Shown one piece after another: positions 1 through 57,435 of a stretch of 57,435 nucleotides of DNA. Origin of the DNA: Candidatus Omnitrophota bacterium (GTDB lineage: Bacteria; Ratteibacteria; UBA8468; B48-G9; JAFGKM01); NCBI GenBank assembly GCA_016928555.1, contig JAFGKM010000015.1, positions 1-57,435 on the forward strand, in the 5' to 3' direction. Positions within the stretch are counted from its first letter, which is position 1; each line of letters begins with the position of its first letter. The notes under the pieces are model-generated. The model was not told where the DNA came from. It did not search any database and saw only the letters and a list, made by a program, of their open reading frames with translations. A program made the translations under genes and the position numbers.

Positions 1-119
1 CAACCTATAACCTATCTACTCCGGACTGTTTTATTTTAATCTATAATCCAGAGTATTCACCTTTTGACTTTTATCGTATCATCTCCTATGTGGAATTTTC
101 AGAGGATGAGTATATTGTC
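1..119. other. Left-edge intergenic stretch, no gene seen
   Basis: Downstream of the Gfo/Idh/MocA gene on its strand. AT-rich, opens with CAACCTATAACCTATCTACT and shows no gene, RNA or clear hairpin. Confidence 0.4.
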
Positions 120-1172
120 TCAGAATACTACTTCTTTGCCTGTTTCAGCGCTTTTGTAAATACCTTCAAGGATTTTAATGACTTCAAGGGATTCTTCCGG
201 TTTTACTGGAACTTCCCTGTCTTTCTTCACGCACTCGAGGAAGGCTCGTATCTCTTCATGGTGCGGAGTAATATTCGGAAGCGAATCAAAACGGATTTCT
301 ATGTCCTGAAGAACGCCTTTCTTTTCCGTGTAAATTTTGCCTTCAGGCCATCTAAGCCCCGCCTCTGTGCCGTAAAGGTTAGTGGAAAAATCTTCCATCT
401 TTTCCATGTTGGCAAGAAAACTGCAGGAAAGAAAAATGGTCCTTCCGTCCGCGAATCTGATGTAACCGGTGGCGAAATCCTCAACATCATAGGATTTTCT
501 GTCCCATTCTCCCCAGGCACCCCGGATATCTGTTCTTTTTGCCAGCTTTGTGCAGGATACCCCTTTAACGGAATGTACCTTAGGGCATCCCATGAACCAG
601 TAGGTAAGGTCAAGGATGTGGACTCCTATGTCAAACATGGGTCCGCCGCCTGAAAGCGCTTTCTTTATGAAGGTATCCCTGCAGGGGACCCCCCTTCTTC
701 TCATTGCGTATGCCACTGCATGATAGATTTCTCCGAAATCTCCGGCGTCTATCATCTTTTTCACCGCCGCACTGTCTTTTCTGAACCTCTGGGGCTGGGC
801 CGCCATAAGCTTCCTGCCGGCTTTTTTCGCTTCCTTTATCATGCCTTCAACCTCTTTTACGCTCACTGCAAGGGGTTTTTCGCAGATAACGTGTTTACCT
901 GCCTTTAAGGAAGCAATCGTTATGGGAAAATGCGAAGTATTCGGGGTGCAGATATCAATTATGTCTATGTCCTTTATCTCCAGCAGTTTCCTGTAGTCGT
1001 CAAAGACATGCGGTATGTTGAACTCTTCCTTTGCTGTCTTTCTCGCTTTCCCGGAAGAGTCAACTGCGCCGAATATCTCAATGTCGTCCAGTTTTTGCCA
1101 GCCCGGCATATGGCAGGCCGTTGCGATTCCGCCGAATCCCACTATCCCCACTCCGTATTTCTTCCCCTTCAT
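120..1172 (-). CDS. Gfo/Idh/MocA-family NAD(P)-dependent oxidoreductase
   Basis: 350 residues. The N-terminus carries a Rossmann nucleotide-binding motif (GIVGFGGIA, residues about 8-16). The family's catalytic EKP signature follows in HVICEKPLAV, and a C-terminal alpha/beta substrate domain contains GGGPMFDIGVHILDL, the usual His-bearing helix. Enzymes of this family oxidise or reduce sugars, inositols and related polyols in the cytoplasm; the substrate cannot be read here. The start at 1172 is chosen because AAGGAG lies just upstream and the nucleotide-binding domain begins immediately. A longer reading would translate the intergenic repeat at 1185-1233 and is rejected. It lies downstream of the acyl-CoA synthetase on the same strand, about 90 bases away. 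Family assignment is firm; the substrate is unknown. Confidence 0.9.
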   Translation of the reverse strand: MKGKKYGVGIVGFGGIATACHMPGWQKLDDIEIFGAVDSSGKARKTAKEEFNIPHVFDDYRKLLEIKDIDIIDICTPNTSHFPITIASLKAGKHVICEKPLAVSVKEVEGMIKEAKKAGRKLMAAQPQRFRKDSAAVKKMIDAGDFGEIYHAVAYAMRRRGVPCRDTFIKKALSGGGPMFDIGVHILDLTYWFMGCPKVHSVKGVSCTKLAKRTDIRGAWGEWDRKSYDVEDFATGYIRFADGRTIFLSCSFLANMEKMEDFSTNLYGTEAGLRWPEGKIYTEKKGVLQDIEIRFDSLPNITPHHEEIRAFLECVKKDREVPVKPEESLEVIKILEGIYKSAETGKEVVF

Positions 1173-1184
1173 GTTCTGCTCCTT

Positions 1185-1233
1185 AAATCCCCCCATACCC
1201 CCCCTTTGCAAAGGGGGGATTAAGAGGGGATTT
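1185..1233. repeat. Dispersed palindromic repeat, CCCCCCTTTGCAAAGGGGGG family (copy 1)
   Basis: A GC-rich palindrome centred on TTTGCAAA with flanking AAATCCCCCC and GGGGATTT. Near-identical copies occur at 6466-6545 and 19490-19539. It lies between the acyl-CoA synthetase and the Gfo/Idh/MocA gene and could form a strong hairpin in RNA. Confidence 0.9.
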
Positions 1234-1260
1234 GATTTTGAATTGTTAATAAGAAAGTAA

Positions 1261-3357
1261 TCAGCCGCTGAAAGCAAACCTGGCGTCAACCGCCACCGCG
1301 CCTTTTCCTTTTTCAAGCGCCATGAGCGGGTTGATATCCATCTCCTCTATCTCCGGGAAGTCTCTGCACAACTGCGAAATTTTCAACAGTACGTCTTTTA
1401 TCGCCTCCGTATCCCTTTCCGTTATGCTTCTGAACCCTTTAAGCATCTTTGCCGTCTTTATCCCGTTAATCATTTCCTGGGCATCCACGTCCGTTACCGG
1501 TATCACCCTGAAAGAAACGTCTTTCAGCAGTTCAACGTATATTCCGCCTAAACCGAACATAAGCAGGTGGTTGAACTGCGGGTCTTTTTTCACGCCGACT
1601 ATAACCTCCGTCCCTCCCGATATGAGCGGCTGTATCTGAACGCCTTCAATCACGGCGTCTTTTTTATATCTTTTTGCCGAAGCAATAATTTCCTTAAATC
1701 CCTGTTCAATCTCTTCCGCGGATGCAAGCCCCACCTTTACTCCGCCGGCTTCCGTTTTATGAAGGATATCAGGGGAGACCAGCTTCATTACTACCGCTCC
1801 TCCTGCCTTCTTGAAATATTTTACGCATTCGCCTGCGTCTTTTGCAAGGAAGGAATCCACCGTTTTTACGCCGTAAGCCGAAAGTATCTGCCTGCCTTCT
1901 ATATCTCCGGCCGTTGTCCTGCCGGATTCTTTAATCCTGCTTATTATGCCTTCGGCGGTTTTTTTGTCAGCATCAAAATTTATCACCTTTCCCTTGTTTT
2001 TATCAACCCACGTTTTATATCCGAGCATGCCCTTCAGCGCGGAAACCGCTCTTTCCGGAAAGGGATAGTTGGGGATGCCTTTCTTCATGAGGATATCAAC
2101 CCCTTCGTTTATTCTCTTGCCGCCCATGAAGCATCCCAGAACCGGTTTCTTATGCGCACCTGCAACCTGCACTGTTATTTCTGCAGTTTCCGGAATCTGG
2201 GTTATGACCTGGGGGGTTAGTATTGAAATGACGGCGTCAACGCTTTTTTCGGCCAGCACGATTTCAAGGGCTTTTCCGTACTTGTCAGCCAGCGCGTCGC
2301 CGAGGACGTCCACGGGGTTGTTGACATTTGCGGCTGGGGAGAGGAAACTTTTTAACGAATTTTTTGCATTTTCAGACAGAACCGCCGGTGCGAGCCCCTG
2401 CGCCTCTATTGCGTCCACCGCCATAACCGCAGGACCTCCAGCATTGGTTACAATGGCCGTTTTGCCGCCTTCGGGCACCGGCTGGTAGGCGAAAGCGACG
2501 GCATAATCAAAGAGTTCCTGCACGGAATTTGCCCTTATGACTCCCGCCTGCTGTAACGCCGCGCTGTAAGCGCTGTCCGAGCCGGCAAGGCTTCCGGTAT
2601 GTGAGGAAACCGCCTTGCTGCCGGCCGATGTTTTGCCTGATTTTACCATTATTATGGGCTTTTTGGCAGATACCTTTTTTGCTTTCTCAATGAATCTTTT
2701 GCCGTCGGTAAGCCCTTCCAGGTAAAGCAGGATGACGTTTGTTTCCGGGTCGTCTCCGAATTCTTCCACGAGGTCGGTCTCAGAGACGTCGGCCATGTTG
2801 CCGAAACTGACGAATTTTGAAAGCCCGATATTCTCTTTTGCCGCCCAGTCCAGAACCGCCGTACCAAGGGCGCCTGACTGCGTTATAAAGGATATTTTCC
2901 CTTTCGGGGGCGCTTCAAAGGCAAAGGATGCGTTAAGGTTGTTAACCGCGTCAATGACTCCGAGGCAGTTGGGCCCTATCATGCGCATCCCGTATTTTTT
3001 CACGATGGCTTTGAGTTCTTCTTCGCTTTTTTTCCCTTCCGCTCCCGCCTCCTTGAAGCCGGCGCTTATGACTATCAGCCCCTTAACTCCTTTTTTCCCG
3101 CATTCTTCCGCGCTTTGAGGTACGTATTTTGAAGGAATTACAATGATTACCAGTTCGGGTTTATCGGGTATTTCAGGGATGCTTTTGTAGGTTTTAAGTC
3201 CGAGGATGTTTTCGTCTGCGGTTGGGTTGACGGGGTAGAGGTTGCCTTTGTACCCGCCGTCAAGCAGGTTTTTCAAAATCTTGTAGCCCAGTTTTTCAGG
3301 GCTTCTTGATGCGCCGACTAAAGCGACGCTGGCGGGAGTGAAAAAACATTTAAGCAT
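1261..3357 (-). CDS. Acyl-CoA synthetase (ADP/NDP-forming), fused alpha and beta subunits
   Basis: 698 residues. The order is a CoA-binding domain (SVALVGASRSPEKLGYKIL near the start), succinyl-CoA-ligase-like domains with the phospho-His segment SHTGSLAG in the middle, and a C-terminal ATP-grasp domain (VVMKLVSPDILHKTEAGGVK; DINPLM near the end). This matches ADP-forming acetyl-CoA synthetase in its fused form, which makes ATP from acetyl-CoA or other acyl-CoAs during fermentation. It fits with the pyruvate:ferredoxin oxidoreductase encoded elsewhere in the window. The start at 3357 follows AAAGGAGA by about 9 bases. The longer upstream reading is translation of the nested repeats at 3395-3527. 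It could equally be a Pat-like protein of the same fold, but no acetyltransferase domain is present. Confidence 0.9.
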   Translation of the reverse strand: MLKCFFTPASVALVGASRSPEKLGYKILKNLLDGGYKGNLYPVNPTADENILGLKTYKSIPEIPDKPELVIIVIPSKYVPQSAEECGKKGVKGLIVISAGFKEAGAEGKKSEEELKAIVKKYGMRMIGPNCLGVIDAVNNLNASFAFEAPPKGKISFITQSGALGTAVLDWAAKENIGLSKFVSFGNMADVSETDLVEEFGDDPETNVILLYLEGLTDGKRFIEKAKKVSAKKPIIMVKSGKTSAGSKAVSSHTGSLAGSDSAYSAALQQAGVIRANSVQELFDYAVAFAYQPVPEGGKTAIVTNAGGPAVMAVDAIEAQGLAPAVLSENAKNSLKSFLSPAANVNNPVDVLGDALADKYGKALEIVLAEKSVDAVISILTPQVITQIPETAEITVQVAGAHKKPVLGCFMGGKRINEGVDILMKKGIPNYPFPERAVSALKGMLGYKTWVDKNKGKVINFDADKKTAEGIISRIKESGRTTAGDIEGRQILSAYGVKTVDSFLAKDAGECVKYFKKAGGAVVMKLVSPDILHKTEAGGVKVGLASAEEIEQGFKEIIASAKRYKKDAVIEGVQIQPLISGGTEVIVGVKKDPQFNHLLMFGLGGIYVELLKDVSFRVIPVTDVDAQEMINGIKTAKMLKGFRSITERDTEAIKDVLLKISQLCRDFPEIEEMDINPLMALEKGKGAVAVDARFAFSG

Positions 3358-3394
3358 GATGACAATCTCCTTTGTTTCTTTACACCATTTTTTT

Positions 3395-3527
3395 GTCATT
3401 GCGAGACGGAAAAGATTGCCCCCCCACCTATCTTCCTCCCCCTCGAGGGGGGAGGATAAAAGGAGAGGGTGAATATTTAGCGGCAATCTAATCGAGATTG
3501 CTTCGTCGTTCCTCTCCTCGCAATGAC
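3395..3527. repeat. Composite intergenic repeat: one palindrome nested in another
   Basis: The outer arms GTCATTGCGAG (3395-3405) and CTCGCAATGAC (3517-3527) are exact inverted copies. Between them lies a second element centred on CCTCCCCCTCGAGGGGGGAGG-like sequence (about 3418-3475) with its own arms. A fragment related to the outer element recurs near 9851-9882. Confidence 0.8.
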
Positions 3528-3551
3528 AAGCAGTGAAGGATTATTGATTTG

Positions 3552-3581
3552 ATTATAACAAACTGTAATAAAATATTACAA
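3552..3581 (-). promoter_or_regulatory. Candidate promoter of the acyl-CoA synthetase gene with an internal palindrome
   Basis: On the minus strand, TTGTAA (3576-3581) and TATAAT (3552-3557) are separated by 18 bases. A perfect palindrome, TGTAATA-AAA-TATTACA (3564-3580), covers the spacer and most of the -35, an expected place for a repressor site. Neither element has been tested; the regulator is unknown. Confidence 0.5.
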
Positions 3582-3604
3582 ATCCGTAAAAAAGTCAAAA
3601 ATTC

Positions 3605-3633
3605 TTGACTTATGCCTCCTGACCGAGTAAAAT
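3605..3633 (+). promoter_or_regulatory. Candidate tyrS promoter implying a nearly leaderless mRNA
   Basis: TTGACT (3605-3610) and TAAAAT (3628-3633) are 17 bases apart. Transcription would start near 3640, only a few bases before the ATG at 3644. This agrees with the absence of a Shine-Dalgarno sequence ahead of tyrS. Confidence 0.5.
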
Positions 3634-3643
3634 TGGACGTATC

Positions 3644-4861
3644 ATGAACGAGACAGAAAAGCAGTTAAGCGTGATTGAAAAAAACACCGCGGAGATTATA
3701 GAAGAGAGGGAGTTAAAGGAGAAAATCAGCAATTCTCTTGAAAAAAACATCCCTTTGAGGATTAAGTACGGCATAGACCCCACCGCTCCCGAGATACACC
3801 TCGGGCATACGGTCCCAATCAAAAAACTCAGGGATTTCCAGGATCTCGGCCACAGGGTTCTGTTTTTGATAGGCGATTTTACCGCAAGGATTGGAGACCC
3901 CACGGGCAGGAACGAGACGCGCCCCATCCTGTCAGTTGAGCAGATACAATCAAACCTTTCAAGGTACAGGGAGCAGGCGGGCAAAATCCTTGACCTTTCA
4001 AAGACGGAATTCGTTTATAATTCCGAATGGCTGTCAAAGCTCACCCTTGAGGAAGTCATAAAACTCACCTCTGTTTTTACCATTGCGCAGATTCTGGAGA
4101 GAGAGGATTTCTCCCAGAGGTATCGGTCCGGCAGGCCGATATGCCTGCAGGAGTTTTTATATCCGCTCCTTCAGGGATATGACTCTTACGCCCTTAACGC
4201 CGACATAGAAATCGGGGCGACAGAGCAGAAGTTCAATCTCCTTGCAGGCAGGACCATACAGGATGCTTTCGGACAGCAGAAGCAGGTGGTGATAACCATG
4301 CCCATTCTCGTGGGCACGGACGGCGGCAGGAAGATGAGCAAGACGTATAACAACCATATCCCCATAGAGATATCAGCGGACGAGATGTTCGGAAAAGTGA
4401 TGTCAATCCCCGACGGGACAATGGAGGAATATTTCCGCCTGCTGACAGGGATTGCGGAAACGGAATTCAGGGAGATTATCAAAAACAACCCGAGGCAGGC
4501 GAAAGGCATGCTTGCTAAGGAAATAGTAAAGAATTATTTCGGCGCCGCCGCCGCAGAGGAATCCGAGAAGGAGTTTGAAAAAATATTCAGAGAAAAGCAG
4601 GCGCCGTCGGATATCCCTGAATTCACCGTGGGAAAAAACCTTCTGGATTCCGCGGGAACTGCCTGCATATTGGATATTATCGCCGGCTCCGGGCTTCTTT
4701 CCTCAAAGGCCGAGGCGAAAAGGATGGTTGTACAGAATGCTGTAAAGCTGGATAACCAGACAATAAGCGACCCTTCAGCCAGGATAGCCGTAAAAGACGG
4801 GCAGGTGTTGAAGGTCGGCAAACGCAAATTCATAAAACTTACAACCGGGGTCAACTCTTGA
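3644..4861 (+). CDS. tyrS: Tyrosyl-tRNA synthetase
   Basis: 405 residues, normal family length. Class I signatures are present: HLGH (residues 52-55) and KMSKT (231-235), with the tyrosine-pocket segment around QGYDSY. A C-terminal S4-like RNA-binding domain follows (GLLSSKAEAKRMVVQNAVKL). It charges tRNA-Tyr in the cytoplasm. No ribosome-binding site is visible and a promoter lies almost on the start codon, so translation may be leaderless. The last residues (GVNS) are encoded by the left arm of the long inverted repeat at 4847-4927, past the point where the conserved sequence ends. No T-box leader was seen. Confidence 0.97.
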   Translation: MNETEKQLSVIEKNTAEIIEERELKEKISNSLEKNIPLRIKYGIDPTAPEIHLGHTVPIKKLRDFQDLGHRVLFLIGDFTARIGDPTGRNETRPILSVEQIQSNLSRYREQAGKILDLSKTEFVYNSEWLSKLTLEEVIKLTSVFTIAQILEREDFSQRYRSGRPICLQEFLYPLLQGYDSYALNADIEIGATEQKFNLLAGRTIQDAFGQQKQVVITMPILVGTDGGRKMSKTYNNHIPIEISADEMFGKVMSIPDGTMEEYFRLLTGIAETEFREIIKNNPRQAKGMLAKEIVKNYFGAAAAEESEKEFEKIFREKQAPSDIPEFTVGKNLLDSAGTACILDIIAGSGLLSSKAEAKRMVVQNAVKLDNQTISDPSARIAVKDGQVLKVGKRKFIKLTTGVNS

Positions 4862-4927
4862 CACTTGACACTTTTATAAAAATGGTTGAAATAATAAGCG
4901 GGATGTCAAGTGTCAAGAGTTGACCCC
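4847..4927. repeat. Perfect 24-bp inverted repeat overlapping the tyrS stop
   Basis: Left arm 4847-4870 begins GGGGTCAACTCTTGACACTT. Right arm 4904-4927 is its exact reverse complement, with a 33-base loop. The left arm encodes the last codons and the stop of tyrS. No U-run follows, so an ordinary intrinsic terminator is not clear, although the hairpin could stabilise or end the transcript. Confidence 0.9.
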
Positions 4928-4939
4928 ATGGAGTAGAGA

Positions 4940-5608
4940 ATGGAGAGGAAAATAAGGGAACAGTTGAGCGAATACGGTAAAAAACTTGTGGAGAAAGGGC
5001 TTGTTGCCGGGCCCGGCGGGAACATAAGCGCAAGAGAGGGGGAGCATGTTTTCCTTTCTCCGAGCGGCTTCTTCCTCGACGAGATAGAGGAAAAGGATTG
5101 GGTTAAAGTAGATATCAACACAGGCAAGGTCTTCGGGGATTTGAGGCCCACCTGCGAGACTTCAATGCATCTGGGCATCTATCTTGAAAGGGAAGAGATA
5201 AAAGCCGTTATACATACCCATCCTCCCATAACCGTAGGATTGATATCCGCAGGAGTAAAATTCAAGCCTGTTTTCCCTGATTACGTGGCTTTGCTCGGGA
5301 GGGAAGTTCCCGTGATTGAATATGTTGTTCCTGCCGGAGAGGCGATAAGGAAAGCCGTCGTGGGAAAGATAAAAAAATATGATACGGTTCTCCTGAAAAA
5401 CCACGGGGTGGTATGCGCAGGAGAGACGTTGAGAGAGGCGTTTGTGAGAAGCTGGCTTGTTGAGGAAACAGCAAAGACAATATTCGTCGGCAAGGTTGCC
5501 GGCAACCTCAAGTGCCTGAACCTCAGGGAAATTGAAGACGTGGAGAATCTTGAAGCGGAGGACTACAGAAAAACTCTCCTGAAGCAAAATTCCGATAAAG
5601 ACAAATGA
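4940..5608 (+). CDS. Class II aldolase (AraD/FucA family)
   Basis: 222 residues, standard for stand-alone fuculose-/rhamnulose-phosphate-type aldolases and ribulose-phosphate epimerases. The metal-binding site is complete: HTHPP (H92, H94) and KNHGVV (H155), with a candidate acid residue E73 in TCETSMH. The N-terminal GGNIS phosphate-binding segment is present (residues 27-31). It should cleave or epimerise a phosphorylated sugar in the cytoplasm; the substrate is not readable. GGAG precedes the ATG by six bases. Its stop overlaps the folP start (ATGA), so the two are translationally coupled. Two genes further on lies an SDR that looks like the remainder of a bifunctional aldolase-dehydrogenase, which suggests the two may act together. 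Confidence 0.92.
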   Translation: MERKIREQLSEYGKKLVEKGLVAGPGGNISAREGEHVFLSPSGFFLDEIEEKDWVKVDINTGKVFGDLRPTCETSMHLGIYLEREEIKAVIHTHPPITVGLISAGVKFKPVFPDYVALLGREVPVIEYVVPAGEAIRKAVVGKIKKYDTVLLKNHGVVCAGETLREAFVRSWLVEETAKTIFVGKVAGNLKCLNLREIEDVENLEAEDYRKTLLKQNSDKDK

Positions 5609-6504
5609 TGCAATTCTGGAATATTTGCGGAAAGACGGTCAATACGAAAAGATTTATGCTGATGGGGATACTCAATATTACGCCGGATTCTTTTTATTCC
5701 GGCTCAAGATATCCCGATTTTGAAAAAGCTGTGGAACGTGCGAAAGAGATGGCGGACGAAGGGGCCGATATCATAGATATAGGCGGGGAATCCACCCGGC
5801 CGGGCAGTGAAAAAATTTTTGCAGACGAAGAAACAGAAAGGGTTGCCCCCCTCATAAAACTGCTTTCCAAAGAAACGGATGTTCTTATATCCTGCGATAC
5901 TTACAAGTATAAAGTGGCGGAAAAAGCGATTGAGGCGGGAGCGTCAATAATCAACGATATCTCGGCGTTTTCCATGGACGGCAAACTTCTTGACATTGTG
6001 AAAGATTCCGGCTGCGGCTATGTGCTTATGCATATGAAGGGAACGCCCGCCGATATGCAGAAAGCGCCTTTTTATCAGGATGCGGTCTCTGAAATATACA
6101 ATTTCCTTGATGAGAAACTAAAATGGATGGCGGATAACGGAATTAATCCGCAGAGCGTTGTTGTTGACACTGGCATCGGGTTCGGGAAAAGACCGGAAGA
6201 TAATCTCTCATTGCTGAATAATCTTGACCGGTTTAAAAAATTAGGGAGGCCGGTAATGGTAGGCACGTCAAGGAAGTCTTTTATAGGCAAAATCCTGAGT
6301 GAACTGCCTGCGGAAGAACGCCTTGAGGGTTCGCTTGCCTCTGCGGTGCTCGCGTATGCAAAAGGCGCATCAATATTCAGGGTGCACGACGTAAAGGAAA
6401 CAGGGCGCGCCCTTGCCGTAGCCGATGCGATTTTGCACGTTGACAAGGGAAGAAGTGCAATTCCCAAATCCCCCCCAACCCCCCTTTTGCAAAGGGGGGA
6501 TTAA
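5605..6504 (+). CDS. folP: Dihydropteroate synthase
   Basis: 299 residues. Signatures of the pterin-binding TIM barrel are seen: MGILNITPDSFYSG near residue 20, DIGGESTRPGS, VDTGIGFGKR and GTSRKSF. It joins 4-aminobenzoate to the pterin diphosphate in folate synthesis. The start overlaps the upstream aldolase stop. The conserved domain ends near ALAVADAILHV. The final residues (KSPPTPLLQRGD) are translated from a copy of the dispersed repeat, so the original C-terminus has been extended or replaced by repeat sequence. Function is firm; effect of the tail is unknown. Confidence 0.96.
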   Translation: MMQFWNICGKTVNTKRFMLMGILNITPDSFYSGSRYPDFEKAVERAKEMADEGADIIDIGGESTRPGSEKIFADEETERVAPLIKLLSKETDVLISCDTYKYKVAEKAIEAGASIINDISAFSMDGKLLDIVKDSGCGYVLMHMKGTPADMQKAPFYQDAVSEIYNFLDEKLKWMADNGINPQSVVVDTGIGFGKRPEDNLSLLNNLDRFKKLGRPVMVGTSRKSFIGKILSELPAEERLEGSLASAVLAYAKGASIFRVHDVKETGRALAVADAILHVDKGRSAIPKSPPTPLLQRGD

Positions 6505-6545
6505 GAGGTTCCCTCCTTTAACAAAGGAGGGTTAGGGAGGATTTG
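6466..6545. repeat. Double copy of the TTTGCAAA/TTTAACAAA palindromic repeat
   Basis: A first palindrome around CCCCTTTTGCAAAGGGG is followed directly by a diverged one around CCCTCCTTTAACAAAGGAGGG. The first half encodes the folP C-terminus and supplies its TAA stop. Related to 1185-1233 and 19490-19539. Confidence 0.88.
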
Positions 6546-6562
6546 GATAAAGGAGGCATACA

Positions 6563-7453
6563 ATGCCGGAAGCAGATGTGAACAGGGAAGAGAAAAATTT
6601 TTATGAAAATATCAAGATGAAAACTCCGGGGTTTTTCCTCAAGGGCTCAAACTCTCTTGACTGGGGAATGAAAAACAGGCTTGCGCGGATATTTGACCCG
6701 GGAACAGGCAGGACGGTCATGCTTGCCATAGACCACGGTTATTTTCAGGGTCCTACGACAGGGCTGGAGCGCATTGACCTGAACATTGTTCCGCTGATTC
6801 CTTATGCGGACGCCCTGATGCTGACGCGCGGCATTTTAAGGACTACGATACCCCCTTCTTCCGGGAAAGCGGTTGTCATGCGCGCCAGCGGAGGCCCCAG
6901 CATCCTGAAAGAACTTTCAAACGAAGAGATAGCCGTTGATATGGAAGATGCCATACGCATGAATGTATCTGCGGTGGCGATACAGGTCTTTATCGGAGGC
7001 GAATACGAAACACGCTCGGTGCATAACATGACGCGCCTTGTGGATGCGGGACTGCGTTACGGCATACCCGTTCTCGCCGTAACAGCAGTAGGCAAGGACA
7101 TGGTCAGGGATGCGAAGTATTTCCGGCTTGCCTGCCGCATATGCGCGGAACTCGGCGCTCATTTTGTCAAAACATACTATATCCCCGAGGGCTTTGAGAC
7201 GGTTACGGCATCCTGCCCTGTTCCGGTCGTAATGGCGGGAGGCAAGAAGATTTCTGTTCTTGACGCCCTGACTATGGCGTACAATGCAATTCAGCAGGGA
7301 GCCGCAGGCGTGGATATGGGGCGAAACATCTTTCAGAGCGATGCCCCGATTGCCATGATTAAGGCGGTGAGAAGCGTTGTCCATAAAAATATGAAGCCCG
7401 CAGAAGCTTATGAGCTCTATAAGTCGTTGAGCAAAAGGAAGAAAGGTAAATAA
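6563..7453 (+). CDS. lsrF: LsrF-type thiolase / class I aldolase (DhnA family)
   Basis: 296 residues, nearly the length of E. coli LsrF. Long stretches resemble that protein: [36 protein letters not shown] and [11 protein letters not shown]. The Schiff-base lysine is K203 (FVKTYY) and D57 is in AIDHGY, both at the positions I recall from LsrF. LsrF cleaves a phosphorylated autoinducer-2 product with CoA in E. coli. No lsr transporter, kinase LsrK or LsrG is visible here, so the real substrate may be another phosphorylated ketose. AAGGAGG precedes the ATG. Neighbours are folP and an SDR, and a class II aldolase lies two genes upstream. Family is firm; the pathway is open. Confidence 0.88.
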
Positions 7454-7480
7454 ACGTTTCTGAAAATGCGGCGGAGAAAT

Positions 7481-8632
7481 ATGAAAAAAAACAAAAGAGG
7501 GGCAAAAGACGTTGTAACGGCGCGCAGGGCGGAAGAACTGCTTTGTAAAACAGCGCCGGTAATCCGCGGGTTGCTGGCGGAGCCGTCGGCCAGCGACGGG
7601 ATTCCGTACAACCGCGTCATTCTGAAGTTCAGTCCTTTTAAAAGTGCGAAAAAGCCGGCACTCTGTCTGGACTGGCTCGGCGATGCCGTTTCACCTGAAG
7701 AAATCAGGGAAAAAACAGGCAAGGCAATCAGGAATTTTTCAAAAGCATACGGCTCAAAACCGCAGGTCGTGCTTATCCCCGGAGTTGGGATTCTTTACGT
7801 TGAAAAAACAAAAAACACAGGGCTTCCCCTTCAAAATGAGGTTGCCGTGGTAACCGGAGCGGGAGGGGCAATCGGCTCGGGAATCTGCCGCGGTCTGCTG
7901 GAAAAGGGATGCTGTGTTGCCGCCGCCGACCTCTCAAAAAAGAGCCTTGACACTTTGGTAGGCGAACTCGGCAAAAAAGCAAAAGGCCGTATAATTGGCG
8001 TTGAAATGGACGTTACTGACAAAGATTCGGTGGCAAGAGGATTCAACGAGGTAATCCGGACATGGGGAGGAGCGGATATTGTCATAGCCAACGCGGGCAT
8101 TCCATTGATTGGAAAGCTGATTGATATGGAAGTTGCCGATTTCCGGAAACTTGAGAAAGTGAATGTTGAAGGGACGCTTCTGACGCTCTCCGAAGGAAGC
8201 CGCCTTTTATGCCTGCAGGGTACGGGCGGAGATATAGTTATAGTATCCACAAAGAACGTTTTTTCTCCGGGCGCAGGTTTCGGGGCCTACAGCGCCACGA
8301 AGGCGGCAGCGCATCAGCTCGGCCGCATTGCAAGCCTTGAGCTGTCCGGGTTTGATATCCGCGTCAACATGGTTGCGCCTGATGCTGTTTTCTCCGACGG
8401 CGGGCGCAAATCCGGGCTGTGGGAAAAGGTGGGTCCCGAGAGGATGAGGGACAGGGGAATAACGGATATGAAGGAACTGCAGGAATATTACCGCAACCGC
8501 AACCTACTGAAAGCGCGGGTGACGGCCCGGCATGTCGCCAACGCGGTGCTCTTTTTCGTTACGCGCCAGACTCCAACCACCGGTGCAACCATCCCTGTTG
8601 ACGGCGGCCTGCCAGACGCCACCCCCCGGTAG
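7481..8632 (+). CDS. SDR dehydrogenase with remnant aldolase-type N-terminal domain
   Basis: 383 residues. The C-terminal 250 or so form a classical short-chain dehydrogenase: TGAGGAIGSG cofactor loop, NAGIP, YSATK with the catalytic Tyr and Lys, and a terminal PVDGG. The N-terminal ~125 residues (VILKFSPF, PQVVLIPGVGILYVEK) resemble the rear part of the aldolase domain in bifunctional rhamnulose-phosphate aldolase/lactaldehyde dehydrogenases. The catalytic HTHPP part is absent. A separate class II aldolase with that motif lies at 4940-5608. The start at 7481 is preferred over 7466 because CGGAG lies just upstream. Substrate is probably a hydroxy-aldehyde or polyol; this is inference from the domain resemblance. 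Confidence 0.82.
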   Translation: MKKNKRGAKDVVTARRAEELLCKTAPVIRGLLAEPSASDGIPYNRVILKFSPFKSAKKPALCLDWLGDAVSPEEIREKTGKAIRNFSKAYGSKPQVVLIPGVGILYVEKTKNTGLPLQNEVAVVTGAGGAIGSGICRGLLEKGCCVAAADLSKKSLDTLVGELGKKAKGRIIGVEMDVTDKDSVARGFNEVIRTWGGADIVIANAGIPLIGKLIDMEVADFRKLEKVNVEGTLLTLSEGSRLLCLQGTGGDIVIVSTKNVFSPGAGFGAYSATKAAAHQLGRIASLELSGFDIRVNMVAPDAVFSDGGRKSGLWEKVGPERMRDRGITDMKELQEYYRNRNLLKARVTARHVANAVLFFVTRQTPTTGATIPVDGGLPDATPR

Positions 8633-8733
8633 ATAGCGTATCTCTCCGGTATTCACATCATAAAGAATCCAATTCTTTCTGTTTCTCCGATTATCCTTTT
8701 AATGGAGTCAAATAAAAACACACATAAAGCTTG

Positions 8734-8762
8734 TTTACAGTTCTCCGGAAGTTTGGTATAAT
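8734..8762 (+). promoter_or_regulatory. Sigma-70-type promoter of the first toxin-antitoxin pair
   Basis: TTTACA (8734-8739), a 17-base spacer and TATAAT (8757-8762) lie about 30 bases ahead of the antitoxin ATG, which has GGAGG five bases upstream. Confidence 0.7.
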
Positions 8763-8792
8763 ACAGATAAACGGTATTTAACGGAGGCGGTT

Positions 8793-9020
8793 ATGGCAAA
8801 GGTTAAATTGATAGGAGTAAAAATGCCCGTGGACCTCGCACGTACTCTTGAACAGGTCGCCGGCAATGAAAACAAGACCGTATCTGTTCTTGTCAGAGAA
8901 ATAGTATCAGAGTATCTTGAATCTGAAATTTCTCTGGCGGCATGGGAGACGATAGAAAAAGGCCGGCAGGAATACAGAGAGGGCAGGTGCATACCATGGC
9001 GTGAGGCGCTTAATGGATAG
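8793..9020 (+). CDS. Ribbon-helix-helix antitoxin
   Basis: 75 residues. The first 45 fit a ribbon-helix-helix DNA-binding fold (VKLIGVKMPVDLARTLEQVA, then SVLVREIVSEYLE). A charged C-terminal tail (WETIEKGRQEYREG) would wrap the toxin. Its end overlaps the toxin start. It probably neutralises the RelE-like protein and represses its own promoter, as in other type II modules. Confidence 0.8.
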   Translation: MAKVKLIGVKMPVDLARTLEQVAGNENKTVSVLVREIVSEYLESEISLAAWETIEKGRQEYREGRCIPWREALNG

Positions 9021-9288
9021 ATATATCGTCCTTTTATCTTCACATTCAGCCGGATATTGCAGGAAAGCCAACAAAAAAACGCAGGATGTTATTAAACAAT
9101 GCTTTCTGTGCCTTGAAGAGAATCCCTATTATCATCCTGGAGGCAGGATAAGAAAAATTGTCGGGCAGAGGGGTGTTTACCGTTTCAGGATCGGCGACCT
9201 AAGGATTATTTACGAGGTAAACGAGGCAAAAAAGGAAGTTGTTGTTTTACTTATCGGTCCAAGAGGCGATATTTACAAGAAAATCTGA
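9013..9288 (+). CDS. RelE/ParE-family toxin
   Basis: 91 residues from the ATG at 9013, overlapping the antitoxin by 8 bases. Typical RelE-fold C-terminal half: YRFRIGDLRIIYEVNEAKKEVVVLLIGPRGDIY. RelE toxins cut mRNA on the ribosome, whereas ParE relatives poison gyrase; this cannot be settled from sequence. An in-frame GTG at 9001 is an alternative start but overlaps more and is less likely. Confidence 0.82.
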   Translation: MDRYIVLLSSHSAGYCRKANKKTQDVIKQCFLCLEENPYYHPGGRIRKIVGQRGVYRFRIGDLRIIYEVNEAKKEVVVLLIGPRGDIYKKI

Positions 9289-9291
9289 TAT

Positions 9292-9333
9292 TTGACTGCA
9301 AAATGTATATAATTGACTACAAAACGTATATAA
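9292..9333. repeat. Two tandem 21-bp units upstream of ruvX
   Basis: Unit 1 (9292-9312) and unit 2 (9313-9333) have the pattern TTGACTrCAAAAyGTATATAA and differ at two positions. They lie between the toxin stop and the ruvX start and contain promoter-like hexamers at poor spacing, so they may be a protein-binding site. Confidence 0.75.
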
Positions 9334-9358
9334 CAATTTATAATTGGGCCTTTTAAAA

Positions 9359-9781
9359 ATGAGGATACTGTGTCTTGACGTTGGGGAAAGATGGATAGGT
9401 ATGGCAGTCAGCGATGAAACAAAAATGCTGGCAAGAGGTTTAGGCCGGGTTGAACGCGACGGCAGTGAGATAAAAGAAATCAAGGAAACCATATCAAAAT
9501 ACGAAGTGGAGAGCATTGTTTACGGCCTGCCGTTAAGGATGGACGGCTCCATCAGCTCACAGACGGAAAAGACCATGGCGTTCATTTCAAAGCTGCAGGG
9601 AGAGATTAAGATTCCTTTCATGCCTTTTGACGAAAGGTTGAGTTCCAAACAGGCGGAGACGATTCTGCTTCAGGCGGATTTGAGCAGGAAGAAACGGAAA
9701 AAGCACATAGACAAGCTCTCCGCACAGATAATACTCCAGAATTATCTTGATTCAAAGAGGGAAGAAGAAACAGAAGAGTGA
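9359..9781 (+). CDS. ruvX: Putative Holliday junction resolvase (YqgF/RuvX)
   Basis: 140 residues, usual size. RNase H-like fold with LDVGERWIGMAVSD at the N-terminus, YGLPLRMDGS in the middle, and FDERLSS followed by a C-terminal helix ending DKLSAQIILQNYL. The protein processes branched DNA or matures pre-16S rRNA in bacteria. ATG at 9359 is used because the conserved strand starts there. An upstream in-frame TTG at 9344 has no ribosome site either. Confidence 0.9.
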   Translation: MRILCLDVGERWIGMAVSDETKMLARGLGRVERDGSEIKEIKETISKYEVESIVYGLPLRMDGSISSQTEKTMAFISKLQGEIKIPFMPFDERLSSKQAETILLQADLSRKKRKKHIDKLSAQIILQNYLDSKREEETEE

Positions 9782-9788
9782 GTTATAA

Positions 9789-9882
9789 TTGTAGCGGTGC
9801 GATTTATCGCACTGATTACGCGGCATAAATGCCGCCGCTACAAAGAAGGGATTGCCGCGGGACTTCGTCCCTCGCAATGACA
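9789..9882. repeat. Cloverleaf-like repeat plus a fragment of the TCATTGCGAG element
   Basis: The outer stem TTGTAGCGG (9789-9797) pairs with CCGCTACAA (9835-9843). Inside are two hairpins, GTGCGAT-TT-ATCGCAC (9797-9812) and GCGGCAT-AA-ATGCCGC (9820-9835), giving a three-way junction. A separate hairpin GGGAC-TTC-GTCCC with CTCGCAATGACA follows to 9882. A partial copy of the first element occurs at 23927-23962. Confidence 0.8.
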
Positions 9883-9905
9883 AACCTAGGAAGGGGAGAA
9901 ATACG

Positions 9906-11069
9906 TTAAGATTCCTGCCAGGCGGCGGCTACCTTTTCAGCCACTTTTTCTCCAACCTTTTTATCCAGAGGAGAAGGGATAATGTAGTCAGGGGATAGTT
10001 TATTCTCCGGCACGTAGCCTGCGATTGCCATGCTTGCCTCAAACTTCATTTTTTCCGTTATCTTCAATGCCCGCACGTCAAATACTCCCCTGAATATACC
10101 GGGGAAGGCGAGCAGGTTGTTTATCTGGTTTTCCATGTCGCTTCTTCCAGTTCCGACAACGGCGGCGCCTGCTTTTTTCGCTGTTTCCGGCATAATCTCG
10201 GGCACCGGGTTGGACATGGCGAATACGACGGCATTTTTATTCATAGACCGCACCATATCTCCGCTTACGGTGTCAGGGCCGGAAACCCCTATGAACACAT
10301 CCGCTCCTTTCAGCGCGTCGGCAAGCGAGCCGTTTCCTGCAGGAATCAGATATTTCAGGGCGTCTTCCTTGGCGGGGTTCATGTTATCTTTCCTGCCGGC
10401 GCATATGATGCCTTTTGTGTCGCACAGCATGATTTTCCCTGCACCCGCGTAGTTTAGGAATTTCGTTATCGCTATCCCGGCCGCGCCGGCTCCGCTTATG
10501 ACAATCTTTATCTCCGCCATCTTTTTGTCTACGATTTTCAGGGCGTTGGTAAGCGCCGCAAGGACAACTACCGCAGTGCCGTGCTGGTCATCGTGAAAAA
10601 CGGGGATGTCCAGAGTCTCTATCAGCCTTCGTTCAATCTCAAAGCACCTCGGCGCGGAAATATCCTCAAGGTTTATTCCTCCGAAGCTCGGCGCTATCAG
10701 GGAAACGGTTTTTATTATCTCTTCGGTATCCTGGCTGGCGATACATATGGGGATGGCGTCAACTCCGCCGAATTCTTTAAAAAGGATTGCCTTGCCTTCC
10801 ATCACGGGCAGTGCGGCTTCCGGGCCGATGTTTCCCAACCCCAGAACCGCGCTTCCGTCAGTCACGACGGCAACCGTGTTCCATTTTGCCGTGTATTCAT
10901 AAACAAGGGATTTATCGCCCTTGATTTTCAGGCAAGGCTCGGCCACTCCCGGGGTGTAGGCAAGCGAAAGGTCTTTTTTATCCGCAAGGGGGACCTTTGA
11001 TTTTATCTCCAGCTTGCCTTTTGCTTTTTTATGGAGTTCAAGAGACTCCGCGTAGATGTCGTTTTTCAT
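9906..11069 (-). CDS. Malic enzyme (short bacterial form)
   Basis: 387 residues, matching the short MaeB-like catalytic unit without a phosphotransacetylase domain. Signatures are SLAYTPGVAEPC at the N-terminus, the FHDDQHGTA metal/substrate segment and a Rossmann motif VISGAGAAGIAITKFL. It decarboxylates malate to pyruvate with NAD or NADP, feeding the pyruvate pool used by the ferredoxin oxidoreductase. It lies 69 bases downstream of the pyrophosphatase on the same strand, separated only by a repeat. Cofactor preference cannot be read. Confidence 0.94.
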   Translation of the reverse strand: MKNDIYAESLELHKKAKGKLEIKSKVPLADKKDLSLAYTPGVAEPCLKIKGDKSLVYEYTAKWNTVAVVTDGSAVLGLGNIGPEAALPVMEGKAILFKEFGGVDAIPICIASQDTEEIIKTVSLIAPSFGGINLEDISAPRCFEIERRLIETLDIPVFHDDQHGTAVVVLAALTNALKIVDKKMAEIKIVISGAGAAGIAITKFLNYAGAGKIMLCDTKGIICAGRKDNMNPAKEDALKYLIPAGNGSLADALKGADVFIGVSGPDTVSGDMVRSMNKNAVVFAMSNPVPEIMPETAKKAGAAVVGTGRSDMENQINNLLAFPGIFRGVFDVRALKITEKMKFEASMAIAGYVPENKLSPDYIIPSPLDKKVGEKVAEKVAAAWQES

Positions 11070-11088
11070 TTATCTCAAAAGACTTTTC

Positions 11089-11123
11089 ACCCTCACCTTA
11101 ATCCTCTCCCGTCAAGGGAGAGG
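11089..11123. repeat. Palindromic repeat, CCCTCACC/CTCTCCC family
   Basis: Hairpin CTCTCCC (11104-11110) with GGGAGAG (11116-11122), preceded by CCCTCACCTTAAT. A fuller copy is at 30176-30226. It lies between hppA and the malic enzyme gene. Confidence 0.75.
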
Positions 11124-11138
11124 AAATTGAAAGGGATG

Positions 11139-13226
11139 TTATTTGAAAAGGGTGACTTTCATTATGAAAGACGTAAAGACAATGGCGACTATGGACATTA
11201 GTTTTATAAGGATGTTGAGAGACGGTCCCGCCGTATCCTTGAACGGGTCTCCTACCGTATCACCCGTAACCGCCGCCTTGTGAGCATCCGTGCCCTTGCC
11301 TCCGAAATTCCCCTTCTCAATGTATTTTTTTGCATTATCCCACGAAGCGCCCGCATTTGCCATCATTACCGCTAAGACAAAGCCACCTGTCAGCGCCCCT
11401 ATCAGCAGTCCTAGCAGGGCTTCCAGACCTAAAAGGATTCCCACGACAATTGGAAGTGCAAGTGTTATTACGGAAGGAGCCAGTATCTCTTTCTGCGCCG
11501 ATTTTGTGCATATATCAACCGCGCGGGCATAGTCGGGTTTTGCTTTTCCTTCCATTAGCCCCGCGATTTCCCTGAACTGCTTTCTTACCTCTTCCACGAT
11601 GTCCTGTGCCGTTCTTCCTACCGCTCTCATTGCCATTGAGGAGAAGAACATCGGGTACATCGCGCCGATGAATATTCCGGCAAGCAGGCGTACGTTCATT
11701 ACTGAAAGGTCTATGTTTCCGCCGAGAAGCAGAATCTGCTCCTTGAAAGCCGCAATAAGGGCAAGCGTTGTAAGCGCCGCCGAGCCTATTGCGAAACCTT
11801 TGCCTGTCGCCGCGGTTGTATTGCCCAAAGAGTCAAGGGCGTCTGTCCTCTGCCTTACAAAGGGCGGCTGGTGCGACATTTCTGCGTTTCCTCCGGCGTT
11901 GTCAGCCACCGGTCCGTATGAATCTGTTGCCAGCGTTATGCCGAGGGTGCTTAAAATGCCTACGCCCGCAAGGCCTATTCCGTAGAGCCCTATCTGCGGA
12001 TGGTATAACCCTCCGGCGAAGATATAGGCGCCTATGGTTGCAAGTACGATTGTTATGACCGGAGCCGCCGTGGAAGCCATGCCCGTTGCTATCCCCTCTA
12101 TGATTACCGTGGCATGCCCCGTAAGGGAAGATTTGGCGACATGCTGTGTAGGTTTATAAGAATCCGAGGTGAAGTATTCGGTGAAAAACCCGATCAGGAG
12201 TCCTGCGGCTACTCCGCATATCACCGAACCGAAGAGCCGTTTATATTCAGGCCCGAGTATCATTACGATGGCAAAATATGTTGCGATTAATATAAGAATC
12301 GCCGCCCCATAAGTGCCTTTTCTTAACGCCATGAGAAGGTTGGCCTGGGTTGCTTCTTCTTTCACGCGTACGAAAAAGGAACCTATTATGGAGGCGAAAA
12401 TACCTATGGCCGCAATAGCAAGCGGCAGTGAGATGCCTTTGAATCCGAGCCCTGCCGCCACTGCAAGCGCCATTGTTGCGAGGATTGAGCCGATGTAGGA
12501 TTCATAAAGGTCTGCGCCCATGCCCGCTATATCTCCAACGTTGTCCCCCACGTTATCGGCTATAACCGCAGGGTTTCTCGGGTCGTCTTCGGGTATGCCT
12601 GCTTCAACCTTTCCCACAAGGTCCGCTCCGACGTCCGCCCCCTTTGTATAGATGCCGCCGCCGACTCTTGCGAACAATGCCTGGGCGCTTGCGCCCATGC
12701 CGAAGCTTATCATCGTGGAGGCGATGAAATCAAGCCCGTATCCTTTAAGCATGCCGTACCAGCGGACAAGCGAATACCCGACGCTGATGAATAAAAGCGC
12801 AAGTCCCACTACTATCAGCCCCATGACCAGTCCGGAGGAGAAAGCCAGTTTCAACGCCTCGTTGAGGGAGTTTTTAGCCGCGAAGGTTGTTCTTGCCGAA
12901 GAGTTGGTCGCTATGGTCATTCCGATATATCCGCTCAAAGCGGAAAAAAATCCGCCTCCGAGAAAGGCAAAGGGGATGAAAAGGTTCATAAACCCGAATT
13001 TTGTCAGGATTAACAGTAAAACGAAGACAATCCCGAAAAAAATCCCCACGCCCTTATACTGTCTTGTCAAATAAGCTTTTGCGCCCACCCTGACCGCCTG
13101 GGCTATCTCTATCATTTCAGGCGTGCCTTCTTTTTTCTTTAGGATGCTGCGTGCAAGCAAACCCGTAAACGCAATTGCAAAAAGCGCGCTTACTATCGCA
13201 AATATCTGAATTCCCATCCCTTCCAT
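11139..13226 (-). CDS. hppA: Membrane-bound ion-pumping pyrophosphatase
   Basis: 695 residues with about 16 hydrophobic segments. The substrate-binding signature [20 protein letters not shown] and the [20 protein letters not shown] motif are intact. It couples pyrophosphate hydrolysis to ion export across the inner membrane. The segment [10 protein letters not shown] has Ala where K+-independent enzymes carry Lys, which marks the K+-dependent class. ADLYESY keeps the glutamate typical of Na+-pumping members, so Na+ transport is a reasonable inference. ATG at 13226 is chosen because AAAGGAG lies six bases upstream; the in-frame TTG before it overlaps that spacer. Malic enzyme follows downstream. 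Confidence 0.95.
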
Positions 13227-13302
13227 CTTCAACTCCTTTACCCCATGTCTGAAACCAGTGGGTAGTGTATAGTTTGAAGCGGTTAGATTTTGCTTTTACT
13301 TG

Positions 13303-13328
13303 TCACTAACCACTAATCACCTGCCACT
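13303..13328. repeat. Short CACTAACCACTAATCACC-type intergenic tract
   Basis: A low-complexity tract of CACTAA/CACTAAT units between pth and hppA. Small but repetitive; no role is visible. Confidence 0.4.
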
Positions 13329-13334
13329 CGTATA

Positions 13335-13895
13335 TTAGGCATTGTAGAGACTCATCGCTTTTTCAATGCCGCTTTTTATAATCTCTTCTATTGCCAAACA
13401 GGCTTTTTCAAGAGAATCTTTAATCAGAGGTTCTTCTTCAGGCAGAAAGGGCGAAAGTACATAATCAACGTAGGAATTTTCCGTTTTTGTCCTGCCTATT
13501 CCTATCCTCACCCTGATGAAGTCCCTGCTTCCAAGCTCGTTTATTACCGAGATGACCCCGTTATGGCCTCCCGGCCCCTTGCCGGATGTGATTTTTATCC
13601 TGCCGACGGGTATATCAAGGTCATCGTGGACTATTATGCAGTCTTCAAAACGGCCGCCAAATCTTTCAAAAGCCTTTTTTACCGCAATCCCGCTTTCATT
13701 CATGAAAGTTTTCGGCTTTATGAGCACGGTATCAACACCTGCTATTTTTATTCCCCATCCTCTGTAATGCCGCGCCTTTATGACTTCTGCGGGAGCGTGT
13801 TCTTTTCTTAGCAAGCCAACCGCCATGAAACCTACGTTATGCCTGGTATTTCCATACCCAGTTTCAGGATTGCCGAGCCCTGCTATTATCTTCAC
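13335..13895 (-). CDS. pth: Peptidyl-tRNA hydrolase
   Basis: 186 residues, usual size. GLGNPETGYGNTRHNVGFM carries the catalytic His (in RHNVG), and the pocket segments KPKTFMNESG and VHDDLDIPVG.IK are present. GKGPGGHNGVISV completes the family signature. It frees tRNAs stuck to peptides after abortive translation. It begins six bases after rplY, a common bacterial pairing that makes co-transcription likely. Confidence 0.97.
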   Translation of the reverse strand: MKIIAGLGNPETGYGNTRHNVGFMAVGLLRKEHAPAEVIKARHYRGWGIKIAGVDTVLIKPKTFMNESGIAVKKAFERFGGRFEDCIIVHDDLDIPVGRIKITSGKGPGGHNGVISVINELGSRDFIRVRIGIGRTKTENSYVDYVLSPFLPEEEPLIKDSLEKACLAIEEIIKSGIEKAMSLYNA

Positions 13896-13901
13896 CGCGG
13901 A

Positions 13902-14609
13902 TTATTTTTTCTCCTTTTCTTTTTCAGCTTCTTTCTCTCTTCTTCTCTCTGTCGCTTCCTTTTCGCTTATGACTTCGGGTTCAGCTGCCGTTTCTTCTGC
14001 GGCGGCTGTTTCTTCTACGACTTCTTCTTCCACTTTCTCCGCCTTTGGCGCCAGTACGGCAACCACTATTCTTTCAGCTTCCTCAACGGCTGATACGCCT
14101 TCCGGCAAAACTATATCTTTGACCGTTAAAGAAGAACCGATTGACAGGCCGGAGATATCCACCTCTATCTTGGAGGGAATCTTATCCGGAAGAGCCTGCA
14201 CCTGAAGTTCTCTTATCTCCTGGTCAAGTATTCCGCCCTGTTCAACCCCCGGGGCGAGTCCGACAAGGTGAACCGCAACTCCCATCCTTACCTGCTGGTC
14301 CATGCGTATCCTGTAGAAATCCATATGCAGGACATCTCCCTTTATGGCATCTATCTGTATGTCTTTGACCAGGGTTTTTATCGCCTCTGCCTTGCCTTTA
14401 CCCGCTTTAAGCAGAAGGTCTGCCATGATGTTGTGGGATTCCAGTTTGCGTATGATGTTCTCGGCGCTCTTTTTTTCTATCCTGATGGGGCAGGGTTCGT
14501 GTCCGGCGCCATAAAGGATGCCCGGTATAAAACCGGACGTTCTTAGTTTTCTGGCGACCCCTTTGCCCTTTCCGTCCCGTGTTTCTGCCGCAAATTGTAT
14601 CTTGTCCAT
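13902..14609 (-). CDS. rplY: Ribosomal protein bL25, long CTC form
   Basis: 235 residues. The N-terminal 5S-rRNA-binding domain (RDGKGKGVARKLRTSGFIPG, HMDFYRI near residue 75) is followed by the second beta domain of the CTC/TL5 form. A low-complexity tail of Glu, Ala and Lys (VEEEVVEETAAAEE, ending KEKEKK) closes it. The start at 14609 follows AAGGAGGA by seven bases; an upstream GTG reading would translate that site. It heads the rplY-pth pair. Confidence 0.95.
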   Translation of the reverse strand: MDKIQFAAETRDGKGKGVARKLRTSGFIPGILYGAGHEPCPIRIEKKSAENIIRKLESHNIMADLLLKAGKGKAEAIKTLVKDIQIDAIKGDVLHMDFYRIRMDQQVRMGVAVHLVGLAPGVEQGGILDQEIRELQVQALPDKIPSKIEVDISGLSIGSSLTVKDIVLPEGVSAVEEAERIVVAVLAPKAEKVEEEVVEETAAAEETAAEPEVISEKEATERRREKEAEKEKEKK

Positions 14610-14650
14610 TAAAAAATCCTCCTTCACGACCCTATAACGACGTTTTTGTC

Positions 14651-14675
14651 ATTCCTGCATGTTTTAAGCAGGAAT
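14651..14675. repeat. ATTCCTGC hairpin repeat
   Basis: ATTCCTGC (14651-14658) and GCAGGAAT (14668-14675) form an exact 8-bp stem in the gap between the divergent rplY and FAD-oxidase genes. It is of the GTCATTCC...GGAATC type often found scattered in bacterial genomes. Confidence 0.65.
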
Positions 14676-14847
14676 CTATAACCCTGCACAGGCAGGCATT
14701 AAAAATAGTTTATAATTTTACCATATCCAAAAAAAATATCAATACAAAGGTCGGCAACAGGAAATTTAAAGAAAACCCCCATATAAATTTTGCGGCGGTG
14801 AAAAGATATATTAAAATAATCAGAAAGCGCAGGAAAAGAGGGAAAAA

Positions 14848-16245
14848 ATGTATAAAAAAATAACCGAAGGGATTATAGGCGAGATTAAAAACATTGTTGG
14901 TGAGAATAACGTAATTCTGGAGAAGGAGCGGCTTGAAGATTACAGCCATGACGAGTTTGCGATGAAAACTCTAAGCAATTATCCTGAAATTGCCGTTAAA
15001 CCCGAAAATTCCCTGCAGGTTTCCGAGCTTATGAAGCTTGCCAATAAGGAATCTTTTCCCGTTGTTGCCAGAGGAGGGGGCACGGGGCTCTGCGGAGGGT
15101 GTGTTCCTTCTTTGGGAGGGGTTGTTTTAAGCCTTGAGAAGATGAACAGGATATTGGAGGTTGACACGGAAAACCTCATGGCTGAAATGGAGGCTGGAGT
15201 TTCCCTTGAGGAGTTTTATACGGCAATAAAAGAAAAGAAGATGTTTTTTCCTCCGCACCCGGGTGAGGAGAGCGCCACGATAGGAGGCGTTCTATCCACC
15301 AATGCCGGCGGTTCAAGGGCGGTGAAATACGGCACGGTAAGAAATTTCATAAGGGGGATGGAAGTGGTCCTGCCGGACGGCAGTATAACGTCCCTGGGAG
15401 GGAGGATACTGAAGGACAGTTCGGGGTACAGCCTCATGCACCTGATGGTTGGTTCGGAAGGCACCCTCGGCGTCATTACAAAGGCAACACTTTCCATAAT
15501 GCCCGTACCCGCGTCAACTCTGACGCTGATAGTTCCATACGACAATATTCTTGATGCTTTTAAAACGGTTCCGCACCTGCTTATGGCGGGCATACTGCCG
15601 CTGGCGCTGGAGTTTATCGGCAGGCAGGTTATCGCCGCCTCCGAAGATTACCTCGGCAAAAGCTGGCCCGTACAGCAGGGGGAATTTTTCCTGATGATTA
15701 TACTTGAAGGGGAGGATGCGGAGCTAATGTCGGTCAGCGAAAAGATTTCAGAAATCTGCCTTGAATTTAACGCCGTGGATGTTTTCGTTGCCCAGCCGCA
15801 GGAAAAACAGGAAGAGATTCTGGCGATAAGGAGCCTTGTTTACGAGGCCTTGAAATCAAAAACCGCGGAAATTCTTGATATTGTCCTACCGCGGGACAGG
15901 ATGGAAGAGCATATCCGGTACGTGGAAGAACTTTCGGAAAAATATAATATCTGGCTGCCCACCTACGGCCATGCCGCGGACGGCAACCTTCACACCCATA
16001 TCATGAAAACGGACAGGAATAAAAAGAATATCACGGACTGGAAAGAAATTTACGAAGCGGTGCGGAAGGAAATACATCTGGATGCCAAGAAGAGAGGCGG
16101 GAAGGTCTCCGGCGAGCACGGCATAGGGCTGGCAAAGAAGGAGTATCTCGGCCTGTTTACGGATGAGCCCGCCCTGCGGATGATGAAGGAGATAAAGAAG
16201 GTTTTTGACCCGAATAATATTCTCAACCCCGGCAAAATCTTCTGA
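14848..16245 (+). CDS. FAD-linked oxidase, GlcD/D-lactate dehydrogenase family
   Basis: 465 residues. The FAD-binding PP-loop VVARGGGTGLCGGCVP and the segment GVLSTNAGGSRAVKYGTVRNF lie in the first half. The C-terminal oxidase domain has the metal/active-site stretch YGHAADGNLHTHI and SGEHGIG, and ends with the family signature FDPNNILNPGKIF. It should oxidise a 2-hydroxy acid such as D-lactate or glycolate, probably at the membrane. No GlcE or iron-sulfur GlcF partner lies next to it. AGAGGG lies ahead of the ATG. It runs divergently from rplY. Confidence 0.92.
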   Translation: MYKKITEGIIGEIKNIVGENNVILEKERLEDYSHDEFAMKTLSNYPEIAVKPENSLQVSELMKLANKESFPVVARGGGTGLCGGCVPSLGGVVLSLEKMNRILEVDTENLMAEMEAGVSLEEFYTAIKEKKMFFPPHPGEESATIGGVLSTNAGGSRAVKYGTVRNFIRGMEVVLPDGSITSLGGRILKDSSGYSLMHLMVGSEGTLGVITKATLSIMPVPASTLTLIVPYDNILDAFKTVPHLLMAGILPLALEFIGRQVIAASEDYLGKSWPVQQGEFFLMIILEGEDAELMSVSEKISEICLEFNAVDVFVAQPQEKQEEILAIRSLVYEALKSKTAEILDIVLPRDRMEEHIRYVEELSEKYNIWLPTYGHAADGNLHTHIMKTDRNKKNITDWKEIYEAVRKEIHLDAKKRGGKVSGEHGIGLAKKEYLGLFTDEPALRMMKEIKKVFDPNNILNPGKIF

Positions 16246-16264
16246 TTTCCGCTTTCCTCCATTT

Positions 16265-16296
16265 TTGTAGCCGCAGGTCTTCAGCCTGCGGTGCTA
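16265..16296. repeat. TGTAGCCGCAGG hairpin repeat
   Basis: CCGCAGG (16271-16277) pairs with CCTGCGG (16285-16291) between convergent genes. The TGTAGC/GCTA edges resemble those of the 9789 element. It could serve as a bidirectional transcript end, though it has no U-run. Confidence 0.65.
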
Positions 16297-16307
16297 TGTG
16301 TTAGTTG

Positions 16308-18119
16308 TCAGAAGTAGTACCAGATGGATTTGTAATCGGCTGTACTTTCACCGTCATTGTGCAGTCGGATAAGATAGTCATATATTGAAACGTCCGTATA
16401 CAGATAGGTGTCGGTCAGGAGAATTCGGGATTCCCACGGATAGAACCTGTAGACGCGCCTTCCGTCAGGCAGAAGCATTATTACCTCGTGGTCCTGCCAT
16501 GCCCGCAGGTATGACTTGCCCAGTTTGGGCACGTTGAAGACCGGCTCGTCCATCCTCACCATGCCCGGCAGAAGCCGCGCTTCCTCTTTGCGTTCCTGCT
16601 CAATCCTTGCTATCGGCACGCGGAAATCCGCCGTTTCCGCTTTGCCCTTGGTGTTGAAACTGTAGTAAGGGTCTATGCCTGAAATTTTTAACGCCCTGCG
16701 CAGTGCGGCGGTTTCAAACCTGCGGCTGTTGTAGTATGTAAATACCTGCTGATTGTAAACATTGGTCCCTGTTTCTTTTATTTTCTTTATCGCTTCAAGG
16801 ACATCGGGTGTTATTTCCGAGGAATGTTCAACGTGGGTTACAATGCAGACTTCCCTTGTTCCCCATTGATGGTATTTCTTCAGCATGCTTATAAATCCCG
16901 GGTTTATCCTGAAGGGCAGAGTAACCGGGGTTCTTGTCCCGATGCGTATTCTCTCTATATGAGGCATTGAGGAGAGGCTTTCCATCAGTTTCACGAGATA
17001 ATCATTGTTCAGCGTCAGCGGGTCTCCTCCGGTTACCAGCACCTCGGTAATATTGGGATTTCTGCGTATCCAATCAAGGGCTTTTTGTACTTTATTCCCG
17101 GTTACAGCGCCCTTTCCTATGTTTTTTATCTCCCAGTTCCGCTGGCAGTAGACGCATATCTGCGGGCAGGAATCAAAAGGTTTTATAATGAGTATCTGGG
17201 GGTATCTGCGCGTTATGCAGTCTATCGGGCTGGTTGATTTTTCGCCCATGAAGTCCATATCCTGTCCTTTTTCCCTGCTCTCCAGAATGGTCCTGCAGTA
17301 ATTGACGCTTGGAATTACCTGGGCGCGCACCGTCCTGTCTTCCCCGGTTCTCCCTTCCGGGTTGAACAGCGATAGATAGTAAGGGGTTATCTGGAAGGGT
17401 ATGGCTGCTTTTTGTGCGCACTCCAGCCCCTCAAGCTCATCCTTTTCAAGGTTTATCAGCTCTTTCAGCGGCCTCAATTCCTGGAAGATGTGTTTTAAAT
17501 GCCATCTGTAATTCTGCCAGTCTTTTTCTTCCGCCTTCAGGTATGACATGATGCGCTTTTTATTCCCCTCTCTTTTTCTGACAAGGGATTCATCAAGCCC
17601 GCTGGAATATTTCTGAATACTGCTGTTTATAAGCGAAGAGTATTTGTCAAGCACTTGTGAGCGGATAAGCCCCGCCTTTTCAGTTTCCTTGATGGCTCTT
17701 TCGCCGGCTTTCTTGTCGTACAATTCTGACTGTCCCTTTATCCCTTTAAAAATATACAGGAGTTCCAATATAAAACCTTCTCCTGCATGCTCTTGCGCTT
17801 CCTCCGGCTTCACGGCAAGTTTCCAGAGAAGATTGAGGGCGGAGAACCCTGTGAGGTGTTCGTTTTCCGCGCGTATAATGTTCTTGAATACCCGGATACA
17901 CTCTTTTGCGTTGTTTTTTTCAACGGGATGTATCTGCTTCAGAGGTTTTTTGCTGTGTGCCTTGAAAAGCGCCCTTTCGGCATTGTTGATGTAATTGAAA
18001 AGTCCCGTGCGCGCCTCTTTCAGAGAGGATGAACGCAGGAGGATGTTTTTCACTTCCGGCTCAACTGCCCACATTTCCTCCGTCAGTTTTTCTTTTTGCA
18101 ACAAAATGAGATTTTCCAT
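16308..18119 (-). CDS. KamA-family radical SAM protein with long N-terminal extension
   Basis: 603 residues. The radical SAM cluster motif is C318-x3-C322-x2-C325 (CPQICVYC). It is followed by VTGGDPLTL and RIRIGTRTPVTLP, as in lysine 2,3-aminomutases, and FRVPIARIEQE near the C-terminus. Residues 1 to about 195 form a Lys/Glu-rich, mostly helical extension absent from the ~415-residue KamA. The C-terminal part (after about 500) also departs from KamA. It probably uses SAM and PLP in radical chemistry on an amino acid or related substrate. Typical lysine-site residues could not be confirmed, so the substrate is open. Confidence 0.85.
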   Translation of the reverse strand: MENLILLQKEKLTEEMWAVEPEVKNILLRSSSLKEARTGLFNYINNAERALFKAHSKKPLKQIHPVEKNNAKECIRVFKNIIRAENEHLTGFSALNLLWKLAVKPEEAQEHAGEGFILELLYIFKGIKGQSELYDKKAGERAIKETEKAGLIRSQVLDKYSSLINSSIQKYSSGLDESLVRKREGNKKRIMSYLKAEEKDWQNYRWHLKHIFQELRPLKELINLEKDELEGLECAQKAAIPFQITPYYLSLFNPEGRTGEDRTVRAQVIPSVNYCRTILESREKGQDMDFMGEKSTSPIDCITRRYPQILIIKPFDSCPQICVYCQRNWEIKNIGKGAVTGNKVQKALDWIRRNPNITEVLVTGGDPLTLNNDYLVKLMESLSSMPHIERIRIGTRTPVTLPFRINPGFISMLKKYHQWGTREVCIVTHVEHSSEITPDVLEAIKKIKETGTNVYNQQVFTYYNSRRFETAALRRALKISGIDPYYSFNTKGKAETADFRVPIARIEQERKEEARLLPGMVRMDEPVFNVPKLGKSYLRAWQDHEVIMLLPDGRRVYRFYPWESRILLTDTYLYTDVSIYDYLIRLHNDGESTADYKSIWYYF

Positions 18120-18156
18120 GGGTCCATTACCTTTTTCAGGTACAAACTAAAACAGA

Positions 18157-18591
18157 TTATATTTCGGATATAAGGACTACATTGACATCTTTAATCTTTT
18201 TCCATTTCCTGTCATTAGTTATCACATAGTCTGCTCCGCAAACAACCGCAGTAGCTACCTGGATTGCATCGGGAGTTTTCAGGCTGTATTTTACGCGAAG
18301 TGTCACGGCAGTATCGGCAACAGGTAAATTCATAGGGTAAACGCTTATAAATTCCGAGTTTATTAAACTTTCACGGTATTTGGCCGCCAATTTTTTTGCT
18401 CCCGTCTTTTCCGGATAAATAAGCAGTTCAATATAGGTTATGATTGAGGTTATGATGGGAATGCCGCCTGCATATATTCTGTCAAATAAATTGCCGAGTT
18501 TTTCAATGTAAGCAGGATTTTCTTCGAAAAAATATATGAAAGGCGAAGTATCCAGAAAAATTTTATCGGTTGAGAGAAGTTTCAATCCCAT
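18157..18591 (-). CDS. PIN-domain toxin (VapC-like)
   Basis: 144 residues. Acidic residues of the PIN nuclease site are visible in IFLDTSPFIYF, YIELL, TPDAIQVATA and ITNDRKW. VapC-type enzymes cut tRNA or rRNA. The gene overlaps the antitoxin by 10 bases, as expected in such modules. Confidence 0.88.
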   Translation of the reverse strand: MGLKLLSTDKIFLDTSPFIYFFEENPAYIEKLGNLFDRIYAGGIPIITSIITYIELLIYPEKTGAKKLAAKYRESLINSEFISVYPMNLPVADTAVTLRVKYSLKTPDAIQVATAVVCGADYVITNDRKWKKIKDVNVVLISEI

Positions 18592-18836
18592 TTTGCCCTT
18601 TCTTTCTTAATGTAATCTTCAACATCAATTTTTTCCCAGAGCTCTTTTCCCAGTCCCCTTGTTCTTCTGAAGTCTCCCTTCTCGCTTCCGGAATTATTCA
18701 TCTTTTTGAAGGGTGTCAGTTTTGCAATAGGCCTGCCTGCCCGCTCTATAATAATTTCTTCGTTCCGAAGCTGGACGATGTTAAGAAATTTTCCAAGGTT
18801 CTTACGCGCCTCAACTGCACTGACTTTTGTTGTCAT
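18582..18836 (-). CDS. Phd/YefM-type antitoxin
   Basis: 84 residues. The N-terminus VSAVEARKNLGKFLNIVQ and IIIERAGRPIAKLTP are typical of Phd/YefM DNA-binding antitoxins. The acidic/aromatic tail (ELWEKIDVEDYIKKERAKWD) would bind the PIN toxin. GGAGG lies five bases before the ATG and a consensus promoter lies at 18884-18912. Confidence 0.85.
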   Translation of the reverse strand: MTTKVSAVEARKNLGKFLNIVQLRNEEIIIERAGRPIAKLTPFKKMNNSGSEKGDFRRTRGLGKELWEKIDVEDYIKKERAKWD

Positions 18837-18883
18837 TGATGCCTCCCGCCCATGTCATAATGATTATATCAATTGCTATGATT

Positions 18884-18912
18884 ATTATACTTGATATCCG
18901 TCACGCTGTCAA
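18884..18912 (-). promoter_or_regulatory. Perfect consensus promoter of the VapBC-like pair
   Basis: On the minus strand TTGACA (18907-18912), 17-base spacer, TATAAT (18884-18889). A second TATAAT-like box lies closer to the gene. The promoter begins just ahead of the end of the next gene on the same strand. Confidence 0.75.
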
Positions 18913-18914
18913 TG

Positions 18915-19352
18915 TTAACGGAAATAGTGCGTTGCGCAGTGGACGGCATGCTCAAGTTCTGCGGGGACATCGGTTCCGATGCGGTATTTTTTCCCTGCTT
19001 TTGTGACAACCTCAACAGCGTCAAAGCCTGAAACGTTATACAGCCAGCCGTGGGGGGTCAGGTGGATTCCCCATCCGTAATACCATGAATTTCTTACTCT
19101 GCGGCATGAGGCGATATCTTTTAAAGGGAACCTTTTTCTTATGAGTCCTATCCCGAAGCGGATTTTCAAACACTCTTCGTCCATGGTTACGGTCAGGTTA
19201 TAGAATAAAGAAAGGGTAACTGCCATGATAAAGGTAAACAAAAGCATGTCAGGGGACAGATTTTTTAACAGAAACAAGCTTATAAAGATAAGCGCCGCGA
19301 ATATGTATATTATAAGCCAGCCGGTCTGCGTATGCCGATATTTATTATACAT
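18915..19352 (-). CDS. Small membrane protein with PH-like domain
   Basis: 145 residues, not assigned to a named family. Two hydrophobic helices (WLIIYIFAALIFISLFLL and MLLFTFIMAVTLSLFYNL) are followed by a ~75-residue soluble part (MDEECLKIRFGIGLIRKRFPLKDIASCRRV, then DAVEVVTKAGKKYRIGTD). This layout resembles bacterial PH-like membrane proteins. ATG at 19352 is preferred because GGGAGAG precedes it; the upstream TTG has none. Function is unknown. Confidence 0.7.
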   Translation of the reverse strand: MYNKYRHTQTGWLIIYIFAALIFISLFLLKNLSPDMLLFTFIMAVTLSLFYNLTVTMDEECLKIRFGIGLIRKRFPLKDIASCRRVRNSWYYGWGIHLTPHGWLYNVSGFDAVEVVTKAGKKYRIGTDVPAELEHAVHCATHYFR

Positions 19353-19489
19353 AATCTCTCCCGGATCCAAGCCAGTTCTATTTTAACGTATAAAAGTTTT
19401 TGTGTAAAAACAGGGGGTTTCCTTGAAAAATTAAGGGTGCGGGTGTATCATAAGAGGAGTTGAACGGGGAAAAGTCAAGACTCTGTGCC

Positions 19490-19539
19490 AAATCCCCCCC
19501 ATACCCCCCTTTGCAAAGGGGGGATTAAGAGGGGATTTT
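19490..19539. repeat. CCCCCCTTTGCAAAGGGGGG family repeat (copy 3)
   Basis: Nearly identical to the copy at 1185-1233. It ends about 20 bases before proS, leaving room for the AAGGAG ribosome site of proS. Confidence 0.9.
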
Positions 19540-19560
19540 TGGTAAAAAGGAGACAAAAAA

Positions 19561-20727
19561 ATGAGATGGACCAGATATTTCATGCCGACTTCAAAAGAGG
19601 CGCCCAAGGATGCCGAGACGATAAGCCATAAACTGATGTTCCGCGCGGGCCTTGTGGATAAAACGTCTTCTGGCGTTTATACCTACCTGCCTGCCGGCTA
19701 TAAGGTTCTGAGGAAGGTTGAAGGCATCGTCAGGGACGAGATGAACAAGGCGGGAGCGGTGGAACTGCTCATGCCCGCGTTACAGCCTGCCAGCTTGTGG
19801 AAGGAGAGCGGACGGCTGGAGAAGATGGGCGACGAAATGATAAGGTTCACAGACAGGCACAAGCGGCTTATGGTATTCGGACCCACCCACGAAGAGGTTA
19901 TAACCGATATAGTCAGAAGATATATCAATTCATGGAAGCAGCTGCCGGTTACCCTTTACCAGATACAGACCAAGTTCCGCGACGAAATGAGGCCGAGATT
20001 CGGCATTGTAAGGGCGAGGGAATTTCTGATGAAGGACGCCTACAGCTTTGACCTTGATGAAAAAGGGCTTGATGAGACGTATCTGAGGATGAAGGAGGCG
20101 TACAAAAACATATTTACGAGAAGCGGGCTGGTTTTTTCCATACAGCAGGCGGACTCCGGGGTTATAGGAGGGAAATTTTCCGAGGAATTTGTGGCTGAAG
20201 GCGAGTGTCCGGAACTTGAGGTAGGGCATCTTTTTAAGCTGGGAAAAGAGTACAGCGAGGCGATGAAAGCGGTATTTGTTAACAGGGAAGGGAAGGAACA
20301 GCCTGCGGTTATGGGATGTTACGGCATAGGCGTCAGCAGGATAGTCGCCGCCGCGGTTGAGGGCAACTATGACGAAAAAGGGATTATCTGGCCGCTTTCC
20401 ATAGCGCCTTTCAGCGTGCTTGTCATACCGGTGAAGGCCGATGACCCTGCTCTAAGGGAAGCCGCAGATAAGATTTACGGCGCCTTAACGAAAAATAACG
20501 TTGAAGTTCTGCTTGACGACAGGGAAGGCAGTGCGGGCTTCAAGTTTTCGGACGCCGACCTTACGGGCATACCCCTGTGGGTTGTAATAGGCAAGAAATT
20601 CACGGAGAACGGTAAGGCGGAGATTAAAATAAGGAGAGAAAACAGGTTTGTGGAGGTTGAGATTGACAATGCGGCAAAGTGGATTTCGGATTATTTAAAG
20701 GAACACGGGCAGGGGAAAAGAGAATGA
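19561..20727 (+). CDS. proS: Prolyl-tRNA synthetase lacking the INS editing domain
   Basis: 388 residues against about 570 in the usual bacterial enzyme. Class II motifs are intact: TSSGVYTYLP, TKFRDEMRPRFGIVRAREFLMKDAYSF (motif 2) and GCYGIGVSRIVAA (motif 3), with an anticodon-binding domain at the end. After IGGKFSEEF (about residue 210) the sequence passes through only a few residues (VAEGECPE) into LEVGHLFKLG. Usually about 180 residues of the Ala-tRNA-Pro-hydrolysing INS domain lie at this point. The frame is open and motifs either side are normal, so this looks like a clean in-frame loss. AAGGAG precedes the ATG. The stop overlaps the next gene. Confidence 0.94.
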   Translation: MRWTRYFMPTSKEAPKDAETISHKLMFRAGLVDKTSSGVYTYLPAGYKVLRKVEGIVRDEMNKAGAVELLMPALQPASLWKESGRLEKMGDEMIRFTDRHKRLMVFGPTHEEVITDIVRRYINSWKQLPVTLYQIQTKFRDEMRPRFGIVRAREFLMKDAYSFDLDEKGLDETYLRMKEAYKNIFTRSGLVFSIQQADSGVIGGKFSEEFVAEGECPELEVGHLFKLGKEYSEAMKAVFVNREGKEQPAVMGCYGIGVSRIVAAAVEGNYDEKGIIWPLSIAPFSVLVIPVKADDPALREAADKIYGALTKNNVEVLLDDREGSAGFKFSDADLTGIPLWVVIGKKFTENGKAEIKIRRENRFVEVEIDNAAKWISDYLKEHGQGKRE

Positions 20728-21425
20728 CCTTAGGAAGGATTATAAGGCAGGGAATTTCATTCGGGAAAAAGGAGTTTCTGCTCTCTATTATTGTCTTTGC
20801 CTATCTGGCAGTGTCCTATTCCGTCCTTTCTGCAGGACTCAGCGAAGGGATGCTGTTTTTACTGCAGGTTTTTTTTATACTGATTGAAAACTACGTAACC
20901 GTTGCCGTATATTACGGCATAAAGCAGTATTTATGGGAAGGGGCGTTTGACGTAAAGGGGATGTTTGCCGGGGCAAAACACTTTTTTGCGAGGACTCTGT
21001 ATTACAAACTGCTTGCCGGAGCCGCCGCCCTGTTTATAGCCGCTTTCTGTTTGAGCATGATTGAGGTTGTTAAAGATTCTTCTGCCGCGGCGGCAGGGCT
21101 TATCACGGGATTTACCGTAATATGGATATCTTTTCCGGTCTATCTCGTGCTTCTTACGTTTTTCGCCCCGCTGATTATTATTGCGGAAGACAATCTTTTA
21201 TTGCCGTCTGTCAGGAAGAGCATTGTATTTGTCCGGACGAACTTTGCGGATGTTGTGAAACTGTGTTTGCTGGCGGCTCCCTTATGGTTTTTTGCCATTT
21301 TTTTAATGAGGGTGTATAATAAGAAGGATTTGTTTCTCCTGCCCGTCATTTTTTACTTTATTGCGGTTCTGGAGATTTTAACTGTTAAACTTTTTTTCCT
21401 GTTCTATAAAGCAAGAACAAAATAA
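20724..21425 (+). CDS. Integral membrane protein of unknown function
   Basis: 233 residues with five or six hydrophobic segments, for example FLLSIIVFAYLAVSY, LLAGAAALFIAAFCLSMI and FPVYLVLLTFFAPLIIIAED. The last motif (FFAPLIIIAEDNLLLPSVRKS) resembles proteins of the DUF975/glycerophosphoryl-transporter-like membrane group, but no firm family was recognised. It starts in an ATGA overlap with proS, so it is translationally coupled to it. GGGGAAAAG precedes the start. Confidence 0.75.
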   Translation: MTLGRIIRQGISFGKKEFLLSIIVFAYLAVSYSVLSAGLSEGMLFLLQVFFILIENYVTVAVYYGIKQYLWEGAFDVKGMFAGAKHFFARTLYYKLLAGAAALFIAAFCLSMIEVVKDSSAAAAGLITGFTVIWISFPVYLVLLTFFAPLIIIAEDNLLLPSVRKSIVFVRTNFADVVKLCLLAAPLWFFAIFLMRVYNKKDLFLLPVIFYFIAVLEILTVKLFFLFYKARTK

Positions 21426-21433
21426 GTGAAGGC

Positions 21434-21453
21434 AAAGGGTTCCCACCCTTTTT
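21434..21453 (+). terminator. Weak intrinsic terminator-like hairpin
   Basis: AAAGGGT-TCCC-ACCCTTT followed by two more T residues, after the membrane protein gene and before porC. The stem is short and the U-run brief, so termination would be partial. Confidence 0.4.
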
Positions 21454-21510
21454 AAAAGCATTTACTATACGCTAAACGCTATACGCCGAATTATTTGTAA
21501 CAAGGGAGCA

Positions 21511-22095
21511 ATGATGGATAACAGGATTTTTGAGATAAGGTGGCACGGAAGAGGCGGGCAGGGAGCGAAAACCGCGGCCCTTCTTTTCGGGGATGCGGCG
21601 CTTTCCACAGGCAAATACATACAGGCGTTTCCCGAATACGGGCCAGAGAGGATGGGGGCGCCGGTGCAGTCATTCAACAGGATAAGCTCCGAACCCATAC
21701 GCCTGCATTCCGGCATTGAAAATCCCGATGTGGTTCTCGTCCTTGACGTCACTCTCATAGGACAGGTGGATGTCACGAAGGGGCTTGATGAGGGAAAAGG
21801 CGTACTTATAGTCAATACCCCGCTTACCGCAGAAGAAATGAAGAAAAAACTGGGTTATGACGGTAAAGTCTGTACGGTGGACGCCTCCGCCATAGCGACC
21901 GATACGATAGGGAAAAACATACCGAACACCCCCATGATAGGGGCTCTTGTAAAGGTAACCGGAATACTCGGCATTGACGAACTGCTGGAAGATACGAAGA
22001 TAAAGCTTGAGAAAAAGTTCAGGAACAGGCCTGAGATAGTTGAAGGAAATCTGAAGGCTATTGAAAGAGCGTATAATGAGGTTAAGGGAGTTTGA
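21511..22095 (+). CDS. porC: Pyruvate:ferredoxin oxidoreductase gamma subunit
   Basis: 194 residues. IRWHGRGGQGAKTAALLFGDAAL is the family's CoA-binding-domain start, and FPEYGPERMGAPVQSF and VLVLDVTLIG follow. In four-subunit enzymes it pairs with alpha, beta and delta subunits to convert pyruvate plus CoA to acetyl-CoA, CO2 and reduced ferredoxin. GGGAGC precedes the ATGATG. It is the first gene of the por operon. Specificity for pyruvate rather than another 2-oxoacid is inferred from the whole gene set. Confidence 0.93.
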   Translation: MMDNRIFEIRWHGRGGQGAKTAALLFGDAALSTGKYIQAFPEYGPERMGAPVQSFNRISSEPIRLHSGIENPDVVLVLDVTLIGQVDVTKGLDEGKGVLIVNTPLTAEEMKKKLGYDGKVCTVDASAIATDTIGKNIPNTPMIGALVKVTGILGIDELLEDTKIKLEKKFRNRPEIVEGNLKAIERAYNEVKGV

Positions 22096-22112
22096 AAAAC
22101 AAGGAGTATAAG

Positions 22113-22415
22113 ATGGAAGAGAAAAAAGCGGCGTGGAAGGAGCTTCCGGAGGGCGATGTTCTGGAAGGCGGTTCCTCTCTTAAATTCAAAACAGGCAACT
22201 GGCGCACAGACAGGCCCGTTCATATCCCGGAAAAATGCATCCACTGTTTTATCTGCTGGATAGCATGTCCTGACGGTGCCGTAAAGGTCAATGCAGAAAC
22301 AGGAAAATTTGAAGAGTTTAACTATGATTATTGCAAGGGCTGCGGAATATGCGCACACGAGTGCCCTAAAGACGCCATAAAAATGGTCAATGAACAGGAG
22401 GTGGACAAGAAATGA
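22113..22415 (+). CDS. porD: Pyruvate:ferredoxin oxidoreductase delta subunit (2[4Fe-4S] ferredoxin)
   Basis: 100 residues. Two ferredoxin motifs, CIHCFICWIACP and CKGCGICAHECP, bind two [4Fe-4S] clusters that pass electrons from the catalytic site to ferredoxin. ATG at 22113 is chosen because AAGGAG precedes it. The gene overlaps the following small gene at ATGA. Confidence 0.94.
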   Translation: MEEKKAAWKELPEGDVLEGGSSLKFKTGNWRTDRPVHIPEKCIHCFICWIACPDGAVKVNAETGKFEEFNYDYCKGCGICAHECPKDAIKMVNEQEVDKK

Positions 22416-22687
22416 AAAAATCCATTGTAAAATTTCTGGTGGTTATTCTCATCCTGTCGGGATGGGTCGCTTTCGCGATACTTTATGCTTTATCGGGAAA
22501 GAGTAATGCGCAGAAAGAGATAGAAATTTCCGAACTGCAGTCCGAGCTGGATTCTTACAGGTTTCTCGCAAAGGATGTTAAGGAAAGCACTGAGAGGATA
22601 GACAGCATCATAGGCAATCTGGAAAACCTGAAGGCAAATCTCGGGGAACTGCAAAACAAAATAGTAAATCAGCAGATTGAAGAGTAA
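22412..22687 (+). CDS. Small single-pass membrane protein with coiled coil, inside the por operon
   Basis: 91 residues of unknown family. An N-terminal hydrophobic helix (IVKFLVVILILSGWVAFAILYAL) is followed by a heptad-rich segment (EIEISELQSELDSYRFLAKD, then IDSIIGNLENLKANLGELQ) predicted to be a coiled coil. ATGA overlap with porD shows co-translation. It lies between porD and porA, where no such subunit is normally found, and could tether the complex to the membrane. That role is only a guess. Confidence 0.75.
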   Translation: MKKSIVKFLVVILILSGWVAFAILYALSGKSNAQKEIEISELQSELDSYRFLAKDVKESTERIDSIIGNLENLKANLGELQNKIVNQQIEE

Positions 22688-22728
22688 AACAAATTACTTT
22701 ATTGTCGGGGTAAAGGGAGAGAAGGAAA

Positions 22729-23916
22729 ATGAAAGCAGCGAAAACAGGGAATGAAGCATTTGCTGAGGCGATGCGGCAGATAAACCCGGACGTGGTTGCC
22801 GCCTACCCCATAACGCCCGCCACCGAAGTGGTTCAGATATTTTCTCAGTTTGTTGCGGACGGGCTTGTGAAAACGGAATTTGTGGCGGTGGAAAGCGAGC
22901 ACAGCGCGATGAGCGCATGCATCGGAGCAAGCGCCGCAGGAGCAAGGGCGATGACCGGCACGTCTTCCCAGGGGCTTGCGCTCATGTGGGAGATGCTTTA
23001 TATAGCGGGAGGGCTGCGCCTGCCCATCGTCATGGCGGTTGTGAACAGGGCTTTGTCCTCTCCAATAAACATACACTGCGACCACTCCGATTCCATAGGT
23101 GCAAGGGATTCCGGATGGATACAGCTTTTTTCCGAGAACGTGCAGGAGGCGTACGACAACATCATACAGGCGGTAAGAATAGCGGAGCATCCCGATGTGA
23201 ACCTTCCCATTATGGCTACAACGGACGGTTTTATACTCAGCCACTGCCTTGAGACGCTTGATATGCTTTCCGATGAAGATGTCCGCAGTTTTGTGGGAGA
23301 TATCCCCGAGAGGTCAACCCTTGTGAAGAGTTTGAGGGAAGGCAAGCCCATAACCCTGGGCGCTCTGGACCTGCAGGACTACTACTTTGAACATAAGCGG
23401 CAGTCGGCGGAAGGTATGTTTAACGCAATGAAAGTCATCCCGGAAATCGGCAAGGAATTTGCTAAAACATTCGGAAGGGAATACGGTTTTTTTGAGGCGT
23501 ACAAGCTTGCAGATGCCGATGCGGCAATCCTTGTTATGGGTTCAACTTCCGGAACGGCAAAAGACGTTGTTGACACTATGCGCGCGGAAGGGAAAAAAGT
23601 GGGGCTTGTGAAACTGCGCGTTTACAGGCCGTTCCCGGCACAGATGCTGGCTCAGGCGCTCTCGGGGATAAAAGCTCTGGGAATCATGGACAGGGCGGAA
23701 GGCATGAGTGCGGTATCGGGTCCGGTGTACCCTGAGATATGCGCGGCTCTTTACGACCTTCCCGGCAAAAAGCCGGTTGTTCAGGACTATATCTACGGCC
23801 TTGGCGGACGGGATGTTTCTCTGAATGATATCAGGTATATATTTGATGAGGTTCTTAAATCCGCTCAAACAGGCAAAAAAGCATATACTTTGAAATACGT
23901 AGGCGTAAGGGAATAG
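22729..23916 (+). CDS. porA: Pyruvate:ferredoxin oxidoreductase alpha subunit
   Basis: 395 residues, family length. The N-terminal pyrimidine-binding domain has the signature AYPITPATEVVQIFSQF and EFVAVESEHSAMSACIGASAAGARAMTGTSSQGLA. The second domain has ILVMGSTSGTAKDVVD and VGLVKLRVYRPFP. Together with PorB it forms the thiamine diphosphate site. AGAGAAGGA precedes the ATG. It follows the small membrane gene by 41 bases. Confidence 0.95.
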   Translation: MKAAKTGNEAFAEAMRQINPDVVAAYPITPATEVVQIFSQFVADGLVKTEFVAVESEHSAMSACIGASAAGARAMTGTSSQGLALMWEMLYIAGGLRLPIVMAVVNRALSSPINIHCDHSDSIGARDSGWIQLFSENVQEAYDNIIQAVRIAEHPDVNLPIMATTDGFILSHCLETLDMLSDEDVRSFVGDIPERSTLVKSLREGKPITLGALDLQDYYFEHKRQSAEGMFNAMKVIPEIGKEFAKTFGREYGFFEAYKLADADAAILVMGSTSGTAKDVVDTMRAEGKKVGLVKLRVYRPFPAQMLAQALSGIKALGIMDRAEGMSAVSGPVYPEICAALYDLPGKKPVVQDYIYGLGGRDVSLNDIRYIFDEVLKSAQTGKKAYTLKYVGVRE

Positions 23917-23926
23917 CGATGTTTTT

Positions 23927-23962
23927 CGCCGCATAAATGTAGCGGTGCGATTTATCGCACGG
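23927..23962. repeat. Partial copy of the cloverleaf repeat, upstream of porB
   Basis: Shares TGTAGCGGTGCGATTTATCGC with the element at 9789-9843 and retains the GTGCGAT/ATCGCAC hairpin and a GCCGCATAAAT half. It sits between porA and porB and leaves the GGAGG of porB free. Confidence 0.75.
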
Positions 23963-23984
23963 TTTTTAACTGGAGGATTAAAAA

Positions 23985-26003
23985 ATGCCGACTTTGAAAC
24001 AACTTGCAAAAAGAGAAGAAAAATTTGTATCGGGCCACCGTTTGTGCGCCGGCTGCGGAGAGGGCATTGTCGCGAGGATGGTCATGCTTGCCATAGACAA
24101 GCCGGTTATCGTGGGAAATGCGACCGGTTGTCTGGAGGTTGCAAGCACTATCTTCCCATATTCGGCATGGAACGTTCCGTGGGTTCACACCGCCTTTGAA
24201 AACGTTGCGGCTACGGTAAGCGGCGTTGAAGCTGCCTACAGGGTTTTGAAAAAGCAGGGGAAGATAGACAAAGATGCGGTTTTTGTGGCATTCGGCGGCG
24301 ACGGCGGAACCTATGACATAGGACTTCAGTCTCTTTCCGGCGCGGCCGAAAGGGGACATAAGATGCTTTACGTATGCTGTAACAACCAGGCATACATGAA
24401 TTGTTTGAGCGCCGATTCTCTTATAATGACCAAGGAAGGCCTTAAGAAAATAACAGAAATAAAACAAGGAGAATCAGTTTACGCTTTTGACCAGCAAAAT
24501 TACCAGTTGGTTGTAAAAAAATGCACTGGTGTTTTTGATAACGGAATAAAGCCCGTTTATGAACTTAAGACTCTGCATCACTCAATAAAAGCAACAGACA
24601 ATCATCCTTTTCTAATTCTGAAAAGAAACGGAAAAGGGAAAGAGAACAATTTTGTCTGGAAAAAATTGCGTGAGATTAAAACAGGAGATGAAGTCGTCGT
24701 TTTGAAAAACATAAATCCAGGGCGAACTGCTGATTTTATTTTTACAAAAGTTACCACAGACGATTATAAAGTAAATAGACTCAATGATATCAATATCCCC
24801 GGACATTCCAGTCCTGACTTAATGAAATATCTGGGCCTGTATGTCGGAGATGGATGGGTAAGGAGCGAAAGGGGAGAGGTAGGTTTTGCTCTGCCAGAAA
24901 ACAGCAAGGGTCGGGAAATCTTAATAAATCTCCATACCAAAATTTTTGGTGAAAGTTTAAGAACAGATGAAGTGTATATATATATCAATTCTGTAAATTT
25001 GGCAAGATTTATTGACTCTTTAGGTTTTGGTAAAGGAGCAAAAAACAAGATTATTCCGCAATGGCTCTTCACTTTGCCGTTAGAAGAAAGAGAAAGTTTT
25101 ATTGATGGATTAATGTTGTCTGACGGATATAGAACAGGAAATAGTTGCCGGTATGTTTCTGCAAGCGCTGAGCTGTTAAGCCGCCTTAGGGTTTTGCTCC
25201 AAATTACCAATTACAGGGTGGGAAATATCCATTGGCAAAGCAAAGAAAAAGGAACAAAGTGTGTAGACAGAGAATTTCTGAAAGATGCAAAATATGGATA
25301 TATATGTTTTAGCAAAAAGAATAAATGGAATATAGAGAAATACAGGCAGCAATACAGGCATAGAAATTTCTTAATAGAAAACAAATATTTTGACGTGGAA
25401 AAAGTAAAAAGCATAAAACTGGTCGGAGATGAACCTACTCTTGACTTACGAGTTGAAGGCGAACATAATTTCATCGCTGACGGAATAGTCGTTCATAACA
25501 CCGGCATTCAGCGCTCGTCGGCAACGCCCAAAGCGGCGCACACGACAACCTCTCCGCTGGGCAAGGTTATCCCGGGCAAGGTGCAGTTTCCCAAGGATGT
25601 CGCATCAATAATGGTAGCGCACAACATACCCTATGTTGCAACCTCAATCCCCGGCCGGTGGAACGACCTTGTAAACAAGGTTGAAAAGGCTGTTTCCTTT
25701 GACGGCTTTACCTTCATTGACGTGCTTACCCCATGCCGTCTCGGCTGGCCCCATGAACCGGAACTCACGATGGAGATTTCAAGGGTTGCCGCCGATACCT
25801 GCATCTGGCCCCTTTACGAGGTTGCGGAAGGGAAATACAAATTAACCTATAAGCCGAAAGAGAAGAAACCCGTTGTCGAATGGTTCAAGATGCAGAGAAG
25901 GTTTGCCCATCTTTTGAAGCCGGAGAATCAGGAACTTCTGGAAAACATACAGAAAGAGGTTGACAGGAGATGGGATATACTTCTCAAAAAATGTGAGGGG
26001 TAA
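23985..26003 (+). CDS. porB: Pyruvate:ferredoxin oxidoreductase beta subunit containing an intein
   Basis: 672 residues as translated; splicing of the 366-residue insert gives 306, the usual length for PorB. The N-extein (1-139) has the cluster Cys pair LCAGCGEG (C21, C24) and the thiamine diphosphate motif FGGDGGTYDIG (D106) with CCNNQAYMN. The C-extein continues TGIQRSSATPKAAHTT, the exact continuation expected of the active-site loop. TGGAGG precedes the ATG. It is followed four bases later by cstA. The unspliced chain would have its cofactor loop interrupted, so activity of the main pyruvate-oxidising enzyme should depend on protein splicing. Confidence 0.96.
   Translation: MPTLKQLAKREEKFVSGHRLCAGCGEGIVARMVMLAIDKPVIVGNATGCLEVASTIFPYSAWNVPWVHTAFENVAATVSGVEAAYRVLKKQGKIDKDAVFVAFGGDGGTYDIGLQSLSGAAERGHKMLYVCCNNQAYMNCLSADSLIMTKEGLKKITEIKQGESVYAFDQQNYQLVVKKCTGVFDNGIKPVYELKTLHHSIKATDNHPFLILKRNGKGKENNFVWKKLREIKTGDEVVVLKNINPGRTADFIFTKVTTDDYKVNRLNDINIPGHSSPDLMKYLGLYVGDGWVRSERGEVGFALPENSKGREILINLHTKIFGESLRTDEVYIYINSVNLARFIDSLGFGKGAKNKIIPQWLFTLPLEERESFIDGLMLSDGYRTGNSCRYVSASAELLSRLRVLLQITNYRVGNIHWQSKEKGTKCVDREFLKDAKYGYICFSKKNKWNIEKYRQQYRHRNFLIENKYFDVEKVKSIKLVGDEPTLDLRVEGEHNFIADGIVVHNTGIQRSSATPKAAHTTTSPLGKVIPGKVQFPKDVASIMVAHNIPYVATSIPGRWNDLVNKVEKAVSFDGFTFIDVLTPCRLGWPHEPELTMEISRVAADTCIWPLYEVAEGKYKLTYKPKEKKPVVEWFKMQRRFAHLLKPENQELLENIQKEVDRRWDILLKKCEG
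24402..25499 (+). mobile_element. Intein with LAGLIDADG homing endonuclease in PorB
   Basis: 366 residues from Cys1 (CLSADSLIMT) to the terminal His365-Asn366 (GIVVHN), with Thr as first C-extein residue. Block B has T65-D-N-H68 (KATDNHPFLIL) and block F is VEGEHNFIADG. Both endonuclease motifs keep their acidic residues: YLGLYVGDGW (142-152, D150) and FIDGLMLSDGYR (233-244, D241). All expected class 1 splicing residues are seen, so it should be active in splicing and perhaps in homing. The stretch is visibly richer in A and T than the flanking exteins, which suggests recent arrival from another genome. Confidence 0.96.
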
Positions 26004-26007
26004 CACA

Positions 26008-27648
26008 ATGAATTCCCTTCTGCTGGTGGGTATTTCACTGCTCCTTTTTGTTCTTGCATACCGTTTTTACGGCCGCTTCCTGGAAAGGATATGGGATGTA
26101 TCCGCAGACAGGAAAACCCCGGTGGCGGAAAAACAGGACGGTGTTGATTACATTCCCGCCAAACACTGGACGATACTCTTCGGACACCACTTTGCCTCAA
26201 TCGCGGGAGCAGGACCCATCCTGGGCCCGGTTATCGCCTGCATGCTTTGGGGCTGGCTTCCCGCGGCGGTCTGGATTATCTGCGGCTCCATTTTGCTCGG
26301 AGGTGTGCATGACTTCTCTTCCCTGGTTTTGAGCCTGCGGCATAAAGGCAGGTCTGTTGGAGAAATTACCGAGTCAGTCATGGGACGCAGAAGCAGAATA
26401 CTGTTTTCCCTGTTCATCTGGTTCACTCTGATACTTGTGGTGGCGGTTTTTGCCTCGGTCACGGCAAATACGTTTGTTCAGGAACAGGCGATAGTCATTC
26501 CGACGTTCGGCCTGATACTTATATCCCTGCTCTTTGGTTTTCTTGTTTACCGTCTTAACTGCAACTACATATATGCAACGCTCGGAGCCCTTGTTCTTCT
26601 GGCATTTTTATTTGTACTCGGCAATAAATTCCCGGTTTCTTTTACCGTCGCCGAACCCTTAAAACTCTGGATAATCGTACTTCTGGTATATTCTTTCATA
26701 GCAAGTATTATACCGGTCAATCTTCTGCTTCAGCCGAGAGACTACCTCTCTTCATTCATATTGATCGCAGGCCTTGTACTCGGATATGCGGGGCTTTTTA
26801 CCGCAAGGCCATCGGTAAACGCTCCCGCATTCATAGCTTTTTCCGCCGCCGGGCAGAAAGGAACCCTCTGGCCCATGATGTTTGTAATAATTGCATGCGG
26901 GGCCATAAGCGGATTTCACAGCCTTGTCGCAAGCGGGACTACTTCAAAGCAGATAACAAGCGAGAAGGATGCAAGAAAAATCAGTTATGGAGGAATGCTT
27001 ACAGAGGGGGTTCTTTCCATACTTGCACTGCTCTGCGTTTGCGCAGGGCTTTACTGGAACAATGCCGGTTCCGCGCTGAACTATCCCGAACTGATGGCGG
27101 GGGGCAACTGGATAGGAACTTTTGCAACCGGCTACGGGCAGGTAGTCTCAAGAATTCTGGACCCTGAAGTCGGCAAGATGCTTGCAATCGTGATGATAAA
27201 TGCTTTCGTTCTGACAACACTTGACACGGCCACAAGGATTACCAGATATATTTCCCATGAGCTTTTCGGCGAGAGCTGGAACATCAAAATATTCAGGAAC
27301 AGGTACTTTAACACTTTTTCCGTCGTGCTTATAGCCGGCTGGCTTGCATTCGGCAACTGGCAGAAGATATGGCCTGTATTCGGAGCCGCCAACCAGCTTG
27401 TAGCCGCCATAGCCCTTTTTGTTGCGGGGCTGTTTTTGCTGGGAAGACAGAAAAAGAGTTCACTGACGGCCTTCCTGCCCGCATTGTTCATGTTCCTCAC
27501 CACAATCGCCGCTTTGGTTTATCAGGCAAATGGGTTCTACCGCAGCAAGAACTTCCTTCTCGGCAATATCGCGATTCTGCTGACTGTCCTTGCAGCTTTT
27601 GTCATAGTAGAAGGCCTCCGCACAATCCGCAGTTTAAAAAAATCCTGA
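26008..27648 (+). CDS. cstA: CstA-family transporter
   Basis: 546 residues with more than a dozen hydrophobic segments. Family signatures are YIPAKHWTILFGHHFASIAGAGPILGP, GGVHDFSSL and GAISGFHSLVASGTTSKQ. It is shorter than E. coli CstA (about 700) and lacks the long C-terminal part. Members import pyruvate or peptides. The gene begins four bases after porB, the beta subunit of the enzyme that consumes pyruvate, so pyruvate uptake is the most economical reading. GAGGGG precedes the ATG. Confidence 0.9.
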   Translation: MNSLLLVGISLLLFVLAYRFYGRFLERIWDVSADRKTPVAEKQDGVDYIPAKHWTILFGHHFASIAGAGPILGPVIACMLWGWLPAAVWIICGSILLGGVHDFSSLVLSLRHKGRSVGEITESVMGRRSRILFSLFIWFTLILVVAVFASVTANTFVQEQAIVIPTFGLILISLLFGFLVYRLNCNYIYATLGALVLLAFLFVLGNKFPVSFTVAEPLKLWIIVLLVYSFIASIIPVNLLLQPRDYLSSFILIAGLVLGYAGLFTARPSVNAPAFIAFSAAGQKGTLWPMMFVIIACGAISGFHSLVASGTTSKQITSEKDARKISYGGMLTEGVLSILALLCVCAGLYWNNAGSALNYPELMAGGNWIGTFATGYGQVVSRILDPEVGKMLAIVMINAFVLTTLDTATRITRYISHELFGESWNIKIFRNRYFNTFSVVLIAGWLAFGNWQKIWPVFGAANQLVAAIALFVAGLFLLGRQKKSSLTAFLPALFMFLTTIAALVYQANGFYRSKNFLLGNIAILLTVLAAFVIVEGLRTIRSLKKS

Positions 27649-27661
27649 CAGATGAATTAAG

Positions 27662-27913
27662 TCAACGGTAAGCGTTTTTGCGGTGTTTTATTCTATAGAT
27701 GTAAACGGCTTTACTTGAGTCGTCTATTCTATAGAGAATGCGGTAATCTCCGGAGCGGAATCTGTACCCTTCTTCATTTGTTAATTTTTGACAACCTTGG
27801 GGCCGCGGATTGCTTGCCAGTTCAGAAAGTCTCTTGTTAACCTGGAGAAATATTCTCTGCTCGAGATTATCAAGGTCTTTCCCTGCGGAAGGCATTAAGA
27901 GTATTTTATACAT
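27662..27913 (-). CDS. RelE/ParE-family toxin
   Basis: 83 residues: MYKILLMPSAGKDLDNLEQRI at the start, and GYRFRSGDYRILYRIDDSSKAVYIYRIKHRKNAYR at the end, which is the classical RelE C-terminus with its basic active-site residues. It overlaps its antitoxin by 8 bases and converges on cstA. Confidence 0.88.
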   Translation of the reverse strand: MYKILLMPSAGKDLDNLEQRIFLQVNKRLSELASNPRPQGCQKLTNEEGYRFRSGDYRILYRIDDSSKAVYIYRIKHRKNAYR

Positions 27914-28133
27914 GGCGGGCCTTAACGTAGTTTTCCAGAGGTATAGCTGATTTTTCCTCGTCTCTTAGCTGTTTCAGTTCCAAAATGTCTTCTCTCAATT
28001 CTTCGGATAGAAGTTTTTCCTCAAGAGATTTTTCCACGAAAAAACCATATTTAACCCCGTGTTCTCTGCAGAATTTTTTCATTCTTTCTGCAGTCTTCTT
28101 GTCCACTTTTACAGACAATGTATATTTATCCAT
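27906..28133 (-). CDS. Ribbon-helix-helix-type antitoxin
   Basis: 75 residues: YTLSVKVDKKTAERMKKFCREHG fits a ribbon-helix-helix start, with a charged tail ending NYVKARHV. AGAGGTGA precedes the ATG. A consensus promoter is at 28154-28182. Confidence 0.75.
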   Translation of the reverse strand: MDKYTLSVKVDKKTAERMKKFCREHGVKYGFFVEKSLEEKLLSEELREDILELKQLRDEEKSAIPLENYVKARHV

Positions 28134-28153
28134 AATTTCACCTCTTTTCGTTT

Positions 28154-28182
28154 ATTATACATACTTTTTCTTGCTTTGTCAA
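28154..28182 (-). promoter_or_regulatory. Perfect consensus promoter of the second RelE-type pair
   Basis: On the minus strand TTGACA (28177-28182), 17-base spacer, TATAAT (28154-28159), then AGAGGTGA and the antitoxin ATG. Confidence 0.78.
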
Positions 28183-28213
28183 GATAAATGTTTTATACGC
28201 CTATATGATTTAT

Positions 28214-28230
28214 GTGTTATAATATAACAC
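28214..28230 (+). promoter_or_regulatory. Palindrome centred on a -10 box upstream of transketolase
   Basis: GTGTTAT-AAT-ATAACAC is a perfect inverted repeat that contains TATAAT (28218-28223). No good -35 at 17 bases is visible. It could be an operator over the transketolase promoter. Confidence 0.45.
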
Positions 28231-28257
28231 CTTTAAAACATAACAGGAGGAGAGAGA

Positions 28258-30168
28258 ATGGGAAGATTTGAAAAGGAACGGTTAACTGACAGTGATATTG
28301 CGAAACTGAAGGAACTGAACAAGCTGTGCAAAGGCGACATACTGACGATGACAACCCTTGCCAAGTCAGGCCATCCCGGCGGGTCCATGTCCTCTCTGGA
28401 CATATATCTTACAGTTTATTCTTACGCAAATGTTGCGCCTGACAGAGTTGACGACCCGTCAAGGGATAAGATTGTCGTGAGCCACGGGCATACCTCCCCC
28501 GGCGTTTTTTCTGTCCTTGGCAGGCTGGGGTTTTTTGACGTGGACGAGGCGGTTGCGACCTTCCGCTACTCCGGAAGCATGTTTGAGGGTCACGTTGTGA
28601 GGAGCGTGCCGGGAGTGGAATGGAGCAGCGGCAACCTCGGGCAGGGGCTTTCGGCCGGCTGCGGATTCGCTCTTGGCGACCGGCTGCACAACAGGGATAC
28701 CCATATTTTTGTTTTGATGAGCGACGGAGAGAGCACAAAGGGGCAGGTGGCGGAAGCAAGGAGGTTTGCCGCCAAGTACGGGATTAAGAACATAACGGTT
28801 GTCGTGGACAATAACAATATACAGATAAGCGGAAAAACCTGCGATATTATGCCGTGCCGGATATGTGATAACTACCGCGCAGACGGCTGGGAGACGCTTG
28901 AGGTTGACGGCCATGATTTTGCAGAGATTTACGGTGCGTTGCGCAAGGCAATTGCCACGGACAGTCCGGTTTGCATCATAGCAAACACCGTTATAGGGAA
29001 GGGCGTTTCCTTTATGGAAAATGACTACAGGTATCACGGAAAAACTCTGGACGAGCAGTCTTACGCCAAGGCAATGTCTGAAGTCGGACTGCCTCCCGAA
29101 CTTGAAAAATACAAAAAACTGAGAGAGAAAAAGGTAACCTGTAAAGAGAGAAAGTTTCACTTTGCACCAAGCCTTGAAAAAGGCGCGCCGGTTGTTTATG
29201 GCAAGGACGAAAAGACGGACAACCGCAGCGCCTACGGGAAAGCCCTTTATGAACTTGCTAAAGCGAATGCGGGGAATAAAGAATTTCCTTTCGCCGTTTT
29301 TGACTGCGACCTTGCAACATCTGTGAAAACAGACACGTTTGCCAAGGAATTCCCTGAAAATTTCTTCCAGGTCGGCGTACAGGAGCACAATGCCGCCACT
29401 ATAGCGGGTGCAATTTCCACGGACAGGATAATAAGCTTTTTCTCGGACTTTGCGGTATTCGGCATTGACGAGACGTACAACCAGTCCCGCCTGAACGACC
29501 TCAACCATACCAACCTTAAGCTTGTATGCACGCACGTCGGATTGGACGTGGGAGAGGATGGGAAAACACACCAGTGCATTGATTACATTGGGACTATCAG
29601 AAACCTCTTCGGGTTCAGGATTATCATACCTGCCGACCCCAACCAGACTGACAGGGTGATAAGATATGTGGCGGGAGAGCCGGGCAACTGGTTTGTAGGC
29701 ATGGGAAGGTCCAAAACCCTTACCGTTGAAACCGAAAAGGGCGACGGTGTATATTTTGACGAAAAATATAAGTTTGAATACGGAAAGGCTGATATTTTGT
29801 GCGAAGGCAAAAGCGGATATATAATTACCATGGGATGCCTTGTCCCCCGCGCCCTAAAGGCGGTGGAGTTGTTAAAGGCGGAGGGAATCAGCATCGGCAT
29901 TATCAATATGAGCTGTCCACTGGAGATAGACGGAAAGGTTCTTGATAAAGCGATTGCAACAGGGCTGATTTTGACGATGGAGGACCACCACATAGATACG
30001 GGACTGGGTATGACCGTGGGGCGGTATCTCCTTGAGAAAAAGTATGCAGGAAAATTTTTAAGGCGGGGCGTAACCCGGTACGGAAGTTCCGGCGAGCCGG
30101 AATATCTCTTCAAGCAGGAAGGCATGGACCCTGCATCGGTCGCCGCTCTTCTCAAGTCCCAGCTGTAA
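28258..30168 (+). CDS. tkt: Transketolase
   Basis: 636 residues. Thiamine diphosphate motifs are present: KSGHPGGSMSS, SGNLGQGLSAGCGFALG and MSDGESTKGQVAEA, with VVDNNNIQ. The C-terminal half has the pyrimidine-binding domain (FQVGVQEHNAATIAGAIS) and a final regulatory-like fold. It moves two-carbon units between sugar phosphates in the pentose-phosphate pathway. GGAGGAGAG precedes the ATG. The second position of the usual GDGE motif reads SDGE, still with the metal-binding Asp. Annotation is firm as a transketolase family member; strict substrate is assumed. Confidence 0.92.
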   Translation: MGRFEKERLTDSDIAKLKELNKLCKGDILTMTTLAKSGHPGGSMSSLDIYLTVYSYANVAPDRVDDPSRDKIVVSHGHTSPGVFSVLGRLGFFDVDEAVATFRYSGSMFEGHVVRSVPGVEWSSGNLGQGLSAGCGFALGDRLHNRDTHIFVLMSDGESTKGQVAEARRFAAKYGIKNITVVVDNNNIQISGKTCDIMPCRICDNYRADGWETLEVDGHDFAEIYGALRKAIATDSPVCIIANTVIGKGVSFMENDYRYHGKTLDEQSYAKAMSEVGLPPELEKYKKLREKKVTCKERKFHFAPSLEKGAPVVYGKDEKTDNRSAYGKALYELAKANAGNKEFPFAVFDCDLATSVKTDTFAKEFPENFFQVGVQEHNAATIAGAISTDRIISFFSDFAVFGIDETYNQSRLNDLNHTNLKLVCTHVGLDVGEDGKTHQCIDYIGTIRNLFGFRIIIPADPNQTDRVIRYVAGEPGNWFVGMGRSKTLTVETEKGDGVYFDEKYKFEYGKADILCEGKSGYIITMGCLVPRALKAVELLKAEGISIGIINMSCPLEIDGKVLDKAIATGLILTMEDHHIDTGLGMTVGRYLLEKKYAGKFLRRGVTRYGSSGEPEYLFKQEGMDPASVAALLKSQL

Positions 30169-30175
30169 ACGAGCA

Positions 30176-30226
30176 CCCCTCACCATTGTCCTCTCCCCTA
30201 AGGGGAGAGGAATTAAAGGTGAGGGG
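30176..30226. repeat. Palindromic repeat, CCCCTCACC...CTCTCCCC family
   Basis: Outer stem CCCCTCACC (30176-30184) with GGTGAGGGG (30218-30226) and inner stem CTCTCCCC (30191-30198) with GGGGAGAG (30202-30209). The right edge supplies purine-rich sequence near the next start codon. Related to 11089-11123. Confidence 0.85.
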
Positions 30227-30238
30227 AAGAGATGCAAC

Positions 30239-30943
30239 ATGAAAATCATAGTGTTGAGCGCCCATCCTGATGATGCGGAAGCAGGAGCAGGCGGGTTTTG
30301 TATCAGAGCCTTTGAAGCCGGGCATGATGTGACTATTGTGCATATGTCCAGCGAGAGGCAGAACCGTAAGATTGACGGGGTTGGCGAGTCTGAAGTGCGT
30401 ATGGCGGAAGGGAAAGAAGCGGCGCGGATACTCGGAGTAAAAGTGGAATTCATGGACTATTTTATGGGCGAGTTTCCGGCTACAATAGAGAGTTCTCAGG
30501 AAATGACGGATCTGCTTAAAAGGCATAAGCCGGAGATTGTTCTCACTCACTGGCCCGTCGATTCGCATCCCGACCATCAGGTGGCGGGTATCCTTCCTTT
30601 GCGTTCTTTTATCTGGACGCAGAAATTCTGCCTCGGGTTTTACGAGGTTTACTCAGGGATTCAAACACTCTCTTTCCCCCCCAACCGTTATGTGGATATT
30701 TCCGGTGTAATAGAATGCAAAAGGAAAGGCCTCCTTGCACATAAGAGCCAGCAGCCGGAAGCGCAGGTGCTTATGCAGGAGAAAATAAGTGCTTTTCGCG
30801 GTGCGGAAAGAAGATGCGGACATGCCGAGGCGTTTCATATACTGGGCGGGGAAATGCCGACGCCTTTTGATGACCTGTTTGCAGACATCAGGACATTCCA
30901 GCAGTCAGGCGGATTGGATCGCCTGAAAATGGAATCATGGTAA
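30239..30943 (+). CDS. PIG-L family deacetylase
   Basis: 234 residues. The zinc site is SAHPDDAEAGAGG near the N-terminus (AHPDDxE) with HWPVDSHPDHQ further on. Such enzymes remove acetyl groups from N-acetylglucosamine derivatives, which suits the glycan-processing genes that follow. The purine-rich edge of the repeat just upstream may act as the ribosome site. Confidence 0.88.
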   Translation: MKIIVLSAHPDDAEAGAGGFCIRAFEAGHDVTIVHMSSERQNRKIDGVGESEVRMAEGKEAARILGVKVEFMDYFMGEFPATIESSQEMTDLLKRHKPEIVLTHWPVDSHPDHQVAGILPLRSFIWTQKFCLGFYEVYSGIQTLSFPPNRYVDISGVIECKRKGLLAHKSQQPEAQVLMQEKISAFRGAERRCGHAEAFHILGGEMPTPFDDLFADIRTFQQSGGLDRLKMESW

Positions 30944-30955
30944 AGTCCGGTGCAT

Positions 30956-32902
30956 CTATACTTTTTCCCTTTCTGCGGTTATAACTGCCTTCATGACGTT
31001 TACCCCTTCAATGTCAAAAAGAAATTCATTGCCGTTAATCTTCTCAAAACAGCGTATACAGTAAGAACCTGTTTCTTTTGTTGTTTTCGTCAGCATTTTA
31101 TATTCCCCGTTTTTGATATCAAGAACAAAAAGGCCGTTTTCCGTGGCGCCGTAAAATTCGCGTTCGTTCATGAAAAGCCCGTCGATGAATATGCCTTTCA
31201 GCGGCCACGGCTTTATTTCAAAACTTCCGGTCTCAACGTCCCACAGGAAAAACTCTTCCCCTTCCATTCCCGGAGGATTTTTCAGTCCCATGCACACCCC
31301 CGAAGGAGTAATGTCGGTTATACTGAGACGTGATATTTTCCACGGGGACCATTGATAAACCGTTTTTCTCTGTTGCGTGTCCCACAGGAAAAGCACTGCC
31401 TCTGATGCCCTGGGTTCTGCAGTGTCGCAATCGCCGCTTATGTCGGTTCCGCCGGCAAGAAGGTTTTTATCCGGCCGGAGGAAGAGGCCCGAAGGGTTCT
31501 GTTCCGGCACAAAATTTCTGTAAACCGTCATTTGCCGGGTTGCAGGGTTCAATGCCGTTATCGCTCCTCCCAGCATTCCGTATTGAGCGCCGGTGGCGAT
31601 ATAAACAAATTTTCCGTCGTTTACCATGTCAATAGGACGGTTCTGTCCCTCCCCGATTTCCCCGATGACGGACGGATTTTTGCCGAAGGCAAACGGCTGT
31701 TTCCAGTCGTACTCGGATATAACCGCATGAACATATGAGCCCATGTAAAACTTCCCGTTCATGGCCGTTCCGCAGTTTACCTGTCCCCCATACGAAACCA
31801 CTTTGTTCAGTGACGGCTCGCAGTCTTTGTTTTTCAGGTTTATCCTGAACATCTGCGAACATATAAAATGGGCGCCTATGACAAAGTCATCATCCGGCAC
31901 TTTATAAAGAAATTGAAGGCCCATGCCTTTTTGGGAAACGTTGTCAATCTGCCGGGAGACCATTGTTCCTTCATTCAGGTTAAGTTTCATCGCAAGGCCG
32001 TTGTCTCCCATGCATGCGAATTCTCTGTTCCCAAGATAGTGAAAATTGTTCACAAGGTTGCCGTCAGGAAATTTCCCCCATACTTTTACCGCTTTACCCT
32101 CTCTTATACGGTACATGCAGCCGGAGGGAAAACCGCTGCAGTAATAATCTGCGTCCGCCTTTTCTATTTTGTAGCAATATTCCGATATATCAGAAAAAGT
32201 CCCTTCGTACGCAAGTTTTTTCCAGTTAAAAACCCTCACACCGCCGTAATATTTAAAATTAACAAGTAGCCGTTCCTCATCAATAGCTCCGTCAAAGAAG
32301 CCCCTTGACTCATTTTCGGGATTGCCCCGGTATACAATCTTTTGCTCCCCTGTGCCGGGGTCAAAAATTATTATGGCCGGCCGGACGCCCGATACAAGAA
32401 TCAGCATGCGCCCGTCAGGAAGGTCTATGAAATCCGAGCAGTAAAGCCCCTTTTTAATGCCGGGTATTGTTTCATATCTCTTTACATTTCCCGAGGACGT
32501 GTCATATTCCCAGAAATTACCGTCAGGCCACCTTCCCACATAAATCTTGCCCGAACGGGAGAAATGGCTTCCGCAGATGAAGCTTCTATCCATTAAACTG
32601 ATTAGTTTTCTGAATTTTTTTTGTTCCAGTTGAAATTCATAGAGGCATCCGTTGGTTGAGGCAATATAGAAAGTATTTCCTCTCCCCTTTTGAAACCCGT
32701 GGTGTCCGCAATTGGCTCCGTCAGGGAGGGAATGCTTTTCTTCATTAAGCGTCCGGGTGTCAATGAGATATAATGCTGCATCTTTTCCAATGGCTGAAAA
32801 AGATACCCCTGCCATTAGGTTCTTTTCCGGCAGATACTGGGTAAAATTATTCAGAATCGGAAGACGCATCTTTGGCGTTGCAATTTTTTCTGTTTTTATC
32901 AT
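30956..32902 (-). CDS. Cytoplasmic beta-propeller-like protein, function unknown
   Basis: 648 residues with no signal peptide. It consists of repeated 40-50-residue beta-rich units, e.g. FYIASTNGCLYEFQLEQKKFRKLI, KIYVGRWPDGNFWEYDTSSGN, GTGEQKIVYRG and FVYIATGAQYGMLGGAITALNP. This is the pattern of seven- or eight-bladed propellers. ATG at 32902 follows AAGGAGA. It is the last gene of the thirteen-gene minus-strand run. No catalytic signature was recognised; it may bind or sense a glycan-related ligand, which is only inferred from its neighbours. Confidence 0.7.
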   Translation of the reverse strand: MIKTEKIATPKMRLPILNNFTQYLPEKNLMAGVSFSAIGKDAALYLIDTRTLNEEKHSLPDGANCGHHGFQKGRGNTFYIASTNGCLYEFQLEQKKFRKLISLMDRSFICGSHFSRSGKIYVGRWPDGNFWEYDTSSGNVKRYETIPGIKKGLYCSDFIDLPDGRMLILVSGVRPAIIIFDPGTGEQKIVYRGNPENESRGFFDGAIDEERLLVNFKYYGGVRVFNWKKLAYEGTFSDISEYCYKIEKADADYYCSGFPSGCMYRIREGKAVKVWGKFPDGNLVNNFHYLGNREFACMGDNGLAMKLNLNEGTMVSRQIDNVSQKGMGLQFLYKVPDDDFVIGAHFICSQMFRINLKNKDCEPSLNKVVSYGGQVNCGTAMNGKFYMGSYVHAVISEYDWKQPFAFGKNPSVIGEIGEGQNRPIDMVNDGKFVYIATGAQYGMLGGAITALNPATRQMTVYRNFVPEQNPSGLFLRPDKNLLAGGTDISGDCDTAEPRASEAVLFLWDTQQRKTVYQWSPWKISRLSITDITPSGVCMGLKNPPGMEGEEFFLWDVETGSFEIKPWPLKGIFIDGLFMNEREFYGATENGLFVLDIKNGEYKMLTKTTKETGSYCIRCFEKINGNEFLFDIEGVNVMKAVITAEREKV

Positions 32903-32943
32903 TTTGTTTTTTCTCCTTATCTTATCCTGCTTTGCAATCACTC

Positions 32944-34014
32944 TTAAAATCTTAAATTTCTGATGCGGTCCAGATAATATTTGTAATTCTCCAGTGATGT
33001 CCCCGGTGTTATCAGATGGTCGGGGAGGATGACAAAACCTCCTTCCTTCATCAGTGGTAATCTCCGTTCTATTTCATCATCTATTGCCTTGCGTCCTTTT
33101 TCCAGAACAAGCTTGTTGAATCCTCCGAATATCCTCAATTCTTTGCCGTATGTTCTCCTTAAAAGCATGGGGTTGGCATTCCATGTGCCTATCTCTATGG
33201 GAAACTGCAGGTTAACTCCCGCGTCGAGCCATGGCTTTATCAGCGGTTCCACCTTGCCGTCGCTGTCCAGCCCGAGGAGTTTCACTCCGCATTCTTCCAG
33301 CTTGTTTCTTATCTTGATATACCCTGGAGCCACGCATTTCTTAAAAATGGACGGGCTGACGAAAGGGCCGGTACTTCCGGCGATATCTTCCCACCCCATT
33401 CCGAAATCCGGCTTTGTTTTCATCTTCGGTATGACCTGGTTTATCCCCCAGCATACGAGGTTTGAAATAGTATCCACCATATCTGAAAAAACATCCTGGT
33501 CGTCATACATCAGGTATGCCATATTCTCAACGCCCATCCAATTCCTTATCCAGCCCATCATGGAGCCGGTGCCTATGCATATCGGCAGCCCGGAGTTTTC
33601 CGCTTTCTCTATGTGCTGTTCAATATCCGGAGGTATTCGCCCGGGGTTAGGCTGGAGCCTTTTCTTGTATATATCCCAATCTCTGGCTGTCTTAAGCGTA
33701 AAATCTATATAATGCGGGATATTGCTCTTTTTCAGCCATGCTTTCTGTACCACGCCGTCAACTGCCCTGAATATCTTGTATTCTTCAGTCTCTTCTATCA
33801 CTTCTTCTTCAAATAACGGAAAAAGTCCGACAGGGACTCCTACGGCTGACCATATATAGGGGGCGTTGAAATATTCGTTTTCGTCCGCATCTTCAGGCAT
33901 GCCCTCGCTTATCCACCTGTCCCTTGTTTCCGGCCAGCCCTTCCAGTGCATGACGGGCATCCTGTCATACTCCCGGTAAAACATGATGTTTTGCCACAAT
34001 TCGCGAGTAGTCAT
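32944..34014 (-). CDS. UroD-family protein (methyltransferase-like), paralogue 1
   Basis: 356 residues with the uroporphyrinogen-decarboxylase fold, seen as alternating segments such as PDFGMGWEDIAGSTGPFVSP and KLLGLDSDGKVEPLI. In place of the HxC zinc motif of MtaA/MtbA there is LDSDG. True UroD motifs for the porphyrin arginines were not found, so heme synthesis is unlikely. AAGGAGA precedes the ATG. Proteins of this class are often linked to corrinoid methyl transfer or to glycan loci in anaerobes. Confidence 0.82.
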   Translation of the reverse strand: MTTRELWQNIMFYREYDRMPVMHWKGWPETRDRWISEGMPEDADENEYFNAPYIWSAVGVPVGLFPLFEEEVIEETEEYKIFRAVDGVVQKAWLKKSNIPHYIDFTLKTARDWDIYKKRLQPNPGRIPPDIEQHIEKAENSGLPICIGTGSMMGWIRNWMGVENMAYLMYDDQDVFSDMVDTISNLVCWGINQVIPKMKTKPDFGMGWEDIAGSTGPFVSPSIFKKCVAPGYIKIRNKLEECGVKLLGLDSDGKVEPLIKPWLDAGVNLQFPIEIGTWNANPMLLRRTYGKELRIFGGFNKLVLEKGRKAIDDEIERRLPLMKEGGFVILPDHLITPGTSLENYKYYLDRIRNLRF

Positions 34015-34047
34015 TATGCGGGTCTCCTTTTCTTCTATGCAGAATTA

Positions 34048-35451
34048 TTATTGCGCTTCTGTTATTATTGCGCCTTTCTTTTCCGCTCTTTTCAAAGCCT
34101 GTTTCTGCGAGGCGTCCAGCATCTCTGCCATGGGAACATAAATCTCTTCAAATCTGCTGATATCTTCAGGCCATCTGTTGTCAAAAAGAACCTCAAAGGG
34201 GATGTTCTTCTCCCATAAATCACCGCATATGTTGATAAACCGCTTGTAATATTCATCGTTGCCCGGGCCAAGGCGGTTGCGGATTTTAGAAGAAAAAACC
34301 ACAGCTTTTTCCCCGTCAGGCCACCGGGGATTTTGGGCCTGCGGATACCCGTCTTTGAGTATCTCCTCCTCGGAGATTTCAATCTCATCGCGGACCATGC
34401 GGCATACCCACGGACGGGCGCCTACGCGGTTTATCATTTTCAACCAGGGAACAAAATCTTCCGGTTTCCTTCCGTAGCAAATTACAATACATTCCTTACC
34501 TTGCAGTTTTGCCAGAGAACGTGCTGCACATAATTCGGACACGACCCGGTTTTTATCCTTTAAAGGGTCGCATCCGTGGTAAATTTCCACGAATACAGCA
34601 TCGGAATAATCTATCTTGTGTTCATAAGAGTTGCCCTGGACACAGACATGAGGCATAAGATTTACACACTGGCACGACCAGAGCAGAATGTTTTCCGGGA
34701 GAACTTTTCTCAAATTTTCGTAGAATCCGCCCACCCATCTGAACCGCGCCTCAATCCATGACTGGAAGTCAGGATTATCAAGGTTCTCCCAGAATGTCTT
34801 ATCGGAAATATCAGGTATGTCCAAACCTGTTTCCTTTTTGAATCTCGCCCGGCAATGCCGACATGTGCATGAGTAAAAATCCGGGAGGAATGCCGCGTCA
34901 TCCGCCATCAGGGCGTCGATGCCGGTATTTTCAACAAGCTCTGCTGTATATTCACAGTAACTTTTCAGAAAATCAGGGTTATTGGGACAGAAAAGTTCCA
35001 TCCGGTAACCTTCGTAGTATATGGGCTTGTTATCTTTTGCCGAGACCATTCTCCAGTCCTTCATCACACGACCTCTGTAAATCTGCTGTTCCCACGAATC
35101 AGGGAACAATGGGAGATGATGGTTTTGCCACCGGTTGATTATCTGCCTGTCATCCATATTTCGCGCCCGGTGGACAAAAACCGCGCTGTGATGGTCGGCA
35201 ACTTTGATGCCGTGTCTGTGACAGATAGCAGCAGTCTCTTTTAATATTCCCTCGACCCGTTTGAAGTACGGCAGAAAATCCCATCGGGGATGAAAGCCAA
35301 AAATGATTACCGCGTTAACCCCTGCCCTTGCAAGGATTTCTGCCCTTTTTTCCCACTTCTCCGTTATTGAAGGAAGAGGCCAGCGCAGGTCTTCCCACGT
35401 CAGCCACCAGGAAGCAAATCTGGCTTCCGATAGCCATGTTTTTTTATCCAT
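34048..35451 (-). CDS. Probable TIM-barrel glycosidase-like protein
   Basis: 467 residues, not assigned to a numbered family. Segments such as RAEILARAGVNAVIIFGF, CHRHGIKVADHHSAV and TGIDALMADDAAFLPDFYSC resemble the barrel of glycoside hydrolases. A CTCRHCRARF motif (Cys-x-Cys-x2-Cys) follows, often seen in barrel proteins of this kind. No signal peptide. ATG at 35451 follows GTGGAG. It sits between two UroD paralogues. Confidence 0.7.
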   Translation of the reverse strand: MDKKTWLSEARFASWWLTWEDLRWPLPSITEKWEKRAEILARAGVNAVIIFGFHPRWDFLPYFKRVEGILKETAAICHRHGIKVADHHSAVFVHRARNMDDRQIINRWQNHHLPLFPDSWEQQIYRGRVMKDWRMVSAKDNKPIYYEGYRMELFCPNNPDFLKSYCEYTAELVENTGIDALMADDAAFLPDFYSCTCRHCRARFKKETGLDIPDISDKTFWENLDNPDFQSWIEARFRWVGGFYENLRKVLPENILLWSCQCVNLMPHVCVQGNSYEHKIDYSDAVFVEIYHGCDPLKDKNRVVSELCAARSLAKLQGKECIVICYGRKPEDFVPWLKMINRVGARPWVCRMVRDEIEISEEEILKDGYPQAQNPRWPDGEKAVVFSSKIRNRLGPGNDEYYKRFINICGDLWEKNIPFEVLFDNRWPEDISRFEEIYVPMAEMLDASQKQALKRAEKKGAIITEAQ

Positions 35452-35474
35452 ATAAACTCCACTGTCGTTAATAT

Positions 35475-36533
35475 TCAATCGAACCAGTATGTGCGAAATT
35501 CTTCAAATGCCGAGCATACCGCCTCTATGTTTTCAGGGGGCGTCGGCGGGTAAATGTCTGCCAGCATCTCCAGTCCGCCCTGAGGAGAGCCAAGCCGCAT
35601 GAATTCCTCCTTTATTAATTCTCTTATCTCGTTGGGTTTTCCGAAAGGCACTATCTTCTGGCGGTCAACATCAAGGCGGATTGTAATGCGTCCCTTAAGT
35701 TCGCGTTCAATGTTATCAAGACCGTTGCAGAGGTCCTGGAGGTTCAACACGCTGACGCCTGCGTCAATCAGCATGTCAACCAGTTCCATAATGTATCCGT
35801 CGCTGTGCATGGATACATATGTGTTCTGTTTGCGGCAAAAGCCGAACATCCGGCGGTAATGCGGCAGTATCCATTTTTCAAACATTGCAGGACGGATGAT
35901 GGAAGCCGTCTGGCTTCCGAGGTCTTCTCCGAACCACATAACGTCAAGCCCGTATAAAAGCTGTTTTTTTATGGATGTGATGTTGTGCTGAAGGACAATA
36001 GTAATAAGCCGATGCAGTTCCGGCCTTTCTTCAAGCATGTCAAACATGAGGTTTTCAAAACCACGAAGGTACTGCAAACGCATAAAGAAAAAGCCGTGGG
36101 GGAGGCCGCCGGCAACAACCTGGTTATTATGTCTTTGTTTCGTAAAAGCCTTTTCCCTTTCCTTCCAGTTTGCCGGACCTCTGTCTGCCTGCACGAGAGG
36201 GTCGGGGGCGCTGTACGAGTCAAGCTCTTTCCAGTCATTTATGGGATGACCTGTTACCACTCCTTCAATGCCGGTTACAGCAGTTTCCCATGTGCATCCC
36301 CATGCATCTGTAAAAGGCTTTCCTGTTCCATGGCCGGGAAAATAAGTTAAGTTGTCGTAATCAATAGTTCCTTTTTTATAGCGGGGGAATAATGATGGAT
36401 GCCGAAGGACAACTTCTTCAAGGTCGTCTCTGAGGTAGTCCCATGCCGCCGGGGAAAGCGCTACATGGCAGGGTGTCCATTCCGAACCGCTCATTGCAAC
36501 ATTCCGAATAAAATTCTCTTTTTCTGTAAGCAT
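35475..36533 (-). CDS. UroD-family protein, paralogue 2
   Basis: 352 residues of UroD fold (LRGFENLMFDMLEERPELHRLI, GLDVMWFGEDLGSQTASIIRP, YVSMHSDGYIMELVDMLID). MHSDG stands where MtaA-like enzymes have HxC. AAGAAGG lies ahead of the ATG at 36533. Same operon as paralogues 1 and 3. Confidence 0.82.
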   Translation of the reverse strand: MLTEKENFIRNVAMSGSEWTPCHVALSPAAWDYLRDDLEEVVLRHPSLFPRYKKGTIDYDNLTYFPGHGTGKPFTDAWGCTWETAVTGIEGVVTGHPINDWKELDSYSAPDPLVQADRGPANWKEREKAFTKQRHNNQVVAGGLPHGFFFMRLQYLRGFENLMFDMLEERPELHRLITIVLQHNITSIKKQLLYGLDVMWFGEDLGSQTASIIRPAMFEKWILPHYRRMFGFCRKQNTYVSMHSDGYIMELVDMLIDAGVSVLNLQDLCNGLDNIERELKGRITIRLDVDRQKIVPFGKPNEIRELIKEEFMRLGSPQGGLEMLADIYPPTPPENIEAVCSAFEEFRTYWFD

Positions 36534-36543
36534 ACAAACCTTC

Positions 36544-37608
36544 TTATCGGCAGTATTCCTCAAGTTCTTTCATGAAACGTTCAGCTTCCTTTTTGGAGGT
36601 TATGGTGGTTTCTCCAAAAATAAGTTTGCGGGATTTATATTCCCTCCATAATTGTTTTATCCGCTCCGAGCTTTCTGCCAGAATTTGTCCCTTGCCCAGA
36701 TTGTCAATCTTCTTATACAGGCCGGACCAGTTTTGTTCCATGGGATTGCCGGCGCCCTGTACCCATTGGATTACGTCTATCCTCTTAATTTTGCAGATTT
36801 CCTCAATATGTTTTACGGCGCCCGGACCGTCGAGGTGATACTCCGCGGCATCAAGGATTGCACACTGTCGTTCCATGCAGGGGACTACGAATTCCCTGAA
36901 CATCTCCGGGCTTATCATGCAGGAGGTATCGCACTGGACTACGTCTATCCGCCCCTCGCAGTACAGACCGTGGCGGTTTATGCTGCCGAACTCTTCAAAC
37001 CCGAGCTCTACGGCCAGCGCTTCCATTATTTCGGCATAAGCAATGCATACCTGGTCAAGTGCACGGTGAATCTTTTCAGGGCAAAGAACCATATCCATGA
37101 GGAGATTGTTTGCTCCGCGGACGGCCGCCAGTGCGTCTATGTTGGCGCATAATGTAGGGGCGGCAATAAGGAGTTTGCCGTCGCATCTTTTTCTGAGCGC
37201 TCTCGCAAAGGCAACTGTCCGCTTCCACCAGAAACTTTCCCGCCTGAAAGCAATTTCAGTTTCGTCCCAGTCTTTGACAAAAGGCTGGCACCAGCTCGTG
37301 CCCGGATTTTCGGGGTCAAATTTAAGGTCTGCTCCCAGGAGGGCGGAAAAATGGTCCGGTCCGAATTCAAGGTAATAAAAGGGGATTGCCTCGCCTATGA
37401 ACTCGTGTGTTGCCGCCCATGCCAGAAGCCGGTCAATCACCGGTTCAAAGTTACCGTCTGCTCCGGAAGTATAAGGCGGTCTCTTCACGGGGGTCACCCC
37501 TTCCCTGGGCATACTCATGCATACAATAGGGCGATTGTTCTCCCCTTTCCAGAATGCGCGCCACTGCTTCTGTACTTCTTCGAAATCCGGCTTGAATTCC
37601 AGTTTCAT
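36544..37608 (-). CDS. UroD-family protein, paralogue 3
   Basis: 354 residues; a divergent member with GADLKFDPENPGTSWCQPF, CDTSCMISPEMFREFVVP and EYHLDGPGAVKHIEEI. The candidate metal site reads YHLDG. Its start overlaps the GH31 stop (ATGA), so translation is coupled. It differs from the other two enough that a separate substrate or partner is likely. Confidence 0.8.
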   Translation of the reverse strand: MKLEFKPDFEEVQKQWRAFWKGENNRPIVCMSMPREGVTPVKRPPYTSGADGNFEPVIDRLLAWAATHEFIGEAIPFYYLEFGPDHFSALLGADLKFDPENPGTSWCQPFVKDWDETEIAFRRESFWWKRTVAFARALRKRCDGKLLIAAPTLCANIDALAAVRGANNLLMDMVLCPEKIHRALDQVCIAYAEIMEALAVELGFEEFGSINRHGLYCEGRIDVVQCDTSCMISPEMFREFVVPCMERQCAILDAAEYHLDGPGAVKHIEEICKIKRIDVIQWVQGAGNPMEQNWSGLYKKIDNLGKGQILAESSERIKQLWREYKSRKLIFGETTITSKKEAERFMKELEEYCR

Positions 37609-39704
37609 GGTTTAAACTCTTCAAGATAATTGGCATACATAGTTCTTATTTTCTTGATTATGGGAGACAGAACGGCTGATTTTGGCCGTGCGGTAACAAA
37701 TACAGGGATAACTTCTTTCGGGGCAGGGAACCCTTTCATCTTTTTCGGCCCGATGCGGCTCTTGCCGTCAAATAATCCTGTCCATCTGCCCGGAGGAAGT
37801 ATTATACTCCGTTCAGCCGCATCATCCAGCATCGGAGCAACCAAAATGTCTTCTCCAAGGAAATACTGGTCTTCGCAATCCTGTAAACACCGGTCATCAG
37901 GATAGTGAAGAAAAAAAGGCCGCATTAGCGGCATCCCCGTGGCGCCTGAAATACGGGCCTGTTCCAGCAGATATGGCATCAATGCATAACGAATCATGGA
38001 ATAAAACCTGTAGATGCCGACTGTTTCAGGCGGGAAATCATAAGGTCTGGTAACCGTTCCGTGCGTCTGCATGGCAGCAGAGAAGCAACTTAACTGAACG
38101 CCCCGCACAAAAACGCCGGCTTCGTCGTCACTGTTTTTTGCCGGCTGATAACCGGCCAGGTCGTGTCCCATGAAAGGTATGCCTGAAATTCCGGAACTGA
38201 GAATAGCTGACAGTATTGTTTTAAGAGAACTGAACTCCCTGAGTTGGTCTCCGCACCATACGAAAGGATATCTGTGAGTGCCTATACCGCCTCCCCTGCT
38301 CCAGCAGAGGCCGCCTTCAGGAGCGTATCTTTGAAAAAGGTCGGACATCATGATATTGTACGCTACCGGATAGAAGTGGTGCATCCCCTTCAATGTCCGA
38401 CCAGAAAAAAGCACAATATTGTCATCTTCCGGAAACTGCTCGCAGAAATCTATTTTTGCCCCGGAGATGCCGGTTTTCATGAGGCGCCTCCACACCTTAT
38501 CCTTCCACCATTCAACAGCTTCGGGATTTGTGATATCAATGAATGAGCTTCTCCTCCTGTAGGGGGCATCCTGCGGATTATGGTGGGGTGCCTCGGCAAT
38601 TGTACGGTTGCCCTGTTTATCCCGGACAAAAAATGAAGGCATTGATTTCTGCGTCTTCCAATATTTTTCCGGGAGCCTTCCGCAGGCATCGTAGACCATT
38701 GTTTTTTTGCCGTCTCTAAGGAGTTCCCGGACTATCCTGTCCAGTTCCTTATAGGTATCCGGATTATAGGTATCCCATCCCTCTATTATTGCCCCGCTCC
38801 ATGGAAGCCCGTGTTCCTTCATTTTTGAAGCCATTTCCCTTATGCCGGCAGTCGTGCTGAGTTCTTCCGTGGCAAGATGGCGGGATACCAGTATCCCAAA
38901 ACCCCATTCCGGAGGGATACGCGCAGGGCCCCAGAGAAGCATCAGTTTCTTATAGACCTCCCTCGGGTTGTCAAACAGGAGGATATAAATATCCAGCGAC
39001 GCATTCTTCTGGGTTATGGTTAAATGCCTGCTGCTGGTTTTGCCGAGGTCAAAGGTAGAAGCCTCAAAACGGTTTGCCAGAACAGCATATTTCCTTGTGC
39101 TGATTATGAAAGGTATGGGAAGGTAACTGTTTCCTTCGGTTTGAAGATATCTATCCTCGGCCCAGACAAGGATCTTCTTTCCTCTCTGATTTACCCCGTT
39201 AAACCTCTCGCCCGTTCCGTATATCCTTTCATCATGCTTAAGCGTACATTTCACTTCATTGCCGGATGCTCCGGAAAGTTCTCTTATTTCAAAACAGGTG
39301 CGTTTATCCCTGCTGAAAACCATGCGGAAAGGAGAAGAATATATTTTTGCCTGTGTCTTGGAATCTTGAGCCGTTATCAACGAAAATTTGCATTTTTCCT
39401 TGATGCTGAGGGTGGCTGGTGAAATTGCATCTGCGGCTTTTTCTTCGGAAAGCTTCTCAAGCATTTGGACTGCACCTTCATCTTGGAATGGGTCATTCCC
39501 GGGAGCACTCTGAAGCCGCCATACATTTTCCATTGGTGCGGTCAGTTTGAGTCTTATCCCGCTTCTTACAGAGTCTGCGGCGCTGACCTCAACAAAGTTT
39601 TTCCCCTTCTTTATATCTGCACTCTCCAGCCGTACGGCATGTTCACTTTCCCCGTGTCTGCAGGTTTCCGCGTGACCGGACTTTTCCTTTTTGATTGTTT
39701 TCAT
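37605..39704 (-). CDS. Glycoside hydrolase family 31 (alpha-glucosidase/xylosidase-like)
   Basis: 699 residues. The beta-sandwich N-domain is followed by the barrel with GISGAKIDFCEQFPEDD, which contains the nucleophile Asp, and FVWCGDQLREFSS for the acid/base region. ISGIPFMGHDLAGY and MPLMRPFFLHYPDD are family hallmarks. No signal peptide is visible, so it probably acts inside the cell on imported oligosaccharides. The start at 39704 has a poor ribosome site and follows the upstream stop by seven bases, so reinitiation is likely. Exact specificity is unknown. Confidence 0.9.
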   Translation of the reverse strand: MKTIKKEKSGHAETCRHGESEHAVRLESADIKKGKNFVEVSAADSVRSGIRLKLTAPMENVWRLQSAPGNDPFQDEGAVQMLEKLSEEKAADAISPATLSIKEKCKFSLITAQDSKTQAKIYSSPFRMVFSRDKRTCFEIRELSGASGNEVKCTLKHDERIYGTGERFNGVNQRGKKILVWAEDRYLQTEGNSYLPIPFIISTRKYAVLANRFEASTFDLGKTSSRHLTITQKNASLDIYILLFDNPREVYKKLMLLWGPARIPPEWGFGILVSRHLATEELSTTAGIREMASKMKEHGLPWSGAIIEGWDTYNPDTYKELDRIVRELLRDGKKTMVYDACGRLPEKYWKTQKSMPSFFVRDKQGNRTIAEAPHHNPQDAPYRRRSSFIDITNPEAVEWWKDKVWRRLMKTGISGAKIDFCEQFPEDDNIVLFSGRTLKGMHHFYPVAYNIMMSDLFQRYAPEGGLCWSRGGGIGTHRYPFVWCGDQLREFSSLKTILSAILSSGISGIPFMGHDLAGYQPAKNSDDEAGVFVRGVQLSCFSAAMQTHGTVTRPYDFPPETVGIYRFYSMIRYALMPYLLEQARISGATGMPLMRPFFLHYPDDRCLQDCEDQYFLGEDILVAPMLDDAAERSIILPPGRWTGLFDGKSRIGPKKMKGFPAPKEVIPVFVTARPKSAVLSPIIKKIRTMYANYLEEFKP

Positions 39705-39711
39705 GGGAATG

Positions 39712-42700
39712 TTAAAAAGAAACAACGGAATTGAGGTACCCGGCAACGAAAGCCGCCTGAAGTCCTGCTGTTTTCTCGTTAGGATGAACGGCGTCAATGA
39801 AGATATCTTCGCCCAGATTTGCCGTGAAGGCATATAAGTCCAAAACAGGAATATCCAGCTCCTTCATCACCTTGTCCGCGATACCGTTGTAAAGAACCAC
39901 GTCTGAATCATAACGTGATGTTTTCAATTCATCGGGTATGCCGGCCCTTTCTTTCACCGGCGTTGTGCGCACCCATATCAGTGATGCCCCCATGTCTTTG
40001 ACGATGGAGTATATTTCACGGAGATTTTTTTCATAATCCTCCGGGGAAACCTGGTATGTTTTGGAGATTGCATCTCTCTTTATATCATGCAGGCCGCAGT
40101 TGAGAAGAACATAGTCGGGTTTGTAAATATTTTTTTCTTTAACGGCACGGAGGTATTTCAGCACCATGGAGCTGTCTCCGCCGTTTGTTCCGTCAGTCCC
40201 GTCAACGATATCCGTGAATTTGTGTTTTCCTCCCTTCCTGTCATACTCCCACATATCTTTCAGCATTCCTTCCAGATGGCGTCCGTAGTAACATGATATG
40301 CTGTCGCCTATGACAAACACCGATTTCTTGTTCAATGTTGCCTCCTTTTTTTCTTCGGTTCCGTTTAGTTTTTCAAGTTCCATATCGTCAAACCACAGCG
40401 TTCCTTCTCCGCCTCCGGCAGACAGCGTCAGACAGAGACGGACAGCGCCGGTAGGAACTACTGTCGTAACGGATGTTTTGTTCCAATCCCGGGTGCCCGG
40501 TAAAACTTCCGAACGTTCCGCCTGCTTCGGAGTTACTGACGTATTTCTTTCGTCCCTGAAAGAAATGTCAATCTTAGGGCGTATCTTCTCTCCTTCCGCC
40601 TTCACCCATACTGTAAACGTATACTTTTCTCCCGTGGCCACTCTCGGCAAACGTGAACCGTTGGGAGCGAAGCGGTGTGTGGTCCAATAAGGCCCTTCTA
40701 CTAATGTAGCTGGTTGGATAACCCTGAGAGAGTATGTTCCGCTGCGAGTTACATCATAATCTTTGGCAAGGGATTCTTTTTCAGGGGAGACGTAGTTGCC
40801 CCAGTGATAGGGCTCCCAGTAGCCCAGTTTTTCAATGGACGGGTTGGAAGGCCTTTGCGTTTCCATTATCGCAACGGTTGTATGTGAAATCGCTGCAGGC
40901 ACGGTAAATTGCTCCCATGACGACCATTGCCCGTATTGTCCTGTCAGGACGTTTTTCGGCCTGACCCGCCATCCATAGGATTTTCCCGGGGACAGAAGTA
41001 CATCCGGCTGATACAGATTGGCGGGAACATCCTTTTTGCTGAAAACTTCCTTCTTTGAGGAACTTTCCATGCATTCAACGTCGTAGGCGGCAAGCGAACC
41101 CGCATTGTCCCTCCACCTTAAGACGGGGCGGAGCGATGCCGGCTTAATCTCGCGGCTCGGTGAAACAGGTTTAGGGGATGACGGTGAAAAAATCCCGGAT
41201 TTGCATAGATAGAGAACCTTTACGCTGTAAGGTGCTGCATAAACGGATATTTCGGCGGGGTTTTTAATAACCTTCTTGCTCCAGTAATCAACGGCTGTCA
41301 TATCCGCAGGTACCTGGATGTTTCTGACAACAATCGTTTTTCCCTTCTCCTCCTCGTTGAAAACGAAAATCAGCCTCTCCCCGCCGCAGGTAAGAACCGA
41401 CACCTCGGGCAGGAGAGTGCCTGATTCAGATACCGCCAGGCTGTCCTCTCTCCTGAAAGAAAGGAAGAACTTTTCAAAATCCTCTGCTACGGCGGCTGCG
41501 CGCGATGCCGCCATACATACGCGCCCGTCCAGCATGTCAAAAAAAACCATGTATGCACCCATGTCCGTCAGGCGCCTGAAGATATTTGTTTCGGCGGCTT
41601 CAAACTGGTAATCTTTGCCCGACACGAATTCTCCGCCATACATCCTCTTTTCCATCCCAACGGCTTTGCGCGTGCGCTCGTAATCGCCCCTTCCATATCC
41701 GCATCCGGCAACATCAACGTATTTTCCGAAGTATCTCCAGTCTACCCCGTAATGTTCAGTATTATCTCTCTGGTATCCGCTGTAACTGCTGAAGATGCAG
41801 TCAGGGTTTGCTTTCTTTATTGCGCCGCGGTACAGACTGAGAATTTCGCCGTTCTGCCAGCACCGGAAGTCTATCCATTCTTCACGGTAGTCCTTCAGTA
41901 TTTTTTCAGGCGTCAGCGCAACATTCTCAGGGATCTTTTTTTCACTGCGGAACATCTCTATGTTTCTTTCCGAGTAGCCCGGAGCAGAAGGGTCAAGGAT
42001 TCCGAACTCATAATCAATCGTCAGGTCGTCATAAACCTTCGCCATTTTTGCAAACAGGGTAGATGCTTCCTTTATGAAGGATGATATCCCGTACATCAGT
42101 CCGGGAAGGGCGACTGCGTTTACGGTCTTCCCGGAGATTGTTTTCTCGGCTTCTTCGGGATGAGAGGCGAGGTATTCCGCCGCTCCCGGGAAACCGGTTG
42201 TTGCGCTCAGTATGGGCAGCATTTTCTCTAACTTAAAACCGTATTCTTTAAAAAGTCTGCGGTAATTAGGGGTGTTTATCGACAGAGCCGTATGCATCGT
42301 GTTGAATCCGGAATCCCGCCATTTGGCCAGCAGTATGTGTTGTTCGGCTTCGCTCAACTGGGAGAGTTCAAAATGCGGCCACCATGCCCATAGAATGGTA
42401 AGTATCTCCGAAGGCTTTTTCCCGAGCAGGGGAGGCAGTATTCTGACAGGCAGGCTCTGCTCTTCTTCTTCAAAAAACGGCTGTTGTATGGATGCCTGGT
42501 AGTATATGAAGTCGTTCCCATTTGCGTGCCCGGCTCCAACAACTTTAAACATAAGGGGAACAGGCAGTATGTCCCACTCGGGGTCATCCGCCAGCGATAC
42601 GGCGTTTCTATCAAAAATGAAATTATACCGGCGGTATTTCTGTGCTTCCCTGACAGTCTCCTCTTCGGAAAAGGATATGGGGCTGATACAGTTTCTCTGA

Positions 42701-44451
42701 TATCCGGGGTTTATCAGAGAAAGATAGTGCGGTACCTCCATGGTGAAGCTGACCCGGGATAATTCATTCTCCTTCAGAGAGCTTTTCAGGGTGAGGGTGA
42801 CTTTTTCCGCTGTTTCCTCCGCGGCGTACAGGCCGGTAAGAGGCAGAAGCGAAGAAGAATTGGGTTGTAAATGGGATAATCGGCTGGAAACAGGCAACAC
42901 CTCGGCTTTTGTCATGAAACGCAGGCGGGGAGAGGCATACAGGGTGGTTCCCCCGGCCATGATGGAATATCTTATTTCGGGAGAGACTTCTTTTGCCGCC
43001 TTGCTGATATCTCCCGATACGGATATGGTTTCTCTTGCGCCCGCCGCCACGGTTTTTGCGAAATTTTCCGTCATTTCAGTGCCGTCGGGGTATTTGATTG
43101 TCAAAGGGAATTCCGCGTTGATATTAACGCCGGTGTTGTTGAAAAACTGAATCTCGGTTTTGGCGATGCCTGACGATGAAAACGACAAGGAAGACTGGGT
43201 TATTCCCGTGGTTTCTTTGACAAACATCAGGTAGCCGAAACTTTCAGGGCTGTGAAATCCGGTAACAGGAACAGGCGCCCAACTGCTGTATTCCTGGACA
43301 GGCTGGCGCGAACGCGCAAGGTTCACCCTCCATATCCGGCCTTCGGCAGGCGCTGAGACTCCCAGCGCTGAAAAAGGGATACTAAGCTCAATTGTCCATT
43401 TATACTTGCCCTCATGATAAACTTTTGCCGCGGCTTTAACAGGCGCATTCCATCCTGAAGGGTTTTCTTTCCCGATTGCATCATATACGGTGCCCAGGCT
43501 GTTTGCCGCAATATGATAATACTGGTTGCTTTCCTCCGGTTGAAGGAAAACTTCCACTATGTCTTCAAAAAAAATGCGGGAATCGCGTATCTTTGATTCC
43601 GCCTTGAATCTCTCCATCTGATTGAGTTTCGGGTCAAGGTACGGCTCCTCGCAGGAGAAGGCGATATAGAAACTTTCGTTGTTGTATGTCACTATTGAGT
43701 GCGTTGAGGCGGCGGCAGGCCCTTTCTCTCCCATGAGCTGAAAGCTTGAGCATTCAATGCTGTTTTCCCAGCATGCGTCGTTCAGGTTCCCGTCAATAAC
43801 CGGCGGACTGGCAGCGGCCGGCGCACAAAAAAAAGGTATCGCGGACGTATTTCCGGATACAGGAGCTTTCTCCGGAGTGAAGAATGCATCGTCAAGGTAC
43901 ACCGTGCCCGCGTCTTTCAGCTGAAAATCTATCCGTATGTGGGCCGTATTTTCCGGGACGTCAACGTCTAGAGAAAAAGACTGCCAGCTTTCCGTCTCCT
44001 TGAGGTTGAATCTTTGTCTTGTCGGCGAGGGACTTGCAACCGGTTTCCAATCCGAATCGGTAAATCCGACAGAGATTTCAAATACAGAGTTGGCCTCCTT
44101 TCCTTCAAGCCGCACGTTGATACCTGCGGTATATTTCCCCGACGCCGGTACAGCGATCGGCCTTGGCGTATTGCACCATACCCCCACGTGCCCTTTTTTC
44201 CTGACGGTAATCTTGAGTGCTGCAGAGTTATTCTTTCCGGCATCCGGAACCCATAACTCTTCGGTGTCCGGTTTTTCCCCGCCGGGCGCCCATGACCAAT
44301 TTCCCCATCCAAACGGTTTTCCGTCCTTCACCTCTTCAAAACCGGAATTGACGGCATAGTTTTTGGTTTCGGCCGATACTGTAAAACAGGAAGAGGCAGT
44401 AAAGAGAGTTGCAAGAAGAACAGAGACAAAAAACACTCTTTTTCCCAACAT
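39712..44451 (-). CDS. Giant secreted multidomain carbohydrate-active protein with SGNH hydrolase domain
   Basis: 1579 residues. A signal peptide ends near residue 27 (VSA/ET). Domains in order: a CBM4/9-like jelly roll (about 30-200), a CBM9-like domain (from SPPVIDGNLNDACW, about 215-410), beta-rich linkers, a barrel-like region from LTILWAWWPHFE, a fibronectin-III-like domain, a second CBM4/9-like domain and a C-terminal SGNH domain (about 1376-1579). The SGNH residues are visible: GDSIS, GTNGGDSS, LNCGLHD and DAVHPN. The last domain probably removes acetyl or other ester groups while the rest binds and cuts the glycan. AAGGAG precedes the ATG at 44451. Confidence 0.85.
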   Translation of the reverse strand: MLGKRVFFVSVLLATLFTASSCFTVSAETKNYAVNSGFEEVKDGKPFGWGNWSWAPGGEKPDTEELWVPDAGKNNSAALKITVRKKGHVGVWCNTPRPIAVPASGKYTAGINVRLEGKEANSVFEISVGFTDSDWKPVASPSPTRQRFNLKETESWQSFSLDVDVPENTAHIRIDFQLKDAGTVYLDDAFFTPEKAPVSGNTSAIPFFCAPAAASPPVIDGNLNDACWENSIECSSFQLMGEKGPAAASTHSIVTYNNESFYIAFSCEEPYLDPKLNQMERFKAESKIRDSRIFFEDIVEVFLQPEESNQYYHIAANSLGTVYDAIGKENPSGWNAPVKAAAKVYHEGKYKWTIELSIPFSALGVSAPAEGRIWRVNLARSRQPVQEYSSWAPVPVTGFHSPESFGYLMFVKETTGITQSSLSFSSSGIAKTEIQFFNNTGVNINAEFPLTIKYPDGTEMTENFAKTVAAGARETISVSGDISKAAKEVSPEIRYSIMAGGTTLYASPRLRFMTKAEVLPVSSRLSHLQPNSSSLLPLTGLYAAEETAEKVTLTLKSSLKENELSRVSFTMEVPHYLSLINPGYQRNCISPISFSEEETVREAQKYRRYNFIFDRNAVSLADDPEWDILPVPLMFKVVGAGHANGNDFIYYQASIQQPFFEEEEQSLPVRILPPLLGKKPSEILTILWAWWPHFELSQLSEAEQHILLAKWRDSGFNTMHTALSINTPNYRRLFKEYGFKLEKMLPILSATTGFPGAAEYLASHPEEAEKTISGKTVNAVALPGLMYGISSFIKEASTLFAKMAKVYDDLTIDYEFGILDPSAPGYSERNIEMFRSEKKIPENVALTPEKILKDYREEWIDFRCWQNGEILSLYRGAIKKANPDCIFSSYSGYQRDNTEHYGVDWRYFGKYVDVAGCGYGRGDYERTRKAVGMEKRMYGGEFVSGKDYQFEAAETNIFRRLTDMGAYMVFFDMLDGRVCMAASRAAAVAEDFEKFFLSFRREDSLAVSESGTLLPEVSVLTCGGERLIFVFNEEEKGKTIVVRNIQVPADMTAVDYWSKKVIKNPAEISVYAAPYSVKVLYLCKSGIFSPSSPKPVSPSREIKPASLRPVLRWRDNAGSLAAYDVECMESSSKKEVFSKKDVPANLYQPDVLLSPGKSYGWRVRPKNVLTGQYGQWSSWEQFTVPAAISHTTVAIMETQRPSNPSIEKLGYWEPYHWGNYVSPEKESLAKDYDVTRSGTYSLRVIQPATLVEGPYWTTHRFAPNGSRLPRVATGEKYTFTVWVKAEGEKIRPKIDISFRDERNTSVTPKQAERSEVLPGTRDWNKTSVTTVVPTGAVRLCLTLSAGGGEGTLWFDDMELEKLNGTEEKKEATLNKKSVFVIGDSISCYYGRHLEGMLKDMWEYDRKGGKHKFTDIVDGTDGTNGGDSSMVLKYLRAVKEKNIYKPDYVLLNCGLHDIKRDAISKTYQVSPEDYEKNLREIYSIVKDMGASLIWVRTTPVKERAGIPDELKTSRYDSDVVLYNGIADKVMKELDIPVLDLYAFTANLGEDIFIDAVHPNEKTAGLQAAFVAGYLNSVVSF

Positions 44452-44495
44452 TGATGAGCTCCTTTTAATAATAATCATATTCCATGGTTATTCTT

Positions 44496-46235
44496 TTAAT
44501 CTTTTTCCGCCCGCAAAAACGGGATGATGATGTAATCGCCCCTTTTTGCGAGGTGCGGATTGACGCGTATCCCCCCCGTCCACTCCCGCGCCATATAATA
44601 AAGTTTTATGTCAAAGGTCTGTTTCTTCCCGGCCCCCAGCATTTTTTTCAGGTTATATGCACGGTATCCGGCAGTTCCTACTTCCGAAGTCTCTATCGGT
44701 ATTGTCCGTCCCGTCTCTTTGTGTATTGCCTTTACAAATACAGTTGCGGGAGAACCGGTTTTTATAACGTCCCACGAAAGATAAGGGAAACTGTCCAGTT
44801 CTATCGTTACGTTGCGTACAATAATATGCGCCCAGTTATTCTCCGCGTTAACCCATGTGCCCCGGGCGTTGCGCATGACCAGTATGCCTCCGGGTACTTC
44901 GGCCAGCGCGTAATAGCAGGAATTTTTCTGGGTGGTGCCGTCCATATAGTCTTCAAGGTCCCATTTGCAGCATGACGGCGCAAGTTCCATATATTCTTCG
45001 CGTCCCGTCTTCTGCCTGTGGCCTTGGAAAGAAAGTTGTCCGGTTTTTTCCGCCGTCTTCCGTTTTGCCGCCCAGTCTTTTTTTGCGTGTGCGAGCGCGG
45101 CGCGCGACTCCGCTGGAGAAAAACCGTCTGTTACGTTCGGAGTGTTCAATTTAGGCCTTTTAAAAACAGATGGAATATTATTTGAAAACTCGCCGAAATT
45201 TGCCTCGAAGCGAAAGCTCAGCATGCCGGGCTTTGCTATGAAATAACTTTCAGGGGAAATTTGTTCAGATACCATTACCGGCGGCACTCCCGTAAGCGTA
45301 CAGCCGTGGATATCTATCAGGTTGGGGATTTCCTCGCAGTATACCGCGCACCGGCGTTTGGCATTGCCGAGCGCGCATACGGCGCATCCGTCAAGGATAA
45401 TATACGGCTCGCGGGAACCGCAGATCTGCGGAACGTGCCTGGCGAAATTCACTACCGGAGTGAATCCGGCTTCCTCTCCACCAAACCGCACGCTTCGGCA
45501 GGCCAGCGCTCCGTGGTTGTCTATCCAGCGCTGGTCGCGGCCGTTTACCATCGGCACACAGCACAGGTTGCTCACCGTCATCTCGCCGTTTGCGCTGTTG
45601 ACAAGCATCGCTCCGTCTCCGCTGCAGCCGCCGGTCAGCCATCCTTCCCGGATGTGGTTAAAGTCCGCCGAGGTTACCACTCCCTGTTCGCATCCAACTA
45701 TCTGGCACCTTAGAACCATAAGCATGGTTGAATAGCTGTGGTCGCGCACATGGATAGCCGTCGCCGCACTTTCGTAAAACTTGCAGTCCTCTATGAGCAG
45801 AAGGCCGTTGTCCTCATTGTTATTGCCGATATTCAGGTGTGTGCGTCCGCCGTGGAACGACAGGCACCGGAATGTCTGGCGGATGGAATTATCGCCGTAA
45901 ATTATATCCTGCTTTTTATTTTTCTGCTCTATCCACGGGTGTCCCTCTCCCCGCAGGGCAAGGGTTTTGCGCGTCAGCAGATGTGCGGTGATTGTATAGT
46001 GCCCGTGCGGGAAAAACACTTCTGGTCCGGTGGAGTGGCAGTGGTATCCAGCCCTTGAAGGTATGCCGTTCGGGTAGGAAATCTTCTCGGTATCCTGCCG
46101 CGTCATTACTGCTTCGGAAGCGGCATCAAGAGCGGCCTGGATAGCGAGTGTGTCGTCGCTCCGGCCGTCACCTTTAGCCCCGAAATACCGCACGTTCAGA
46201 CTGCCCGTATACGTCATTGATTTTTTATTTTTCAT
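44496..46235 (-). CDS. Pectate-lyase-superfamily beta-helix protein
   Basis: 579 residues. The start NVRYFGAKGDGRSDDTLAIQAALDAA is the signature of the pectate lyase 3-type right-handed beta-helix. Successive strands follow (RCLSFHGGRTHLNIGNNNED, VRDHSYSTMLMVLRCQIVGCEQG). No signal peptide is seen, unusual for such an enzyme. It overlaps the next gene upstream by four bases. It may be a lyase or hydrolase on polysaccharide; the catalytic residues could not be pinpointed. Confidence 0.8.
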   Translation of the reverse strand: MKNKKSMTYTGSLNVRYFGAKGDGRSDDTLAIQAALDAASEAVMTRQDTEKISYPNGIPSRAGYHCHSTGPEVFFPHGHYTITAHLLTRKTLALRGEGHPWIEQKNKKQDIIYGDNSIRQTFRCLSFHGGRTHLNIGNNNEDNGLLLIEDCKFYESAATAIHVRDHSYSTMLMVLRCQIVGCEQGVVTSADFNHIREGWLTGGCSGDGAMLVNSANGEMTVSNLCCVPMVNGRDQRWIDNHGALACRSVRFGGEEAGFTPVVNFARHVPQICGSREPYIILDGCAVCALGNAKRRCAVYCEEIPNLIDIHGCTLTGVPPVMVSEQISPESYFIAKPGMLSFRFEANFGEFSNNIPSVFKRPKLNTPNVTDGFSPAESRAALAHAKKDWAAKRKTAEKTGQLSFQGHRQKTGREEYMELAPSCCKWDLEDYMDGTTQKNSCYYALAEVPGGILVMRNARGTWVNAENNWAHIIVRNVTIELDSFPYLSWDVIKTGSPATVFVKAIHKETGRTIPIETSEVGTAGYRAYNLKKMLGAGKKQTFDIKLYYMAREWTGGIRVNPHLAKRGDYIIIPFLRAEKD

Positions 46236-47323
46236 GTTTTCCCCAGCGGAAAAAGGCTTTTTGCGTCAGTGTATACGGCCGTTGCCATAGCCGACAGCCC
46301 GTCGGTGGAGTAATACTTCGGCAGGAAGATATCTTTCTTCAGTGCATCGGGTTTAACGTGGCTGGCGATTGCCGTACCTGAAATTCCGTGTTTTTTGACG
46401 GCTTTGACAGATTTATTGATTTCTCCGTTCAGACTTGCATAACCGATGTTGACTGTTTTTGAAAGTCTGCTGTCTTTCAGAATCGGCTTGGCAAGGCGCA
46501 TGACCATCAGCAAAAGAGGGTCTTTTGCATGCGAGGGCTTACCGTCCTTGAACCAGCTGCCTCCGAAGTTCTCCAGAGCCCAGTCAACAATCCCGTTTTT
46601 TATATGAGCGAGGACCTCCTCGCGCAGTTTTTTCTCTTCTTTCCCGAGATGAGAAAGAGATACCATTAAGCTTTCGCCGTTGTATGCGCGGTTGCCGAGT
46701 GAATTGCCGAAATAAGATTCATCATATCCTTTCCAGTTTGCCATCCATCTGGTACAGCCAACGGCCTGTTTCCTATACAGTTCGTTTCCTGTCATCTTAT
46801 ACAGCGGCCAGAGAAAGAGGTTGGACTGTGCGGTTGCGCAGTGATACGTTTTCTTGTTCATCTTTTCAAAGTCATAGAATCCAAGGGAGAAACTTCCGTC
46901 GGGCATTGACCATTCTTTTATGATATACCCGGCAAATCGGTTGACCGAGTCAAGGATCTTTGCGCGCAGAGAGTCTCCCCTTTCAAGCAGAGAGGCCGTA
47001 TCAAGAAGCGTAACCGCAATAGTTCCGCAGTCTGCCACGAACCAGCTTTGGGTTATGCCTCGCCTGGTGCGGAACCCGTACCCCATGTTATAACGGTCGG
47101 GATGTCCGTGTGTCCCCTGCATGTTCAACGTCATAACGGCCCATTCCTTTGCCGCCGGGAGGTACTGCCGTTTCGGCTTTATCCTGTGTACAGCAAGCAT
47201 CGCCCTTACCGCATGCGCCTGCTGGAATGCCTGCGAGCACCACTCTTCGCGCAAACTCCATAAAGCCCCGTTGTCTCTCAAAGTGGCTGCAATTTCATCT
47301 GCCTGCTTCTCTGCTATACTCAT
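46232..47323 (-). CDS. Probable alpha/alpha-barrel glycan-active protein
   Basis: 363 residues of a mainly helical repeat type (WFVADCGTIAVTLLDTASLLE, HCATAQSNLFLWPLYKMTG, GNELYRKQAVGCTRWMANW), like alpha/alpha-toroid glycosidases and epimerases. ATG at 47323 has GGAG eight bases upstream; the preceding reading has no ribosome site. No signal peptide. Not assignable to a family by eye. Confidence 0.65.
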   Translation of the reverse strand: MSIAEKQADEIAATLRDNGALWSLREEWCSQAFQQAHAVRAMLAVHRIKPKRQYLPAAKEWAVMTLNMQGTHGHPDRYNMGYGFRTRRGITQSWFVADCGTIAVTLLDTASLLERGDSLRAKILDSVNRFAGYIIKEWSMPDGSFSLGFYDFEKMNKKTYHCATAQSNLFLWPLYKMTGNELYRKQAVGCTRWMANWKGYDESYFGNSLGNRAYNGESLMVSLSHLGKEEKKLREEVLAHIKNGIVDWALENFGGSWFKDGKPSHAKDPLLLMVMRLAKPILKDSRLSKTVNIGYASLNGEINKSVKAVKKHGISGTAIASHVKPDALKKDIFLPKYYSTDGLSAMATAVYTDAKSLFPLGKT

Positions 47324-47427
47324 CCTGTCTTCTCCTTTTTCGCCCTGCGCGGTACGAGGTTCTGGTTTCTGTTTATTTTTTTGATATGTATTTAAATGGC
47401 GAGAAATAACTGTATAAGTTTTTTCAA

Positions 47428-50400
47428 TTAACGCAGAAGTCTGGCTTCTCCCCACCAGGCATATGCGGATATCTTTCCAGCAGGGTCTTCTATGACAAGT
47501 TTCAATTCTTTTGCACTGGAGATGTTCACTACAACCGGCAGTACCGGCTGGCCGATACTGTAAACAGCGCTTTTGAATTTCTCCTTTCCATCAACGAAGA
47601 CCTTGAAGATAACCGCCTCTTCCGGTCGGGGAGCGCCCAGCCCTGCAGCAGATGCGAATGTTTTGTATCCCTGCGGAATAGAGTATGTTATCTCCGAGGG
47701 CGCCTCCGCGTACAGCGAGTTTCCGTAAGATCTGCCGTCACCGTCAATGCTTGTCATCAGGATGACCGAACCGTTAAGATTGCCCCATATTGCACCCGGA
47801 GGCATCCATCCGATGACAGGTGGTTTTGCCGGTTCCATTTCCGACAGGTACAGTATATCCTGCTGCAAGGCGCTCTTCACGGACGGAGGATATTGTACCT
47901 CCCATGGCGGAATTGCCGATACTCTTTTCTGTTCAACCTGCTCTTTCTGTTCTCCCATGACCTTCATTTCAACAACCATTGCTCCCTTTGACAGGGATTC
48001 GTACGTTACCGTCAATCGCACGTAGCGGGCGGGATGGGGTTCAAACCAGCGCTCCAGCGGCCAGCCAACACTGTGTTTCATGCTCTTGCGTTCGTCGAAG
48101 ACCGTCTCCCATGCCGTCCCGTCTAAAGATGTTTCCACGTAGAACTGGACATATCTCGGCGTTGTGTATTTTGCCAGCAGTTCGCGGTTTGTCGTATGAG
48201 TGAACAAAACCTCCACGTGGCTGATAATCCGTTTCTCCTGCAGGTCAACGGTCGCGCTCTGGGGCAGTGCGTGCTCGCGCCCCCTAACTATTTCAGATGA
48301 CCACCACCCGTTGCTGCGTTCCGTCTTCCCGTCAACGAGATGCTTCCCTTCGTGCCCCTTCACTTCGGATGTGGTTGTTACAGGGCGGTTCAGCGCATAG
48401 TTCACATAGCATTCAACGGGCTTAAGGACAATCTTCTCCGGCTGAAGTTCAATAACCTTCATCTCCCCGGAAGCGATATGCGTATCTATCACAGCATGAC
48501 TATTTTCCATTGTATATGGAACATCCTTGTTTTCAAACCATTCCAGTGCGTCCGCCACAGGGAATTTACAGACCAGCCGTACGGGGATTTTTGCGGGAGG
48601 CGAGATTGCATCCACGGCCGCAGTGCCGTATTTTACAATTTCAACAGGGTCTCTGTCATATGAATAGTTTATCAGCGTAACCAGCCACCCGTTTCCCTTT
48701 TTTGAAACGGTATATTTAAGCGAACTCCGTGATTTTTCGGGTATAATAACGTCAACAGGCAGAAGCCCTGCGGTGAGGTGTCCCATGAAATCCCCTGTAA
48801 AGTTCAGCAGTTGTTTGCTTGACCAGTTTCTTCCGGGCATCTTCTTCCCCTCTTTTGCAATCATGTACTCTGCGCCGATGACAAAGACCATGCCTTTGCC
48901 GTATTTATTACGGCTGACGACTGCCCGGTCTTTCGCGGTCACAACGGCATCCGCTCCCTTGCGCAGTTTCATCGCACGGCAGGTGAAAAGAGGCTCCCCG
49001 GTCTTCTTGCCGCATACGGTGCAGACGGTTTCATCCGCATCAAATGTTATGGGGAGCAAATCTACTCCGAGGAAATCCGCAGAAAAATGGTTTTCGGCAT
49101 CAAGGGCATTAACTACCAGCACACCTCCGTTGCTGACATACTTTTCAAGTTTGCCGGCAAGGTCCTGGTTGATATTCAGGCCTCCGAGCGCAAATAAAAT
49201 CCTGTAGTTTTCAAGGGCTTTCGGATCTACCCCCTTCCCTGGGACGTTGGGCTTAATCTGGTCAAATATGTCGCCGAACGGAGTGGTGCAGAAATAACTG
49301 TACATGGGACCTTCCGGCGTTTCCGGGAAAAGCAGGTTGTATATCCCGAGGTTCATGTGGTCGCAGTCCTCAAACGGCAGATAGGTTCCATAGGTGGTTC
49401 CCATGAAGCCGCTGGGAGCGGTACGTTCCCAGTCATGCATAAGGGCAACGGGAGCATAGGTTATCCCCCGCTCCGGATGGCGCTGTACGAAATCAACAAA
49501 TTCTGTGAAAAGATGCCCCAGCGGAGACCGCTCGCAATGGCCGTCTTTTTCAACATCCAGCATCAATGAGCCCGGGAACGCTTCGTTGAGCTGGTAGTCA
49601 ACCCCGGAAAGGTAAGGTTCATAAAGAAATATGCGTCCGTGGGAATGAGGATATCCCTGCTGTTCCATGAAACGGGAATGCTGGAAATGGGAAGAAAAAA
49701 GACTCATGGGTTCGTGCGCCTGATAAACTGCCAGGAACTTATTGCCCCCGAACTGGCGCATGGCGCCGCGGCAGCGGGCAAATGCAAGGGGATTCTGCGA
49801 CTTGGTTCCTACCGCCCGGTTGCCTTGGAGCGATGCGAGGTAGTAAAAACCCAGTTCACCCATGGCCCACGGCATGGCGTTTTCAACGCCTATCTCACTG
49901 AAAATTACGTCCTGCTGTATCTTTGAAAGCTTGTAATATTCGGAATATGTCCACTTGTGGTTCTTTTCCCTGAAGAAGGGCAGTTCTTTCTCCAGTAAAG
50001 GCATGGCATTTTTTCTTGTGTATTCAATGCGGTAGGGGTCATTAAGCCATGTTGTCTTCTCTCCCCTGACAGCCGGAAGAAGGAAATCAAAACGGTAGTT
50101 ATATTCCGTGTGTCCATCCCCGAGCCAGAGCTCTCCGGCGGCTTTTTTTGCCTCCTCGGTAACTGGCCTTGCATTTTCCCGGGCCGCATGGCCTTCATTG
50201 GTTATAAAAGGCCAGCGGTTTTTGAGGAAAAGGTCTATGAGGCGCTGCTGGTCGGCGGTTTTCTGCAGGGACGGGTCGAAGACGGAAATGGAAAATCCGC
50301 CGGGGAGCAGAATTCTTTCGAGGCCGAGCGATTGCATGTTTTTATAGGTGTCGCCGGAATAAGCCCATGATGCCTGCGATGCAATATAAAAATCTTGTTC

Positions 50401-50574
50401 TCCTATTTTCCTCTGGCGGCAGTACTCGTTCATCTGCCAGTGGGACGGCGGCTCAATTAGAGGAGCAGGCATACCGTTTGTCTCCACTCCTTCCCCGGAG
50501 CAGGTAAACTCCGGAGAGAGAAAGGCAAAAGCCGCTAACAGCAAAAACATCTTTTTCACAATGTTTTTTCTCAT
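47428..50574 (-). CDS. Secreted protein with F5/8C and NPCBM-like domains, paralogue A
   Basis: 1048 residues. Signal peptide near residues 1-25 (MFLLLAAFAFLSPEFTCSG). The large N-terminal part has no named family: NEYCRQRKIGEQDFYIASQ, GAMRQFGGNKFLAVYQAHEP and QRHPERGITYAPVALMHDWE. A GATase-like Rossmann section follows (VSNGGVLVVNALD), with a Cys pair in CTVCGKK. Then comes an F5/8-type (discoidin) domain (WWSSEIVRG, ARYVRLTVTYES) and a C-terminal NPCBM-like domain (YKTFASAAGLGAPR). It shares the first ~870 residues' layout with the protein at 53633-56332. AGGAGGAAC precedes the ATG. Confidence 0.8.
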   Translation of the reverse strand: MRKNIVKKMFLLLAAFAFLSPEFTCSGEGVETNGMPAPLIEPPSHWQMNEYCRQRKIGEQDFYIASQASWAYSGDTYKNMQSLGLERILLPGGFSISVFDPSLQKTADQQRLIDLFLKNRWPFITNEGHAARENARPVTEEAKKAAGELWLGDGHTEYNYRFDFLLPAVRGEKTTWLNDPYRIEYTRKNAMPLLEKELPFFREKNHKWTYSEYYKLSKIQQDVIFSEIGVENAMPWAMGELGFYYLASLQGNRAVGTKSQNPLAFARCRGAMRQFGGNKFLAVYQAHEPMSLFSSHFQHSRFMEQQGYPHSHGRIFLYEPYLSGVDYQLNEAFPGSLMLDVEKDGHCERSPLGHLFTEFVDFVQRHPERGITYAPVALMHDWERTAPSGFMGTTYGTYLPFEDCDHMNLGIYNLLFPETPEGPMYSYFCTTPFGDIFDQIKPNVPGKGVDPKALENYRILFALGGLNINQDLAGKLEKYVSNGGVLVVNALDAENHFSADFLGVDLLPITFDADETVCTVCGKKTGEPLFTCRAMKLRKGADAVVTAKDRAVVSRNKYGKGMVFVIGAEYMIAKEGKKMPGRNWSSKQLLNFTGDFMGHLTAGLLPVDVIIPEKSRSSLKYTVSKKGNGWLVTLINYSYDRDPVEIVKYGTAAVDAISPPAKIPVRLVCKFPVADALEWFENKDVPYTMENSHAVIDTHIASGEMKVIELQPEKIVLKPVECYVNYALNRPVTTTSEVKGHEGKHLVDGKTERSNGWWSSEIVRGREHALPQSATVDLQEKRIISHVEVLFTHTTNRELLAKYTTPRYVQFYVETSLDGTAWETVFDERKSMKHSVGWPLERWFEPHPARYVRLTVTYESLSKGAMVVEMKVMGEQKEQVEQKRVSAIPPWEVQYPPSVKSALQQDILYLSEMEPAKPPVIGWMPPGAIWGNLNGSVILMTSIDGDGRSYGNSLYAEAPSEITYSIPQGYKTFASAAGLGAPRPEEAVIFKVFVDGKEKFKSAVYSIGQPVLPVVVNISSAKELKLVIEDPAGKISAYAWWGEARLLR

Positions 50575-50639
50575 TTTTCCGTTCCTCCTGTTCCAAAAAA
50601 CGGTCAGCCGGCCGGATGGCAGAATCTTCCGGAAACAAA

Positions 50640-51527
50640 TCAGGGCAAAAGCATGGCATCCACCTTAAGGTCTTTGGCGAATTGCGTATATTTTTCAAGA
50701 AGAGCAAGGAATTTTTTTTCTATTACATACTGTATTTCGGGGGAGGGCTCAGGTGTCAAGTTAGTCAGAAGCTCGTTAAAACGGGAATAAAGTTCCTTTG
50801 AAGTTTCCCCGTATTTGTCTCCCAACTCCTTGTGGCCGCTCAGGAGTTTTTCATTTTCCGCTCTTTCCTTTTCCATCGCCGACGTCTTCATAAGTTCTGC
50901 AAGGGAGCGGCCGTCATACTCCCGCATGGAAATACCGTCCACCCACATGGCGTCAGTATTGGGTCTGACCGTAGCCAGAACAAATCTGGCTGATTCAACG
51001 TCAGGGCTTTTGGGTTCATAGATGGCTTGAAAAAACTGCCATTCATTACTTAGAAGGACGGGTTTTTCAGGCTTCACGGGTAAATATCCAAGATATTTCT
51101 TGCCTTCATCTCTATACTCGTAAAAGGAGACTTGAAACGGCTTGCCGGGGAAATCTCCCTTAACCCAGAGGCGGACGAGGTATTTTTTGCCGGGCTTAAT
51201 CTCAAAACCGGAGGTAGAATACACATTTGCAAAACGTCTGTTTTCCTCCCTTTCCGGGTCTTCGCGGTACTGCATCATGAGACACTGCTTGCCGGAGCGG
51301 CAGATATCAGGGTCTTTGACCAGTTCCGCATACCCGCAATGCGTCCAGTCCATGAACCATCCTTCAGGCATGACAAGCCCCGCCGCTTTATGCGGGGCGC
51401 TTATTGTATAAACTTTTTCCTCTTCGAAATCCCCGTTCCGGATAAGCTCCTTCAAAAAGGCTTCTTCACTGGCGAACACAGAAGATATCATGGCCGCTAA
51501 AATGAAAAAACCCATCCTTGTTTTCAT
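50640..51527 (-). CDS. Secreted CBM4/9-like protein
   Basis: 295 residues. Signal peptide to about residue 19 (SSVFA/SEE). A jelly-roll carbohydrate-binding domain follows (LIRNGDFEEE, FEIKPGKKYLVRLWVKGD, MWVDGISMREYDG). A helical C-terminal ~80 residues, rich in Glu and Lys, ends it. GGGAGGG precedes the ATG at 51527. It probably binds glycan outside the cell. Confidence 0.75.
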   Translation of the reverse strand: MKTRMGFFILAAMISSVFASEEAFLKELIRNGDFEEEKVYTISAPHKAAGLVMPEGWFMDWTHCGYAELVKDPDICRSGKQCLMMQYREDPEREENRRFANVYSTSGFEIKPGKKYLVRLWVKGDFPGKPFQVSFYEYRDEGKKYLGYLPVKPEKPVLLSNEWQFFQAIYEPKSPDVESARFVLATVRPNTDAMWVDGISMREYDGRSLAELMKTSAMEKERAENEKLLSGHKELGDKYGETSKELYSRFNELLTNLTPEPSPEIQYVIEKKFLALLEKYTQFAKDLKVDAMLLP

Positions 51528-51618
51528 AACCCTCCCTCCCATAACAAAAAAAAAGGTGCACTGGGCAATTATTTCGGGCAGTATTGATTAACTGCATTGC
51601 TCTCAAAACAGCATCCCA

Positions 51619-52332
51619 TCAATAGTTGTAGTAAACGCTTATATCATAGTTAGTGAGCGTGAAGCATGCCGGAGGCCGCGGCGTAAAACTGTACCATTGC
51701 ACATGTCCGTCAACAAATAGTATGTTGGATCCTCCGTTGTGCCAGTTTGCCATAACCTGGAAGCGGTCGCTCACGTTTCCGTAGAACTGCGTGTTGCCGT
51801 TATTTCCGGTCACCGGATTTGACGCAGTGCTGGCCGATTCCCAGAAAATGGCTACCTTTGAGGGTCTTCTCACCTCCGACATTTTTCTTGTCTTGTGAGG
51901 ATTTGAACCGCCCTTGAGCCGTGCATTCATGCAATAGGTTACCGCTTTTTCCGGAGTCCAGTTCCATCCTTTTCTCCAGTCGGAGAGGCATCTGTAGACC
52001 CCCGGGTTTTTATAATAAGCGCCCGCCATGCTTCCGTATTCAATGCTTCCGTTCGGGTATCCTCTGCCGACATAAGCGGAAAGCTTCAAATCCCATGCGA
52101 AGTAGGTGTGCCAGCACCATCCGCTTGAGGGCTCTGCCGGAAACCATCCGTCCCAATCGTTGCCGTACATTTCCACCGCCAGAGCTATCTGTTTGAGGTT
52201 GTTCAGGCAGTGTGCCGCCCGTGCTTTCTCTCTCGCATTGGACAGGGCAGGCAGAAGCATCGCCGCCAGTATTGCAATGATGGCAACAACCACAAGAAGC
52301 TCTATCAGGGTGAACCCTTTTTTCTTTTCCAT
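51619..52332 (-). CDS. Prepilin-like protein with H-X9-DG motif
   Basis: 237 residues. Type IV prepilin signal [22 protein letters not shown] is followed by a helix and a soluble domain with Cys residues. The motif [12 protein letters not shown] near the C-terminus is the H-X9-DG signature, commonly multiplied in Planctomycetes and Lentisphaerae-like genomes. AGGAGGG precedes the ATG. Located just below the LacI gene, it may help display or transport glycan-active proteins. Confidence 0.9.
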
Positions 52333-52401
52333 CTTTTTTCCCTCCTGTTTTTATGGATTGCTATAAACTAAATTGAACACTCACAACTGTTTTTCTGACC
52401 A

Positions 52402-53418
52402 TCACCTCCTTTTCGTGCTTTCCCTCTCTACAAGTTTTACCGGTACGGTCAAATGCATTGGTTTAAATATGCCGGTATTTATTATTTGCTCCATCTGTCC
52501 CATCATTTTTTTCGCAAGGAGGGGGATATTGAAGTCAATGCTTGAAATGGACGGCGTTGTGTACAGGCATACCTCGGTATTGTCGCATCCCATTATCGCC
52601 ATATCCTCCGGAACCTTAATGCCTGTTTTCAATGCTTCCCTGAGGAGGGCAATTGCAAGCAAATCGCATGAAGCAAAAACGCCGTCCGGCTTCTTTTTCA
52701 GTTTCAAAAGCTGATGTGCCATGCCGGAGCCGTCTGAAAACATGTTTTTATACTTCGCGCGTCTTTTTATTATCAGGGGAGCTTCTCCCCCTTTCTGCCT
52801 GATATATTCCGAAAACCCCCTGCATCTGGGCATGCCGCCATGCTCGCCGAGAAACGCAAGTCTTTTGCATCCCGCCTCCAGAAGGTGCTTTGCCGCCATC
52901 CTTCCCGCCCGTTCTTCGTCAAAATGGATGGTTGGCACGTCCGGTATCGGTTCGTGGTAGGCAAGTATTTTCAGCCGGTAGGGGGCATTGCTGAATTTCC
53001 GGTATCTGTCCCTGCTTCCGTCGGTTGCGGCTATAGCTATGAGCCCGTCAACCCTGCCGTCTCTGACCATGTTCAGGTAATGCTCCTCAAGTTTTCCTTT
53101 GGCGCTGGTAAGATAAGGTGTAATCTCAAAGCCTTTTTTGTGCGCTTCTCTCTGCAGCCAGTTGAGCATCTCGGTAAATGGGTGGTTAATTTCATGAAGG
53201 ATGACGCCGATATTGTCGCTCTTTCCCGTAAAAAGCTCCTTGGCGCTTTTCGGGGCGACATACCCGAGTTCGCTGGCTATATTGAGTATCTCCTCTTTCC
53301 TTTTCTCGCTGACGTATATCCCCCTGCCGTACCGGTTGTTTAAAACCGTGTATACTACCGGTTTGGAAACCCCTGCCTTCTCTGCTATGGTTTTTAAACT
53401 TACCCTTTCGTTATTCAT
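52402..53418 (-). CDS. LacI-family transcriptional regulator
   Basis: 338 residues. The N-terminal helix-turn-helix (SLKTIAEKAGVSKPVVYTVLNNRYG) lies at residues 7-30, with a hinge (NIASELGY). The rest is a sugar-binding periplasmic-protein-like domain (IGVILHEINHPFTEMLNWLQ, GCDNTEVCLYTTPSISSID). It most likely represses the thirteen-gene run below it and perhaps the divergent gene at 53633, lifting when a sugar is present. A consensus promoter lies at 53479-53507. Confidence 0.93.
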   Translation of the reverse strand: MNNERVSLKTIAEKAGVSKPVVYTVLNNRYGRGIYVSEKRKEEILNIASELGYVAPKSAKELFTGKSDNIGVILHEINHPFTEMLNWLQREAHKKGFEITPYLTSAKGKLEEHYLNMVRDGRVDGLIAIAATDGSRDRYRKFSNAPYRLKILAYHEPIPDVPTIHFDEERAGRMAAKHLLEAGCKRLAFLGEHGGMPRCRGFSEYIRQKGGEAPLIIKRRAKYKNMFSDGSGMAHQLLKLKKKPDGVFASCDLLAIALLREALKTGIKVPEDMAIMGCDNTEVCLYTTPSISSIDFNIPLLAKKMMGQMEQIINTGIFKPMHLTVPVKLVERESTKRR

Positions 53419-53474
53419 TTGCTGTTTTTATCGGCAGAACTTGAAATGTCGTTATGCCGGTTAATTATATCCGG

Positions 53475-53497
53475 AAATATTATACTATATAATATTT
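53475..53497. promoter_or_regulatory. Palindrome in the lacI-like promoter
   Basis: AAATATTATA-CTA-TATAATATTT is an exact inverted repeat that covers the -10 box. It may be an autoregulatory operator. The centre lacks the CG of classical LacI-family sites, so the identity of the binding protein is uncertain. Confidence 0.5.
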
Positions 53498-53507
53498 TTT
53501 CTGTCAA
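53479..53507 (-). promoter_or_regulatory. Perfect consensus promoter of the LacI-family regulator
   Basis: On the minus strand TTGACA (53502-53507), 17-base spacer, TATAAT (53479-53484). A leader of about 55 bases would precede the ATG at 53418, which has no clear ribosome site. It probably drives the regulator and perhaps the genes below it. Confidence 0.78.
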
Positions 53508-53632
53508 ATTTTTATTTTATCAAAAAAACCTCTAAATCTGAAGGCATGATGTTTGAGTAGCTCAGAAATGTGCGCTAAAATGGTGGGAAGGATTGATTCT
53601 TGTTTTAAGGGAACGGGCAGGGGAGGATAAAA

Positions 53633-56332
53633 ATGGGAAGATATTGTGAGCGTTTCTCAATAATACTTGCATGTTTGACGGTAATCTTTTTGTTTTGCCG
53701 GCATGTATATGCTGAGACGTTTCCCATGTTAAAGCCGGTTTTGACGCCTGCGGCGGATTTCACTCTGAACGATTACTGCCTGCAAAGGAAGATTGGAAGC
53801 AGGGATTTTTATACGGCGGCTCAGGGCGCTTACCTGTGGTATACGCAGGGGGGGAGGGATGGATTGAGACAGGCGGGGTTTGAAGGTCTCTTCATACCCG
53901 GACACGCCAACCTTCCAAACAGGTTGGACAGTTTTGCTCCCCTGGTGAAGGCAGCCCTCAGTCCGCTGATGCAGGACCTTGTGGAGATGTACCTTGAAAA
54001 CAGGTATCCAATCCACTCCATTGAATACATGGTTATGCAGGGAAATCCGGGACCGTCGCCTGAGGCATTGAAAGTTATAGACAACCTATGGATAGGAGAC
54101 GGCCAGCCGGAAGAGCTTATATACCGCCTTGAGCCAGTTTTTCATTATTTCAATACGGGGGAGAAATGGAAGGGGTCTTCAAGTCATCTCTGGAAGGACG
54201 AAGCGGCGATAGATTTTTTCAAAAACCGGTTTGAACCGCGGGTGAAGGAGGAACTCCCTTTTTACAAAGACACCGGCCACCAGTGGAGCAGGAAAGAACT
54301 GAGAAGGCTCTGCGACATCTACATAGAAGAATGGGCAAAACCGATTAAGAGGCTTATCGCCTGGGGTATGTTCTTGAGCCCTTACTATATAGCATCCATG
54401 GAAGAAAATATTACTGTGGGTGAGAAAGGGGCGGATGCATATGCCAATGCGCAAGCGAGGGGAATTATGCGCCAGTCCGGCGGCAATAAGTTTTTTCTTG
54501 TTTGGCGGGGTCATGAACCCACTGAAAGGTACGGGTATTATTCAAATGCCTGGTATACGACCCGCGGCGATGACTGGGGATATCCTTTGCCGCACATATG
54601 GTATTACATTTTCCGGCCTTTCCTTATAGGTGCCAGCTACTATGTTAACGAAGGGTTTCCCGGGAGTCTCTATCACGATATGGAAGGCGACGGAAACCTT
54701 AAACTGACCGCGACAGGCTATATCTTCAGGGATATGCTTGATTTTGTGGGCCGCCATCCTGAAAGGGGAGTGCCTTATGCTCCTGTTGCGCTTTTACAGG
54801 ATTATAACAGGGTATCGCCGTTGGGTCTTTTCATGGGGTATAAACTGCCAGAGCGTGACGATGCAGACCATATGAATTATGGAATACTCAACAACCTTCT
54901 TTTTCCCGAGCATCGTCATACAAGGTACACAGGGGGTTATTCCCGTACAGCGCCTTACGGAGAAATCTTTGACTTGCTTTCGCCGAATCTGCACGGCATA
55001 GGGGAGAACGTGGATGAGAAGGCTCTGGAAAACTACAGGGTTCTCTTTGCCATGGGAGGGCTTGAAATAGACGATGCCTTTGCAAAAAAACTGGAGGGAT
55101 ACGTGCACAGCGGCGGTTCACTGGTGGTCAACGCCGCTGACGCGGGCGGGTTTTCCGCCGATTTTATGGGTGCGGAGATATATCCGGAAATTTTCGAATC
55201 TTGTGAGAGCGTATGCGCGTTGTGCGGTAAAAAATTTGAAGAGCAAAAATTTTCGGTTGTTGCTATAAAACCGCACCAGAACGCAGAAGTGCTTGTGTAC
55301 GGAAGCAATAACCGCCCTTTGGTAATAAAAAGTGCGTATGGCAGGGGTTCTGTCATACTGGTGGCTGCCCGTTACATGGTGCAGGACGAAACGGTTGATA
55401 CAAGAGAGGGAAGGATTGGCAGACTGTGGCAAAAGAAACCGCTTTTGAATTTCGTCCCGCACTTTTTTGACCACCTGTGTGCAGGTATCACCCCCGTGGA
55501 AATTCTGCGCCGCGAAGAGGACAGGGAAGACCTTTCATGGATAATCAACCGCAAGGGAAAAGGATGGCAGGTGGTGATGTTCAACTATTCCCTGGAAAAG
55601 GAAATGTCTGTTAAACCCGGGGGCACGGCAAAGGTGACGGCGGAATATCTGTATAAAAAACTTCCCTTCCAGATAGTGGCAAATGTACCGATTGCGGACG
55701 TGATGGAACTTTACGGAGACAGGGATGTCAAGTGGGAAACGGCAAACAGCTCTGCGGTAATAAGTGAAGGCATACGCGGCGGAGAAATACTTGTCTACGA
55801 ACTTCAGCCTGAACCGATTCAGATAAAGCCCCGCAGCAGATATGTGAACCATGCTTTGAAGATGCCGGCAGAGGTATCCTCGTCCATGGATAAATATCCG
55901 GCCGGCAACGCCGTTGACGGAGATGCCGGAAATTACTGGTGGTCGGGCACAGACGGGCAGGGGCGTACCTTTCCAATGCCTCAATGGTTGCGGGTGGACC
56001 TGGGCGGGGTGAAAACCATAGACCATATACGGACGGTATTTCATTCATGGAAGACCGAAACTCTTGATACGCGCCTGCAGGTATACAAGTACATCGTTGA
56101 GGCATCGGCTGACGGTGAAAACTGGGTTAAGGTGATAGACGAGAGCAAAAACGAAGCGCCTGCCAGAGCAGAAGGGGTTGAACGATGGTTTGACCCGGTG
56201 GAAGCCAGGTATGTCAGGGTAACCGTTATGCGCAACAGCGCTCTCGGGGGCGTGCGTCTTGTGGAGTTTGAGGTTAAGGGAAAAGAAAAAGAGGAGTATC
56301 TCCCTGACAGGAAGCCGTGTATCTCTTCATGA
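53633..56332 (+). CDS. Secreted protein with C-terminal F5/8C domain, paralogue B
   Basis: 899 residues. Signal peptide to residue 27 (HVYA/ET). The body is a paralogue of 47428-50574, as shown by NDYCLQRKIGSRDFYTAAQ, GIMRQSGGNKFFLVWRGHEP, NEGFPGSLYHDMEGDG, GRHPERGVPYAPVALLQDY and CALCGKK. It ends in a discoidin/F5/8C domain (WWSGTDGQGRTF, ARYVRVTVMRNSALG) and lacks the NPCBM-like tail. It reads away from the LacI gene, with AGGGGAGGA ahead of the ATG. Probably a glycan-binding or glycan-cutting surface enzyme. Confidence 0.8.
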   Translation: MGRYCERFSIILACLTVIFLFCRHVYAETFPMLKPVLTPAADFTLNDYCLQRKIGSRDFYTAAQGAYLWYTQGGRDGLRQAGFEGLFIPGHANLPNRLDSFAPLVKAALSPLMQDLVEMYLENRYPIHSIEYMVMQGNPGPSPEALKVIDNLWIGDGQPEELIYRLEPVFHYFNTGEKWKGSSSHLWKDEAAIDFFKNRFEPRVKEELPFYKDTGHQWSRKELRRLCDIYIEEWAKPIKRLIAWGMFLSPYYIASMEENITVGEKGADAYANAQARGIMRQSGGNKFFLVWRGHEPTERYGYYSNAWYTTRGDDWGYPLPHIWYYIFRPFLIGASYYVNEGFPGSLYHDMEGDGNLKLTATGYIFRDMLDFVGRHPERGVPYAPVALLQDYNRVSPLGLFMGYKLPERDDADHMNYGILNNLLFPEHRHTRYTGGYSRTAPYGEIFDLLSPNLHGIGENVDEKALENYRVLFAMGGLEIDDAFAKKLEGYVHSGGSLVVNAADAGGFSADFMGAEIYPEIFESCESVCALCGKKFEEQKFSVVAIKPHQNAEVLVYGSNNRPLVIKSAYGRGSVILVAARYMVQDETVDTREGRIGRLWQKKPLLNFVPHFFDHLCAGITPVEILRREEDREDLSWIINRKGKGWQVVMFNYSLEKEMSVKPGGTAKVTAEYLYKKLPFQIVANVPIADVMELYGDRDVKWETANSSAVISEGIRGGEILVYELQPEPIQIKPRSRYVNHALKMPAEVSSSMDKYPAGNAVDGDAGNYWWSGTDGQGRTFPMPQWLRVDLGGVKTIDHIRTVFHSWKTETLDTRLQVYKYIVEASADGENWVKVIDESKNEAPARAEGVERWFDPVEARYVRVTVMRNSALGGVRLVEFEVKGKEKEEYLPDRKPCISS

Positions 56333-56368
56333 AAGCCGTCCTTCCGGTTTTCGGTAAGATCCCCGAAC

Positions 56369-57435
56369 TTATTTAATAAGCGCCTTCTTGGCCTTTTTAT
56401 AAACGGCATCCAGCTCTTTAAGTATTTCCGCGGGGTAAGATGCCGGCCGGTAACCTGCAACCGTTTCCCTGTAAGTTGCATGGCAGGCGTCAAGCATCTC
56501 CTGTTCCGACGGGGTCTTTGAAGAATATGAAAAGAGGCGCGGGAACCATGCCTCTTTCCGGTAATTTGCAATGGTATGCTCGGCGGCAAGAAAATTCCCC
56601 CCTTCCTCCAGTATATTCTTTGATATTCGCCCTGTGATATCCTCGTCCGACACCGCAGGGATTGTCCACATATTCTCCAGTCCCCCGGTTATCTCCATAT
56701 CCAGAAGGTACTGTTCCGGGCTTACCATGCTTCCGTTGTCAAGGTTGCCGTTGCCGGAAAATCCGAACATGTGCCCGTCAGCCAGTTCCGAGTAGCCCAC
56801 GGCTTTAAGGAAGCGTTCAAACACGGCCTGCAGTCCCGGCCGTTTTGCGCTTATGTAAGAACGTCCTCCCACGCCGGTTCCTCCTCCGAATGCATATTCC
56901 ATCAGTTGAAAGACTCCGGCATCAACCTTGATTGTCTGGGGAGAGGAAGAGGCGGGGTTGCCGCTGCGCATATCTACCTGCACGCTCGCTATGTAGCCCA
57001 GGAGCGGCGCCTCCGGGTCGATGATAAAAGAGAGGATCAGCCCGCCGACTATCTCTGCGGTTGCCAGGATGACCGTACCCTGTATGTCAACCGGGGCGCT
57101 TCCTCCGAGGGCAGGCATGGATGTAATCATGGACCTGCTGTGGTATTTGCTCCTTTGAATCATTGTCTCCGCGGTCCGTCTTTCCAGCCGCAGGGGAGGG
57201 TTTATACAGTTGCAGCAGCCTACAAAGACTCCGGGTTTATGTCCCAAAACAACCCCCATCTCGGCAAGGAAAGGTACGGATTCAGGCACGGTGGCGTCAG
57301 TTGCGCCTATTTTTTTGTCTGATAAGCGCGCCATAAGCATTATCGCATCCAGCTGTTCAATAGGGGCCGGTATATTCGAACGGGAGAGCGGTATGGTGAT
57401 GCTTGCCACCCGCTTGTCCCCCTGGGCGAATTTAA
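56369..57435 (-). CDS. MttB-superfamily methyltransferase, 5' end beyond the window
   Basis: About 355 residues, the C-terminal two-thirds or more of a protein that usually has ~480. The frame stays open to the right edge, so the start lies outside. Family segments include PLLGYIASVQVDMRSGNPASSSPQ, AFGGGTGVGGRS, GLENMWTIPAVSDEDI and FLAAEHTIANYRKEAW. MttB-type enzymes move methyl groups from trimethylamine, betaines or similar compounds to a corrinoid protein. There is no in-frame amber codon within the visible part, where the pyrrolysine of archaeal MttB would fall, so this belongs to the non-pyrrolysine group. It lies convergent with paralogue B, with no corrinoid protein gene visible. Confidence 0.88.
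   Translation of the reverse strand, partial: KFAQGDKRVASITIPLSRSNIPAPIEQLDAIMLMARLSDKKIGATDATVPESVPFLAEMGVVLGHKPGVFVGCCNCINPPLRLERRTAETMIQRSKYHSRSMITSMPALGGSAPVDIQGTVILATAEIVGGLILSFIIDPEAPLLGYIASVQVDMRSGNPASSSPQTIKVDAGVFQLMEYAFGGGTGVGGRSYISAKRPGLQAVFERFLKAVGYSELADGHMFGFSGNGNLDNGSMVSPEQYLLDMEITGGLENMWTIPAVSDEDITGRISKNILEEGGNFLAAEHTIANYRKEAWFPRLFSYSSKTPSEQEMLDACHATYRETVAGYRPASYPAEILKELDAVYKKAKKALIK

Follow-up and report, generated by a model that had tools for sequence, protein, structure and literature searches.

A predicted class 1-type intein at the same porB codon junction in bacteria and archaea

Results and discussion

The porB gene of an Omnitrophota bacterium carries an in-frame insert

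The DNA analyzed here (hereafter the window) is a 57,435-nucleotide stretch of contig JAFGKM010000015.1 from a Candidatus Omnitrophota bacterium. It includes a porG-porD-porA-porB operon (porGDAB) for pyruvate:ferredoxin oxidoreductase (PFOR) at positions 21511-26003 of the forward strand. The last gene, porB, is a single open reading frame for 672 amino acids, of which residues 140-505 form an insert that begins with Cys-Leu-Ser, ends with His-Asn and is followed by Thr. The operon and the parts of porB are as follows.

21511-22095 (+): porG, gamma subunit with a POR domain (PF01558, E 1e-41; TIGR02175 over cut-off)
22092-22415 (+): porD, 2x[4Fe-4S] ferredoxin-like delta subunit (Fer4 families; TIGR02179 over cut-off)
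22729-23916 (+): porA, alpha subunit (PF01855, E 1.9e-74; PF17147)
23985-26003 (+): porB precursor (N-extein, intein and C-extein), 672 aa; PRK11865 PorB matches in two stretches flanking the insert
23985-24401 (+): N-extein, 139 aa, ending in CNNQAYMN; the last residue, Asn139, was placed by alignment to 7plm and 1b0p
24402-25499 (+): PorB intein, 366 aa; Cys1 codon at 24402-24404, last Asn codon at 25497-25499
24522-24524 (+): codon of Cys41, from alignments
24594-24605 (+): block B, T65-D-N-H68; T65, N67 and H68 invariant among 20 aligned PorB inteins
24714-25379 (+): predicted homing endonuclease region, approximately residues 105-326 of the intein, from the alignment with mini-inteins, which lack it
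24831-24857 (+): LAGLIDADG-type motif 1, LGLYVGDGW
25107-25130 (+): LAGLIDADG-type motif 2, GLMLSDGY
25443-25499 (+): blocks F and G, D348LRVEGEHNFIADGIVVHN366 (TIGR01443); D348, H355, H365 and N366 invariant
25500-26003 (+): C-extein, 167 aa, Thr(+1)-GIQRS, from the open frame and the PorB alignment; Thr(+1) codon at 25500-25502

The gene directly after porB (25960-27648) is CstA-like, of a pyruvate transporter family, and the same gene order is found in a congener. Elsewhere in the window, three URO-D-family genes lie close together on the reverse strand (32947-37608) beside genes for very large carbohydrate-binding proteins (39715-50574, also reverse), an arrangement that resembles a methyltransferase and polysaccharide neighbourhood.

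An earlier note, made from the letters of the window, had described the insert as an intein in the active-site loop of PorB, and this identification is backed by every test run, whether by profiles, by fold or by homologues at the same site. The insert matches the Intein_splicing profile PF14890 (E 4.9e-19, above the curated cut-off) and the N-terminal and C-terminal intein regions TIGR01445 and TIGR01443 (NCBIfam, over curated cut-offs), while PF14528 (LAGLIDADG_3), with a score of 22.8 bits, exceeds its cut-off of 22.5 only marginally. With 20 homologues as input, AlphaFold gave a model with a mean pLDDT of 88.9, and in Foldseek searches of the PDB the best match of this model is the endonuclease-bearing TliVMA intein (E 1.7e-24), with PI-PkoII, PI-SceI and I-DmoI among the further fold matches. 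Such agreement far exceeds chance.

The insert also has the make-up of a class 1 intein: a Hint splicing domain by profile and the residues Cys1, TDNH, His365-Asn366 and Thr(+1), all retained in 22/22 complete homologues (as TxNH, with x variable). Both of its LAGLIDADG motifs contain acidic residues, and the fold agrees with that of LAGLIDADG homing endonucleases. Its start at Cys, its end at HN before Thr and its span of 366 residues (24402-25499) are exactly those first described, and block B, block F and both LAGLIDADG-type motifs recognized at that time are present. The insert is in frame, and homologues with an empty site exist. Its removal leaves the normal 306-residue PorB that had been expected, as evident from a gapless alignment across the junction to solved beta subunits of PFOR and oxalate oxidoreductase (OOR) (9bt4, E 2.5e-81). 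The GC content of the intein is 0.36, versus 0.51 for the exteins. No other intein and no second close PorB were found in the genome, which is 94% complete. These data confirm, at the level of sequence, that porB contains, in frame at positions 24402-25499 of the forward strand, a predicted class 1-type intein that is complete at 366 residues and includes a LAGLIDADG endonuclease.

The insertion site falls at the substrate pocket

The intein is predicted to split the substrate pocket of PorB between Asn139 and Thr. Asn139 aligns with Asn996 of the Desulfovibrio africanus PFOR, a pocket residue that rotates on pyruvate binding (PMC5020499). The earlier note was correct in placing the break between YMN and TGIQRS in the active site, but it assigned this Asn to the thiamine diphosphate (ThDP) site. 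The Asn that binds the metal in the ThDP motif is a different one: the Mg-binding residue is Asn134, five residues upstream (Asn118 and Leu123 for the two positions in Sulfolobus numbering). Because the residue preceding the intein is the equivalent of a substrate-pocket Asn, the unspliced precursor should be inactive.

The same codon junction is occupied in two domains of life

Inserts at this site in other PorB homologues, which the earlier note had proposed to look for, do exist. A genome-wide scan first matched records of Candidatus Iainarchaeum and Aerophobetes, and a phylum-level follow-up gave the occupancy counts. Among the genomes searched, the site is occupied in 27 (10 bacterial and 17 archaeal), by inteins in full, degenerating and mini forms; 22 of these are complete and five are cut by contig ends. 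Bacterial carriers belong to the phylum of the window genome (3/35 genomes) and to Aerophobota (Aerophobetes, 7/17), whereas archaeal carriers belong to Iainarchaeota, the phylum of Ca. Iainarchaeum (11/87), and to two further phyla (4/28 and 2/29). As a check on domain, ribosomal protein S28e was found in 8/8 archaeal carriers tested and in 0/6 bacterial ones. No further case of the PorB intein was found in broad samples of other bacteria.

All 22 complete cases have the junction YMN|C...HN|TG[x]Q, with YQN in a single host, and each has Cys1 and Thr(+1). Seventeen are full length (361-372 aa) and five are mini-inteins (157-173 aa). In the window phylum, the three carriers are the window genome, a congener (G001, DYKC01000035.1) and a family member (G014) with a mini-intein of 158 aa; most relatives have an empty site with an uninterrupted YMN-TG junction. 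The congener, whose genome comes from another project, has an intein at the same codon that is 85% identical to that of the window.

Every stage of a homing cycle is represented among the related genomes, from full inteins through mutated, partly deleted and mini forms to the empty site. The window intein keeps the Asp in both endonuclease motifs, whereas the Asp of motif 1 is replaced by Asn in the congener and in the archaeal genome G240, and in G042, an Aerophobetes genome, an internal segment of the endonuclease has been deleted. Three groups in the tree join mini-inteins to full-length relatives (G014 and the window genus, support 98/96; G131 and G132; G395 and G804), so the endonuclease has been lost several times. 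Between window and congener the endonuclease region has a dN of 0.093 and a dS of 0.99 (dN/dS of approximately 0.09). Given the Asn in motif 1 of the congener, homing in the window genus may already be waning.

A homing element as the best explanation

The series matches the homing cycle known for inteins (PMC8966425). We consider it highly probable that the PorB intein is a class 1-type allele bearing a homing endonuclease, present at the same porB codon junction in at least two bacterial and at least three archaeal phyla, and that it has spread by homing. From these features we infer splicing, DNA cutting and homing in the following form. In the precursor, the catalytic loop would be split between Asn139 and Thr; Cys1 would act as the first nucleophile and Thr(+1) as the acceptor, and cyclization of Asn366 would release the intein to yield the 306-residue PorB. 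At the DNA level, porB genes that lack the intein would be cleaved by the LAGLIDADG domain at the conserved YMN|TG junction, and an occupied allele, even one acquired from a distant organism, would serve as the template for repair of the break. With the site filled, the endonuclease would be free to decay by Asp to Asn change, internal deletion and reduction to a mini-intein. Splicing would be retained throughout because PorB needs it.

Cys41 and the possibility of a redox switch

A distinctive residue of the PorB intein is Cys41, located between blocks A and B. It is invariant in 26/26 PorB inteins that cover the position, whereas nearly all other inteins carry Val, Ile, Tyr or Ala there, mostly Val; a Cys at this position was encountered in 1/19 cellular alignments (with a low score) and in 0/33 viral contexts. 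Of the mini-inteins, all but one (G129, G130, G131 and G395, out of five) have no cysteines other than Cys1 and Cys41. The earlier note had speculated that splicing might serve as a metabolic switch governed by redox state, and our analyses returned no direct support for this view.

The redox trap of the Pyrococcus abyssi MoaA intein relies on an N-extein Cys, which lies at position -3 and pairs with Cys1. This type of trap can be ruled out for PorB, as position -3 is Tyr in the window and in all homologues checked; a Cys at position -9 of the N-extein is missing in several archaeal hosts. Cys41, whose invariance was unexpected, nevertheless makes a redox role conceivable. In the Mycobacterium smegmatis DnaBi1 intein, the redox disulfide involves a non-catalytic Cys that is internal to the intein and lies between blocks A and B (PMC6195587); a trap of this type pairs such a Cys with the catalytic one. 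By analogy, the intein could be a retained regulatory switch in which the inactive precursor undergoes redox-gated splicing, for example through a Cys1-Cys41 disulfide, such that PFOR becomes active only under reducing conditions. The position of Asn139 in the pyruvate pocket, the restriction of Cys41 largely to this allele and the cysteine content of the mini-inteins all speak for such an arrangement. However, the intein is absent from most relatives and is thus dispensable for regulation; hosts that depend on PFOR are probably anaerobic; and Cys41 may equally be structural. We therefore regard a retained switch as unlikely.

A bolder form of the proposal is a redox valve common to bacteria and archaea, in which an oxidized Cys1-Cys41 pair would keep the split active site closed and reducing conditions would permit splicing. 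This idea, too, seems improbable, but if true it would account for the invariance of Cys41 in the PorB allele only, including mini-inteins that have stopped homing. The presence of Cys41 renders the redox question directly testable.

Intein and host trees conflict

The intein evolves faster than its host within the genus, as evident by the identities between window and congener (85% for the intein and 91% for the PorB extein). Between phyla the order is reversed: the mean identity of intein and PorB is 70% and 62%, respectively, for the window genus versus Aerophobota, and 58% and 48% versus Iainarchaeota. The intein is more similar than PorB in 25 of the 26 window-archaea pairs.

The trees of intein and host also conflict. 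In the intein tree, the inteins of the archaeal genomes G240 and G795 lie beside the bacterial ones, split from other archaea with 99/96 support, whereas the extein data reject a grouping of bacteria with G240/G795 (p-AU 1.7e-4). Conversely, intein data reject the extein clade that unites G050/G053 with bacteria (p-AU 0.0019). These p values are somewhat optimistic, as the tested groups were chosen after the trees were viewed. Part of the conflict can be mimicked by PorB itself, which is horizontally mobile (G050/G053). Monophyly of the archaeal inteins, examined without the long-branched G397, was neither demonstrated nor rejected by the AU test (p 0.18), and for this reason the trees fix neither the direction nor the number of transfers between domains.

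Ancient vertical inheritance, by which a common ancestor carried the PorB intein and most lines lost it, would account for the wide range in two domains and for the identical codon everywhere. It is nonetheless very improbable, because the intein is closer than its host between phyla and less close within the genus, the trees disagree, and the base composition of the intein departs from that of the exteins. The similarity pattern and the tree conflict fit homing across domains with repeated loss of the endonuclease. A virus or plasmid as the vehicle was set aside: no carrier of an intein close to that of PorB was found among viral contigs, phages and plasmids, whose matches are all distant inteins, and the best viral segments are 37% identical over the matched part, except for one stretch of 48 residues at 46%.

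A dead insertion that does not splice, or an assembly error joining two genomes, can be dismissed as extremely improbable even though the genomes are metagenome-derived and splicing is deduced from sequence, given that independent genomes carry the insert at the same codon, every splicing residue is retained with a low dN/dS, and no intact copy of PorB was found elsewhere in the genome. An assembly chimera, a concern raised in the earlier note, is ruled out by the shared junction in the congener of a separate project, the mini version in the family member and the empty-site relatives. For the PorB intein, the reading with the best support is that of a mobile element driven by homing, not that of a regulator.

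Relation to known inteins

Well-known intein hosts are mostly proteins of DNA replication and repair. No report of PorB, pyruvate synthase or pyruvate/2-oxoacid ferredoxin oxidoreductase as an intein host was found in open-access full text, which agrees with the earlier suspicion that this host and site are little described. Several other inteins were observed in the course of this work. One or two each occur in SufB-like proteins (L083, L085, L086 and L092), which come from archaea and, in one case, from a genome of the bacterial sample; an NrdD-like gene (anaerobic ribonucleotide reductase) of the congener has two; an A/V-type ATP synthase catalytic subunit from the bacterial family of the window (G014) has one in its P-loop, with the junction GPFGSGK|C...HN|T; and archaeal polyprenyl synthase-like proteins (L062, L063 and L069) have long ones.

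The PorB intein is real and its predicted mechanism ordinary, whereas its host, its site and its spread across domains are unusual: in both bacteria and archaea, one allele interrupts an enzyme of central carbon metabolism at its substrate pocket. This distribution fits a selfish element that would have moved between distant branches of life via a metabolic gene. The series thus provides good natural material for the study of homing between bacteria and archaea, and it adds small new mini-inteins with a Thr(+1) junction.

Among characterized systems, the closest in fold are the archaeal VMA inteins (TliVMA, 7qss/7qsu; PhoVMA, 7qst; PMC8966425), which share the Hint domain with a nested two-motif LAGLIDADG endonuclease and span a range from active to degenerate endonucleases that the PorB series appears to parallel. 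Their host is the catalytic subunit of the V-ATPase, unlike PorB, and sequence identity to the PorB intein is approximately 20%. The splicing domain finds its best sequence match in the DnaB inteins (Ssp DnaB, 1mi8; Npu DnaB, 4o1r), but these reside in a replication helicase, have been solved as mini-inteins and, in Ssp DnaB, carry Val at the Cys41 position. By profile score, the closest inteins found outside PorB are those of the archaeal SufB proteins noted above, at approximately 140-200 bits, yet they differ in host and site and lack Cys41. The P. abyssi MoaA intein likewise interrupts an oxidoreductase that is oxygen-labile and belongs to an anaerobe, but its N-extein trap Cys is replaced by Tyr in PorB.

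Follow-up and report, generated by a model that had tools for sequence, protein, structure and literature searches.

Three divergent UroD-family proteins of a glycan operon in an Omnitrophota bacterium as candidate corrinoid-dependent methyltransferases

Results

Three UroD-family genes lie within a glycan operon

The window analysed here is a stretch of 57,435 nucleotides from a Candidatus Omnitrophota bacterium (GCA_016928555.1 JAFGKM010000015.1:1-57435). An initial annotation, made from the sequence alone, had placed three diverged UroD-family genes within a sugar locus. All three open reading frames, here called A, B, and C, were found at the expected place on the minus strand, and the sugar locus was likewise recovered, with a GH31 glycosidase, pectate-lyase-fold, GDSL/CBM9, NPCBM, and CBM4 proteins, and a LacI-family regulator. 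The genes are arranged as follows.

30956..32941, minus strand: 661-aa protein, propeller-like by eye, without a Pfam match
32944..34014, minus strand: UroD-family protein A, 356 aa, DxDG clade (Pfam URO-D 1.4e-6; AlphaFold model; orthologues)
34048..35478, minus strand: 476-aa protein between A and B, without a Pfam or PDB match
35475..36563, minus strand: UroD-family protein B, 362 aa (Pfam URO-D 8.9e-16; profile match to MtaA 4ay7)
36544..37608, minus strand: UroD-family protein C, 354 aa, divergent subfamily (Pfam URO-D 3.1e-4; fold match to MtaA)
37605..39833, minus strand: GH31 glycosidase (Pfam)
39712..44478, minus strand: GDSL/CBM9 protein, 1588 aa, upstream in the same run
44496..46235, minus strand: pectate-lyase-fold protein of the rhamnogalacturonase A/epimerase type (Pfam)
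47428..50574, minus strand: NPCBM and F5/8-type C protein, 1048 aa (Pfam)
52402..53418, minus strand: LacI-family regulator at the head of the run

One or more CBM4 proteins are also encoded upstream of A, B, and C on the same strand. The GH31 gene, C, B, the 476-aa gene, A, and the propeller-like gene follow one another in a tight run, with the LacI gene upstream. As called, GH31 and C overlap by 4 bp, C and B by 20 bp, and B and the 476-aa gene by 4 bp, with gaps of 33 bp from the 476-aa gene to A and of 2 bp from A to the propeller-like gene; B was called from a TTG start, although translation could instead begin at an ATG 10 codons inside. Judged by eye, the 476-aa protein has the look of a TIM-barrel glycosidase. 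The top NCBIfam model for the GH31 protein was alpha-xylosidase, at a score far under the cut-off of that model, and its PDB matches were led by the alpha-glucosidase 5f7c, followed by YicI. Neither a corrinoid gene nor any aromatic-catabolism gene was seen in the operon.

A, B, and C belong to the UroD superfamily

Pfam URO-D matched A and B above the family cut-off, and C under it. Of the three, B is closest to MtaA: its profile matched MtaA 4ay7 at 3.6e-13 and CdmB at 5.9e-7 in the PDB, and HemE was also matched. The best sequence-profile matches of A were HemE proteins, and its AlphaFold model (pLDDT 94.9) matched HemE and MtaA about equally. A search of the PDB with the sequence of C gave nothing meaningful, and its assignment was therefore settled by a fold search, in which the AlphaFold model (pLDDT 88.7) found MtaA 4ay7 as its best PDB match (Foldseek, E 9.6e-9), with human and other UroDs next. 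For the models of both A and C the fold-match probability to UroD/MtaA was 1.00. These results place all three proteins in the UroD superfamily, A and C by model and B by sequence profile.

In a tree of the UroD proteins of the same genome, the seven DxDG proteins, A among them, formed a single clade (support 100/99), B grouped with C35:1284-2294 (100/100), and C with its paralogue at G000:C38 (100/100), which matches it at 68%. Local tandem duplication was excluded as the origin of A, B, and C, since they fall into three separate clades. Orthologues of A, at 62-70%, were present in eight genomes. They had no 476-aa gene, B, C, or GH31 alongside, and a conserved operon was rejected as well.

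The putative active sites are altered and conserved

The initial annotation had pointed to LDSDG, MHSDG, and YHLDG at the expected metal site, and these motifs were present in A, B, and C, respectively. Their conservation was counted in family-wise alignments of homologues from the phylum, with 37 rows for A, 27 for B, and 14 for C. The residues concerned, all encoded on the minus strand, are listed below.

33385..33390, minus strand: E209-D210 of A, after barrel strand 204-208 (D210 invariant, E209 in 36/37 rows)
33256..33267, minus strand: D250-S-D252-G253 of A, at the end of strand 247-250 (DxDG in 36/37 rows)
33193..33195, minus strand: E274 of A, after strand 269-273 (invariant in 37 rows)
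33016..33021, minus strand: D332-H333 of A, in the C-terminal region (invariant in 37 rows; profile alignment to HemE 4wsh)
35796..35807, minus strand: H253-S-D255-G256 of B, aligned to the H-x-C of MtaA
36826..36837, minus strand: H258-L-D260-G261 of C (invariant in 14 rows)

The invariant residues of the A family are D203, D210, E274, D332, and H333. In the model of A, the conserved residues lie at or just past the C-terminal ends of strands 204-208, 247-250, and 269-273 and beside residue 331; judging from these strand ends, they appear to occupy the usual active-site position of a TIM barrel. The region of D332-H333 corresponds to that of the third zinc ligand in MtaA and of a histidine in HemE. 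As read from the alignment, the A clade has a predicted site of its own, which is invariant and made up of ED, DxDG, E, and DH. Invariant in the B family are D214, H253, and G256, with D255 in 25/27 rows and Cys in its place in 2/27, and in the C family Y216, E218, D227, C230, D253, H258, D260, G261, and P262. Since the altered motifs are kept across homologues of the phylum, they are fixed and do not reflect decay.

MtaA binds zinc through H-x-C plus a later Cys, and in enzymes of this type the zinc activates a thiol acceptor. The HxC motif was absent from A, B, and C, as had been noted before, and no third Cys was seen at the MtaA position, where C is poorly aligned; the absence argues against an MtaA role. 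The further suggestion that the missing HxC might mean new chemistry did not hold, because zinc-free MT I enzymes of the UroD superfamily have been published (PMC13222342). CdmB works without zinc, and the Moorella O-demethylase likewise gave no sign of it, while some O-demethylases do contain it (PMC13222342, PMC8630106). Alignment of 41 members from the same genome gave about 16 proteins with HxDG (C included), 13 with HxCG, 7 with DxDG, and 5 others. Only C65:22590-23621 showed HxC plus a later Cys, and this protein may thus be the one thiol-type enzyme of the genome.

A single corrinoid protein accompanies many UroD-family genes

The genome to which the window belongs is a 94% complete MAG of 1.95 Mb in 94 contigs. 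It gave 41 URO-D matches, two of them within one gene, and beyond these the C-type paralogue at C38 and two candidates from a custom profile, so that the UroD-family genes total more than 40. The link to corrinoid chemistry that had been proposed for the locus, which was to be given up if the genome had no corrinoid partner and structures no metal site, was supported when the partner proteins were sought. One free corrinoid protein was detected (G000:C56; 214 aa, MtvC-like), with 1y80, the TMA corrinoid protein, and 4jgi as its best solved relatives. Of these, 1y80 comes from an O-demethylating Moorella and 4jgi from an O-demethylating Desulfitobacterium. RACo activators were found in two complete copies, each carrying Fer2, middle, and ASKHA domains, along with a C-terminal RACo fragment at C62 beside two UroD genes. 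A 271-aa methyl-THF:corrinoid methyltransferase is encoded at C24 (4o0q, 1e-54; AcsE, 5.6e-47); the sister entries of 4o0q, 4O1E and 4O1F, have been used to place folate in an MT II model (PMC13222342). Apart from the free corrinoid protein, no MetH-type B12 domain was found in this 94% complete MAG, nor was an MTHFR, and methyl-THF may accordingly serve methionine synthesis rather than oxidation.

The same survey was made over 35 genomes of the phylum, 16 of them of good quality. UroD counts ranged from 2 to 41 per genome. A corrinoid protein was present in 29/35 genomes, in effect always a single one (G018 had two partial matches), and RACo in 33/35. In the good-quality set, RACo was found in 16/16 and the corrinoid protein in 15/16, the exception being a genome with 2 UroD matches; every UroD-rich genome of good quality has the corrinoid protein.

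Relatives of A and C adjoin corrinoid genes and glycan genes

In three genomes (G032, G028, and G030), the gene immediately upstream of the corrinoid gene, on the same strand, is a DxDG relative of A. The copies in G032 and G028 carry the full DxDG...DH set, and that in G030 is split into two ORFs. A scan of genome contigs for the C family returned 77 loci from many phyla. At two clostridial loci (L225, L227), a relative of C is the immediate neighbour of a corrinoid gene, and at five further loci (L226, L243, L254, L256, and L259) the two lie near each other, at L256 together with RACo; GH31 adjoins relatives of C at L229 and L268.

Within the phylum, the corrinoid gene mostly belongs to a run of housekeeping genes that includes plsY-like, gpsA, purN, and argG genes. 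The closeness of corrinoid and B-like UroD genes in four genomes (G001, G009, G017, G019) was rejected as a functional link: because the run is of housekeeping genes and ends in argG, the B-like UroDs that follow argG were left uncounted. In the genome of the window, the corrinoid gene was beside none of the UroD genes found. Other UroD genes of this genome stand beside genes for GH1, GH42, a GH67 N-domain protein, an FGGY sugar kinase, Gfo/Idh/MocA oxidoreductases, sulfatases, and an alpha-L-fucosidase, as well as an ABC transporter and further neighbours. Among the orthologues of A, some are found by GH42-like/CBM4, GDSL, or GH35 proteins or a ROK kinase, and several by housekeeping genes with no glycosidase.

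Discussion

A proposed route for demethylation of sugars

The UroD fold of the three proteins, their conserved site residues, the presence of all partner proteins in the genome, and the relatives that adjoin corrinoid genes form the computed basis for a functional proposal. We favour, with modest confidence, the reading that A, B, and C are MT I enzymes of a corrinoid-dependent network, which demethylate O-methyl sugars onto one shared corrinoid protein. Their use of the C56 protein we infer from co-occurrence and from the adjacency in relatives, and the genomic context makes O-methyl sugars plausible substrates; hemicellulose, pectin, and algal glycans often contain methylated sugars. In the proposed route, the operon glycosidases (GH31 and others) would free O-methylated sugars or oligosaccharides, and each UroD-fold enzyme would take one such substrate into its TIM barrel. 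There the carboxylate/His set, perhaps aided by a metal, would activate the ether oxygen, and Co(I) of the one free corrinoid protein would receive the methyl group. RACo proteins would re-reduce Co(II), and the AcsE-like MT II (G000:C24) would hand the methyl group to tetrahydrofolate.

In the literature consulted, the characterised MT I enzymes of the UroD superfamily (MtvB, OdmB, VdmB, MtoB, and CdmB) transfer methyl groups of methoxyaromatics or haloalkanes to Co(I) of a corrinoid protein (PMC13222342, PMC8630106). A, B, and C share with them the fold and a genome that encodes a corrinoid protein, a RACo-type activator, and a methyl-THF-type MT II, and with CdmB the lack of need for the MtaA zinc set. 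The likeness in sequence is remote (to CdmB, in the B profile only). Moreover, the known genes share an operon with their own corrinoid protein, whereas A, B, and C sit in a glycan operon and one corrinoid protein would serve more than 40 enzymes.

Those known substrates speak for a first alternative, in which the three proteins do serve as corrinoid MT I enzymes, but for non-sugar methyl groups (aromatic aglycones, lignin-carbohydrate esters, or betaines) and the sugar genes just free the aglycone; that orthologues of A are not always beside glycosidases also fits it. We consider this unlikely, as three distinct members lie inside one glycan operon without a visible aromatic-catabolism gene, and other UroD genes stand beside those for GH1, GH42, GH67-N, and a sugar kinase.

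The proteins might also be corrinoid-free, namely metal-dependent sugar lyases, epimerases, or decarboxylases on a recruited barrel. The operon does lack a corrinoid gene, the site of A is all carboxylate plus His, unlike the zinc site of MtaA, and UroD genes far outnumber corrinoid proteins in the genome. Nevertheless, corrinoid genes are found directly next to relatives of C and to DxDG relatives of A, the corrinoid protein, RACo, and MT II all occur in the genome, and no good-quality genome rich in UroDs is without the corrinoid protein, which together make this explanation unlikely as well.

An MT II role of the MtaA type, in which a thiol (coenzyme M or homocysteine, for example) would accept the methyl group from the corrinoid, is very hard to sustain. 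It draws on MtaA as the best PDB match of B and the best fold match of C, and the UroD fold is shared with MtaA/MtbA-type methylcobamide:CoM methyltransferases and MtaA-like proteins (Mlps, PMC10418091). Unlike these, A and B lack the H-x-C...C zinc set, which was not seen in C either; B scored 42.5 bits against an NCBIfam MtaA cut-off of 400, A and C were unmatched, and a separate AcsE-like MT II is encoded in the genome. Membership in the MtaA/CmuA-type thiol methyltransferases was thus rejected for all three. That they are true HemE uroporphyrinogen decarboxylases for tetrapyrrole synthesis is extremely improbable: the fold is the same, A has HemE as its best profile matches and keeps a His at the C-terminal His position of HemE, but sequence likeness is remote and below HemE level, tree and motifs differ, and the sugar operon contains three copies that have diverged strongly and belong to a paralogue family of more than 40 genes.

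Corrinoid-dependent sugar demethylation, the reading we prefer, has a counterpart in function in the 6-O-methylgalactose demethylase of porphyran degraders, a P450 system that depends on oxygen and produces formaldehyde (PMC10033563). The task would be common to both, namely removal of the methyl ether of a sugar that has been set free from a polysaccharide; unlike the P450 system, the proposed route is anaerobic and would keep the methyl group on corrinoid and folate. No description of corrinoid sugar demethylation was found in the literature searched. UroD-type corrinoid MT I systems are known already, and what would be new is the glycan setting, the phylum-wide layout of one carrier to many enzymes, and, in the A clade, the fixed ED/DxDG/E/DH site. 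Extended to the phylum, the proposal becomes more tentative: dozens of UroD-fold enzymes, many in sugar operons and with the A clade as one site class, might share one corrinoid protein as a hub for anaerobic O-demethylation of plant or algal glycans, and the methyl groups might feed methionine synthesis. If true, a corrinoid-based anaerobic route would explain how methylated glycans are finished without oxygen, and many annotations as uroporphyrinogen decarboxylase could be put to the test by pairing a single corrinoid protein with a set of methyl sugars.

An MttB-family gene at the contig edge

A nearby MttB gene had initially been counted with the locus.

56369..57409, minus strand: MttB-family gene, 5' end missing (MTTB profile positions 217-496 of 500)

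A distance of 18.8 kb and an intervening convergent gene separate it from the three UroD-family genes, and it is therefore outside the operon. Its open frame of 354 aa is cut by the end of the contig at 57435. A true TMA methyltransferase carries pyrrolysine, encoded by an in-frame TAG. The matched part of this gene has no in-frame stop, and the gene, 5' part missing, is thus probably a non-pyrrolysine member of the MttB superfamily.

Setting of the corrinoid-protein gene

The only free corrinoid-protein gene of the source genome lies, with its neighbours, on contig C56.

L077:4777-10828 (C56), free corrinoid-protein gene and neighbours

Inspection of this locus and of corrinoid-gene loci across the phylum (L184-L202) revealed a surrounding housekeeping run of plsY-like, gpsA, formyltransferase, GNAT and argG genes, which together with the corrinoid-protein gene is conserved across most of the phylum. 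This is an unusual location for a catabolic shuttle protein. Methylenetetrahydrofolate reductase (PF02219) was not found in the whole genome (94% complete); it was present in 11 of 14 control genomes.

Putative methyltransferase genes and their neighbours

L100:6806-10387 (C23), UroD-family gene with an HCHG motif, then a GH67 N-terminal-domain protein gene
L080:6167-9171 (C62), two UroD-family genes, then a piece of the C-terminal domain of RACo, the reductive activator of corrinoid protein
L081:720-4359 (C17), full-length MttB-family gene (491 aa) with flanking genes
L225:562-7142 (Oscillospiraceae MAG), run with four UroD-family genes and two genes for corrinoid-domain proteins

Since GH67 enzymes free 4-O-methylglucuronate from xylan, the C23 pair would be well suited to an initial test for demethylation of sugars. 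The orphan RACo piece on C62 (120 aa), directly after the UroD-family genes, looks as if it were the remainder of a RACo gene lost there. The MttB-family gene is flanked by genes for a Gfo/Idh/MocA-type protein on one side and an amidohydrolase on the other. One of the two Oscillospiraceae corrinoid-domain proteins is 526 aa long.

An intein-bearing gene

Domain matches in the window identified the following gene.

23985-26003 (+), TPP-enzyme gene of the pyruvate/2-oxoacid:ferredoxin oxidoreductase beta type

It contains an intein splicing domain, and the LAGLIDADG endonuclease match in the intein is weak.
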